IMG/VR virus record: IMGVR_UViG_3300029319_000143
Coordinates: 1-39,580 of that record
DNA from: a virus
DNA: 39,580 nt
Direction: 5' to 3' (one strand)
The position numbers and the translations under genes were made by a program. Positions within the stretch are counted from its first letter, which is position 1. Every line of letters starts with the position of its first letter. The notes beneath the pieces were generated by a model that did no database searches, was not told the origin of the DNA, and saw only the letters and a program-made list of their open reading frames with translations. This document shows, piece after piece, positions 1 to 39,580 of this stretch.

Positions 1-101
1 TGAAGAAATGGATTCCTAAATTTTTTCTTAATCCATCTTTCTGCCTTTGCATACCAAGGGTCTACACCCTCTCCAAATGTTTTTTCAAATTCAATCTTCA
101 T
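1..101 (-). CDS. Partial hypothetical protein (N-terminus, runs off left edge)
   Basis: A minus-strand reading frame opens at an ATG at 101-99 and stays open to the window edge. It gives 33 residues beginning MKIEFEKTFGEGVDPWYAKA and continuing with a basic, aromatic stretch. The start overlaps the PTOX stop by four bases (ATGA), the arrangement used by most neighbouring genes, which is the main support for it being real. I do not recognise the fragment. The large terminase gene (gp17) must lie somewhere outside this window, but nothing here identifies this fragment as its beginning. Confidence 0.6.
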   Translation of the reverse strand, partial: MKIEFEKTFGEGVDPWYAKAERWIKKKFRNPFL

Positions 102-601
102 GTTATCATTAGCATTGCGTGTTGTAATTCTCTGGCATGTTCAAGTTCATCTTCTGCAATCTCTGCAATCTTCTTGTCTTCTGGATGATATGAAAGATAC
201 TTGATATATGTTTCATATGCATGCTTTTCAATTTTCATGTTGATATCATAAGCGTCAAGAGGATCAGCAAGATAGTAAACAACCATGATCCAATAATAAA
301 GTAGAACAAGGTGTTTGGCAAAGAACCGATCAATCCAATATTTATTTCCTTCTCTAAGTTCCATCTCTTCCAAATGTTCCGTTTCATTTAAAGCCTGATA
401 GAAATGTTCTTTCATTAGATATGTATGATCCTCTCCTCTAAGTCCTAGTGACTCACGGAAATGTAAGACACTAATAAATGAAAAGTATGGTGCTCTAGCA
501 ATAACTTCTAGAACCCAGAATCTCTGAAAGTCTCTACCTCTGTAGAGGAAGTCAAGGATATAGATTGTAGTATCCAAGACCCATGTATTAAATTTTTTCA
601 T
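98..601 (-). CDS. ptox: Plastoquinol terminal oxidase (PTOX/alternative oxidase family)
   Basis: This 167-aa protein belongs to the di-iron alternative oxidase/PTOX family, which oxidises plastoquinol and reduces oxygen to water at the thylakoid membrane. All six carboxylate/histidine iron ligands expected of the family are visible: E32 (in LEVIARAP), E73 and H76 (in NETEHL), E125 (in IEKHAYE), and E152 and H155 (in DELEHA). Hydrophobic stretches around residues 28-48 and 97-112 fit an interfacial membrane protein. It is much shorter than plant PTOX and lacks the N-terminal transit extension, as expected for a cyanobacterial or phage copy. In infected cells it would act as an electron valve while phage proteins redirect photosynthesis; that role is inferred from known cyanophage biology. 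The ATG overlaps the stop of the small membrane-protein gene upstream. A late-type promoter lies ahead of the pair. Confidence 0.93.
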   Translation of the reverse strand: MKKFNTWVLDTTIYILDFLYRGRDFQRFWVLEVIARAPYFSFISVLHFRESLGLRGEDHTYLMKEHFYQALNETEHLEEMELREGNKYWIDRFFAKHLVLLYYWIMVVYYLADPLDAYDINMKIEKHAYETYIKYLSYHPEDKKIAEIAEDELEHARELQHAMLMIT

Positions 602-699
602 ACTATAGTTGTTTTAACCCAAGCGTATTGAGATAACCATAATGCTATCCCAACTCCTCCAAATATTATACAAGAAGATTTGATTGGTAAATTCTTCAT
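598..699 (-). CDS. 33-aa single-pass membrane microprotein ahead of PTOX
   Basis: Reading the minus strand from the ATG at 699-697 gives 33 residues, beginning MKNLPIKSSCIIFGGVGIAL. It has a short basic N-terminus and one hydrophobic segment at about residues 9-24, long enough to span or sit in a membrane. The TGA stop overlaps the PTOX ATG by four bases, so the two are probably translationally coupled. The gene lies 20 bases downstream of a TATAAATA late-promoter box. No function is recognised. Its coupling to a thylakoid oxidase suggests a membrane partner or simply a leader cistron. The stop/start coupling and promoter placement are the evidence that it is a gene. Confidence 0.6.
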   Translation of the reverse strand: MKNLPIKSSCIIFGGVGIALWLSQYAWVKTTIV

Positions 700-719
700 G
701 TTACTATTGCGTCTATAGG

Positions 720-727
720 TATTTATA
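720..727 (-). promoter_or_regulatory. Late promoter box TATAAATA (ahead of the PTOX pair)
   Basis: The minus strand reads TATAAATA, an exact match to the T4-type late promoter core and to the NATAAATA late motif described for cyanophages. It lies 20 bases upstream of the 33-aa membrane gene that precedes PTOX. It overlaps the last codons of the 723-974 gene. Confidence 0.7.
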
Positions 728-974
728 CTGAGTAGATAGATTTCATAACAAAATCTTTAGATAGAATTGGATCTCCTAACAATTCTAACTGTATACCATC
801 AGCATCTACAAAGATGTCATCATCTGCATTTTTACGACAATGCTGCCAATAGTATGTTCCATCTTCTTTTCTGTAAAAGTAAGATGTATTATGAGAGTCC
901 AGTGTAAACATGCAGATACATTTTTGTTTGTGTTGCCAACATGGGTTTAGTGCTCTCTTTTCATATTCAGTCAC
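723..974 (-). CDS. Conserved-type small hypothetical protein, 83 aa
   Basis: This 83-aa protein has a cysteine/histidine-rich N-terminal half (C12, H15, C19, C21, then H44 and C46 in the WQHC motif) that could bind a metal. The arrangement is not a recognised zinc finger. The C-terminal half contains an acidic DDDIFVDADG segment. It overlaps the upstream 98-aa gene by eight bases. No family is recognised. Its place in the string of small genes between gp16 and PTOX suggests an accessory, possibly host-directed, protein. Confidence 0.65.
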   Translation of the reverse strand: MTEYEKRALNPCWQHKQKCICMFTLDSHNTSYFYRKEDGTYYWQHCRKNADDDIFVDADGIQLELLGDPILSKDFVMKSIYSV

Positions 975-1263
975 GTTGTCGCCAATCGTCAGATTTGTTA
1001 TCGTTTCTAAACCAATCAGCTATGTCATCTGCACCATTAAATCCTCTCTTGTCTGTTTTTGGATCTCCTATGTCTAGAAATTTTAAACAAGATCCATCCT
1101 CATCTGTTGCTAATCTTCTTGCTTTACTTAACATTCCTCTTGCACTTGTATTTGCTTTCGCAAGTTTCTGTGCCCAAATCATATCAGTCATACTGACTTC
1201 TGTTCCTGATGCAATGTCCTTGCATATACCTTCTAACCGAAGGCGATATTGTGTTGATAACAT
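967..1263 (-). CDS. Small hypothetical protein, 98 aa
   Basis: This 98-aa protein begins MLSTQYRLRLEGICKDIASG, has an alpha-helical, basic N-terminal half and ends in a polar, aspartate-rich tail (DDIADWFRND...). No membrane segment or known motif is visible. A plus-strand frame of similar length overlaps it, but the minus frame has the co-orientation and short overlap with its neighbour (967-974) expected here. No strong Shine-Dalgarno sequence precedes the ATG, so the start is moderately supported. Function unknown. Confidence 0.7.
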   Translation of the reverse strand: MLSTQYRLRLEGICKDIASGTEVSMTDMIWAQKLAKANTSARGMLSKARRLATDEDGSCLKFLDIGDPKTDKRGFNGADDIADWFRNDNKSDDWRQRD

Positions 1264-1289
1264 AAACTGATTGTTAGTATTAGTATTAT

Positions 1290-1499
1290 TTAACGACCCA
1301 TCGGAATGCCAGATTCCATGAGACGTATTATATTTTGAACTACCTCGCTCCTACAATAGTCAATAAAAGAAGGATGCTCGTGCAGATACGGGACATCCTC
1401 TTTACTGTGTTCTATTGCTTCGTATGCACTAACTGCATATTCACATATTTCATAATGATTATTTTGTAGGTCGTGATAGCCTACTGTATAGTGGGACAT
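1290..1499 (-). CDS. Small hypothetical protein, 69 aa
   Basis: This 69-aa acidic protein contains many His and Tyr residues (MSHYTVGYHDLQNNHYEICE...). It has no membrane segment and no recognised motif. A GGAG Shine-Dalgarno sequence sits just upstream of the ATG. A sigma70-like promoter is at 1528-1556, so this gene could start its own transcription unit running toward PTOX. Function unknown. Confidence 0.7.
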   Translation of the reverse strand: MSHYTVGYHDLQNNHYEICEYAVSAYEAIEHSKEDVPYLHEHPSFIDYCRSEVVQNIIRLMESGIPMGR

Positions 1500-1527
1500 G
1501 ATCTTTCAACTCCACGTTATACCACTA

Positions 1528-1556
1528 ATTATAACTTAGTTATATTTTAAACGCAA
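1528..1556 (-). promoter_or_regulatory. Sigma70-like promoter (TTGCGT-17-TATAAT)
   Basis: On the minus strand TTGCGT (1556-1551) and a perfect TATAAT (1533-1528) are separated by 17 bases. They lie upstream of the 69-aa gene at 1290-1499. The intergenic gap (1500-1556) is one of the longer ones in this compact region. It resembles a host-type early or middle promoter rather than a phage late box. Confidence 0.5.
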
Positions 1557-1856
1557 TTACCGTCTTGATATGACAACATCCCCCTCACCATCATCATCTT
1601 CATCATCATCTTCTAACTCTTCAATTCTATTTTTTAATTCTTCATGCAGTTCATCTTTAGGTTCTTCATCACCAAATTTAACTACCATCAATTCGTCACC
1701 AGGTTTTACCTCCATCATTTCTGGATGAGGTATTCTTCTGATAACTTTTTTACCTTCAACTATTCCGTAGTTTGATGGAGAAGAGTATAAACTTAACATT
1801 AAACGTATTGCGTATATTAAAGTTATCACCCAACAAACTACAAAAATTATTACCAT
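1557..1856 (-). CDS. Membrane-anchored acidic protein, 99 aa
   Basis: The first ~25 residues (MVIIFVVCWVITLIYAIRLM...) form one hydrophobic membrane segment without an obvious cleavage site, so it looks like an N-terminal anchor. The middle is mixed. Residues from about 64 on are dominated by Glu and Asp (including EELEDDDEDDDGEG), giving a very acidic tail. The ATG follows directly on the stop of the 1857-2243 gene, so the two are likely co-translated. No family is recognised. A short membrane protein next to another one in a phage could be a lysis accessory, but nothing specific supports that. Confidence 0.7.
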   Translation of the reverse strand: MVIIFVVCWVITLIYAIRLMLSLYSSPSNYGIVEGKKVIRRIPHPEMMEVKPGDELMVVKFGDEEPKDELHEELKNRIEELEDDDEDDDGEGDVVISRR

Positions 1857-2243
1857 TCACCTAAAACCTGATTGCAATATCTTTTGTATAGGAACTTGCC
1901 TTACTCTATCTATAACATCACTCTCTACTCTGTCAACAATCTTATCAAGAACATCTATATCAATTTGCATAAATGGTGGAATGATACCAAGTAAACGAAG
2001 TAAACCATCTACAAATAATGCGAGAGCAGTGAACCCAAGAATCATAGAGATAACCGTTGCGTCTCTATTATGCTTTCTCATTGACTCAGCATCTATTCTT
2101 CTTGCTTCTTCTACTGCTACCTTTACAGCACGGTCAATCATGATGTTCACTTCTTGTTTTGTGTAAGCTACTTTACGTATCTTCTCCTCCATCATTTGAC
2201 CTCCTATATCACTAACTGGAAAACTCTTTATTAGTTCTACCAT
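1857..2243 (-). CDS. Single-pass membrane protein, 128 aa, with two possible starts
   Basis: The protein has a charged, helical N-terminal half (residues 1-60), one hydrophobic segment at about 63-90 (VISMILGFTALALFVDGLLR) and an amphipathic, acidic/basic C-terminal helix. The ATG at 2243 is preceded by a GGGGGAGG Shine-Dalgarno sequence at seven bases. A second in-frame pair of ATGs (residues 17-18, at 2195 and 2192) is preceded by AGGAGG at good spacing, so a 112-aa form is also plausible. Function is unknown. The dual-start layout and single membrane span recall some phage holins, but the family is not recognised. Confidence 0.75.
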   Translation of the reverse strand: MVELIKSFPVSDIGGQMMEEKIRKVAYTKQEVNIMIDRAVKVAVEEARRIDAESMRKHNRDATVISMILGFTALALFVDGLLRLLGIIPPFMQIDIDVLDKIVDRVESDVIDRVRQVPIQKILQSGFR

Positions 2244-2246
2244 AGG

Positions 2247-2423
2247 TTATCCTCCCCCGTAGTATGCCTTGTAGTAAGAAACGACTCCGTTAGTAGTTAC
2301 TTGACTAGTACACCAACTATCTGCACAAGAATAAATTCTGTGATTGTCCCCTTCTTTACCAAATTCTTTTAAAAGAATTGATAACACTCTACGTCTTAGA
2401 GTAAGTTTTTCTTCTAGTCTCAT
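2247..2423 (-). CDS. Small hypothetical protein, 58 aa
   Basis: Reading the minus strand from the ATG at 2423-2421 gives 58 residues (MRLEEKLTLRRRVLSILLKE..., ending YYKAYYGGG). The N-terminus is a basic amphipathic helix and the C-terminal half contains two cysteines (SCADSWCTS) and several tyrosines. Its ATG overlaps the stop of the 54-aa gene upstream by four bases. The codons for its final glycines form the Shine-Dalgarno sequence of the next gene. It fills part of what would otherwise be a 400-base gap. Function unknown. Confidence 0.6.
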   Translation of the reverse strand: MRLEEKLTLRRRVLSILLKEFGKEGDNHRIYSCADSWCTSQVTTNGVVSYYKAYYGGG

Positions 2424-2584
2424 TTTGTAATGTTACAGTAACCTTGTTCACATAGTTGTTCTAATTTTTCTATAAGATGAGTATACTCATCCCACAAATG
2501 TTCAGAACTTGTTTGATCTCTGTATAACTTACAAGCAGTTATAGCACGAGCTACGTCTCCCTCGTTTAATCTCATAATGTTCAT
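2420..2584 (-). CDS. Small hypothetical protein, 54 aa (51 aa from the second ATG)
   Basis: An ATG at 2584 (or in frame at 2575) opens a 54- or 51-codon frame whose core is MRLNEGDVARAITACKLYRD, followed by an acidic helical segment and a C-terminal CEQGYCNITK. It looks like a short, soluble helical protein. Support comes from the four-base overlap with the following gene (ATGA) and the sigma70-like promoter just upstream (2599-2626). Function unknown. Confidence 0.6.
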   Translation of the reverse strand: MNIMRLNEGDVARAITACKLYRDQTSSEHLWDEYTHLIEKLEQLCEQGYCNITK

Positions 2585-2598
2585 AGTGTTACAGTATA

Positions 2599-2626
2599 AT
2601 TATAACGAGGAAAATTACACATGCAA
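2599..2626 (-). promoter_or_regulatory. Sigma70-like promoter (TTGCAT-16-TATAAT)
   Basis: The minus strand carries TTGCAT (2626-2621) and a perfect TATAAT (2604-2599) with a 16-base spacer, 14 bases ahead of the 54-aa gene's first ATG. It lies in the 59-base gap that separates the small-gene run from the gp16 group. It could let the leftward small genes be expressed before the late genes. Confidence 0.5.
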
Positions 2627-2643
2627 ATATTTTAACAGAAATG

Positions 2644-2901
2644 TCAGGGTTCGTCAACTTCAAAAGACTGCATTTCTGTGTAGTTATAATCAGATATCAT
2701 TGCAAACAACCTGTTTCTAAGGTATTTTAAATATTCTAATTCTTCTGCTGGTCTAACATGAGGACCAGGAAACATTTCTATATGACTACAAACGATATTG
2801 TAAAGCATGCGAACTTCTTCAATTCTCATTGAGTATTGACAAAACCATTCTCCTTCGTCTTTAGGATATGGCTCTTGGTTTTCGCCATCGTCAGTAATCA
2901 T
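2644..2901 (-). CDS. Small acidic hypothetical protein, 85 aa
   Basis: This 85-aa acidic protein starts MITDDGENQEPYPKDEGEWF and has a helical core with a CSHIEMFPGPH motif. No family is recognised. Its ATG shares one base with the stop of the upstream repeat protein (TAATG), placing it as the last gene of the gp13-gp16 transcription unit. A 59-base gap with a promoter follows it. Function unknown. Confidence 0.7.
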   Translation of the reverse strand: MITDDGENQEPYPKDEGEWFCQYSMRIEEVRMLYNIVCSHIEMFPGPHVRPAEELEYLKYLRNRLFAMISDYNYTEMQSFEVDEP

Positions 2902-3158
2902 TATGCAGATACCGTGTTGTTAGCAGAATTTCTTCTTTGATATGCTGCTGGTGTTCTTGTATTATTATTAGATAATCTTGCTTGAAATGCAGCAGGTGTT
3001 CTTGTTGAATTATCAGTTTTCCTTGCTTGATAATCTGCATTCCAATTTTTAAATGTTCTAGTAGCCCATCCCTCTGTACCTGAGAAATGATTTACAGTGC
3101 TGCTACCTGGTTGGGGACTAACAGCATTACAATCTTTATCGTTTCTTTGATATGCCAT
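2901..3158 (-). CDS. Small basic repeat protein, 85 aa
   Basis: The C-terminal half consists of three imperfect copies of a unit of about 15 residues: ARKTDNSTRTPAAFQ, ARLSNNNTRTPAAYQ and RRNSANNTVSA. The DNA shows the same repeat (about 45 bases) at 2905-3040. Composition is rich in Asn, Thr, Arg and Ala with almost no hydrophobic core, so the protein is probably disordered or bound to another protein or to nucleic acid. It sits between gp16 and an unknown gene with one-base overlaps on both sides. Function unknown; proximity to the small terminase makes a packaging or head-completion accessory possible. Confidence 0.7.
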   Translation of the reverse strand: MAYQRNDKDCNAVSPQPGSSTVNHFSGTEGWATRTFKNWNADYQARKTDNSTRTPAAFQARLSNNNTRTPAAYQRRNSANNTVSA

Positions 3159-3562
3159 TAGCGTTTACCTCCATTCATTTGCTTGAGCATCTTCTGTAGT
3201 TCTGATGTAGAACCTACAAACATAGCATTGTTTGTAACATTCTTAGGACCTTTCTTTTCTTCATCTAAATCTTTGACCTTCTTTTGGAGATCCATAAGTT
3301 TGTCAGTCATGTCTGCTACCTGTTTCATGGCGTTTGTAGCGACTTCATATGCTCTTGGATGCCCTGACTCCTGTGCAACCTCTAACGCTCCTTGTACCGC
3401 TTCCTGACCCTGATCTATAAGTCTATAGAGTTCTGCTCTTGTATACTCATAGTCTTTTTCCCTATCTTCTGCGACATCATTTGATAGTTGCTTCTTTTTT
3501 TCTGGTTCTTTAGATACATCAATATCTAATATATCTTCCATGTTTTCTTCTAAACTCTTCAT
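3158..3562 (-). CDS. 16: gp16-like terminase small subunit
   Basis: This 134-aa protein fits T4 gp16, which assembles into a ring that recognises DNA and regulates the gp17 packaging motor. The clearest match is the C-terminal segment NVTNNAMFVGSTSELQKML, which parallels T4's INxNATVFMGSPTELMDEI region. The central part (about residues 40-100) is predicted coiled helix, as in the T4 protein (YTRAELYRLIDQGQEAVQGA onward). It follows gp13, gp14 and gp15 in canonical T4 order and overlaps the gp15 stop by four bases. It is somewhat shorter than T4 gp16 (164 aa). The gp17 gene is not immediately downstream as it is in T4; small genes and PTOX come first. Confidence 0.85.
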   Translation of the reverse strand: MKSLEENMEDILDIDVSKEPEKKKQLSNDVAEDREKDYEYTRAELYRLIDQGQEAVQGALEVAQESGHPRAYEVATNAMKQVADMTDKLMDLQKKVKDLDEEKKGPKNVTNNAMFVGSTSELQKMLKQMNGGKR

Positions 3563-4356
3563 AAGAATGACATCCCTTCATTAAATCCAAAGTCATCATC
3601 AGCAGTTACTAATGCGTCATCAGCAGCAGTAACTTGACCATCTTGGTTGATGTCTGTTTTTGCTTTGGGTGTGTAAGATAGTTCAACGTGTCTCTTATTG
3701 ACATTGGTATCACCAATAGTTTCAATAATACGAGACTTACGAATAACATCTGCCTTGGTGTAAGGACCGTAGATGTAAGACTTAGCAGTAAACTGCATTG
3801 TGTAGGTTATACTACGTCTTGTACTAAAGTCATCTTCCCAATCATCATCAAAGTCTACACTATTCAATACAACAGCAACATCTCTAACTTCATCCATATC
3901 AGGAATGAACTTTAAACTCATACTAAATGAGGGTTGAAAGAAAGGAAGTATCTGTTCTAATATTTGTAACCCATCATCTTGAGACTTACAAAGAATACCA
4001 ACTTCAAATGAAATATTGTATGGTACAGGTACATACTGAGTTCTTACTTCATTACCGTTATCATTAATAACAGTCTTATACTTCTGTGTGGCAGGTGTTT
4101 TTCTCGCAGCATCATAGTCAATACCAGTCATTTCAAAATAAATTCGTGGTAAAGTAATTGCTACTTTTCTACCATCAGTAGGGTTACCTTGTAGTCTATA
4201 CAAGAATTTTTGTTTAGGACCGTAGGCAAGAGGAACTTTCTCTGTCTCAATAACTTGACCATCAACTATTTTTTTAAGTTCAATGTTATTGAAAAGAGTA
4301 CCAAATGAGACAACAGTTTTTCTAACTGCTTGATTATAAAATTGTGTTCCTAACAT
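3559..4356 (-). CDS. 15: gp15-like tail sheath stabiliser / tail completion protein
   Basis: This 265-aa protein matches the T4 gp15 type, which caps the tail tube and sheath and joins the tail to the neck. Supporting features are its length (T4 gp15 is 272 aa), its N-terminal MLGTQFYNQAVRKTVVSFGT region and its location directly after gp14 with a shared TAATG overlap. The C-terminal ~30 residues contain DINQDGQVTAAD (residues 235-246), a 12-residue loop with the D-x-N-x-D-G-x-V-x-x-x-D spacing of dockerin/EF-hand calcium sites. It is followed by an acidic tail ending FNEGMSFL. That loop is not part of classical gp15 and may be an added calcium-binding element. Confidence 0.85.
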   Translation of the reverse strand: MLGTQFYNQAVRKTVVSFGTLFNNIELKKIVDGQVIETEKVPLAYGPKQKFLYRLQGNPTDGRKVAITLPRIYFEMTGIDYDAARKTPATQKYKTVINDNGNEVRTQYVPVPYNISFEVGILCKSQDDGLQILEQILPFFQPSFSMSLKFIPDMDEVRDVAVVLNSVDFDDDWEDDFSTRRSITYTMQFTAKSYIYGPYTKADVIRKSRIIETIGDTNVNKRHVELSYTPKAKTDINQDGQVTAADDALVTADDDFGFNEGMSFL

Positions 4357-5771
4357 CAGAAGCTACCTGTATAATTACCAAATTCACCAAATGGGTTTGT
4401 TTCTCCCCAATCAATTAAATCATCTGCACCTTGCTCAATTGCTTGGTTCTGATCATATTCAGTGCTTTGATTATCAATTGTAGAGAATGTCCCTAATGTA
4501 TATATGGCGTTAGATTCAACCCCTCTAATCATATCTCCATCAATAAAGTTACCTGTGCGGTTCATAACTTCAAGTGTATACGTCACGCCATTCCAGTCAG
4601 CAACTTCAGCAATCGTAGCACTCATTAGATCATATAGAATTGCTTGTCCACCACTTGTAGTAGTCTCTTCCCATGCATTGATGATGTATCTTACATTAGT
4701 AGAATCATAATAGAAGTAACCAGGTGTAGTAGTAGCAGTCGTTCCATTATATTGATAAACATAACAAATACGTTTATCTTCAAACTTCCAATAAAAATAT
4801 TTTTTCTGTGTAGTGGTAGCAAACACAGGATCAAAACCACCACTACCAGTTACAGTAATAACTTTATTAGATGAAGTCCATGTTCTTCCTGCACCTTGTG
4901 CAGTAAATCCACCTATAACTACATGTTCATCGTTAAGGAATTGAATTGGTTCTGGTGGTGCATCAATAATAACTGTTGGAGGATTTAGACCTGTTACATC
5001 ATATCCAGTACCACCACTGACAATCGTAAGAGTAACAACACCACCATCTAATATAGATGTTGTGATAATTCCTCCAGATCCATTACCTGCATTACCAATA
5101 GTAACATTTGGTGGAGTGTTATATCCTGTACCAGCGAGTGTTACAGTTGCTTGTGATATAGCACCACTAGAATCTACTTCAAGAGTTCCAGTTGCTGTTT
5201 GTCTAGTAGTAGGACTAAGATTTAATGTAGTAATATTACTAAACTGTCTTTCTACATCATCAATTTCATCAATACCTGTATCAAACTTATCAGCACCTTG
5301 CTCATATATCTCAGCAGTGAGTTGATAAAAATACTGTTTACCTAACTGAAAGAAAGGATTTTCTCTTTCTACATACTTAACTTCATAGAGATCTTCTGTC
5401 AATGGAAAATATATTAAGTCTCCCTCATTAGGTCTACCATCTACAGCAAGACTCAATGCAGGATTAGCAGACTGTTCCCATCTTCTTCTTGATACAACAA
5501 AGGTTATCTCATCAGTTATTCTTAAACCAAACTTACTTACAAACTCTGCACCTGCACCAAAACCTTCTACATTCACAAGGAACATCTCTATCATATAACT
5601 CTGATTAAACTCAGATTGTATAACTTCCCCTAACGTCTTATCTTTCAGATGCACTCTAGGAATATAAAACACATCAGATCCAAACAACTTGATTTGTTCA
5701 TCAACCAAGTCTTGTACAAGATTCTGTTCAGTGGCAACACCACCGTGTTGAGGAAAGTATACTTTTTTCAT
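4356..5771 (-). CDS. 14: gp14-like neck protein with a large insertion
   Basis: The first ~185 residues (MKKVYFPQHGGVATEQNLVQ...) and the C-terminal DLIDWGETNPFGEFG motif are typical of T4-like gp14, a neck protein that helps join the filled head to the tail. T4 gp14 is 256 aa; this protein is 471 aa. The extra length is mostly a region at about residues 190-440. It includes two beta-rich repeats with GTGY...PPxVxI signatures (about 212-225 and 253-269) and further beta-strand segments, and looks like a surface-exposed domain, perhaps a decoration or whisker-binding element. The gene overlaps gp13 by four bases and gp15 by one. Confidence 0.87.
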   Translation of the reverse strand: MKKVYFPQHGGVATEQNLVQDLVDEQIKLFGSDVFYIPRVHLKDKTLGEVIQSEFNQSYMIEMFLVNVEGFGAGAEFVSKFGLRITDEITFVVSRRRWEQSANPALSLAVDGRPNEGDLIYFPLTEDLYEVKYVERENPFFQLGKQYFYQLTAEIYEQGADKFDTGIDEIDDVERQFSNITTLNLSPTTRQTATGTLEVDSSGAISQATVTLAGTGYNTPPNVTIGNAGNGSGGIITTSILDGGVVTLTIVSGGTGYDVTGLNPPTVIIDAPPEPIQFLNDEHVVIGGFTAQGAGRTWTSSNKVITVTGSGGFDPVFATTTQKKYFYWKFEDKRICYVYQYNGTTATTTPGYFYYDSTNVRYIINAWEETTTSGGQAILYDLMSATIAEVADWNGVTYTLEVMNRTGNFIDGDMIRGVESNAIYTLGTFSTIDNQSTEYDQNQAIEQGADDLIDWGETNPFGEFGNYTGSF

Positions 5772-6574
5772 CCGATCATGTCAAATGGTGGTAATTCGTA
5801 TGTAGAGAATGACTTCTCTTCTATCTCTGCAATTTCTTTTTGAGCATCTTCAAAAATTTCTCTACCATTAATGGCAACTCCACCAGGAAGTTGGATGCCA
5901 TTAAACTTAATTAGGTTCTGACCCCACTGTCTTTTGATAAGGGCAGTAGCATATTTCTTTAAGAAGATGTCACTATAAACTTGAGTGTATGTATCAGGAT
6001 CTAATGCTCTATGACATTCAACAATGACATGTACATCTTCATCTAACATGTCCTTACCAACATCAATATAAAGTCTGTCTTGTCTCATGTTAAATCTAAA
6101 CTGAACAAAAGCACCATTGTTTAGAACCATATCCATAGTCTCCATCCAAGTCTTAACCATGTAATAGTTAAGAAAGTCTAGAGATCCTACAGCGTATAGA
6201 TCATTTAAAAATATCTGATACTCAATACCAAACAAATTATTTCTAATTGCGTTACTAGCAAGACCAAATACTTTAGTCACACCAACTACATCCGCAGGTA
6301 GTTCAAGGTATCTATCCCTGACTTCCCATTTTGTACCACTAGCTAGAGTAGTTGTTGTGTTCTGTGTTTCAAATTTTGTCTCATCAGCAGCAGTAAATAG
6401 ATGCTTCATATAAGCAAGTTCAGTGCCATCGTAGTGTCTCATACGATAATACTGAAGTGCATCGTCTATTGAATCCTCTATCTGATCATCGTCAACATTG
6501 ATCTCCAACACTGGAAAACCTAACTTTCTAAGACAGTAATCTTTTAGTTCAGCTCTACTGGCAGGTTCTGCCAT
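5768..6574 (-). CDS. 13: gp13-like neck protein
   Basis: This 268-aa protein fits T4 gp13 (309 aa), the neck component that works with gp14 to seal the packaged head before tail attachment. The N-terminal MAEPASRAELKDYCLRKLGF and following QIEDSIDDALQYYRMRHYDG segments are characteristic of the family in cyanophages. A hydrophilic, helical C-terminus ends PPFDMIG. It is the first gene after the oxygenase cassette and has its own late-promoter box 27 bases upstream. With gp14, gp15 and gp16 it forms a tightly overlapped unit, which makes the assignment firm. Confidence 0.9.
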   Translation of the reverse strand: MAEPASRAELKDYCLRKLGFPVLEINVDDDQIEDSIDDALQYYRMRHYDGTELAYMKHLFTAADETKFETQNTTTTLASGTKWEVRDRYLELPADVVGVTKVFGLASNAIRNNLFGIEYQIFLNDLYAVGSLDFLNYYMVKTWMETMDMVLNNGAFVQFRFNMRQDRLYIDVGKDMLDEDVHVIVECHRALDPDTYTQVYSDIFLKKYATALIKRQWGQNLIKFNGIQLPGGVAINGREIFEDAQKEIAEIEEKSFSTYELPPFDMIG

Positions 6575-6601
6575 AACATTTACCTACAATTTCCCTGAAG
6601 G

Positions 6602-6609
6602 TATTTATT
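6602..6609 (-). promoter_or_regulatory. Late promoter box AATAAATA (ahead of gp13)
   Basis: The minus strand reads AATAAATA 27 bases upstream of the gp13 ATG. It fits the NATAAATA cyanophage late motif and would allow gp13-gp16 to be transcribed separately from the oxygenase cassette. Confidence 0.6.
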
Positions 6610-6612
6610 CAT

Positions 6613-7251
6613 TTATTTCACCTCAACTCTTTTAAAATCTGATTCAAACATTACATTCAGACACCATCTTTGTTTATGATGTGGAGCACCAGTACCTCCA
6701 TGCAGTGTATTTGAAGGAAACATTATAGCATTTCCTTCTATTGATTCGTAAAAATATTCTCCATCGCCAGGTATAACAACTCTAGTACCATGCTCAGGTC
6801 CTGTACTATTAAGATAGTAAACAATGCTAGTATACTTAGTATCTTCTTCGGAATGATCTACATGAAGACTTCCATGAGAAGCAGAACTATAATAGTTCCA
6901 GAATATTCTGAATAAATGTGGAGAGTTATGTAAATAACCTGCCTTCTTTGCTCTCTTGATACAGATATTCATTACAAGTTTTGCAAACCCATTGAGTTCT
7001 GCGTAATACTCTTCCATTCTTACTGCTCTATTAGCATCAAAAGTTCTCTGAAGAAAACCTGCATCAGAAGTATAACAACATTTGCCTTCTAACACGCCAG
7101 GATATGTTGGATCATTTATAATATTACAATCTTCTCCACGATGATCATATGCAATCTCCCACCCATTGCTATGGCGTAGCATTTGAACTAAGTGAAAATT
7201 AATTTCTGGTGATAGTATATCAGTAAAAGATATCAACTCTCTTTTTTCCAT
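6613..7251 (-). CDS. 2OG-Fe(II) oxygenase, HxD type (cassette gene)
   Basis: This 212-aa protein has the 2-oxoglutarate/Fe(II) dioxygenase signature of a double-stranded beta-helix fold: HVD at residues 130-132, a distal histidine at 184 (NTLHGG) and an arginine at 195 (QRWCLNVMF) that would bind the 2OG carboxylate. The reaction would be oxygen-dependent hydroxylation of an unknown substrate. I take the start at 7251, where TGATG joins it to the preceding gene; an ATG at 7266 would add five residues and lengthen the overlap. It resembles prolyl-4-hydroxylase-like members that act on proteins or small molecules. It is the last gene of the cassette before gp13. Confidence 0.82.
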   Translation of the reverse strand: MEKRELISFTDILSPEINFHLVQMLRHSNGWEIAYDHRGEDCNIINDPTYPGVLEGKCCYTSDAGFLQRTFDANRAVRMEEYYAELNGFAKLVMNICIKRAKKAGYLHNSPHLFRIFWNYYSSASHGSLHVDHSEEDTKYTSIVYYLNSTGPEHGTRVVIPGDGEYFYESIEGNAIMFPSNTLHGGTGAPHHKQRWCLNVMFESDFKRVEVK

Positions 7252-7883
7252 CAAAATCCCCAACAAACAAATGAATATCTTTCTCCTTTGGTTACCTCTT
7301 GAACTCTATGAGGATAAAGATAACAACTAGGAAATATCAATATATCTCCTTTATCTAATTTTATTTCAAAGTCATCCCAAAACACTAAACCACCACCCTC
7401 ATAATCAGAATGATCATTCAAAGCACCTATGACTGATAGCACAGGTATTCCTCTCTTCTCTCCATCAAACAAAGATTGTATATGATCAAAGTGAGGTCTC
7501 ATCATAGTTCCCTCACTATACCTATTCAAACGTATACTAGACCAGAACTTGATCATGTTAAATGGATTTGCTTTTACTGCTTCTTGTCCTTGATATAAAT
7601 TTGTTCCTTGTTGATGTTGTAGTAATTCTGGCAACAACATCATATATGCTTTCCATACTTCAGAAATATGCATGATAAGTTGCTGCTGAACTACGTCTGG
7701 TATATTAGCACCATAAACAACATCCAATTCTTTTTGTTTGTGTGAATAAGACTGAACCTCATGATGAGAATACCATTCATGAGTTTGCCATTCCCATTTT
7801 TTTGATTTTTCTACAATACTATCACAAAGTTCTGGAGCAATAATATTATTTTTAGCAATAAGATTTCTTAATTGTACATCCAT
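7251..7883 (-). CDS. 2OG-Fe(II) oxygenase, prolyl-4-hydroxylase-like, HxD type
   Basis: This 210-aa protein shows a textbook P4H-type core: HFD at residues 131-133, a glycine-rich turn (YEGGGLVFWD), a distal histidine at 192 and an arginine at 202 in HRVQEVTKGERYSFVCW. It is the most canonical oxygenase of the cassette, and substrate hydroxylation of a peptide is the likely activity class. An in-frame ATG at 7913 would add ten residues but would overlap the upstream gene by 28 bases. The ATG at 7883, two bases after the upstream stop, is preferred. It is coupled to the next gene by TGATG. Confidence 0.85.
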   Translation of the reverse strand: MDVQLRNLIAKNNIIAPELCDSIVEKSKKWEWQTHEWYSHHEVQSYSHKQKELDVVYGANIPDVVQQQLIMHISEVWKAYMMLLPELLQHQQGTNLYQGQEAVKANPFNMIKFWSSIRLNRYSEGTMMRPHFDHIQSLFDGEKRGIPVLSVIGALNDHSDYEGGGLVFWDDFEIKLDKGDILIFPSCYLYPHRVQEVTKGERYSFVCWGF

Positions 7884-7885
7884 AA

Positions 7886-8416
7886 TTAAAGCACGGGTAA
7901 CATTCCTAAACAACCATTTCCTGGAAACAGATCTAATGATACATCAAATCCTATGGTCAATCTTGTATCTGAGAACTCATCTAAACAAACCACCCTATGT
8001 TCTCTTTGACCAGGACCAAAATATATCTGACCTACTTTGTTCTCAATTTTATAATCTCTAAACTCAGTAACAGTATTCTTTGGATCTATACTTATATATC
8101 CATGATAATCCCAGTCATGATTATGCCATCCAAGAACTTGATCCTGATCATGATAGTTTAACCATGATTGCATCCACATTTTTTTATTACCTAATTCAGA
8201 TTTGACAATTGATACAAGTTCTTTGTAAATTTCATAGAAGTTATAATGACCAGCAGTTAATGAAAATATATTATAGTTAAAATAATCTGCTGTCATGTCA
8301 CCAGTAGCATTTCTAGATGGTAATCTCATATACCATTTCTTAGCTAGATGACACTGTTTAACAATTTCTGATTGATGTTCTATAATATATTTTGATTGAT
8401 ATAATTTATAATCCAT
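7886..8416 (-). CDS. 2OG-Fe(II) oxygenase-like protein with HNH in place of HxD
   Basis: This 176-aa protein is of a cyanophage-type 2OG oxygenase family. It has LGWHNHDWDYHGYISIDP, a conserved GQIYFGPG turn, a distal histidine at 140 (QREHRVV) and an arginine at 152 (DTRLTIGFDV). At the place of the usual HxD the sequence is H98-N-H100 followed by D101 and D103, so the first metal carboxylate is either missing or supplied from another spot. It overlaps the preceding gene by 11 bases. The substrate is unknown. Confidence 0.75.
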   Translation of the reverse strand: MDYKLYQSKYIIEHQSEIVKQCHLAKKWYMRLPSRNATGDMTADYFNYNIFSLTAGHYNFYEIYKELVSIVKSELGNKKMWMQSWLNYHDQDQVLGWHNHDWDYHGYISIDPKNTVTEFRDYKIENKVGQIYFGPGQREHRVVCLDEFSDTRLTIGFDVSLDLFPGNGCLGMLPVL

Positions 8417-9104
8417 TTAATTTTATTTCATTGGATATAGACATTTCTACAGTTGTCATTTGTACATGAGATCCTTTCATCAATCCATTAATCATATTTG
8501 TATTCAAATTAATTAAATCAACATTGAATGCTATTGATATTCTTTCTACATCTGATTTTGATTTTGTAGTTCCATGTGATAACCATGAAGGAAACAATAT
8601 AATATCTCCGTCATAAGGAACAACCACAGTAAAAGATGGAAACACTTGACCAGATGGAAATTCACATGTATTGGATACTGGATTTGGATTTTGAAATACT
8701 ATAGACCCTTGTTCTCTACTTACTCTAAAGTAATATACACCAGAAATTTTATGTCCAGGATGAACGTGTTGCATTCTAGATTCATTTTTATTTCCAAAAT
8801 TAACCCATGAATTTTCTACCTTAATTGGAGACTTTGATCTATCATATTGACCACTCCAACGAGAACGCTGTAAATACGCAATACAAGATTCTTCTATTCT
8901 TTTCTTCAACAAATTACATTCATACTTTTCTAGAAAATCATATGTCTTCTTAACTTCTTCTCTGTCATTAAAAGATTTACAAGATTTATCATCAGTATCT
9001 TTTATTTTCTTAATTGCTTCTTGTATCTCACATTGAATATCATCATAAGATTCGTCCGCTGGATATCTTAAGACAGGAACAGAAAATAAATTATATAATT
9101 CCAT
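8406..9104 (-). CDS. 2OG-Fe(II) oxygenase-like protein, HxH type (2OG-FeII_Oxy_5-like)
   Basis: This 232-aa protein matches the family whose hallmark is SW.N...HVHPG...SGVYY. H113-V-H115 occupies the iron-motif position, with a distal histidine at 177 (FPSWLSHGT) and an arginine at 188 (DVERISIAFNVD). The N-terminal 90 residues are helical and begin MELYNLFSVPVLRYPADESY, also typical. The start at 9104 gives a TAATG overlap with the upstream gene; the longer frame from 9128 is less likely. It is clearly paralogous to the plus-strand gene at 10499-11185. Both share H.(I/V)xG(V/T)YY(F/M)RVS.EQG.I.FQNPN. Confidence 0.8.
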   Translation of the reverse strand: MELYNLFSVPVLRYPADESYDDIQCEIQEAIKKIKDTDDKSCKSFNDREEVKKTYDFLEKYECNLLKKRIEESCIAYLQRSRWSGQYDRSKSPIKVENSWVNFGNKNESRMQHVHPGHKISGVYYFRVSREQGSIVFQNPNPVSNTCEFPSGQVFPSFTVVVPYDGDIILFPSWLSHGTTKSKSDVERISIAFNVDLINLNTNMINGLMKGSHVQMTTVEMSISNEIKLNGL

Positions 9105-9808
9105 TACCAAAATTTCCTCATAGGACATTTGTTTTCTTTAACTATTTCCCAAGATTTACCTGGTAAAAAATTTTTTACACGAGCAAGGTTGTGAGATTTA
9201 ACTCTTAACTTATCTGGTGCATCTTTCCTTTCTAAAGAAAATGCAGTATCATAACTTCTAAATCTTACTATACCGATAGGTTCTCCTCTCAATATATTAG
9301 TTACTTCATTATTAAATCTACATGCAGATAATATCATTCGTGGCCAACGATTGAAAGGATATTCAGCACTAATTATTTCTATTCCTTTTTCAGCAAAACT
9401 TGGTGGAGATACAATCTCTACCCATATATCTTTAGTTTTTTCTTTTGACCAGAAAGTAAAATGTTGATGCATCTGTCCTACTAACACTTTATTGTAAGGA
9501 GTTGGAGGTTTCATTAATGTAGGTGGTGATTTACCCTCATCAACATTAATAAAATCATAACTCCATTGATCAACTACACCAGTATCTTTATCATACGTGA
9601 TAGTCATATCCATCTGTGAGAATATAACAAAAGCATTTTTCCAGTAATGTTTCCATGCAGGACATTTCCAGTAGGTATGCTTCTCGTGATATTCTTTATA
9701 GTATGAAAGATATGGTTGAATAGGAATATAAACTTCCTCTTCAAATAAAGGATGTTCCCAACCAAATTGATATCCCTCCATAAAGGGAGCATAATATATT
9801 TTTTTCAT
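9104..9808 (-). CDS. Unrecognised 234-aa protein inside the oxygenase cassette
   Basis: This protein lacks the oxygenase signature. It is rich in aromatic residues (many Trp, Tyr and His), starts MKKIYYAPFMEGYQFGWEHP and contains QMHQHFTFWSKEKTKDIWVE, PFNRWPRM and a basic C-terminus ending CPMRKFW. The first ATG follows directly on the upstream gene's stop (TGATG) and its own stop overlaps the next start (TAATG), so it is fully embedded in the operon. I do not recognise the family. Because it is co-transcribed with oxygenases, it may be a substrate-binding partner or a different step of the same modification. It could also be an unrelated passenger. Confidence 0.75.
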   Translation of the reverse strand: MKKIYYAPFMEGYQFGWEHPLFEEEVYIPIQPYLSYYKEYHEKHTYWKCPAWKHYWKNAFVIFSQMDMTITYDKDTGVVDQWSYDFINVDEGKSPPTLMKPPTPYNKVLVGQMHQHFTFWSKEKTKDIWVEIVSPPSFAEKGIEIISAEYPFNRWPRMILSACRFNNEVTNILRGEPIGIVRFRSYDTAFSLERKDAPDKLRVKSHNLARVKNFLPGKSWEIVKENKCPMRKFW

Positions 9809-10467
9809 CAGTAAACATTCTCAATTAATCCAAAGGATGTACTAGCAGGTGAAGAAGTCAGTCCAACAGGCATGACATTTATACTAATTGTCATTCTAAT
9901 TCCTTCAAAAGTAGTTGGCATTGTAAAATGTTCTAACCAAGACGGAAACAATATCAAAGTTCCAGTCTCAGAGGGACACTGCCATACATTTTGTGACAAC
10001 TTACTTTCACTTTGAACAACAATACCATGTCTAGAATGTGGTAAAGGTGTATCAAAATAAGTTGGAGGAGTGTTTGGTGTACAGTAATAAATACCAGAGA
10101 GCCATGAATTTGGATGAACATGTGGTCTATGTTCATTCATTTTTGGAGAAATATTTGCCCAAGATAAATTAACTCTTAGTCCCTCAGTGTTTAATCTATA
10201 CGTTTGGTAATAATTTTCAAGACAAGCATTGACCCAATCATAAAAAAATGCATACTCCTCTTTTTCATGTAGATGAGTATTCATTGTTTGAAGTGGATGT
10301 AAACTTTGTCCTTCCTTATTCTTTATTCCTTGAGGACCTGATGTTTCTTCTTGATCAATCAGTTCCATTAATTTAGAATTCATGCTAAGATATTTCTCAT
10401 TACGATACATGGTTACCGTAACAGGGAATATATCAATTTCATTTACAAGAGTATTCTCTAGCATCAT
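9808..10467 (-). CDS. 2OG-Fe(II) oxygenase-like protein, HxH type (2OG-FeII_Oxy_5-like)
   Basis: This 219-aa protein of the same broad family has LSWANISPKMNEHRPHVHP (H116-V-H118), then WLSGIYYCTPNTPPTYFDTP, a distal histidine at 180 (FPSWLEHFT) and an arginine at 191 (GIRMTISINV). As in its paralogues, HxH replaces HxD. It has two adjacent ATGs at 10467 and 10464. An AATAAATA late box lies 18 bases upstream, making it the first gene of the leftward cassette unit. The first ATG points away from the plus-strand paralogue, which starts 31 bases to the right. Confidence 0.8.
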   Translation of the reverse strand: MMLENTLVNEIDIFPVTVTMYRNEKYLSMNSKLMELIDQEETSGPQGIKNKEGQSLHPLQTMNTHLHEKEEYAFFYDWVNACLENYYQTYRLNTEGLRVNLSWANISPKMNEHRPHVHPNSWLSGIYYCTPNTPPTYFDTPLPHSRHGIVVQSESKLSQNVWQCPSETGTLILFPSWLEHFTMPTTFEGIRMTISINVMPVGLTSSPASTSFGLIENVY

Positions 10468-10485
10468 ATAACTTCGTCATACTAC

Positions 10486-10493
10486 TATTTATT
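10486..10493 (-). promoter_or_regulatory. Late promoter box AATAAATA between divergent oxygenase genes
   Basis: In the 31-base gap between the divergent genes, the minus strand reads AATAAATA 18 bases before the 10467 ATG. On the plus strand only a weak TTACAA-18-TATAAC pair (10443-10472) is seen for the rightward gene, so regulation of the latter is unclear. Confidence 0.5.
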
Positions 10494-10498
10494 ATACC

Positions 10499-11185
10499 AT
10501 GTCAAGTCTTATAAGTCTATTCCCAACACAAGTTTTTAGAAGTCAAGCAACTAATGAAAACTACGATTTAGTTCAAAGAGAAGTAAAGGAATGTCTCAAT
10601 AAAATATTAGAGACTGATAACTTTGATGATGTCTCATGGATTCATGAGGAAGCTGGTAAGAGAAGAGCTGCAAGAAACGCATATTTTGATATACATGAAT
10701 ATCTTATAGATGAAGATCTTATAGGAAATTATAATTTAGTAAATTTAAAAAAGAGAATATTTGATGCTGCTAAACAATATGTTGAATTGACACAATGGAG
10801 TAGAGCATTCTCACACAGAAAAGTAACTGAAGGACAAGAGAGATATATACTTCATTTAAAAAATTCATGGATGAATATACAAAGTAAATTCAAATCACAT
10901 GAATGGCATTGTCATCCTGGTTATCATATAGCTGGCACTTACTATATGAGGGTTAGTCCTGAACAAGGTGGGATACAATTTCAGAATCCAAATATAATGA
11001 TGCAACATTGCAATTTTCCAGAAAACCCAAGGAACTCTCAATCTATTGAATTTGTTCCTAGTGATGGAGACATCATGTTGTTTCCAGCTTGGTTGATGCA
11101 CAATACAATGGCAAATACAACAGATGTAGATAGAATTAGTATATCATTCAACCTTGATATAGAACTTCCTATGGATCAAACTTAG
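10499..11185 (+). CDS. 2OG-Fe(II) oxygenase-like protein, HxH type, only plus-strand gene
   Basis: This 228-aa protein is paralogous to the 8406-9104 product. A helical N-terminus begins MSSLISLFPTQVFRSQATNE. It has NSWMNIQ, then HEWHCHPGYHIAGTYYMRV with H137-C-H139 in the iron-motif position, a distal histidine at 201 (FPAWLMHNT) and an arginine at 212 (VDRISISFNLD). The predicted activity is 2OG-dependent oxidation, if the HxH centre is functional. The gene is inverted relative to every other gene in the window. It diverges from 9808-10467 and converges with 11169-11831, overlapping it by 17 bases. No Shine-Dalgarno sequence is obvious. The inversion suggests it was duplicated or inserted separately. 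Confidence 0.82.
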   Translation: MSSLISLFPTQVFRSQATNENYDLVQREVKECLNKILETDNFDDVSWIHEEAGKRRAARNAYFDIHEYLIDEDLIGNYNLVNLKKRIFDAAKQYVELTQWSRAFSHRKVTEGQERYILHLKNSWMNIQSKFKSHEWHCHPGYHIAGTYYMRVSPEQGGIQFQNPNIMMQHCNFPENPRNSQSIEFVPSDGDIMLFPAWLMHNTMANTTDVDRISISFNLDIELPMDQT

Positions 11186-11831
11186 GTGATTCATAATCAG
11201 GAAGTCCTCTTAGTTTTCTTAACTCACTATTTGCAGAACATTCACTCAAACAATAACTAATTGCCAGACTAGTCCTTAGTCCTTCTGTTGGATGTAAAGC
11301 AGCATGAAAATAATATGATGGAAATAAGATAAGTCTGCCTGGTTTAAATTTAACTCTATAAACTTCTTGGAAAGATGTGTCCTCACCATCGGGACCTATA
11401 GGATCACTGTAGAATAATGTGTCTCCATCTTTACCTCCAACATAATAAATCATAGTCCAGTAGTCAGGCATCTCCCAATCTAAATGAATTGGTATTGCAA
11501 CATCCATTGGCACTTGACCATTAAAATGAACCCGATACAATTGATTTGCATATGCATCAGGTATAAAAGTTTGTAAAATATGTTTAGTAAATGCATCATG
11601 AACATATGATGCTATGCCATCTACATCTAAAGCAAATGGATCCTCTGTTTGTTCATGTGGTCTATGTACCCATATAGCAAAGAATCTTCCATCTTTACTA
11701 CCTCCTTTTCTCCCTTGAATACCATACTCCCACCTTTTACAATCGTTTAATTTCTTAGAAAAAGATTGTACGAGATAATCTGGAAAGACATCATCGTACA
11801 CGAAGATCTTTGAAGTATCAATTTGTTTCAT
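11169..11831 (-). CDS. 2OG-Fe(II) oxygenase, prolyl-4-hydroxylase-like, HxD type
   Basis: This 220-aa protein has the P4H-like core IHLDWE (H116-L-D118), a substrate-loop region with YYVGGKDGDTLFYSDP, a distal histidine at 176 (SYYFHAALHPTEG) and an arginine at 186 (GLRTSLAISY). All residues for iron and 2OG binding are present. It lies 17 bases downstream of the probable fibre-assembly gene and runs convergently into the plus-strand oxygenase. The context next to tail-fibre genes makes modification of fibre proteins or of a host-surface component a reasonable but unproven guess. Confidence 0.83.
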   Translation of the reverse strand: MKQIDTSKIFVYDDVFPDYLVQSFSKKLNDCKRWEYGIQGRKGGSKDGRFFAIWVHRPHEQTEDPFALDVDGIASYVHDAFTKHILQTFIPDAYANQLYRVHFNGQVPMDVAIPIHLDWEMPDYWTMIYYVGGKDGDTLFYSDPIGPDGEDTSFQEVYRVKFKPGRLILFPSYYFHAALHPTEGLRTSLAISYCLSECSANSELRKLRGLPDYESPKFDP

Positions 11832-11848
11832 AATAAAGTTAAAAAACT

Positions 11849-12334
11849 TTAGGGATTTGCGTCTTTGATTGCCTTAACTGCTTTATACCAAGTACCAGTT
11901 TTATCTAACTTACCATCATCAATATCATGCCATAGTTGATCTACCTGTTCTTGCCAAGATGGATACTCTCTTTTTCTTTTTGAAGCATAAGTATCATACT
12001 CAGCTTTCATATCATCCCATTCTGCTTTAATCTCAGCCCATGTAGGAGCAGTCCATCCTCTTGCTGTAATCTCAGCAGCAGTAAAGTTTCCATTTTTATA
12101 AAAACCTGTAACAGGATCAAATACTTTTTCTGCGTCAGTTACACTAGGTCTGTTATCAGTGTATCTAACTGACTCTAAGTATTGCTGTTCATTCTCGCAT
12201 GAAAAAGATCCACTAAATTCAATCTGACCTGTCATACCTTGATCGTCAATGATTCCTTGTAGTGCATGACCTGACTCTGGTGCTCTGAGCACATCGTATC
12301 TTAGATCTTTTTGAAATTCTCTTAAACCAGCCAT
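11849..12334 (-). CDS. Probable tail fibre accessory/assembly protein, 161 aa
   Basis: This 161-aa protein ends with the module YPSWQEQVDQLWHDIDDGKL followed by a short helical tail ending KAIKDANP. This motif (EYPS..EQ.D.LWH.id) is widespread at the C-terminus of small phage proteins encoded next to tail fibres. The middle contains ITARGWTAPTWAEIKAEWDD. Residues 1-60 include a beta-rich region. It sits directly downstream of three adhesin-like genes with its own TATAAATA late box. The role is inferred from motif and position: either a fibre chaperone or a small baseplate/fibre component. Confidence 0.65.
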   Translation of the reverse strand: MAGLREFQKDLRYDVLRAPESGHALQGIIDDQGMTGQIEFSGSFSCENEQQYLESVRYTDNRPSVTDAEKVFDPVTGFYKNGNFTAAEITARGWTAPTWAEIKAEWDDMKAEYDTYASKRKREYPSWQEQVDQLWHDIDDGKLDKTGTWYKAVKAIKDANP

Positions 12335-12358
12335 TGTGATAAAAACTCCTTCGTTACT

Positions 12359-12366
12359 TATTTATA
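12359..12366 (-). promoter_or_regulatory. Late promoter box TATAAATA (ahead of the fibre accessory gene)
   Basis: The minus strand reads a perfect TATAAATA 24 bases upstream of the ATG at 12334. It lies in the 34-base gap after the adhesin-like genes. Confidence 0.7.
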
Positions 12367-12368
12367 CA

Positions 12369-12938
12369 TTAATATCTACTAAGATTACCAGACTCTACAC
12401 ATCCAGAATCAATTTCAAAGATTTCAAGGAAATTATTTTCCCATCCACCATTACGAGTCATGTTACCAATACGACAGTTTACACGAGCAGGACCTGACCA
12501 GTTTGCATGATATATTCTAAATCTATGTTCTTCATTTGGATATGATGGATGAACAGGACAGAGGTTATAGTAATTATCCATCCAATAAAAATCACCCACG
12601 TTATTTTCTAGTGTAGCATGGTGTCCTTGGTCTGCAACTCTACCCCATCCAGAACTAGGTGTCCAACGATATAGTGCAGCACCTGTTCCTTGAGCACCAC
12701 CACCTTGGTCATCACAGATAGTTTGATATCTTACTTGATACCAGTTAGATGCCTTAGCAGGAACTCCCATACTAACCTCAGCACCAGAGTATTGCCACTG
12801 TGGTCCAAAACCATTACCAGCACTAAAATCATTAGATGGTGATGATGTTATACCAACTTTTACGATTCCTTCTGGTTGTCTTTGAGGATTAGAATCACCA
12901 GGAAGTAATATTCCATTAGGACCAAGAGTTACTGCCAT
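12369..12938 (-). CDS. Adhesin-like structural protein, copy 1 of three tandem paralogues (189 aa)
   Basis: Closely related to the next two proteins. All share MGVP.K(A/S)(S)NxY..., DD/DQ.G...GxALYRxTPSSGW, QGxHA, GDFY, VHPSYPNExHxFR and a GGWENNF(L/S)...E(I/V) C-terminal core. Composition is rich in Gly, Trp, Tyr and Asn, as in surface-exposed carbohydrate-binding or fibre-tip domains. No signal peptide or membrane segment. This copy ends CVESGNLSRY. No known domain was identified. The most likely role is a tail-fibre tip or baseplate-attached receptor-binding protein, inferred from location and fold type. Confidence 0.7.
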   Translation of the reverse strand: MAVTLGPNGILLPGDSNPQRQPEGIVKVGITSSPSNDFSAGNGFGPQWQYSGAEVSMGVPAKASNWYQVRYQTICDDQGGGAQGTGAALYRWTPSSGWGRVADQGHHATLENNVGDFYWMDNYYNLCPVHPSYPNEEHRFRIYHANWSGPARVNCRIGNMTRNGGWENNFLEIFEIDSGCVESGNLSRY

Positions 12939-12942
12939 TTTT

Positions 12943-13512
12943 CTAGTAAGTAGTTAAGTTATTAATTGCTGCCACATTATCACAATCAACCTCTGTAACA
13001 GAGAACTGATTATTTATCCATCCACCGATACGATTATCAGCACCGATACCAGAATTTACACGAATGTTGCAACTAGGATGTTTAGTGCCCATTAATTTGA
13101 ATATATGTGTTTCAGTTGGATATGATGGATGAACTGGTATATACCAAAGTCCAACAGGAGTAGCATAGAAGTCACCAGAGTCATTATCATAGTTTGCATG
13201 TTGACCTTGAGCCTGTGCTCTTAACCAACCTGAAGATGGTGTATAACGATAGAGTGCCAATCCCATACCGCCATTACCAGAACCTGGCCAATCATCAGTG
13301 ACGTTATAATATTCACAACGATACCAATTATTTGATTTTTGTGGTACACCCATATCTATATTTGGCGAAACATCAGTCTCACCACCCCAAGTTGGCAAAC
13401 TTAAATTTACCGTTGGGTGTGAGGTGTATCTAGTTTTAACCAAAGGTGATTTGGTAAACTGATTACTTCCATCGGTATATTCAATATTAGTTCCGTTTAA
13501 TTTAGTTGCCAT
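12943..13512 (-). CDS. Adhesin-like structural protein, copy 2 of three tandem paralogues (189 aa)
   Basis: The second copy begins MATKLNGTNIEYTDGSNQFT and carries the shared core: MGVPQKSNNWYRCEYY, GMGLALYRYTPSSGWLRAQA, GQHANYDNDSGDFYATP, VHPSYPTETHIFKLMGTKHP and RIGGWINNQFSVTEVDCD. The N-terminal ~45 residues differ from the other copies, consistent with attachment or specificity differences. It lies four bases from copy 1. The spacing and co-orientation suggest a single translated unit producing three related proteins. Confidence 0.7.
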   Translation of the reverse strand: MATKLNGTNIEYTDGSNQFTKSPLVKTRYTSHPTVNLSLPTWGGETDVSPNIDMGVPQKSNNWYRCEYYNVTDDWPGSGNGGMGLALYRYTPSSGWLRAQAQGQHANYDNDSGDFYATPVGLWYIPVHPSYPTETHIFKLMGTKHPSCNIRVNSGIGADNRIGGWINNQFSVTEVDCDNVAAINNLTTY

Positions 13513-13521
13513 TTGTTTTTC

Positions 13522-14133
13522 CTAAAAGTTTGGATTATAGTTTCCAGTTGTAGTAACAATTTGACGATTGATTTCCCAAACTTCAAATGTGTTGTTCTGC
13601 CATCCATTACGACGTTGATCGCCACCAATAGATGAGTTAAATCTAACAGTTCCAACATTATGTTTGTTCCAATACAGTCTGAAGTAATGTGCTTCATTTG
13701 GATATGATGGATGAACTTGAACCCAAAATATACCATTATTGGTTCTATACCAATCACCCATATTATTATCATAAGATGAATGACTTCCCTGTGCTAGTAA
13801 TCTACTCCAACCAGAAGAAGAAGTATAACGCCAAATTTGAAATCCTATACCAGATATATTACCGTCATTATCATCACTAACTGATTGATACCAAATCCGA
13901 TATAAATTATTGGATGCTTTTGGCACTCCCATATTTATCTCAGATCCATCAACATAACCCTCAGATCCAGTACCACCACTAGCACTTTGATTAACTGTTG
14001 AGCAAGATCCAAAACCTACTTTCACAACCGCAGCCGCACGACCTTGGTATGTGTTGTCGTTAGTCTCATTACCATTCTGGTTATAGACAGGTCCACCAAA
14101 ATGGATCCCATCTCCTCTTAATTCGGTTGCCAT
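13522..14133 (-). CDS. Adhesin-like structural protein, copy 3 of three tandem paralogues (203 aa)
   Basis: This is the first-transcribed copy and slightly longer. It begins MATELRGDGIHFGGPVYNQN and contains MGVPKASNNLYRIWYQ, GFQIWRYTSSSGWSRL, QGSHSSYDNNMGDWYRT, VHPSYPNEAHYFRLYWNKHN and RRNGWQNNTFEVWEINR. The N-terminus includes an extra ~15-residue stretch not seen in the other copies. Its ATG directly follows the stop of the 1626-aa fibre, which suggests that the three small proteins may cap or decorate that fibre. That link is an inference. Confidence 0.7.
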   Translation of the reverse strand: MATELRGDGIHFGGPVYNQNGNETNDNTYQGRAAAVVKVGFGSCSTVNQSASGGTGSEGYVDGSEINMGVPKASNNLYRIWYQSVSDDNDGNISGIGFQIWRYTSSSGWSRLLAQGSHSSYDNNMGDWYRTNNGIFWVQVHPSYPNEAHYFRLYWNKHNVGTVRFNSSIGGDQRRNGWQNNTFEVWEINRQIVTTTGNYNPNF

Positions 14134-17100
14134 TTACTTTCCTTTAAGTTGATCAATTTCACTCTTAAGATCCTTAATTGCTTCAATTAGAACACCAACG
14201 ATATTCTGATAAGCAACAGACTTAATACCATTATCATCTGTATGGACTAAGCATGGGAACTCTTGCTCAATTTCTTCAGCAACAACACCCATATTATGTG
14301 TTCCATTTGATTTATAATCCCATTCCACACCACGTAGATTCAAGACCCTTGCAAGAGCATCTGGGATAGTCTCAATGTTATCCTTGAGAGCCATAGCAGA
14401 CTGTGCTGTGACAGTTCCAACGACTGTTAGGTTATTAGAGGTATCAAAGGTTGCACAGTTTGTTCCACCAGTCTGTACTGTTATGTTAGATCCAGAAGCT
14501 ACGGAAACATTTGAGTTACCATTCTGAATTGAGGTAGCATCTACGTTCAATGTTGCCCACTGAACTCCACTAGCAGTACTCTGTAAATACTGACCACTTG
14601 AACCAGTACCACCACCAGCAGTTAGTGATCCTGTTAAGATAGCACTAGATAGTGTTTTGTTTGTAAGAGTTGAAGCTGAATCTTCAGTTACAATTCCACC
14701 ACCACTACCAATTGTTGTTCCAAGAACTTGTGTAGCACTTAGAACTTCAACTCCATTAATCTTGAATACCTTACCAGATGGAAGGTTGATATGCTCACTA
14801 ACATCAAATCCGTTAGAAGCACCCCAAGCAATTGTCTTGTCGGTAGCACCCTTAACTGTAATACCACCTCCAGCTGCGGTAGCATCTGTAGCACCACCAG
14901 CAGTGAAGCTAGCAGCAGTAGCAGATCCAGTTCCACCGAATGACGCATCAAGTGTAGCAGTTGTTCCTGTTAAACCAGTAACTGATACAGTTCCTGAAAG
15001 TGTTACTGTACCACTACCACCTGAGATAGCAACTACAACGCCAGGAGCAATATTTGTTGTATCACTGATGTTTGTAATCTGATTTGAACCAGATGAAATA
15101 TCACCAGTAAATGTTCCACTAGCAACTTTACCAAGAATTATGTTTCTGTCTTTAGTTTCTATGTCTACAGATGAAATTGTAGATGTAGAACCTTTAACAG
15201 TTAAGTTACCACCAATATCAAAGTTACCAGCAACAGCAGATAGGTTGTCAACATATGTCTTAACCGCTTTCTGTGTAGGAACTTTAACGTCACTATTTTG
15301 AGTTAAAAGACCATCTGTTGAGAATTCGTTAATTGCAGCACCTAACTGAGCACCGATTGAACCAAGTCTCAAACTGGATAGACCAGATAAGTCAAACGCA
15401 GAAGCGTCTAGAGTCGCCTTACCAGTCGCCTGGTTGACCTTGAAGTACTGTCCAACAGCAAAGTTACCATCTTGGTCGGTAGAGACGTAATAAACACGAC
15501 CTGGACGTGTCTCATCAATCTCCTGTGAAGGAACATTTGGTGAGAGTGGAAGATATGGCCAGTTTGTATTTGCTTTACTTCCAGTACCAACGTCTAGGAA
15601 GTCATGAGCAGTTAGACGAACCTGTGAATATCTGTAACGAATCTTGAATGATTGTCCATCTGTACATCCGATTGTCTTCTCATCAGCAAACTGAAGAATT
15701 GTAAGACCTGTAGTATCAGTAGCAACAGCTGAAATCTTCATGAACTCACTGCCTATCTTGATATAGTCATTAGCACCGAAACCAACATTAGATTTCTCAA
15801 CACGAATGCTTGTAGCACCTGAGTTGATATCTTGAATTATCTTATCCTGAGAAGCAACCTTTGCGGCCAAAATAGTAATTGTTGTACCAGAGTTATGAGT
15901 TCCAGCAGTTGTTCCTTCTTGAGCACGTGCTGCTGTAACAGATGTTGCTGATGGGAATGATTGAATCTTGAATAACTCGTTATTAATAACAAGGAATCCA
16001 TTAATTGTCATTCCTGTAACAGCGTCCACGTTCATTGTGAACGGTGAAGAAGCACCTGCTGCTATGTTAGTTTGTAGAGCAGCAGTATTACCTGCAGCTT
16101 CAAAGAACTCAATGTTTGAATGTCCATCATGTGAAGCAGCACTACTTCCTAACTGTGCTCTTGTTACTGTTAATGCACCTCTACCATCTGGTGCTGTGTA
16201 ACTAGAGTTAGAGATAACATATGATCCAGAGTCATTGTTGATACCATCATCAACTAACTCAACAGAACCACCCTGATCAGGACCTGTTGTAAGTCCAGCT
16301 GCTATCAAGATGAATCCTGATTGACCTCTCACAGCGTCTGTGTTGTTAACAAGAGTTGCTGTAGCACTTGATGTAGCACCTGTAATTAATTCACCCTGTG
16401 CAAAGGTTCCTTTACGTGGAATAAAGTAAATTTTATTTGCACTAGCTGACTGATCACTTCTTAATTCACCAATCGCATTTGATGTACCACCTGTGATAAT
16501 TTCTCCTGTTGAGAATGTACCACTCTTCGCACCTTGTGGATCAGTAGTAAGCATTAAACCTGCAACAGTACCATTCTTAGTAGCTTCGTTGACATCAAAT
16601 CCTCTAGAAATACAACCGTACTTACCATAAGAAGAGTTACCAGATACAGCACGAATTCTAGCACCGCCAGTGGAGGTGTAAGAAATATGTGCATAGTATG
16701 TGAAACAAGATACAATTTCAGCAGCAGATGTTCCTTCACACCAGAAACCAACACCACCTTCTAGAACCTGTGTAAATGCGTCAAACACCATTGACTTGTA
16801 TGATGGTGTCGCAGAGTTATCAAAGTGTCTGTGTGCTCCACCATCAATGATTACACCAACAGCAGCACCACCGAAAGCAGAACAGTTCTGGATATATGGT
16901 GACTTAGTAATTGGGATAGCAGGATCAAGTCTAAAGTAAACACCCTTGACTGTGGCAGCTGTCATATCCTTATCGTTAGTCGCATCAGGAACAAATCCTG
17001 TCATGCCTTCTAACACAAAGTCTTTAACAATGTTATGTGTTGCACAGAAGAACATTGTAGACTCACTGTTGATAATATCAGCAGCAGCACTAATAGTTTT

Positions 17101-19014
17101 ATATCCATTAGTGCTTGTAGCACCACTCATATTACCGTTACTAATTGCTGTAGTAACAATACCAACTAATGTTGTATGAGCAGATTGAACTTGAGCACAC
17201 TTAGGAGTGCTATCTGCTGTACCAGTAAACATTGTCTGACTGAAGTTGTTACCAGCAGACTTAGTAACTGCAATATTTTGAATAATCTCAAGACCAACAG
17301 AATCAATGTAGTTGAATAATTGAGTATCCTGAGTGCTGTTACCAGTGATAGCAGTACCACCAACTAATGCCTGAGCATAATCATAAACTTTATTGTTACC
17401 ACCATGCTTAAGGTTATAAGCAATTTGTTCAATAGCAGATTCTAAACGACTCTTTACAGTTGCTTCTGTACCACTCACAGCACCTTGGTTTGCAACGTGA
17501 CGATGATATGCTTCATTAGCAAGGAAAGTCTTGTTGTCAATCATCAAATTACGAGCGTCAGCATGACTATTGCTGATGATATCAACATACTGGTCGCTAG
17601 TAGTCCATGCTCCACCACTTACACTGAGAATTGTGACTACAGTTTTAGCAGCATTTATATCAAGAAGTTTACCAGTCTTAGTGCCATCAGCACTACTAAT
17701 TGTTTCACCTAACTGGAAAGATGTTAATGCAGTAGTAAGAGTTAAATCTTGTTCGTTTGAATTACCAGCAGCAGGTTTAACAATTGTGTTTCTAATATTG
17801 TCACCAATAATTGAAACGTATGCAGGAATATGAATTGGAAGAACTTCCGAATAAACACCTGCTTTTACATAAACAGTAACTGGATTTGTAGCAGATGGTT
17901 TCTCAGCTCCTGTAAGTGCTGATATATACGCCATCGCATGACGTATTGTTAAGAATGAACGTGAAAGATTCTTACCATTATTACTATCATCACCAGTTTC
18001 AGTAACATAGTAAACACTAGTAGTAGCGTTGTTTGTTTCCCATCTTGGAAGAAGTGGAGAACCACCAACTGTTAGAACCTGACCACTTGCTTCTCTTTGT
18101 TGAGCAGCAGTACCAGTTGATCCAGCTGGAAGAGAAATTCTGTTAATACCAGAAGCAGCCTGATAAAGTAAGTCACCAGTATCTTGAAGAACCTGTGCAG
18201 CATTACCACCTTGTGCAATATAATTCCAGTAGTTTCCGTTTGGATCTAATTCTGGAGCATTAGCTGCACCAGTTGTATCAGTGGTTATACAAATATAAGT
18301 ATTTGAGTTTCTATTTACAACATCACCTTTTTGATAGACTGTTGAAGAACTCCAAGCACCTAACCAGTTAAATCCTTCTGCTAGTAAACTCCAATATGTA
18401 GTATCTGTTGGTTGATTACCAGTTGATGTCGCTATACATGCATAACTATATCCACCAAATCTAACAACATCACCTGGAACATATTTTGTACCAGAAGCGT
18501 ATTCACCTTTAGCAATAAAACCAGTTGATAATACACTCCAGTTTCCAGCATCTTCGTTTGGAGTTGTGATAGAAGAGTGATCTCCTTTTGCAACATAACT
18601 GTAACCACCGTAGGATATTATGTCACCTTTTTGATAATTTGTTGAAGCGACCCAAGAATCTTCATACTTTAAACCTTCTACGTAGATGTTGAAATTGGCA
18701 GGAAGTATATCAGCACCAGATGTATGTCCAATAGTACAAATAAATTGAGTGTTACCATACTTGACAACATCGTTTATTTTATACCAGTAACTAGTTACCC
18801 AGTCTCCTTTATTAACTATTCCTTCTGTATGTAAACTCCACTTAGTTAAATCAGCTGAATAAAATTGTACTTCAGAACTTGCTGATGTATGGTTAGTCGT
18901 ACACACATAAGTGTTACCACCGTACTTGACGATATCGTCAATGACGTAAGCTGTTGAAACGGCCCAATCGCCTTTCCAATTAAACTTCAGTCTGCCGAGT
19001 CTAAAATCTGCCAT
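14134..19014 (-). CDS. Large tail fibre (1626 aa) with CBM5/12-like modules and S74-like chaperone
   Basis: Residues 1-270 contain five ~50-residue modules of the form W....Y..(G/D)D.V.YGG..Y.C...H, resembling chitin-binding CBM5/12 modules. Residues ~330-600 include a right-handed beta-helix-like region that starts YYVTETGDDSNNGKN and contains VYVKAGVYSEVLPIHIPAYV. A later block holds RPGRVYYVSTDQDGNFAVGQ and NSDVKVPTQKAVKTYVD, also found in the 866-aa protein. The C-terminal ~88 residues look like a peptidase S74/intramolecular chaperone: S1539-AMAL-K1544, DNIETIPDALARVLNLRGVE, and the helical end IGVLIEAIKDLK-type coil. The S-to-K spacing of the catalytic dyad is kept but the usual D and R between them are Ala. 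It should trimerise and bind the host surface. Functions are inferred. Confidence 0.82.
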   Translation of the reverse strand: MADFRLGRLKFNWKGDWAVSTAYVIDDIVKYGGNTYVCTTNHTSASSEVQFYSADLTKWSLHTEGIVNKGDWVTSYWYKINDVVKYGNTQFICTIGHTSGADILPANFNIYVEGLKYEDSWVASTNYQKGDIISYGGYSYVAKGDHSSITTPNEDAGNWSVLSTGFIAKGEYASGTKYVPGDVVRFGGYSYACIATSTGNQPTDTTYWSLLAEGFNWLGAWSSSTVYQKGDVVNRNSNTYICITTDTTGAANAPELDPNGNYWNYIAQGGNAAQVLQDTGDLLYQAASGINRISLPAGSTGTAAQQREASGQVLTVGGSPLLPRWETNNATTSVYYVTETGDDSNNGKNLSRSFLTIRHAMAYISALTGAEKPSATNPVTVYVKAGVYSEVLPIHIPAYVSIIGDNIRNTIVKPAAGNSNEQDLTLTTALTSFQLGETISSADGTKTGKLLDINAAKTVVTILSVSGGAWTTSDQYVDIISNSHADARNLMIDNKTFLANEAYHRHVANQGAVSGTEATVKSRLESAIEQIAYNLKHGGNNKVYDYAQALVGGTAITGNSTQDTQLFNYIDSVGLEIIQNIAVTKSAGNNFSQTMFTGTADSTPKCAQVQSAHTTLVGIVTTAISNGNMSGATSTNGYKTISAAADIINSESTMFFCATHNIVKDFVLEGMTGFVPDATNDKDMTAATVKGVYFRLDPAIPITKSPYIQNCSAFGGAAVGVIIDGGAHRHFDNSATPSYKSMVFDAFTQVLEGGVGFWCEGTSAAEIVSCFTYYAHISYTSTGGARIRAVSGNSSYGKYGCISRGFDVNEATKNGTVAGLMLTTDPQGAKSGTFSTGEIITGGTSNAIGELRSDQSASANKIYFIPRKGTFAQGELITGATSSATATLVNNTDAVRGQSGFILIAAGLTTGPDQGGSVELVDDGINNDSGSYVISNSSYTAPDGRGALTVTRAQLGSSAASHDGHSNIEFFEAAGNTAALQTNIAAGASSPFTMNVDAVTGMTINGFLVINNELFKIQSFPSATSVTAARAQEGTTAGTHNSGTTITILAAKVASQDKIIQDINSGATSIRVEKSNVGFGANDYIKIGSEFMKISAVATDTTGLTILQFADEKTIGCTDGQSFKIRYRYSQVRLTAHDFLDVGTGSKANTNWPYLPLSPNVPSQEIDETRPGRVYYVSTDQDGNFAVGQYFKVNQATGKATLDASAFDLSGLSSLRLGSIGAQLGAAINEFSTDGLLTQNSDVKVPTQKAVKTYVDNLSAVAGNFDIGGNLTVKGSTSTISSVDIETKDRNIILGKVASGTFTGDISSGSNQITNISDTTNIAPGVVVAISGGSGTVTLSGTVSVTGLTGTTATLDASFGGTGSATAASFTAGGATDATAAGGGITVKGATDKTIAWGASNGFDVSEHINLPSGKVFKINGVEVLSATQVLGTTIGSGGGIVTEDSASTLTNKTLSSAILTGSLTAGGGTGSSGQYLQSTASGVQWATLNVDATSIQNGNSNVSVASGSNITVQTGGTNCATFDTSNNLTVVGTVTAQSAMALKDNIETIPDALARVLNLRGVEWDYKSNGTHNMGVVAEEIEQEFPCLVHTDDNGIKSVAYQNIVGVLIEAIKDLKSEIDQLKGK

Positions 19015-19026
19015 TTTTGTAAAATC

Positions 19027-19392
19027 CTACTTAGGTCCGTTAGTTGTATAATCATATGTTTTATTTAGTCTTGCGACTAAGTAACCCTCATCGTCAATAA
19101 AATAAAGGATATTTCTAAAATCAAATCTGAATTGTTGATATTTATCATCAGGATCTGTTGTTAGTGTCTTTGCACCAGCTGGTGCAGTAACATAATCAGT
19201 TCCTTGAAGAAAATTTTCGTACTGTTCACCATCTAAACGATGGAAATCAAATACAGCATCTTCCGTAGATCTTGCTTTTGTATAATGAAGCATTCCTTCT
19301 GCATCTCTACGAAGAGCATGAACAGTAAAATCGTTTGCTTGATCAACAGTTTGTCCAACTGTTCCGCTACTTGAACTAAGATGTAAAGCCAT
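19027..19392 (-). CDS. Small structural protein following the Mtd-like gene, 121 aa
   Basis: The preferred start is the ATG at 19392, which shares a base with the stop of the 154-aa gene (TAATG). An in-frame ATG at 19425 would add 11 residues inside that gene. The protein starts MALHLSSSSGTVGQTVDQAN and contains mixed alpha/beta segments including FDFHRLDGEQYENFLQGTDY and FRFDFRNILYFIDDEGYLVA. No domain is recognised. It probably belongs to the fibre or baseplate structure because it lies between fibre genes in a late transcription unit. Confidence 0.7.
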   Translation of the reverse strand: MALHLSSSSGTVGQTVDQANDFTVHALRRDAEGMLHYTKARSTEDAVFDFHRLDGEQYENFLQGTDYVTAPAGAKTLTTDPDDKYQQFRFDFRNILYFIDDEGYLVARLNKTYDYTTNGPK

Positions 19393-19856
19393 TACATTAA
19401 AATCCTCCAGTTTGTACCATCCCAAATGAACTGTATATACATGCCAGCTACGTCAAGAATAAACTCGTGATCTTGATTTCCAAATTGATTTAGAAATTTG
19501 ATCGTACTACTACTTGTAGTCAAAGTAACATTATTTATCGCCCAAGTCCCTTTACAGTCGGCAACTTCAATTATGTCTCCTACATGAGGAACAACACCTG
19601 CCTGTTCATAAGGCATAGTCATACTTAAAGGTCCTGCTGATGTATCAAGCAAATACTTCATCCCACAAACTAATTGTTGATTAGTCGTCGCATGTTCCCA
19701 TCTTGCTCTTTGGAGTTCAAATCCTCCAATGTCAGAACCATCATGAACAACAGCCGTTCTTTTCTGGGTATCAACTGTAATTTCAGCATTAGCACCAGTA
19801 AATTGAGCGTGTTCAGTGGTATTACCTTTTCTAAATTGTACTTGGGTGGTGGCCAT
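19392..19856 (-). CDS. Structural protein with Mtd-like N-terminal fibre domain (154 aa)
   Basis: Residues 1-50 (MATTQVQFRKGNTTEHAQFT, followed by GANAEITVDTQKRTAVVHDG) match the small N-terminal domain shared by major-tropism-determinant-like and many phage tail-fibre proteins. That domain usually attaches a receptor-binding protein to the virion. The remainder is beta-rich, with a C-terminal VAGMYIQFIWDGTNWRILM. There is no reverse transcriptase or template repeat nearby, so I see no sign of a diversity-generating retroelement. A CATAAATA late box is 29 bases upstream. It is coupled to the 121-aa protein. Confidence 0.72.
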   Translation of the reverse strand: MATTQVQFRKGNTTEHAQFTGANAEITVDTQKRTAVVHDGSDIGGFELQRARWEHATTNQQLVCGMKYLLDTSAGPLSMTMPYEQAGVVPHVGDIIEVADCKGTWAINNVTLTTSSSTIKFLNQFGNQDHEFILDVAGMYIQFIWDGTNWRILM

Positions 19857-19885
19857 CTACTACCTTACGCACTTTTCTCACAATA

Positions 19886-19893
19886 TATTTATG
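19886..19893 (-). promoter_or_regulatory. Late promoter box CATAAATA (ahead of the Mtd-like gene)
   Basis: The minus strand reads CATAAATA 29 bases upstream of the ATG at 19856, just past the stop of the 1578-aa repeat protein. It fits the NATAAATA late consensus. Confidence 0.55.
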
Positions 19894-19895
19894 GT

Positions 19896-22800
19896 TTAAA
19901 TAATCCAGACCTGTGTAAATGCTGGTTGGAAGAGTTGTACTTGTACTAATGCAATACCTGAAATTGTGACATTTCCACTTCCTATGTACGGAGCACGTAT
20001 GTACGCATCATCGGCACTGTTGACATTAGAGATTCTACCAGAACCTTGGTATGCATGAACACGGAGATCAATACTATCTCCTGTAATATCAATTTCAACT
20101 CTTGGTTGTTCCGCAAATGTAAGAAGTGGATCTCCCGAAGTTCCTCTGACTGCAAGGGTTCCACCTTGACTGAGAAGTTTGGAAGTTCTGCTGTCTGCTC
20201 CAACTCCTGTAAAGGAGAATAGCATTTGCTTCTCCAGAGGATTGAAGGTAAGAGATTCCGCAGCACCAGATATTTTTCTGAGTGAACCAAATCCAACAAA
20301 GTCTCTTGCTCTGACAACAGTTGCATCTCCAAGAACTCTTGCTGTACCAGAACCAATGTATACAGGAGAGAAACGATCAATACCATTTCCAAGTGTCTTG
20401 ACTGTTCCTTGACCAACTTTGGATTTTGTTTTTGTAACCTTACCTTGTCCGAGGAACGAGAACAACATTTGTTTCTCGTCTGGATTGAAGGTAAGAGATT
20501 CTGCTGCACCACTAAGTTTTCTAAGAGATCCAGATCCGATGTAAGGTCTACTACGAGCAATACCACCATTTCCATAAACTCTGAATAGAGATGGAAGTGT
20601 AGTGATATCAACAACTCTGGACTCTGCTGCACCAGATAATTTTCTGATTGAACCAGATCCTGCAAAGTCTCTCGCTCTAACAACGTCAGCATCACCAGTA
20701 ATAAAGATAGTACCAGAACCAATATTGTTAGGAACGAATTTATCTCTTGCAACTCCACTGAGTTTGACAGTTCCACCCTTACTGATTTCTCTAGCAAGTC
20801 TACTTTCAGAAGCTTGACCTGTGAAGGAGAAGAGCATTTGCTCTTCAGTAGGATTAAAGGTAAGAGATTCCGCAGCACCACTGAATTTCTTAAGTGAACC
20901 AGAACCAATCCAAACAGGAGCAAATCTGTACTCACCATAAACATAAAGTTTAAGTCCACCAACAGAATTCCAGTTAGGTATGAATCTGATATCAGATGCT
21001 TCTGGATATATTTTGAATCCACCAGATCCAATCTCAACAGAACTAGTAGAGTCACTACCTTGACCTGTAAAGGAGAAGAGCATTTGCTCTTCAGTTGGAT
21101 TGAATGTGAGAGATTCAGCAGCACCACTGAATTTCTTAAGTGAACCACTACCTTTGTATCTTGGAACTTTCTGAGTTCTAGCATCACCACTAACTCTGAA
21201 TAGACCAGTAGTTTCATGTGCAACAGCAGATACAACTGTAGAACTATTAAATGTAAATAGTCTTCCGTCTCCTTTTGGAGGAACTGCAACTGTATTCTCT
21301 GATCCTGTTCCTGTAAATGAGAATAGAAGTTGTCTCTCCAGTGGATTGAATGTAAGACTTTCGGCAGCACCACTGAATTTTTTGAGTGAACCAGATCCAA
21401 TAAAGACTCTTGTTCTGTCTGTATCTGCAATACCAGTAACAGGAATTCTTCCAAATGGTTGCTCTGCAAATGTAAGATTTTCTGGATCGGTTGTACCACG
21501 AAGACGAAGTTCTGCTGTTTCTTCTGGTGGATTTGCAGAGAATATTTCTTTGCCAACTCCATTGAAGGAGAAGAGCATTTGCTTCTCCAATGGGTTGAAG
21601 GTAATACTTTCTGCTGCACCAGAGAATTTCTTGAATGTACCAGATCCAATAAAGACTTTTGTTCTTGGAACGGAACCTTCTCCAAATATCGGAATTCTTC
21701 CAACTGGTTGTTCTGCGTTTGTTGCCCGAACAATATGCTCTCCAAATATACGAATTCTTGCTGTGTCTTCTGGAGGATTTGCAATAAAGACTTCGCCACC
21801 AACTCCTGTAAAGGAGAAGAGCATTTGTCTTTCCAGTGGGTTGAATGATATAGATTCTGCAGCACCACTGAATTTTTTGAGAGAACCAGAACCAGTATAT
21901 TCTGTTGATGTAGACTCTGAACCAGTTCCAGTAACTCTGATAATACCAGAACCTGGATGTAGAAGACTGAATAATGTATATGCTTCCGATCCAATTTTGA
22001 ACAGACCACCAGCAACAGCACCAATAGATGTAGATTCTGCTGAACCAGAGAATGCATAAAGTACACCAGATCCAATATGTGTTGCTGGAGTAAACGACTC
22101 AGTAAGAGAACCAGTAATTTTGAGACCACCAGATCCAAAGTAAGGAGGTGTCCAGAAGGTAGCACCTTCACCAAATATACTAACACCAGCCTTACCACTA
22201 ACAGAGTAACCAGTAGTAACAATATTTTCAACATAGAATGTTGTTGCTGTACCTGCAATTTCAAATGCACCAAATGGACATACTTTGGAACGACTTCCAA
22301 GAATATGTCCGTAATCTCTATTTTCTGGTGCGTTAGGTTCAGATACAAGACCGTAATCTTCAGTAGAAGTAGGTGTAGTAATCTGATTTGGAATTGTATA
22401 TGTAGATCCTGGTGCAATAGCAAGTGTTGTACTAGGAGCAATCTTGATACATCCACTAGTTGCAGTAGTGTTAGTGGATATTGTTCCACTATTAAGAACA
22501 CAATTAGTTAAGTTTTGGTTGACAAGAGTACCGTAATCTAGATCTACATCATCTACACATGCAGAATTATTATACGCTTCTGTATGTTTTTCATGACCCT
22601 CTTCAAGATTTAACCATTTAAGTTGTATAGGACCAAGGTTGGTAATCGCCTTGTCATAGAAGTCAATATTACCAAGGTTAATGTAACCATTGTAAAGACT
22701 GTAGAAGTCAAGAGTGAATGTTCCAAGTTCACTAAGTTCATATGTCTGTGGTTTTCTTGGTTTGAGTTTGATACTACCAGAACCAACCCAATCAAATGAT

Positions 22801-24632
22801 TTTCTCTCATCAAGTGTGGCAAAGTTTCTGAGGAATCCAGAACCAACATAACTTTCTGTATTTCTTTCTGTTGCACCACCTGTAAAGGAGAAGAGCATTT
22901 GCTTCTCTAGTGGATTGAAGGTTCCAGATTCTGCTAGACCACCAAATTTCTTGAGTGAACCTGATCCAATTATGGTTGCGGTAATACCAATAATTGCAGT
23001 TCCAGAAAGTCTTCCAATTCCAGAACCAATAACTGCACCAACTGAAGCTTCAGCTGCACCACCAATTGCAAAGAGATTACCCTCACCATATACAGCAGCT
23101 TCAAGTGGTACTCTTGCTTCTCCACTTAATTTTAATACTGGTGCAGTTCCAACATAAGAGAATCTTTGTTTGATATCTACATCAGTTGTAGACTGAATAT
23201 TAAAGAGACCATAAGGTGTTAGATCTCTATTATCAAGTATGTGACCATGATCAATTCTCGCATTAGCAAACTCAGCAACATAACCATAATCTATGGTTGT
23301 TGTTGGTGTTGTTAATTGACTTGGTATTGTGTAAGTATTACTTGGTGCAATAGCAAGTGTAGTTCCAGGAACTATCTTGATACATCCACTTGGTGCTATT
23401 GTGTTGGTAGAAATTGTTCCACTACCATTAACACAGGTTGCAAGATTTGGATCTACAATAGTTCCATAATCAACACGTACAAATTTAACTATTGCACTCT
23501 GATTATAAGATTCTGTATTTTTCTCAATAGCATCTTCTGGTTGGAACTTAAATCCACCAGATCCTTGATAGTCAAAAGCACTTCTCTCAGCTTCTAACTT
23601 CGCAAAATTCCTTAGTCTACCTGATCCTAACCATGACTCTGTATGTTTCTCACTTGTTAATCCACCTGTAAATGAGAATAACAGTTGTTTCTCGTCTGGA
23701 TTGAATGTTGCAGATTCTGCCGAACCACCAAATTTCTTGAAGGTTCCATTACCAAATATAGTTGCAGTAATACCAATAGTTGCGGTTCCACTAAGCGGAG
23801 TAAGTCCACCACCAAATTTTGTGGTGGTGAACGTAGAATCCGCAGAACCGAATATTCGGACTTTACCATCAGCGATGTAACCATATAATCCTGGTGAATC
23901 CTGTTCACCAAATGATATTAAATTACCAGATCCTACCCATGAGTTCGTTGCCTTAGCTTGAACATCACCAATAACTTTTACAAATCCAAATCTTCTCTTA
24001 TAAACTTCTAATATCTTTCCACGATCTTCTAGTGTTACAGCACCAAGTTCTGTTACAAGTCCGTTATCTATTGCGTTTGTATGATTAACAGTAATTGATC
24101 CATAGTCAACTTCACTGTAATCATCTGAATCTATTATACCTGGTTCATAAACTTTAGCAGTACATTCAGCTGCACCAACAAACCTTGCTATACCTTGCCA
24201 TATATCAAAGACAAAAGTAAATGAACTTATCCTTCTAGCACCAAGGAAATTAATTGTACTTGGTCCATGTAAACCTACTGTTTCTGCAACTAAACCTGAC
24301 TCGTAGGAATAAATGGTAGTTCCACCTGGACCTGGTTGTTGTCCTGATATTGGTTTTCTATTAACGAATGTAACTGCTGATCCAGAAAGTAAACTCTTTC
24401 CTCTCTCACCAACTATTAATATTCCACCTCTTCCATCTGTAGTATTAGATCCTATTCCCTCCGATCCATAGGTTCCAATAGTTCCATAATTTGCTTCTTC
24501 AACTCTTTGTGTTAATGCTTGTTTGTAGTTATATTCAGTAACTACGGTATTACTTTGGCTGGCGATTGTTTCATCTTTGTGCTCAAAGATGATTCTAGAT
24601 AATATTCCCGATGACTTATAGTTGTAACGCAT
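19896..24632 (-). CDS. Giant repeat structural protein (1578 aa) with nine FNP-LFSF units
   Basis: The protein is built mainly from repeats. Nine copies of a unit of about 25 residues centred on SGAAES.TFNP.E.Q(M/L)LFSF occur, each followed by variable glycine-rich linkers containing GSG or IGSG and short beta strands. A second, longer internal duplication spans the two regions around 22.34-22.54 and 23.29-23.49 kb (NSGTISTNT followed by SGCIKI and TTLAIAP). The N-terminal ~120 residues are non-repetitive (MRYNYKSSGILSRIIFEHKD...). No enzymatic motif is visible. An extended fibre or sheath-associated virion protein seems most likely. The gene starts just after a strong terminator for the preceding gene, so its own transcription may need readthrough or a promoter I did not find. 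Confidence 0.8.
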   Translation of the reverse strand: MRYNYKSSGILSRIIFEHKDETIASQSNTVVTEYNYKQALTQRVEEANYGTIGTYGSEGIGSNTTDGRGGILIVGERGKSLLSGSAVTFVNRKPISGQQPGPGGTTIYSYESGLVAETVGLHGPSTINFLGARRISSFTFVFDIWQGIARFVGAAECTAKVYEPGIIDSDDYSEVDYGSITVNHTNAIDNGLVTELGAVTLEDRGKILEVYKRRFGFVKVIGDVQAKATNSWVGSGNLISFGEQDSPGLYGYIADGKVRIFGSADSTFTTTKFGGGLTPLSGTATIGITATIFGNGTFKKFGGSAESATFNPDEKQLLFSFTGGLTSEKHTESWLGSGRLRNFAKLEAERSAFDYQGSGGFKFQPEDAIEKNTESYNQSAIVKFVRVDYGTIVDPNLATCVNGSGTISTNTIAPSGCIKIVPGTTLAIAPSNTYTIPSQLTTPTTTIDYGYVAEFANARIDHGHILDNRDLTPYGLFNIQSTTDVDIKQRFSYVGTAPVLKLSGEARVPLEAAVYGEGNLFAIGGAAEASVGAVIGSGIGRLSGTAIIGITATIIGSGSLKKFGGLAESGTFNPLEKQMLFSFTGGATERNTESYVGSGFLRNFATLDERKSFDWVGSGSIKLKPRKPQTYELSELGTFTLDFYSLYNGYINLGNIDFYDKAITNLGPIQLKWLNLEEGHEKHTEAYNNSACVDDVDLDYGTLVNQNLTNCVLNSGTISTNTTATSGCIKIAPSTTLAIAPGSTYTIPNQITTPTSTEDYGLVSEPNAPENRDYGHILGSRSKVCPFGAFEIAGTATTFYVENIVTTGYSVSGKAGVSIFGEGATFWTPPYFGSGGLKITGSLTESFTPATHIGSGVLYAFSGSAESTSIGAVAGGLFKIGSEAYTLFSLLHPGSGIIRVTGTGSESTSTEYTGSGSLKKFSGAAESISFNPLERQMLFSFTGVGGEVFIANPPEDTARIRIFGEHIVRATNAEQPVGRIPIFGEGSVPRTKVFIGSGTFKKFSGAAESITFNPLEKQMLFSFNGVGKEIFSANPPEETAELRLRGTTDPENLTFAEQPFGRIPVTGIADTDRTRVFIGSGSLKKFSGAAESLTFNPLERQLLFSFTGTGSENTVAVPPKGDGRLFTFNSSTVVSAVAHETTGLFRVSGDARTQKVPRYKGSGSLKKFSGAAESLTFNPTEEQMLFSFTGQGSDSTSSVEIGSGGFKIYPEASDIRFIPNWNSVGGLKLYVYGEYRFAPVWIGSGSLKKFSGAAESLTFNPTEEQMLFSFTGQASESRLAREISKGGTVKLSGVARDKFVPNNIGSGTIFITGDADVVRARDFAGSGSIRKLSGAAESRVVDITTLPSLFRVYGNGGIARSRPYIGSGSLRKLSGAAESLTFNPDEKQMLFSFLGQGKVTKTKSKVGQGTVKTLGNGIDRFSPVYIGSGTARVLGDATVVRARDFVGFGSLRKISGAAESLTFNPLEKQMLFSFTGVGADSRTSKLLSQGGTLAVRGTSGDPLLTFAEQPRVEIDITGDSIDLRVHAYQGSGRISNVNSADDAYIRAPYIGSGNVTISGIALVQVQLFQPAFTQVWII
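20205..23745 (-). repeat. Tandem coding repeats within the 1578-aa gene
   Basis: The nine repeat units are visible in DNA as near-identical stretches around 20.21, 20.46, 20.82, 21.07, 21.31, 21.56, 21.81, 22.88 and 23.68 kb. The first seven have a period close to 250 bases (one gap is about 360). Both conserved and diverged copies are present, which points to repeated recombination. The repeats keep long shadow frames open in other reading frames. Confidence 0.85.
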
Positions 24633-24650
24633 CGCAACCTAATAATCCAA

Positions 24651-24678
24651 TAAAAAAGGGGTCGCAAATTGCAACCCC
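24651..24678 (-). terminator. Strong intrinsic terminator
   Basis: On the minus strand a 21-base hairpin (GGGGTTGC / AATTT loop / GCGACCCC) with an eight-pair stem, including one T-G wobble, is followed by a run of T residues. It lies 40 bases after the stop of the 478-aa structural gene and about 25 bases before the ATG of the 1578-aa gene. It is the only clear rho-independent terminator I found in the window. Confidence 0.85.
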
Positions 24679-24718
24679 CACAAACTAAAAATATAAACTG
24701 GGTATACCCTATGTATAA

Positions 24719-26155
24719 TCAGTCTAGGCTGACATTTAGAGTAACCTTAATCTGGTCACCATTGTTTTGAATGGCGTATGGACCGTTTGTAAATTGTTCT
24801 GCGAAGAATATACTTGAGTATAAAGTAGCATCTCCAGTACCTGAAAGAGCAGGTGTAGTAGTAAATGTACTGTTAGTTGGAACAGTATGAACTGTATAAT
24901 GTTGTGAAGTAATTGTACTTGAAGTTCCTTGTCCAATGTAGATAACGTCACCAACATTTAAGTTATGGTCAACAGCAGAACCACTAGGATCTGTTGTCAT
25001 AATTGAAAAGTCAAAGTCTACTTTATCATTACTACTTGCTGTACCAATGTTATCTGTAAGTTGATTACTTAGATAAACACGTGGTCCTTGCTCACCAGAT
25101 TTGGTTGCAAGATCAATACCTGTAATAGTTGTGCTTGCAGGAAATGCATCAGGACCTGTTTGTCCAGCACCACCTGTCTTAGTAACTACTTGTCCAACAG
25201 TCAATTCTTCTGCAATGTTCTTCTTGAATGTAGCATTACCAGAAGCATTACCACCTGTAATTGGTTTGTCTAGGTAAATATCATTAGTAGCAACACCAAC
25301 AACACGAGTCTCAGCTGGAATATTTGTGCCAGTAACTACCTGACCTTTTACAACTCCAGTTCCAGAAGCAACTGTGATAACAAATCCGTTCTGAGCACCA
25401 GCACTAATAGCACTAACTACTGTAGAATCTTTTAATTCAATGTAACTGTTACCGATAACTCCTTTACATTCTTCTTTTACAACTGTAGTTGCAGCTGCGA
25501 CTGTGCCACCATCAACAACACCTTGTAATGTAACAGGCATATTGTTTGCACGTGATAGATAATAACCATAAACATTACCAGCAGCAGAAGTAAACGTAAA
25601 GATCTGCTCAGGATAAGAAGCAGTTGTTCTACCTCTACCAAAAGCACATGCTGTACCAGCAGTAATATTAGCAGTTAGTTTTTGACTTAACTCAATGTTG
25701 AGTCCGTCAATATCAACAACATAGGTATTTGCAGGAATTCCAGTAGCAGTAACATAGTCTCCCTTTAGAATATCTGTTGCATCAGCAACAGCAATCTGGT
25801 ATGTACCACTAGTACCAGAACATGTTGTGTTTGCAACAGCAGCAGCAGTAGTAGCAATTGTCCAACGGTTACCATTTAGGAGTATACCATACTGTTCTGA
25901 AAAATCTTGGTTTTCCTCAGTTCTGTTGTTAACAACTAGAGGATATCCTGTAGTAGGTGCAGATCCATATCCACTATTGTTAGTAGCATTATATGGTTCA
26001 AAATATTTTGTTGCTGAAGGCACATCCTGTTCCGAAGGTGCAGTTGAAGGTCCTGTATAGAGCTTCAATACCAAGTTTCTTGGAATCTCATGTGTCGCAT
26101 TCAATAAGGTGCGGAGTGAATCAATCTCACCCTGATCGGTAACTAGCAGTGCCAT
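24719..26155 (-). CDS. Structural protein with repeated beta segments (478 aa)
   Basis: This protein has an N-terminal segment MALLVTDQGEIDSLRTLLNA and a following stretch NLVLKLYTGPSTAPSEQDVP, typical of T4-like cyanophage virion proteins of unknown function. The middle has two similar beta-rich motifs, VTATGIPANTYVVDIDGLNI and VTGTNIPAETRVVGVATNDI, at about residues 150-175 and 275-300, suggesting an internal duplication. The C-terminus ends QIKVTLNVSLD. It is preceded by an AATAAATA late box and followed by the strong terminator, so it closes the right-hand structural transcription unit. Confidence 0.75.
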   Translation of the reverse strand: MALLVTDQGEIDSLRTLLNATHEIPRNLVLKLYTGPSTAPSEQDVPSATKYFEPYNATNNSGYGSAPTTGYPLVVNNRTEENQDFSEQYGILLNGNRWTIATTAAAVANTTCSGTSGTYQIAVADATDILKGDYVTATGIPANTYVVDIDGLNIELSQKLTANITAGTACAFGRGRTTASYPEQIFTFTSAAGNVYGYYLSRANNMPVTLQGVVDGGTVAAATTVVKEECKGVIGNSYIELKDSTVVSAISAGAQNGFVITVASGTGVVKGQVVTGTNIPAETRVVGVATNDIYLDKPITGGNASGNATFKKNIAEELTVGQVVTKTGGAGQTGPDAFPASTTITGIDLATKSGEQGPRVYLSNQLTDNIGTASSNDKVDFDFSIMTTDPSGSAVDHNLNVGDVIYIGQGTSSTITSQHYTVHTVPTNSTFTTTPALSGTGDATLYSSIFFAEQFTNGPYAIQNNGDQIKVTLNVSLD

Positions 26156-26194
26156 TTAAGTTTACTCCTCGTGATCTATGTCCTATGTTACTGT

Positions 26195-26202
26195 TATTTA
26201 TT
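26195..26202 (-). promoter_or_regulatory. Late promoter box AATAAATA (ahead of the 478-aa structural gene)
   Basis: The minus strand reads AATAAATA 39 bases upstream of the ATG at 26155. It overlaps the stop region of the preceding gene. It fits the late consensus. Confidence 0.55.
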
Positions 26203-26926
26203 AAAGTGCTAGCTTCATAGAAACTACACACCTCTGTATATTTATAGCATATACAATTTCAAATTGTAAAATATCTCCAGCAGTCAGTGCGGTGTTCCAT
26301 GTGGAGATAGTTGTATTTCGGTTTATACGCTGTGTAGTTCCCTGTGAAATATCACCTAATGTAGGTCTCTCTGTTCCACATATGGAAGAGAAGTTTGGAA
26401 AGTTTGCAAAATCAACTTTCTTGATATCAAACTGTACTTGAGCAGCTTGATCTCCAATGATAGTCCAAGATTCAATCTTTCCAGATACATCAAGAGTCAT
26501 GTCTCCCTTAACACCTGAAGACATGGGTGCGGAACCAGCGTCAACAACAAAGTTAATTGTTCTTGTTAAATCCGCAGTTGTAGATAATCCTACAACATAT
26601 ACTTTTTGTCCACTCGTAGGTGGAGTGCTAAAGATTAGATTAGTTCCGCTTGTACTGTAATCAATACCAGGAACTTGTACTAATCCATCAATTGCAACAA
26701 TTAATTGTTGATCATTAGCTGGTGTATATGCGTCACCAGCATTATCAATTAATGGAAATCCAGTATTGGTTCCATTAAATACCCAACTAGTTGTGTCAAG
26801 TATTTCATTACCATACTGAAGATACTTACTGGGAATCTCATAGTTAACACCAACATTATACTTCCTCTGAGGTTCAGAAAGAACCTGATAGTTAGAAGAC
26901 TTTACTGATACATTATACTTTGGCAT
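26201..26926 (-). CDS. Structural protein with tail-fibre beta module, 241 aa
   Basis: The central segment QQLIVAIDGLVQVPGIDYST, followed by SGTNLIFSTPPTSGQKVYVV, is the beta-hairpin module common in phage tail and neck fibre proteins. The N-terminus is MPKYNVSVKSSNYQVLSEPQ. The C-terminal ~95 residues contain two Cys (SSICGTE and IQRCVV). Its ATG shares a base with the stop of the 111-aa gene (TAATG), so the two are co-translated. Role uncertain; a baseplate, neck or fibre-linked component is the likely category. Confidence 0.75.
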   Translation of the reverse strand: MPKYNVSVKSSNYQVLSEPQRKYNVGVNYEIPSKYLQYGNEILDTTSWVFNGTNTGFPLIDNAGDAYTPANDQQLIVAIDGLVQVPGIDYSTSGTNLIFSTPPTSGQKVYVVGLSTTADLTRTINFVVDAGSAPMSSGVKGDMTLDVSGKIESWTIIGDQAAQVQFDIKKVDFANFPNFSSICGTERPTLGDISQGTTQRINRNTTISTWNTALTAGDILQFEIVYAINIQRCVVSMKLAL

Positions 26927-27261
26927 TATGTAACTCCTGGTGTTACTTCAATTATTCCCTCTATAACTCTTGTCTTGATACTTTGCGGTGATGTCAGAAC
27001 AATGTCATAGACATACCTTCTTGCTTCTAGAGCAGCAGTAGCAGTATTTGCTAAACCTATTTTAAGTTGACCGTTGTAACGATCTACAAATGTAACAACA
27101 AAATTTGTAGATGCAGTAGAATAATAACTCTTCTTCATCTTTGCTTCTGCTGTATAACCAGTTAGATTAAGTGGTGTTGTATTGTCTTCATTCTGGATAT
27201 TGAATGTAGCATCCCAATCAGTACCCTTTTCTAACAATAAATTTAAAGGAATTGCTGCCAT
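26926..27261 (-). CDS. Small structural protein, 111 aa
   Basis: This 111-aa protein, MAAIPLNLLLEKGTDWDATF followed by NIQNEDNTTPLNLTGYTAEA, resembles the small beta-sandwich proteins found beside baseplate/fibre genes in many phages, with a turn like that of BppU N-terminal domains. It ends in a strand-rich segment TRVIEGIIEVTPGVT. It lies five bases after the fibrinogen-like protein and is coupled to the 241-aa gene. Assignment to the virion rests on context. Confidence 0.7.
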   Translation of the reverse strand: MAAIPLNLLLEKGTDWDATFNIQNEDNTTPLNLTGYTAEAKMKKSYYSTASTNFVVTFVDRYNGQLKIGLANTATAALEARRYVYDIVLTSPQSIKTRVIEGIIEVTPGVT

Positions 27262-27266
27262 AATCT

Positions 27267-29234
27267 TTAGTTAGTATCTCTAATCCACAAGGTGTAAGAG
27301 TATTGTGAACCGTCATCAAAATTACCTGGTTCATCTCTAAATTGATCATCAATATTACGAGCTCTTTGATAACCAGAACCATTTGCACGAGAAACACCAA
27401 TCCCTTGCGTAGCAGAAACAGACTCACTATTTAAACCTTGTGGTGTAATCATAGAACGGTCTTGGTTACTTTCTTCAGTACCACTTGGTTCACCAAATCC
27501 AAAATATATTGTTGTTGCATTTCCAAAAACATCATCACCCTGACTGTATGATGTCACACTTAAACGTCTAAAACCACCACCACTACTATTTCTTTGAGTA
27601 CCTGCATCAACCCACATATTATTTCCTCTTCCAAAGAAAACACGAGTGTCAGCAACAGATGTAAATGTTTCAGTGTACCAAAGTTTTCTCAACCTTGCAC
27701 CTTGGTCTTTCATCATAACTTGGTTTAAAGAAGCACTTGCATATAATTGTGGATGTTTAAAGTTCTTACCAAAATTACCTGGCCAACCTATAGATCCCAA
27801 CATGTTATATTCATCATCTGTAAATCTTCCACCATGAGAACTTGATGATGTATAGTTTCCAGAATCAGTTCTGTGTAAGAAATAACCCCACATCCATTTG
27901 TATTGAGCAAATGAATTCTGCCATCCTGCACCATCTTCACCCATAATTTTAGTTCTATGGTCATCCCAGAAAGTTGCAACATGCATCCAACCACCACCAT
28001 CAGTATCCATATCACAGAATACTTCAAATGCACTACCACCATATCCCGATGGTTTTATCCAATATATTCCTGTCTCAGCAGTAGAATTAGCTGCTTTAAT
28101 TGCTCTAGCACTTGTTGCGGGATTTGATTGTGAATTTCCTAACGTCTCAGATTCACTAATTTTATATGAAACACCTACTAATCCCTGTCCACCATCACCA
28201 CCACGTCCAGTGTTGTCTTCAGAATTTGGAGAACCACCTTGCCATCCTCCGCATCCACCACCACCGCCGCCACCTAATCCATCAGTACCACTTGATCCAT
28301 CTCTCATACCCCATCCACAATCTCCTCCTCTACCAGTACCACCAACTTGACCACCAGCTATAGCAGTATTATAACTATCACCTGTATATCCAGAATCACC
28401 ACCTTGTCCACCGTTACCAGCATCAGGTGGAGTACCAGCACCACCGCCACCTCCACCAGCAGCAAATTGTGATGTTTCACCACCAAAAACAAATTTAAGA
28501 TCTATTGCAGCACCACCAGATCCACCACCTTGTTGTTTATTGTTACTATTGTTAGACACATAATTTCCACCAATTCCACCAGCACCACCGCCAGCTCCTC
28601 CGTATGGATATGATCCACCAGTCTCACCATTACCACCAGCATATCCAATACCAACTACATTATTTGATCCATATGTATTTTGGTTTGAAGATCCAGCGGA
28701 TGGTTGACTAGTATTAGATCCAGAACCTCCACCACATCCACCATCTTTAGCGTCGTTACTTTGTCCTGACCTACCACCTCCTCCTCCACCATTGGCTTGG
28801 AATCCGAAGAAGTTAGTATTTCCACCATTATTACCATTATTTGCACTACCACTTCCCTGACCTTGAGGAGCACCAACACCACCGTCTCCTCCACCACCTA
28901 AAGAAGAACCATGTGAAGTAGCAGTGTAATTTGTGTATGCAGTAGAGTAAACAACTCCACCAGCACCACCGCCAGCTCCACCATACCAGTCTTGGTCATG
29001 ACCACCAGCACCACCACCGCCACCTGCAACTAATGCAAAAGCGATAGGACCATTGTTTTTAGTACAGACCCAATTACCATTGTCCATAAACATATGTGTT
29101 TTATGTTTATATCCATCACTGTCAAACCAAACGTATTCAATCCCTCCAGTAGCTTCTACTTCTGGTTCAAATTCATTATTGGTTACTCTAAAACCAGAAA
29201 CGGATCCTCCGCCAAGTGTTTGTAAGAAAGGCAT
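27267..29234 (-). CDS. Glycine-rich adhesin with C-terminal fibrinogen-like domain (655 aa)
   Basis: Residues ~1-60 are a short N-terminal region with FRVTNNEFEPEVEATGGIEY. Residues ~65-355 are extremely glycine-rich, with runs such as GGGGGAGG and GGAGGGAGG, like the glycine-rich motifs of phage adhesins (gp38-type) or other Gly-rich fibre domains. From about residue 365 on there is a fibrinogen-like start: SNPATSARAIKAANSTAETG, then IYWIKPSG, and FEVFCDMDTDGGGWMHVATF, the hallmark CDMDTDGGGW turn. The C-terminus contains FRRLSVTSYSQGDDVFGNAT and FGFGEPSG. It is predicted to be a surface receptor-binding protein. The domain pairing is unusual, but each part is recognisable. Confidence 0.8.
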   Translation of the reverse strand: MPFLQTLGGGSVSGFRVTNNEFEPEVEATGGIEYVWFDSDGYKHKTHMFMDNGNWVCTKNNGPIAFALVAGGGGGAGGHDQDWYGGAGGGAGGVVYSTAYTNYTATSHGSSLGGGGDGGVGAPQGQGSGSANNGNNGGNTNFFGFQANGGGGGGRSGQSNDAKDGGCGGGSGSNTSQPSAGSSNQNTYGSNNVVGIGYAGGNGETGGSYPYGGAGGGAGGIGGNYVSNNSNNKQQGGGSGGAAIDLKFVFGGETSQFAAGGGGGGAGTPPDAGNGGQGGDSGYTGDSYNTAIAGGQVGGTGRGGDCGWGMRDGSSGTDGLGGGGGGGCGGWQGGSPNSEDNTGRGGDGGQGLVGVSYKISESETLGNSQSNPATSARAIKAANSTAETGIYWIKPSGYGGSAFEVFCDMDTDGGGWMHVATFWDDHRTKIMGEDGAGWQNSFAQYKWMWGYFLHRTDSGNYTSSSSHGGRFTDDEYNMLGSIGWPGNFGKNFKHPQLYASASLNQVMMKDQGARLRKLWYTETFTSVADTRVFFGRGNNMWVDAGTQRNSSGGGFRRLSVTSYSQGDDVFGNATTIYFGFGEPSGTEESNQDRSMITPQGLNSESVSATQGIGVSRANGSGYQRARNIDDQFRDEPGNFDDGSQYSYTLWIRDTN

Positions 29235-29252
29235 TTATATTGACTCCGTAAT

Positions 29253-31853
29253 TTAACCGTAAGTAGACATACTACCAAGAACTGTATAAGCAGCGTTTCC
29301 TGTTTTAAGTATTGAGAAAGTATACACATCAATCGCATTAGCAGTACCTGCTGATATAGCAGTATCGTTTGCCCATTTAACTGTAACTGTAGTTCCATCA
29401 ATTTTAAAACTGTTCATATAATATGCTGTTCCACCTTGTGTAGTCAACAGGGAAACAGTCATTGTATCACCAGTATTCATCATTGAATTTAATGTAGTGG
29501 ATGCACCACCTCGGAAATTGAATGTCCAGTTTCCAGTAGCATTAGAAGTAAAATAATGAAGTGCTTCATCTTCTAAGTTAATGTTTGCAGTGCCTGTAAG
29601 AATATCAGCCTTAATAACAGCTTTCTCAAGAATTTCATTAACAACAAGTCTATTGACTTCTAGACGACCCACTTTTACATCTGCATCATTATATGTTAAA
29701 TCATTTCCAGCAGTTGATCCATCAAACGTACCAGTACCAAATACAACTTTATTCTGACTTTCATCCCATCCAATAAAGACGTTAGCATCAGAACCACGTT
29801 CAATAATAATACCAGCATCCTTAGTAGCACTACCAGTAGTACCAGTTGCTAATTCTATTCTTGGATCAGAAATTGTTGTATTGGTAGAGTTAACTGTACT
29901 TGTAGTACCATTAACAGTCATGTTTCCAGTAACTGTTAGATCTCCACCAACACCAAAGTTTCCAGAAACAGAAGATAATGCATCAACATATGTTTTTACA
30001 GCACGTTGAGTTGGAACTTTGACATCACTGTTTTGAGATAAAGTGCCATCTGTTGAAAATTCATTGATAGAAGCACCAATAAGTCCACCAATAGCACCAA
30101 GTTGTAATGACTGAAGACCCTTCAAATCAAAAGCAGAAGAGTTAAGAGTTGCTGTACCTGTTGCTTGATCTACCTTAAAGAATTCTCCAACATAGAAATT
30201 ACCTAAGTCATCAGTTGCAACATAGTAAACTCGTCCTGGATCAGTTGCGTTAGTGATAATCTGATCTGCCTGAGATGGAGATTGTGTTGGTTCACCTGGC
30301 CAGTTAGTTGTTGTTTTATCACCAGTACCAACTTGTAAGAAGTCGTGACCAGTAAGTCTAATAATACTAAATCTCTTTCTACACTTAACAATTGTGGCAT
30401 CTGGAACAGGTGTAGCTCTAGAGGTAGAAAATACAATTACATGATAAGCAATACTATTTGCTGTAACAGAACTTACTGACTGAATCTGATAAGCGTTACC
30501 ATCTGTTTGAGCAAATTCTAATGAGTCACCTGCAACAGCTGAGTTACTAAATTGTGTTACCAGTATTCTACCAGACTGATTAGTTTCAAATGAACCACCA
30601 GAATCTAGTGTTGCAGTAGCACCAGAAGAACCACCTGTTACAGTTTCACTTGCTTGGAATGTACCTGTCTTTCCTACAATATAAATTCTTTTTGGTTCTG
30701 ATTGAACATTAGCAACGTAGGCAGTAGCACCTGATGTTCCACCAGTTATTTGCTCACCAAGAGTAAAGGATGTTGTAATGACGTTAGTGTAGGTAAGCAT
30801 TGTACCTTTGACAGTTCCGTCATTTGTTGTCTCTGTAGAATCTGAACCAGCAGAGTACACACCATACTCACCATAAGAGTTACTGGAGTTTAGAGATCTT
30901 ATCTTAGCACCACCAGTAGCAGCATAACCTACTTGACAATAGTATGTAAAACCACTAATAATCTCAATAGCACCATTGTCTCTTGCATAAATTCCAAGAC
31001 CATCACTATGAATAGCAGTATATGTGTGGAACAACATACTCTTGTTACCAGAGTTATGTAAAGCACCATCAACTAATGCACCAGTAGCACCGTCACCAAA
31101 TGAAGTTACATTATAGATGTAAGGTGATTTAGTTGCAATCGGACTAGCAGCATTCAATGCAAAATAAGTACCACCAATTGTTGCATTTTCGGGTTTGTAT
31201 GCTGGAGTTCCTGCTGTGTATCCACCCATACCATCAAGAATAATATCTTGAATAATAGTACCATCACTACAACGGAATAGTGTAGAACGAGTATTGAGAA
31301 TAGAACCACCAGAATCTAGTCCTGAACCTGGTTTAATAATAGTTGATCTTAAACTGTCACCAGCGATTGTTGTATATGGAGGAATAACAATTGGAAGTTG
31401 AACTTCTTCGTATACACCTGCCTTTATAAAAATAATTGCGGGATTTAATGCATCAGGTGTTCCTATAGCACCAGAAGCATACTTAAGAGTTCTAAACGCT
31501 GTATCAATAGAACCACCACGACCTTGTGCATCAACACCATTAGTAGAAACGTAGTAAACTGTTGGAGCACCACCAATACCACCCCAAGATACATCAGTTC
31601 CGTCAGTTTTAAGAACAGAACCAGCAGCACCAATATTTAACTTAGCAATCTTACCAGCAGCATCATAGTAAAGAATATCTCCTCGTGTACCCGTATTGAT
31701 GTTCTCTCCTTGAAGACTTAATTGACCACTTGCGGTAAAGACTTGAGAACCAGAAACAGACATTGCACCTGTTACTGCAAGACTGTGAGAGTCTGGTATT
31801 GTGACAGTCGTACCAGTACGACCTTTAATATTATCTACTCTTAATGTTGACAT
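29253..31853 (-). CDS. Beta-helix tail fibre-like protein (866 aa), paralogue of the 1626-aa fibre
   Basis: The N-terminus MSTLRVDNIKGRTGTTVTIP is a common fibre anchor module. Residues ~100-340 contain YYVSTNGVDAQGRGG, IIFIKAGVYEEVQLPIVIPP and YIYNVTSFGDGATGALVDGA, a right-handed beta-helix-like block also seen in the 1626-aa fibre. Later, DPGRVYYVATDDLGNFYVGE and NSDVKVPTQRAVKTYVD also match that fibre. The C-terminus lacks the S74 chaperone and ends in a beta domain (AAYTVLGSMSTYG). It is probably a baseplate or side fibre that shares modules with the larger fibre. A TATAAATA late box lies 39 bases upstream. Confidence 0.8.
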   Translation of the reverse strand: MSTLRVDNIKGRTGTTVTIPDSHSLAVTGAMSVSGSQVFTASGQLSLQGENINTGTRGDILYYDAAGKIAKLNIGAAGSVLKTDGTDVSWGGIGGAPTVYYVSTNGVDAQGRGGSIDTAFRTLKYASGAIGTPDALNPAIIFIKAGVYEEVQLPIVIPPYTTIAGDSLRSTIIKPGSGLDSGGSILNTRSTLFRCSDGTIIQDIILDGMGGYTAGTPAYKPENATIGGTYFALNAASPIATKSPYIYNVTSFGDGATGALVDGALHNSGNKSMLFHTYTAIHSDGLGIYARDNGAIEIISGFTYYCQVGYAATGGAKIRSLNSSNSYGEYGVYSAGSDSTETTNDGTVKGTMLTYTNVITTSFTLGEQITGGTSGATAYVANVQSEPKRIYIVGKTGTFQASETVTGGSSGATATLDSGGSFETNQSGRILVTQFSNSAVAGDSLEFAQTDGNAYQIQSVSSVTANSIAYHVIVFSTSRATPVPDATIVKCRKRFSIIRLTGHDFLQVGTGDKTTTNWPGEPTQSPSQADQIITNATDPGRVYYVATDDLGNFYVGEFFKVDQATGTATLNSSAFDLKGLQSLQLGAIGGLIGASINEFSTDGTLSQNSDVKVPTQRAVKTYVDALSSVSGNFGVGGDLTVTGNMTVNGTTSTVNSTNTTISDPRIELATGTTGSATKDAGIIIERGSDANVFIGWDESQNKVVFGTGTFDGSTAGNDLTYNDADVKVGRLEVNRLVVNEILEKAVIKADILTGTANINLEDEALHYFTSNATGNWTFNFRGGASTTLNSMMNTGDTMTVSLLTTQGGTAYYMNSFKIDGTTVTVKWANDTAISAGTANAIDVYTFSILKTGNAAYTVLGSMSTYG

Positions 31854-31892
31854 GCTATGCTATTCCGTAGTTTTGGCAGTTCTTATCTGTGT

Positions 31893-31900
31893 TATTTATA
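31893..31900 (-). promoter_or_regulatory. Late promoter box TATAAATA (ahead of the 866-aa fibre)
   Basis: The minus strand reads a perfect TATAAATA, 39 bases before the ATG at 31853. It overlaps the end of the 187-aa gene. Confidence 0.7.
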
Positions 31901-32459
31901 TAATTATTACCGCACCATCATCAATGGTTAAAGTAAAAGTATCATCTATATCCACAGGTACATCTTCTTGGGCGTAACTTGGAACAATAATATATCCAAC
32001 TTTCTTTTTACCAGTTAGAGACATGTCTTTGACAATAGATGTTCTGACATTATCTGCAAATCCAACCAATTTTTGTGAATTAGTTTGCTCAGTATTATTT
32101 GAGAAAAACTCATATGATGTAGTGTTTGAAATAATCAATGCACATTCATCATCTATAGTTACTGTAAATGTATCATCAATATCAACTGTTGCATCTTGAT
32201 GACTGTATATTTCTGCTAGTTTTGCAGGTGACCCTATGGTAGAGTCTGCATCAAATCCTCCATAATAAAAGAAGATTGTTTTATCATCTACATCTGATAT
32301 TGTACCAATATCTGAGCCAGCAACTTGAATACTCGCAGCATTAATAGCAGCAGTTCCTACAAAAAGACTATGCAGATCACCCGCTATGTCATTGATTACC
32401 TGCCTTTGATACTCAATGGTATTGGATGGTAGTACGTTCTTTTTAGTTGTTGCTGGCAT
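31896..32459 (-). CDS. Structural protein, 187 aa, with duplicated DIDDTFT motif
   Basis: The N-terminal SNTIEYQRQVINDIAGDLHS is a helical region found at the start of many T4-like cyanophage virion proteins (compare the start of the 894-aa fibre). The body contains a beta motif repeated near residue 95 (VDIDDTFTVTIDDECALIIS) and at the C-terminus (VDIDDTFTLTIDDGAVIII). The repeat gives a symmetric, beta-rich protein. Function unknown; the N-terminal helix suggests attachment to the same structure as its neighbour. It has its own AATAAATA late box 23 bases upstream. Confidence 0.72.
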   Translation of the reverse strand: MPATTKKNVLPSNTIEYQRQVINDIAGDLHSLFVGTAAINAASIQVAGSDIGTISDVDDKTIFFYYGGFDADSTIGSPAKLAEIYSHQDATVDIDDTFTVTIDDECALIISNTTSYEFFSNNTEQTNSQKLVGFADNVRTSIVKDMSLTGKKKVGYIIVPSYAQEDVPVDIDDTFTLTIDDGAVIII

Positions 32460-32482
32460 TTCTAATTAGCTTACCCTAAGCT

Positions 32483-32490
32483 TATTTATT
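32483..32490 (-). promoter_or_regulatory. Late promoter box AATAAATA (ahead of the 187-aa gene)
   Basis: The minus strand reads AATAAATA 23 bases before the ATG at 32459, overlapping the stop codon region of the coiled-coil gene. It fits the late consensus. Confidence 0.55.
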
Positions 32491-32704
32491 CAGTTGTACT
32501 TTCTGTAGGAAGTTGAGATGGCTCTGGGACTCCATCCTGAGTCTCCTCGGACTTTGGGAGTAGTAACGCTAAGGTTTCTAAACCACCCAAAAGTTTTGTT
32601 TTATATTCAGTGAGTTGCTTTAAATTTTTTTCTGCTTCAACAATTTTTGCTTCAGCATCTTTTAACTGTTTGTCAAATTCAATCTTTAAAGTTGCAGCGT
32701 CCAT
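32486..32704 (-). CDS. Small coiled-coil protein, 72 aa
   Basis: This 72-aa protein starts MDAATLKIEFDKQLKDAEAK and is predicted coiled coil over residues ~5-45, with heptad-like Leu, Ile and Val positions. A short acidic/Pro-rich tail (SEETQDGVPEPSQLPTESTT) follows. No domain is recognised. A TATAAATA late box is 25 bases upstream. A short coiled-coil protein among virion genes could be a chaperone or trimerisation helper, but this is not proven. Confidence 0.68.
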   Translation of the reverse strand: MDAATLKIEFDKQLKDAEAKIVEAEKNLKQLTEYKTKLLGGLETLALLLPKSEETQDGVPEPSQLPTESTTE

Positions 32705-32729
32705 AATAATATAATGGTAGTGATAATAA

Positions 32730-32737
32730 TATTTATA
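32730..32737 (-). promoter_or_regulatory. Late promoter box TATAAATA (ahead of the coiled-coil gene)
   Basis: The minus strand reads a perfect TATAAATA 25 bases upstream of the ATG at 32704, in the 42-base gap after the tail-collar gene. Confidence 0.7.
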
Positions 32738-32746
32738 TGAGCAATA

Positions 32747-34072
32747 TTAACTAGTTTTCATAATGTAGCAAAGAGCATAGTATGGTGGTAGGATGTCAAC
32801 AGGATTTCCACCACCAGCAGCATCTGTGTTTGGATCTGCGTCTCCTGTTGTGCCAGATATTGAAACTGTATGCGTGTGCGTAGCATCCATACTAAAACCA
32901 GCAACAGGACTATTAGAAGAACTCTCTGTTATGGCATTGTTTCCATCCAATTCTTTTGTGAATACACCACTACAAGTTCCATATGCTCTAAAACCTTCTC
33001 CAATTCTTCTAACATCTCCTACTAATTCAGGAACTGGAGTATTAGTTGTACCAGAACCACTAAAGGTATGAGTGTGATTAGAAGTAGTATGAGTGTGTGA
33101 TGGTAATTGATTTTCTGTAAGAGTCACACTCGCACTACCACCAGTTGTACCAGGATTATAAGAACCACCTAATCCAGAACCGCCACCACCTATAATAAAC
33201 CTATCTCTTAAATCAGGTGTGTTATTAGCACCATCACATAAATTCCACCCATTAGGAATTGCATTTGCTAAACCATACCATAACACAATAACACCAATTG
33301 GAATAGTTGTGCCAGATGATCCACTAGAAGCAGCAGTTATTCTACCATCAGCAGCAATAGTAATATTTGCATTAGTATATGCTCCAGCACCAACTCCTGT
33401 ATTTGAGAGTGAGGTAAGATAAGAAGTTGAATCTATAGAACCATCTGCCTTTAAAAATTCAGCTGACGATCCTCCTGTCTTTTTAAAACTACCTGCTGTT
33501 AATTGTCCAGAAACAGAATTAAATGATAATTGTGATGATACTTTTGGAGATATATTTCCAGTGTTTGAAGTTGCAAATAAAGGATGACATGTTGTATCAG
33601 ATGATTCATCAGATACTGTAATAGATGTAGGAACAGATGGAGCACCACTAATTACTCCATTGCTAATTGTAATAGTAGTGCCATCAATTTTTACACCACC
33701 CAGAACAGTGGTAGTTGCGGTTGGCAAACTGTATGTGTTTGCTCCACTAATTACTCCACTATTATTAATAGTAATTGTAGATCCATCAATTTTGACACCA
33801 CCTAATACAGTAGTAGAGGCTATTGGTAATGTATATTGTGATGTAATATATCCTGATAAATCAGGTGGAGTATATGTGAATACACCATTATTACTATTAT
33901 ATGATAATGAAGATGTACCTGATGGATTTGTATTTACAGAAAGATCACCTAGTAAAATTCCACTACTAGTGCTACTGTAAATTTTCCAAGTAGTTCCATC
34001 CCATATCCATGTTCTACCTCCATCAGTAAAGGTATCAGTTGGGTTTGGATTGTCAGGAAAATTAAGTGCCAT
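32747..34072 (-). CDS. Tail-collar domain fibre protein (441 aa, short tail fibre type)
   Basis: Residues 257-297 (IPIGVIVLWYGLANAIPNGW, then LCDGANNTPDLRDRFIIGGG) are the phage tail collar domain found in T4 gp12-like short tail fibres. A following SHTHTTSNHTHTF segment holds multiple histidines in H-x-H patterns, like the metal-binding region of gp12 needles. The C-terminus ends PPYYALCYIMKTS, typical of the family. Residues ~80-145 contain two LP.A.TTVLGGVKIDG repeats also seen in the 894-aa protein. It probably binds a host surface component. The ATG shares bases with the stop of the 82-aa gene. Confidence 0.85.
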   Translation of the reverse strand: MALNFPDNPNPTDTFTDGGRTWIWDGTTWKIYSSTSSGILLGDLSVNTNPSGTSSLSYNSNNGVFTYTPPDLSGYITSQYTLPIASTTVLGGVKIDGSTITINNSGVISGANTYSLPTATTTVLGGVKIDGTTITISNGVISGAPSVPTSITVSDESSDTTCHPLFATSNTGNISPKVSSQLSFNSVSGQLTAGSFKKTGGSSAEFLKADGSIDSTSYLTSLSNTGVGAGAYTNANITIAADGRITAASSGSSGTTIPIGVIVLWYGLANAIPNGWNLCDGANNTPDLRDRFIIGGGGSGLGGSYNPGTTGGSASVTLTENQLPSHTHTTSNHTHTFSGSGTTNTPVPELVGDVRRIGEGFRAYGTCSGVFTKELDGNNAITESSSNSPVAGFSMDATHTHTVSISGTTGDADPNTDAAGGGNPVDILPPYYALCYIMKTS

Positions 34073-34320
34073 TATTTATTATAGTATCCTCTTGGGAATT
34101 TTAGATTAAAGGGAGGTCTTCTACCTTGTAAGTATCCAGAAATTGCTGCTTCTATATTAGTAAAACTCCAATTATTCTGAGTAGTATCTGTTGATGTCAC
34201 TGCCCTAATAGCAGACGACCATGTTGGTGTAACGAAAGGTGTTGCTGTTGTTTGTTTCCATTCTACTGATGGATTATCAGTTGCTACTGCTCCTTGATCT
34301 GTAAGACTATAATTTGCCAT
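34072..34320 (-). CDS. Small hypothetical protein, 82 aa
   Basis: This 82-aa protein, MANYSLTDQGAVATDNPSVE..., has a Trp-rich middle (WKQTTATPFVTPTWSS) and ends RGYYNK. It is coupled to the collar gene by a TAATG overlap and starts two bases after the 796-aa gene ends. No family is recognised. Its position between virion genes suggests a small structural or assembly role. Confidence 0.68.
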   Translation of the reverse strand: MANYSLTDQGAVATDNPSVEWKQTTATPFVTPTWSSAIRAVTSTDTTQNNWSFTNIEAAISGYLQGRRPPFNLKFPRGYYNK

Positions 34321-34322
34321 CT

Positions 34323-36713
34323 TTATATCCTCGCACAGAACAACATACCATTTACAGTATTGTTAGCAACACCATCTAATCCTGTCTGGTTGGTTGTATT
34401 ATCGGCAGTAATTACAGTATAAACTTCACCAGCATCAATAGTTACTGTATCACCTGGTAAAAATTCTGTTGCACCAGGAGAAATTTCTGCATGTATCATT
34501 ACAAAATCATCAGGTAAATAATACGGACAAGGTACTAGATGACCACAAACAGGAAGTCCTTTCATAGGTTTATAATATTGTACACCAACTGGAACTCTCA
34601 TGTCTGCTTTTATTGTAAATGAATCGTAACCAGTACTACTTGAAAAATCAACAACATCATAAGTATTATTTCTGTAATACATATAAACTTCTCTTTCAGA
34701 TGTTGAATTAAATGAATCAATATTAGATTTATATCTAGTGTCTGCTATGTATTGTCCTGTTGTATTTCTTAGATAACCATATGACCCTTCTCTTGCCATT
34801 GAGTTAGTAGTTACTGGTTCCATATTAGGACCTGAATTACTATAATCACTACCAGGCGTTATGTACCTCATTTCTACCCAATTAGAATGATTACTTCCAA
34901 AACTCTGCTGTTGCCAATAAGTCCAATACTGTGTATAGGTTCCAAGAAAACATTCATCATAATCCCAAACATTTGAACCAAAACTTGATCCTTTATGTAA
35001 TGAGAATGTAAAGTATGTTCTATCTACACCATTAATTGTTTGAATGAATGAGATAGTAGAAAAATTAGTATCCTGTGGTGCTTGTGCTTTATGATATCTT
35101 ATTTTCAATGCGTAGTTTGTCGGTCCTGCACTTGTAGCATATTGATGACTAAGATGATATTGACTATAATCTCTTCTTAAATATGCATCACTAAAATCTA
35201 ATCCTCTTGTGCCATTAAAACATCCAAAATAACCTTCATAACTAGAATCATAAACAAAATGTTTACCTAATCTATTCAGATAAGACCACCCAGAACCACA
35301 AGCAATTTTGAGTTGATAATTATTACTGTTTAAAGCAAATCCCCAATAGGTTTTACCAAATTTTTTACTAGCATCATTTTCTAATCTCAAAACTCCATAA
35401 TCTCCATTAGGATGTTTCTGGAACATATTTGCACCAGCACCTAAACTTGTAGTTAGAATACTACATTTACCATCAGCAGCACCTATACTAGTTTCATCTG
35501 TATTGACTCCAAACTCAATATCATTTGCAGGTGAAGTACCACCTATAGCAGTACCAGGAATTGTAAATACTTCGTTATCAGACCATCCAGTTGCTTTATT
35601 ACAAATTAAAATACCACTAACTGTACCATCATAACTACCACCATCATCACGAAATATTCTTAATTTTAATTCACTTCTACTACCACTTGCAGGTACAGTG
35701 TACTTCCAATATGTTCTATTGTTATAACTACTTCCATCTAACTGTGCATTGATGATAATAGTTCCTTTCATAGTTGCATGAGTATCACTAGCATACCCAT
35801 AAGCATGTTGTCCTTCGTTTGAAGTACCAGAAATTTCAGTTGGATCTAAGACTTCATTTTCTGTTTGCCAAGTATATTGAGTATCCCAATCATATGGACT
35901 AGCATAAGTTCCACTACCAGATACAGCTAATAATGATGATGAAAGATTATCACTTACATGTAAACTTCTCTCTGCTGAATATGTAAGTCCTGTTGTAGCA
36001 TCAAACAATCTAAACTCACCACCAGCAGTATGATCTGATGTATGCCAATAAGTATTATCTCCTTTACCAATTGTTATAGTTGGGTTTGTTTGAGCATCAG
36101 TTCTGAAACTTTTTGGATCAGACATTGATGTATAAGTTGTAGTTACAATACCTACATTATTCTGAGCATCCGATACTGAATTATGTAATGTAATATTATT
36201 ATCATCAACCCTTCTCATGTAATAAACATTACCAGCACTAAGTCCATTGATTACATCAGTTCCTGTACCATTGTATGTTAATTTAGTTCCTGTGGTAAAG
36301 TCCTGACCCATAGCTCCATTAATATCAATTACACTACTACTACCAGTACTAGTTGGTTTTAGTTCTTCAGATATCTGCCATGATGATGTGCCACTATTAG
36401 TTACATAAAAACGTCTATATCTTGTAGGATTAGTTGTAAGTGCAGTTGGTGCAGGACCGCCACATCTTGCAAAATATTCATCTCCATCTGCTGTTGGAGT
36501 TGTCTCATAATGATATCGTATACACCTTGTAAATGAATTAGCAAAACTTAAATTATAACCAGGATACAAAACAGCAATCGGAACTCCATCTTCTTGAGAA
36601 CCGCTGTTATAACCCATCTCATAGAAAACTTTTTCCAAGGCAGTCATAACATCAGCGTTTGTCCAACCACTGTTGCCATTATTTACCAATTCAGTTCCGA
36701 TAGTAACTGCCAT
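34323..36713 (-). CDS. Large structural protein of unknown function (796 aa)
   Basis: The N-terminal third begins MAVTIGTELVNNGNSGWTNA, and the protein continues with long beta-rich, Tyr/Ser/Thr-rich stretches (for example RYHYETTPTADGDEYFARCG). The C-terminal ~90 residues contain VGVQYYKPMKGLPVCGHLVP and a Cys-rich PCPYYLPDD segment, then a DTVTIDAGEVYTVIT strand and NGMLFCARI end. No catalytic motif is visible. It lies two bases from both neighbours and is most likely a baseplate- or fibre-linked virion protein. Confidence 0.75.
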   Translation of the reverse strand: MAVTIGTELVNNGNSGWTNADVMTALEKVFYEMGYNSGSQEDGVPIAVLYPGYNLSFANSFTRCIRYHYETTPTADGDEYFARCGGPAPTALTTNPTRYRRFYVTNSGTSSWQISEELKPTSTGSSSVIDINGAMGQDFTTGTKLTYNGTGTDVINGLSAGNVYYMRRVDDNNITLHNSVSDAQNNVGIVTTTYTSMSDPKSFRTDAQTNPTITIGKGDNTYWHTSDHTAGGEFRLFDATTGLTYSAERSLHVSDNLSSSLLAVSGSGTYASPYDWDTQYTWQTENEVLDPTEISGTSNEGQHAYGYASDTHATMKGTIIINAQLDGSSYNNRTYWKYTVPASGSRSELKLRIFRDDGGSYDGTVSGILICNKATGWSDNEVFTIPGTAIGGTSPANDIEFGVNTDETSIGAADGKCSILTTSLGAGANMFQKHPNGDYGVLRLENDASKKFGKTYWGFALNSNNYQLKIACGSGWSYLNRLGKHFVYDSSYEGYFGCFNGTRGLDFSDAYLRRDYSQYHLSHQYATSAGPTNYALKIRYHKAQAPQDTNFSTISFIQTINGVDRTYFTFSLHKGSSFGSNVWDYDECFLGTYTQYWTYWQQQSFGSNHSNWVEMRYITPGSDYSNSGPNMEPVTTNSMAREGSYGYLRNTTGQYIADTRYKSNIDSFNSTSEREVYMYYRNNTYDVVDFSSSTGYDSFTIKADMRVPVGVQYYKPMKGLPVCGHLVPCPYYLPDDFVMIHAEISPGATEFLPGDTVTIDAGEVYTVITADNTTNQTGLDGVANNTVNGMLFCARI

Positions 36714-36715
36714 TT

Positions 36716-39400
36716 TTATTCCCCTATTTTTAGTGCTGTTAATGTTATATCAATTGCAGTAGTAACATTACTTCTGTTAACAACGGAAAGATACATTGTT
36801 GTTGTTCTAGGATTATCATTATTAAATCCCATAACTCCAGGTGTAACTAGTACACTTTGATTTGGACCTGATGTTCTTACTTCAGCAATCACACCTCCAC
36901 CTGGTGTTGGATCAGTACCTTCACTTCTAGTATCATCTGCTTGTCTAGATGCATCATCTACAAAAACTCTAATCCAAGCTTCATGTGATGATGTAATCTT
37001 ATATAAGACATATCCTTTATATCCTGATATATTTAGATCTCCAATACCTCCATTCTGTACAATAGGACCAGTTTGTCCTGTCAAATCAGTAATAGATGGA
37101 GATGTGCTACCAGCGTTTGCAGTGATAACTCCATTACCATCAATAGTAATAGAAGTTCCATCAACTTTAACACCACCTAACGTAAGTGTACTAGCAGTAG
37201 GTAATGTATATGCACCAGCATTAGCACTGAGAACACCATTGCCATCAATCGTTAAATTACTACCTATCTTGACACCACCAAGAACTGATGGACTAGCAGT
37301 AGGCAATGTATATGCACTTGGTATGCTAGGTTTGTTACGTATCTCTGCTAAACCTGATGTAGCATTCCAATCTGATTGAACTGGAGCAGTGCTATTAACT
37401 GTAACCTTTTTGTTTATGCTATCCCAAGAAATATCGGTTCCATTACTACCTACAAATTCAATTGTGTCTGTAGTTCCACTTGCAGGAACTAAATTTAATA
37501 GTAATTGGTTACTTGTGTTATTACTACCAGTAAGATCATATGTCGTACCTCCACCTCCACCTCCACCACTTGCTTGTGCAGTCGCACTCAATGTTCTATT
37601 AACGCTATCGTAGGTAAATGATATATTTTGATGTGTGCCACCAAGAATCATTGCAGAAGCTGCATCTTTTGCATCATTGTCAGTATAAGTTCCACCTCCA
37701 CCTGCACCTTGTCTAAAGGTTAGTGTATTGGCATCAGTCCTTTCTACTGTGATACCATCAGCACCAGCAAAAGTAATATCATCTATACCTGCTACATCTC
37801 CACTACCAGTCAATCTAAACTTAGAAGAAGTTCCTGTTCCTTGTTCTGCTGATATAGAATATCCATAAGTGGGTGCATCTAATATTGGGAATGCATCTAC
37901 CCACTGATTGCTATTACCATCATTATAACGAATTTTTAATCTACCCTCATTAGACTTCCACCATAAATCTCCACTCTGAGGTGCTGGATTTGTAGGAGGA
38001 GTATCAGAAACACTAACATTAGCTCCACTAGAACTACTACTACCACCGCCACCACCAGCGTTGTTAGAAGTATCTACCCATTGATTGCTAGTACCATCCT
38101 GATACCAAATTTTAAGTTGTCCTTCATCAGCTTTATACCAAAGATCTCCACCGCTAGGACTTGATGGTGGTGTATCGGATACTGTTACAGAACTACTACC
38201 TCCACCACTACCAGAAATGTCAGTGTCATTAATCCAATTAGTACCATTGTATTTCAATACTTGTCCACTTATGGGACTTGTAATAACAACATTACTAAGA
38301 TCTTGAATATTTGCTACAGGTGCAGTAGATTCCCAAGAACTACCATTATATTTTAAAATATATCCATTCTGAACACCAGGTGTAGAAACATCAGTTAGAT
38401 TTGCTAATGTTCTTTGTGTCAGATCTGTAAAACTACCAGTCGTTGCTACAGTTGCAAGAGTTGGTTTGTTTAAAATAAATGATGGTTTTGAACTATCTTG
38501 TTGTGCCCAGTCAGACTTAAATTGTGCTAAGTGTTGAGTGGTTGGTTCATTGACCCAGTTACTTCCATTCCAACGCAACATTTCATCAGTCTGTAGGTTG
38601 GTAAGAACAGGAAGTAGATAACCTTGTGCAGCATGATTACCCCAACCATGTGCAGTATTCCAATTATTAATTAATGTTGATGTAATACCAGATGCAGCAG
38701 AAGCAGAAAATATAGGATCTGTTTCTGTAAATGAAGAAATATATGTAGGTGTAAAATTCTCCCACCTACCTGCACCAGAATTATATTTTAATAATTGACC
38801 ATTCTGTGTATTGGTATCACTGACATTACCAATATCATTGAGTGTATTAATTTGAGTTCCACCAGCATCAGTAGCATTTGTCCATCTATTGTTAGTGCTA
38901 TCATATTTTAATACTTGATCATTCTGTGGATTATTAATGAATACATTTCCAATATCATTAATATCAGCAATACCTGTAAGAGGTTGGTTTGTCCAAACAC
39001 TACCATTGTATTGAAGAACATGAGTGTTTACTGGATTACTTATAGTTACACCAGGAATATCATTAAGTGTTGCTGTATTAAGTCTGTAAAGACCTAGATT
39101 TGCTGGAGTAAATGTGAACGTACCATTTGCATTATTATATGATAAAGATCCATTACCAGTTGGACTAGCAGTTATGATAGAAAAACTGGTACTAACGATG
39201 TCCGTATCTAGAACCCATTCAGTACCATTGTATTTTATTATTTGTGAATTTGTCGCACCAGCCGCTGTTACGTCAACAAGATCATTTAGATTAAAAGTAT
39301 CAACTTGTTGTTTTAGATTGAATACATCAACAGCTAATTCATTTAACTCCTGTCTTTGTTGTTCAAAAGTATCAGTTTTTGGGACGTTCCTTAATACCAT
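36716..39400 (-). CDS. Repeat tail fibre-like protein (894 aa)
   Basis: After an N-terminal attachment helix (FEQQRQELNELAVDVFNLKQ), residues ~38-395 hold about seven copies of a unit of the type LNDI..V....QN.Q(V/L)LKYN...W.N, interrupted by a GWGNHA motif near residue 252. The next block has two copies of VSDTPP.....GDLW(Y/W)K..EG.LKI, around residues 405-500. Then come two YTLPTAS...LGG.K segments (the ones shared with the collar protein). A beta-structured C-terminus ends ALKIGE. It is a modular fibre or virion-surface protein. The gene begins within the end of the partial upstream gene (29-base overlap). Confidence 0.8.
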   Translation of the reverse strand: MVLRNVPKTDTFEQQRQELNELAVDVFNLKQQVDTFNLNDLVDVTAAGATNSQIIKYNGTEWVLDTDIVSTSFSIITASPTGNGSLSYNNANGTFTFTPANLGLYRLNTATLNDIPGVTISNPVNTHVLQYNGSVWTNQPLTGIADINDIGNVFINNPQNDQVLKYDSTNNRWTNATDAGGTQINTLNDIGNVSDTNTQNGQLLKYNSGAGRWENFTPTYISSFTETDPIFSASAASGITSTLINNWNTAHGWGNHAAQGYLLPVLTNLQTDEMLRWNGSNWVNEPTTQHLAQFKSDWAQQDSSKPSFILNKPTLATVATTGSFTDLTQRTLANLTDVSTPGVQNGYILKYNGSSWESTAPVANIQDLSNVVITSPISGQVLKYNGTNWINDTDISGSGGGSSSVTVSDTPPSSPSGGDLWYKADEGQLKIWYQDGTSNQWVDTSNNAGGGGGSSSSSGANVSVSDTPPTNPAPQSGDLWWKSNEGRLKIRYNDGNSNQWVDAFPILDAPTYGYSISAEQGTGTSSKFRLTGSGDVAGIDDITFAGADGITVERTDANTLTFRQGAGGGGTYTDNDAKDAASAMILGGTHQNISFTYDSVNRTLSATAQASGGGGGGGTTYDLTGSNNTSNQLLLNLVPASGTTDTIEFVGSNGTDISWDSINKKVTVNSTAPVQSDWNATSGLAEIRNKPSIPSAYTLPTASPSVLGGVKIGSNLTIDGNGVLSANAGAYTLPTASTLTLGGVKVDGTSITIDGNGVITANAGSTSPSITDLTGQTGPIVQNGGIGDLNISGYKGYVLYKITSSHEAWIRVFVDDASRQADDTRSEGTDPTPGGGVIAEVRTSGPNQSVLVTPGVMGFNNDNPRTTTMYLSVVNRSNVTTAIDITLTALKIGE

Positions 39401-39580
39401 CAGGATTAACCAATTGCTTTAATAGAGACTTGATCTCACTTAACTCACCTTTTAAATGATCTAACTCATGTTCCATGTTTTGAAACTTTAATTTAGACCT
39501 CTTATATTTCTCAAACGAAGACCTATCGGTATTTATGATTGCACCAGAATTAACATCCCTATAGAGATGATCATTGTCCT
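39372..39580 (-). CDS. Partial cyanophage structural/hypothetical protein (C-terminal 67 aa)
   Basis: A minus-strand frame runs from the right edge and ends with TGA at 39374-39372. The 67 residues begin NDHLYRDVNSGAIINTDRSS, continue FEKYKRSKLKFQNMEHELDH and end NPDGIKERPKN, so the C-terminal part is a charged coiled coil. No stop codon interrupts it and codon use matches the neighbours. It overlaps the 894-aa gene start by 29 bases. Its full size and function are outside the window. Confidence 0.7.
   Translation of the reverse strand, partial: DNDHLYRDVNSGAIINTDRSSFEKYKRSKLKFQNMEHELDHLKGELSEIKSLLKQLVNPDGIKERPKN

Follow-up and report, generated by a model that had tools for sequence, protein, structure and literature searches.

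On comparative sequence evidence, a cassette of eight genes in a T4-like cyanophage (marine cyanobacterial virus) is a coherent set that is kept together with one adhesin module over three lineages, including an inverted arrangement. The cassette (positions 6613–11831) comprises seven genes with Fe(II)/2-oxoglutarate (2OG) oxygenase motifs plus one partner gene (9104–9808) and is located between the fibre/adhesin block and gp13 of the window, i.e. the whole stretch of 39,580 nucleotides that was analysed (IMG/VR record IMGVR_UViG_3300029319_000143). Clusters of 2OG genes as such are not new; what appears to be new is the coherence of the set. The findings suggest chemical modification by the phage of its own attachment apparatus. 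As many as two dozen 2OG oxygenases are encoded by cyanophages, and the link to adhesins offers a concrete test of their substrate in the cultured phages P-SSM3 and S-ShM2.

Organization of the cassette

The region consists of eight contiguous intact ORFs, seven of which are located on the minus strand and one on the plus strand (10499–11185), and the ORFs together with their profiles and motifs confirm the cassette of seven 2OG oxygenase homologues and one further gene described in the sequence-only reading. Genes are joined by overlaps or short gaps (e.g. TGATG at 7253–7249) and are referred to below by their first coordinate. The placement between fibre/adhesin genes and gp13 likewise holds. 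One boundary is formed by the gene for the gp13 neck protein (phrog_211, head-tail adaptor; 5768–6574, minus strand) with its own ATAAATA at 6602–6608, and the fibre/adhesin genes lie above 11849. The latter, all on the minus strand, comprise an adhesin-module gene (phrog_1787/8886/9114; 11849–12334), which in triplet loci is always found between adhesins and cassette, three genes for phrog_8195 adhesin-like proteins (12369–12938, 12943–13512 and 13522–14133) and, as upstream neighbour of the adhesins, the gene for a long tail fibre protein (phrog_9851; 14134–19014). The TTG codons listed as starts (7266 and 7913) are unlikely to be the true ones, ATG codons near 7251 and 7883 fitting better.

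All eight cassette genes are under purifying selection (dN/dS 0.07–0.30, versus contig L009) and the full gene order was found again in four other contigs; the cassette is therefore not a product of chance or assembly noise. A megablast search of the locus against phages gave no match. The motif ATAAATA occurs on the coding strand at a ratio of 17:1 and is enriched just upstream of starts. One such late-promoter-like site (10486–10492, minus strand) falls within a divergent gap of 31 nt and precedes the start of the operon 10467–6613 by 19 nt; each of the nine relatives inspected likewise has ATAAATA in this gap. Judged by this motif, the operon appears to be under late-promoter-like control.

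Oxygenase families

A double-stranded beta-helix domain is recognizable by profile in all seven oxygenase-like proteins, which are thus predicted members of the Fe(II)/2OG oxygenase superfamily. Pfam matches above cut-off were obtained for 7251, 8406, 9808 and 10499. The last three, 8406 (8406–9128, minus strand), 9808 (9808–10467, minus strand; first gene of the operon) and 10499 (inverted and convergent with 11169), are of the PF13759/TIGR02466 type: 10499 (90.5 bits) and 8406 (72.7 bits) score over the NCBIfam cut-off for TIGR02466 (62.5 bits), and 9808 (59.0 bits) falls 3.5 bits under it, still above the PF13759 cut-off. Genes 6613 (6613–7266, minus strand) and 11169 (11169–11831, minus strand) both have phrog_81/phrog_61 matches, are phrog_274-like and align with one another in a profile comparison (hhalign 97.6 %, E 3e-12). 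The phrog_2696 protein 7886 (7886–8416, minus strand) has no Pfam match; its profile match to the PF13759 set (hhalign 91.6 %, E 8e-7) indicates a distant 2OG oxygenase homologue. Gene 7251 (7251–7913, minus strand; 2OG-FeII_Oxy_3, PF13640) is PiuC/PKHD hydroxylase-like, its catalytic half aligning with PKHD-type hydroxylases of the PiuC/YbiX type (PDB 9ghl, 9qn1, 3dkq; E about 1e-6). The similarity is, however, confined to this half, the score amounts to 51 bits versus an NCBIfam equivalog cut-off of 143, and the genomic context differs. A literature search on PiuC was without yield. An AlkB-type repair role is unsupported, as the match of 6613 to the AlkB model (E 0.02, 15 bits) is far under the 231-bit cut-off.

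The motif HxD...H is present in 6613, 7251 (HFD...H...R) and 11169, with H-x-D...H...R invariant in alignments of the 6613 and 11169 families. Genes 7886, 8406 (HxH...H...R), 9808 and 10499 have H-x-H...H in place of HxD/E...H, as do the uncharacterised PDB relatives 3bvc and 2rg4, to which 8406 is related; the carboxylate of the metal triad is therefore not evident in these four. Alignments of relatives revealed H-x-H...H to be invariant in the PF13759 set and H-x-H...H...R in the 7886 family (WHxH...H...R). Arg is found 10–12 residues past the distal His in all seven proteins and is invariant in the 6613, 7886 and 11169 families.

The partner protein

The partner (9104–9808, minus strand; phrog_17480-like) had no sequence match in Pfam, NCBIfam or the PDB; of the profile and structure searches proposed in the sequence-only reading, the structural one was productive. 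Its AlphaFold2 model (pLDDT 88) predicts the beta-clip fold of the dUTPase family. Foldseek searches of the PDB and BFVD returned dUTPases at moderate resemblance, and the listed PDB entries comprised only dUTPases and dCTP deaminases (best E 4e-4, TM about 0.3–0.6). With E. coli Dut, a single weak alignment was obtained across the region of motifs 3–4 and was given no weight by itself. In 37 relatives, D-x-D-Y-x-G was absent from the segment corresponding to Dut motif 3, and the Gly-rich C-terminal motif was not seen. Despite the predicted fold, the catalytic Asp and Gly-rich signatures of the superfamily are, by inspection, not conserved in the 9104 family, and no dUTPase family match was obtained. 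Rejected as readings of the partner were a further 2OG enzyme (hhalign 0.1 %, no support) and kinship with the halogenase-adjacent protein of L142/L143 (weak 30-residue match only). One scan of genome contigs with a single peptide pattern yielded no cellular homologues, and at the sensitivity used the partner was seen in phages only.

The partner is co-conserved with the set; its family is not tied to fibres. The family is also paired with 2OG genes in nrdAB-talC and sugar-gene regions, far from fibres, and in S-CAM3 the partner is present but the 4 kb or so around it is devoid of 2OG genes. The latter breaks the rule that the partner always adjoins a 2OG gene, which held in all viral contig loci scanned. 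Conversely, contig L159 possesses an otherwise similar cassette without the partner.

Association with the adhesin module

Several lines of evidence argue for the adhesins as targets of the oxygenases. A 2OG gene directly follows the phrog_8195 triplet and 11849 in all 14 distinct contigs in which these genes can be read onward. In a diverged lineage (contigs L161, L164 and L165), reciprocal best hits exist for all 12 genes (eight of the cassette, four of the adhesin module; 29–72 % identity); the greater part of the cassette is inverted there, and these contigs yielded no gp13 homologue. A third lineage (L168/L170; gp13 about 50 % identical) has kept a core of 11169, 10499, 9104, the adhesins and 11849. 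L012, with a gp13 nearer to that of the window than L160 (pS 0.48 vs 0.82), lacks both cassette and adhesins, whereas L160 has both. Among 50,697 phage records, exactly the same 14 carry a close 10499 orthologue (43–50 % identity; next best 28 %) and a phrog_8195 homologue. Linkage is absent in 12 of these (S-ShM2/S-RIM14/S-SSM2 group), where the genes are separated by 58 kb or more, also when distance is taken around the circularly permuted genome. Among isolates, the close 10499 orthologue is restricted to adhesin-bearing phages, and 10499 lies about 3 kb from the adhesin in each of the five further P-SSM3-like contigs whose flanks are long enough. The ATAAATA sites preceding starts and the interleaving of 2OG genes with tail chaperone genes in S-PM2 and S-RSM4 point in the same direction, as does the modelling of the phrog_8195 adhesins, probably cell-attachment proteins, as TNF-like lectin jelly rolls (moderate confidence; pLDDT 71 for 12369–12938). 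Co-conservation with the adhesin module in three lineages, together with the late-promoter-like motif, supports the earlier idea of a dedicated system more strongly than could be seen from the window alone.

Other observations count against adhesins as targets. Since much of the linkage is physical, block exchange could account for part of it. In the isolate comparison, P-SSM3 and S-ShM2 were each most closely related to the other (gp13 62 %, gp15 65 %), so that the co-occurrence of 10499 and adhesin which these two share may represent one event. The modest pLDDT of the adhesin model and the behaviour of the partner (paired with 2OG genes far from fibres, missing in L159, alone in S-CAM3) weigh on the same side. 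In the comparison of gp13 loci, as called for by the sequence-only reading, 31 of the 42 loci surveyed have no 2OG gene upstream. In the L167 pair, synonymous divergence of cassette and adhesins below that of gp13 hints at block exchange; no exchange boundary was drawn, because other flanking genes are also low.

Oxygenase clusters in other phages

Seven oxygenase genes at one site had been regarded as an unusual density; the count stands, but S-RSM4 harbours about nine 2OG-like ORFs within 6.3 kb at the same site (SRSM4_132 to SRSM4_142), S-PM2 a cluster located after gp12, and S-SCSM1 24 2OG genes across its genome (PMC9602691). The S-RSM4 cluster is likewise placed between fibre genes and gp13. 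Its gene set differs, however (three weak reciprocal best hits), the genome is without a partner homologue, and no phrog_8195 homologue was found. In both S-PM2 and S-RSM4, 2OG genes are interleaved with annotated tail assembly chaperone genes, beside fibre or virion genes. In P-SSM3 (PRAG_00162 to PRAG_00175), a phrog_8195 adhesin gene and an 11849-like gene are flanked by 2OG genes, and the 10499 orthologue is 50 % identical; this region differs in having a single adhesin (three in the window) and only three 2OG genes (seven in the window), lacks the partner and is not beside gp13. The 10-gene cluster of S-SSM6a, for which Iyer et al. (2021, PMC7824862) considered glycan decoration or secondary metabolism, also groups several 2OG oxygenases, there with a halogenase and carbamoyltransferases. 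The present cassette sits instead among late virion genes, and no halogenase, carbamoyltransferase, methylase or phosphatase was detected among the cassette and neighbouring genes scanned.

Proposed function and alternatives

Late oxidation of fibre-tip adhesins by the cassette is tentatively favoured over glycan or small-molecule chemistry, and we infer virion proteins as the oxygenase substrate. The cassette would represent a late-expressed tailoring set for the receptor-binding apparatus: late in infection, with Fe(II), O2 and 2-oxoglutarate, the enzymes would hydroxylate side chains in the adhesins at the fibre tip, or in the fibre next to them, each oxygenase acting on its own residue or subunit, and the partner might serve as a substrate-binding or scaffolding subunit bringing the neighbouring oxygenase to its target. 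Folding, stability of the trimer or binding to the receptor could be adjusted by hydroxylation, and phages may swap the entire block with one another as a single host-recognition module. It is conceivable, if rather more doubtful, that receptor-binding proteins are inherited along with their own multi-enzyme oxidative modification system, hydroxylation forming a layer of adhesin diversification; if true, enzymatic modification of attachment proteins would join the known routes of phage host-recognition diversification.

A less probable alternative is enzymatic tailoring of a surface glycan (LPS or capsule of the host) or of a small molecule (a metabolite made by the phage), e.g. altering the receptor and blocking re-adsorption; the adhesin link would then reflect an adhesin matched to receptor chemistry. 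Relatives of the partner and 2OG genes indeed adjoin nucleotide-sugar and heptose genes in S-T4 and L136–L141 as well as tryptophan halogenases in L142/L143, the S-SSM6a cluster has been interpreted along these lines, and the predicted lectin adhesins would bind glycans. Against this, scans of the cassette and of the virion genes that flank it turned up no sugar, halogenase or carbamoyltransferase gene, a late-promoter-like site precedes the operon, and the S-RSM4 and S-PM2 clusters adjoin fibre and tail-chaperone genes.

Accumulation at a hypervariable fibre locus, with functionally unrelated 2OG genes hitch-hiking with the adhesin module and sharing no common pathway, is improbable. A diverged lineage contains reciprocal best hits for these eight families in rearranged order, all eight genes are under purifying selection, and 10499 and adhesin co-occur without linkage in the S-ShM2 group; these points are set against the common and scattered occurrence of cyanophage 2OG genes (PMC9602691, PMC9964418), the turnover of cassette content in L010, L159, L015 and L016, and the many gp13 loci devoid of 2OG genes. 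An auxiliary metabolic role, in which drawdown of 2-oxoglutarate shifts nitrogen signalling of the host (NtcA) or the supply of succinate, or AlkB-like enzymes repair DNA, was put forward by Sullivan et al. (2010, PMC3037559) for 2OG genes of cyanophages, with a 2OG repair role in Syn9 reviewed in PMC2984593, but is very unlikely here, as a pure 2OG sink has no need of seven diverged enzymes kept as a set beside adhesins, 6613 scores poorly against AlkB, and late-promoter-like control is a poor fit to early metabolism.

Genes of the cassette

The eight ORFs of the cassette (6613-11831) noticed in the sequence-only reading were all found intact in the window, and seven carry the proposed 2OG-oxygenase signatures. 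Genes 8406, 9808 and 10499 (named by start coordinate) code for PF13759/TIGR02466-type 2OG oxygenases, 7251 belongs to PF13640 with similarity to PiuC/PKHD, 6613 and 11169 match phrog_274 and phrog_81, and 7886 matches phrog_2696 without a Pfam match. In profile-profile comparisons, 7886 matched the PF13759 set, and 6613 matched 11169. The histidines of the metal site are invariant in all four family alignments built. Four of the seven oxygenases (7886, 8406, 9808 and 10499) possess H-x-H instead of the canonical H-x-D/E metal motif, as do their solved, uncharacterised relatives 3bvc and 2rg4.

Other 2OG gene clusters

The density of 2OG genes in one place, previously regarded as distinctive, is real in that seven are present; clustering as such is, however, not new. 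S-RSM4 harbours ~9 2OG-like ORFs between gp13 and fibre genes and a second cluster beside a virion gene, interleaved with annotated tail assembly chaperones; the S-PM2 cluster, located after gp12, is likewise interleaved. Cyanophages usually possess one to five 2OG genes, 2OG-rich examples being S-CREM1 (10) and S-SCSM1 (24) (PMC3037559, PMC9602691, PMC9964418). The proposed survey of gp13 loci, covering 42 with at least 5 kb upstream, revealed no upstream 2OG gene in 31 and one or more in 11, with the full cassette in one.

Several genes annotated as 'DNA endonuclease V', 'DNA endonuclease' or 'ferrochelatase' (S-RSM4 SRSM4_132, 138 and 139, S-PM2 S-PM2p230, PHROGs 274, 2297 and 3531) resemble 2OG oxygenases, either in carrying HxD...H...R or by profile comparison; public annotation probably misses some of the 2OG genes that cyanophages carry. 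Inside the S-RSM4 cluster, SRSM4_134 (L004:8705-9406) encodes a cysteine-rich protein of 233 aa, possibly an iron-sulphur protein.

Linkage to phrog_8195 adhesins

What appears to be new is the coherence of the cassette as a set and its linkage to one adhesin family ('adhesin' being a working name for phrog_8195 proteins); no description of such a set was found in the literature searched, the gene types and their clustering being already known. The complete eight-gene order, including the inverted gene, is found again in the IMG/VR contigs that correspond to L006, L007, L008 and L009, while L010 and L159 represent variants with one gene lost and another gained. Upstream, where contigs reach, lie the same long fibre (14134-19014 in the window), three tandem phrog_8195 genes (12369, 12943 and 13522) and gene 11849. 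Scanning for relatives of phrog_8195 yielded, together with the window, 14 distinct contigs readable past 11849, all of which carry a 2OG gene directly after it. Eight of these form two lineages well apart from the window (L161/L163/L164/L165/L166 and L168/L169/L170). L161, L164 and L165 have reciprocal best hits for all 12 genes, namely the eight of the cassette, the three phrog_8195 genes and 11849 (29-72 % identity). Most of their cassette is inverted, and gp13 homologues were not detected on these contigs; L165 neighbours are a fibre gene and a tail sheath gene. L168 and L170 retain the core of 11169, 10499 and 9104. Judged by gp13 synonymous divergence, L012 is closer to the window than L160; adhesins and cassette are both present in L160 and both absent from L012.

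In the phage collection (50,697 records), close orthologues of 10499 (43-50 % identity; next match 28 %) were detected in 14 records (P-SSM3, 2; S-RIM14, 9; S-ShM2, 2; S-SSM2, 1), and phrog_8195 homologues in exactly the same 14. In P-SSM3 the orthologue lies ~3 kb from the adhesin, in agreement with five further P-SSM3-like contigs. In the 179.6-kb record of S-ShM2, the adhesin (43.4 kb) and the oxygenase (165.0 kb) are ~120 kb apart, or at least 58 kb if the genome is circularly permuted; S-RIM14 has corresponding positions. Since independent lineages are few and P-SSM3 and S-ShM2 are mutual nearest relatives among the isolates compared, this unlinked co-occurrence is suggestive, not conclusive.

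The partner protein

In the structure-based search proposed for the partner (9104-9808), its model (pLDDT 88) displays a dUTPase-like beta-clip fold, with no recognisable dUTPase catalytic motifs. The relatives found are from phages only, and at all viral_contigs loci scanned the partner has a 2OG-like gene beside it or one small gene away; the partner may bind or scaffold beside an oxygenase. S-CAM3 has the partner alone, L159 the cassette without it. The family also occurs outside fibre loci, in many contigs as a tandem pair between nrdAB and talC. In this interval (L106-L134, e.g., L110:6581-9583) the order 2OG, partner, partner, small cysteine-rich gene, 2OG recurs, the two partner copies having diverged from each other.

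Proposed function

AlphaFold2 predicts a beta jelly roll for 12369 (pLDDT 71). In the PDB this model best resembles TNF-like lectins (Photorhabdus PLTL, Burkholderia BC2L-C) and TNF ligands; the knob of the phi812 central spike is a further match. The model and its matches suggest, as a moderate-confidence prediction, that phrog_8195 proteins form a trimeric, probably glycan-binding fibre tip. We tentatively favour, at somewhat below even chances, that the cassette enzymes would oxidise these predicted fibre-tip adhesins, the putative substrate, late in infection.

The main rival, tailoring of a glycan or small molecule, is less probable but a serious contender. The halogenase cluster of S-SSM6a has been interpreted in this way (PMC7824862). 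Sugar genes adjoin partner relatives in S-T4 and L136-L141, and in L142 and L143 the partner family occurs together with fibres and tryptophan halogenases. Besides partner-family genes and one or two halogenases (PF04820), these fibre-adjacent clusters (L142:2689-11143, L143:3801-12421) include DUF6445-like proteins and several 2OG genes. Accumulation by hitch-hiking is unlikely, dN/dS being 0.07-0.30 across all eight cassette genes (reference: L009), and a role in 2OG metabolism or repair highly improbable.

Late-promoter-like motifs

Late promoters of T4-type phages and cyanophages have ATAAATA as their core. The window has 17 copies on the coding (minus) strand and one on the opposite strand; of those 17, 8 precede a start by no more than 60 nt (binomial p ~1e-6). 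As the total in the window does not exceed shuffled expectation, it is the strand bias and the placement of the sites that count as evidence, not their number. The 31-nt gap preceding the operon (start at 10467) contains one site, and L006-L010, L159, L101, L168 and L170 all have ATAAATA in the equivalent gap. The sites in the window probably mark late promoters throughout its block of virion genes.

Identity of the window

The gp13-gp16 order and a PTOX-like gene (98-601) identify the window as a fragment of a T4-like cyanophage; no near DNA relative was found in the phage collection. Such PTOX-like alternative oxidase genes are typical of the gp16-gp17 region in cyanophages. The window gp14 (4356-5771) comprises 471 aa versus 293 aa in homologues on other contigs, and an internal stretch (~167-308) shows weak similarity to baseplate wedge proteins.
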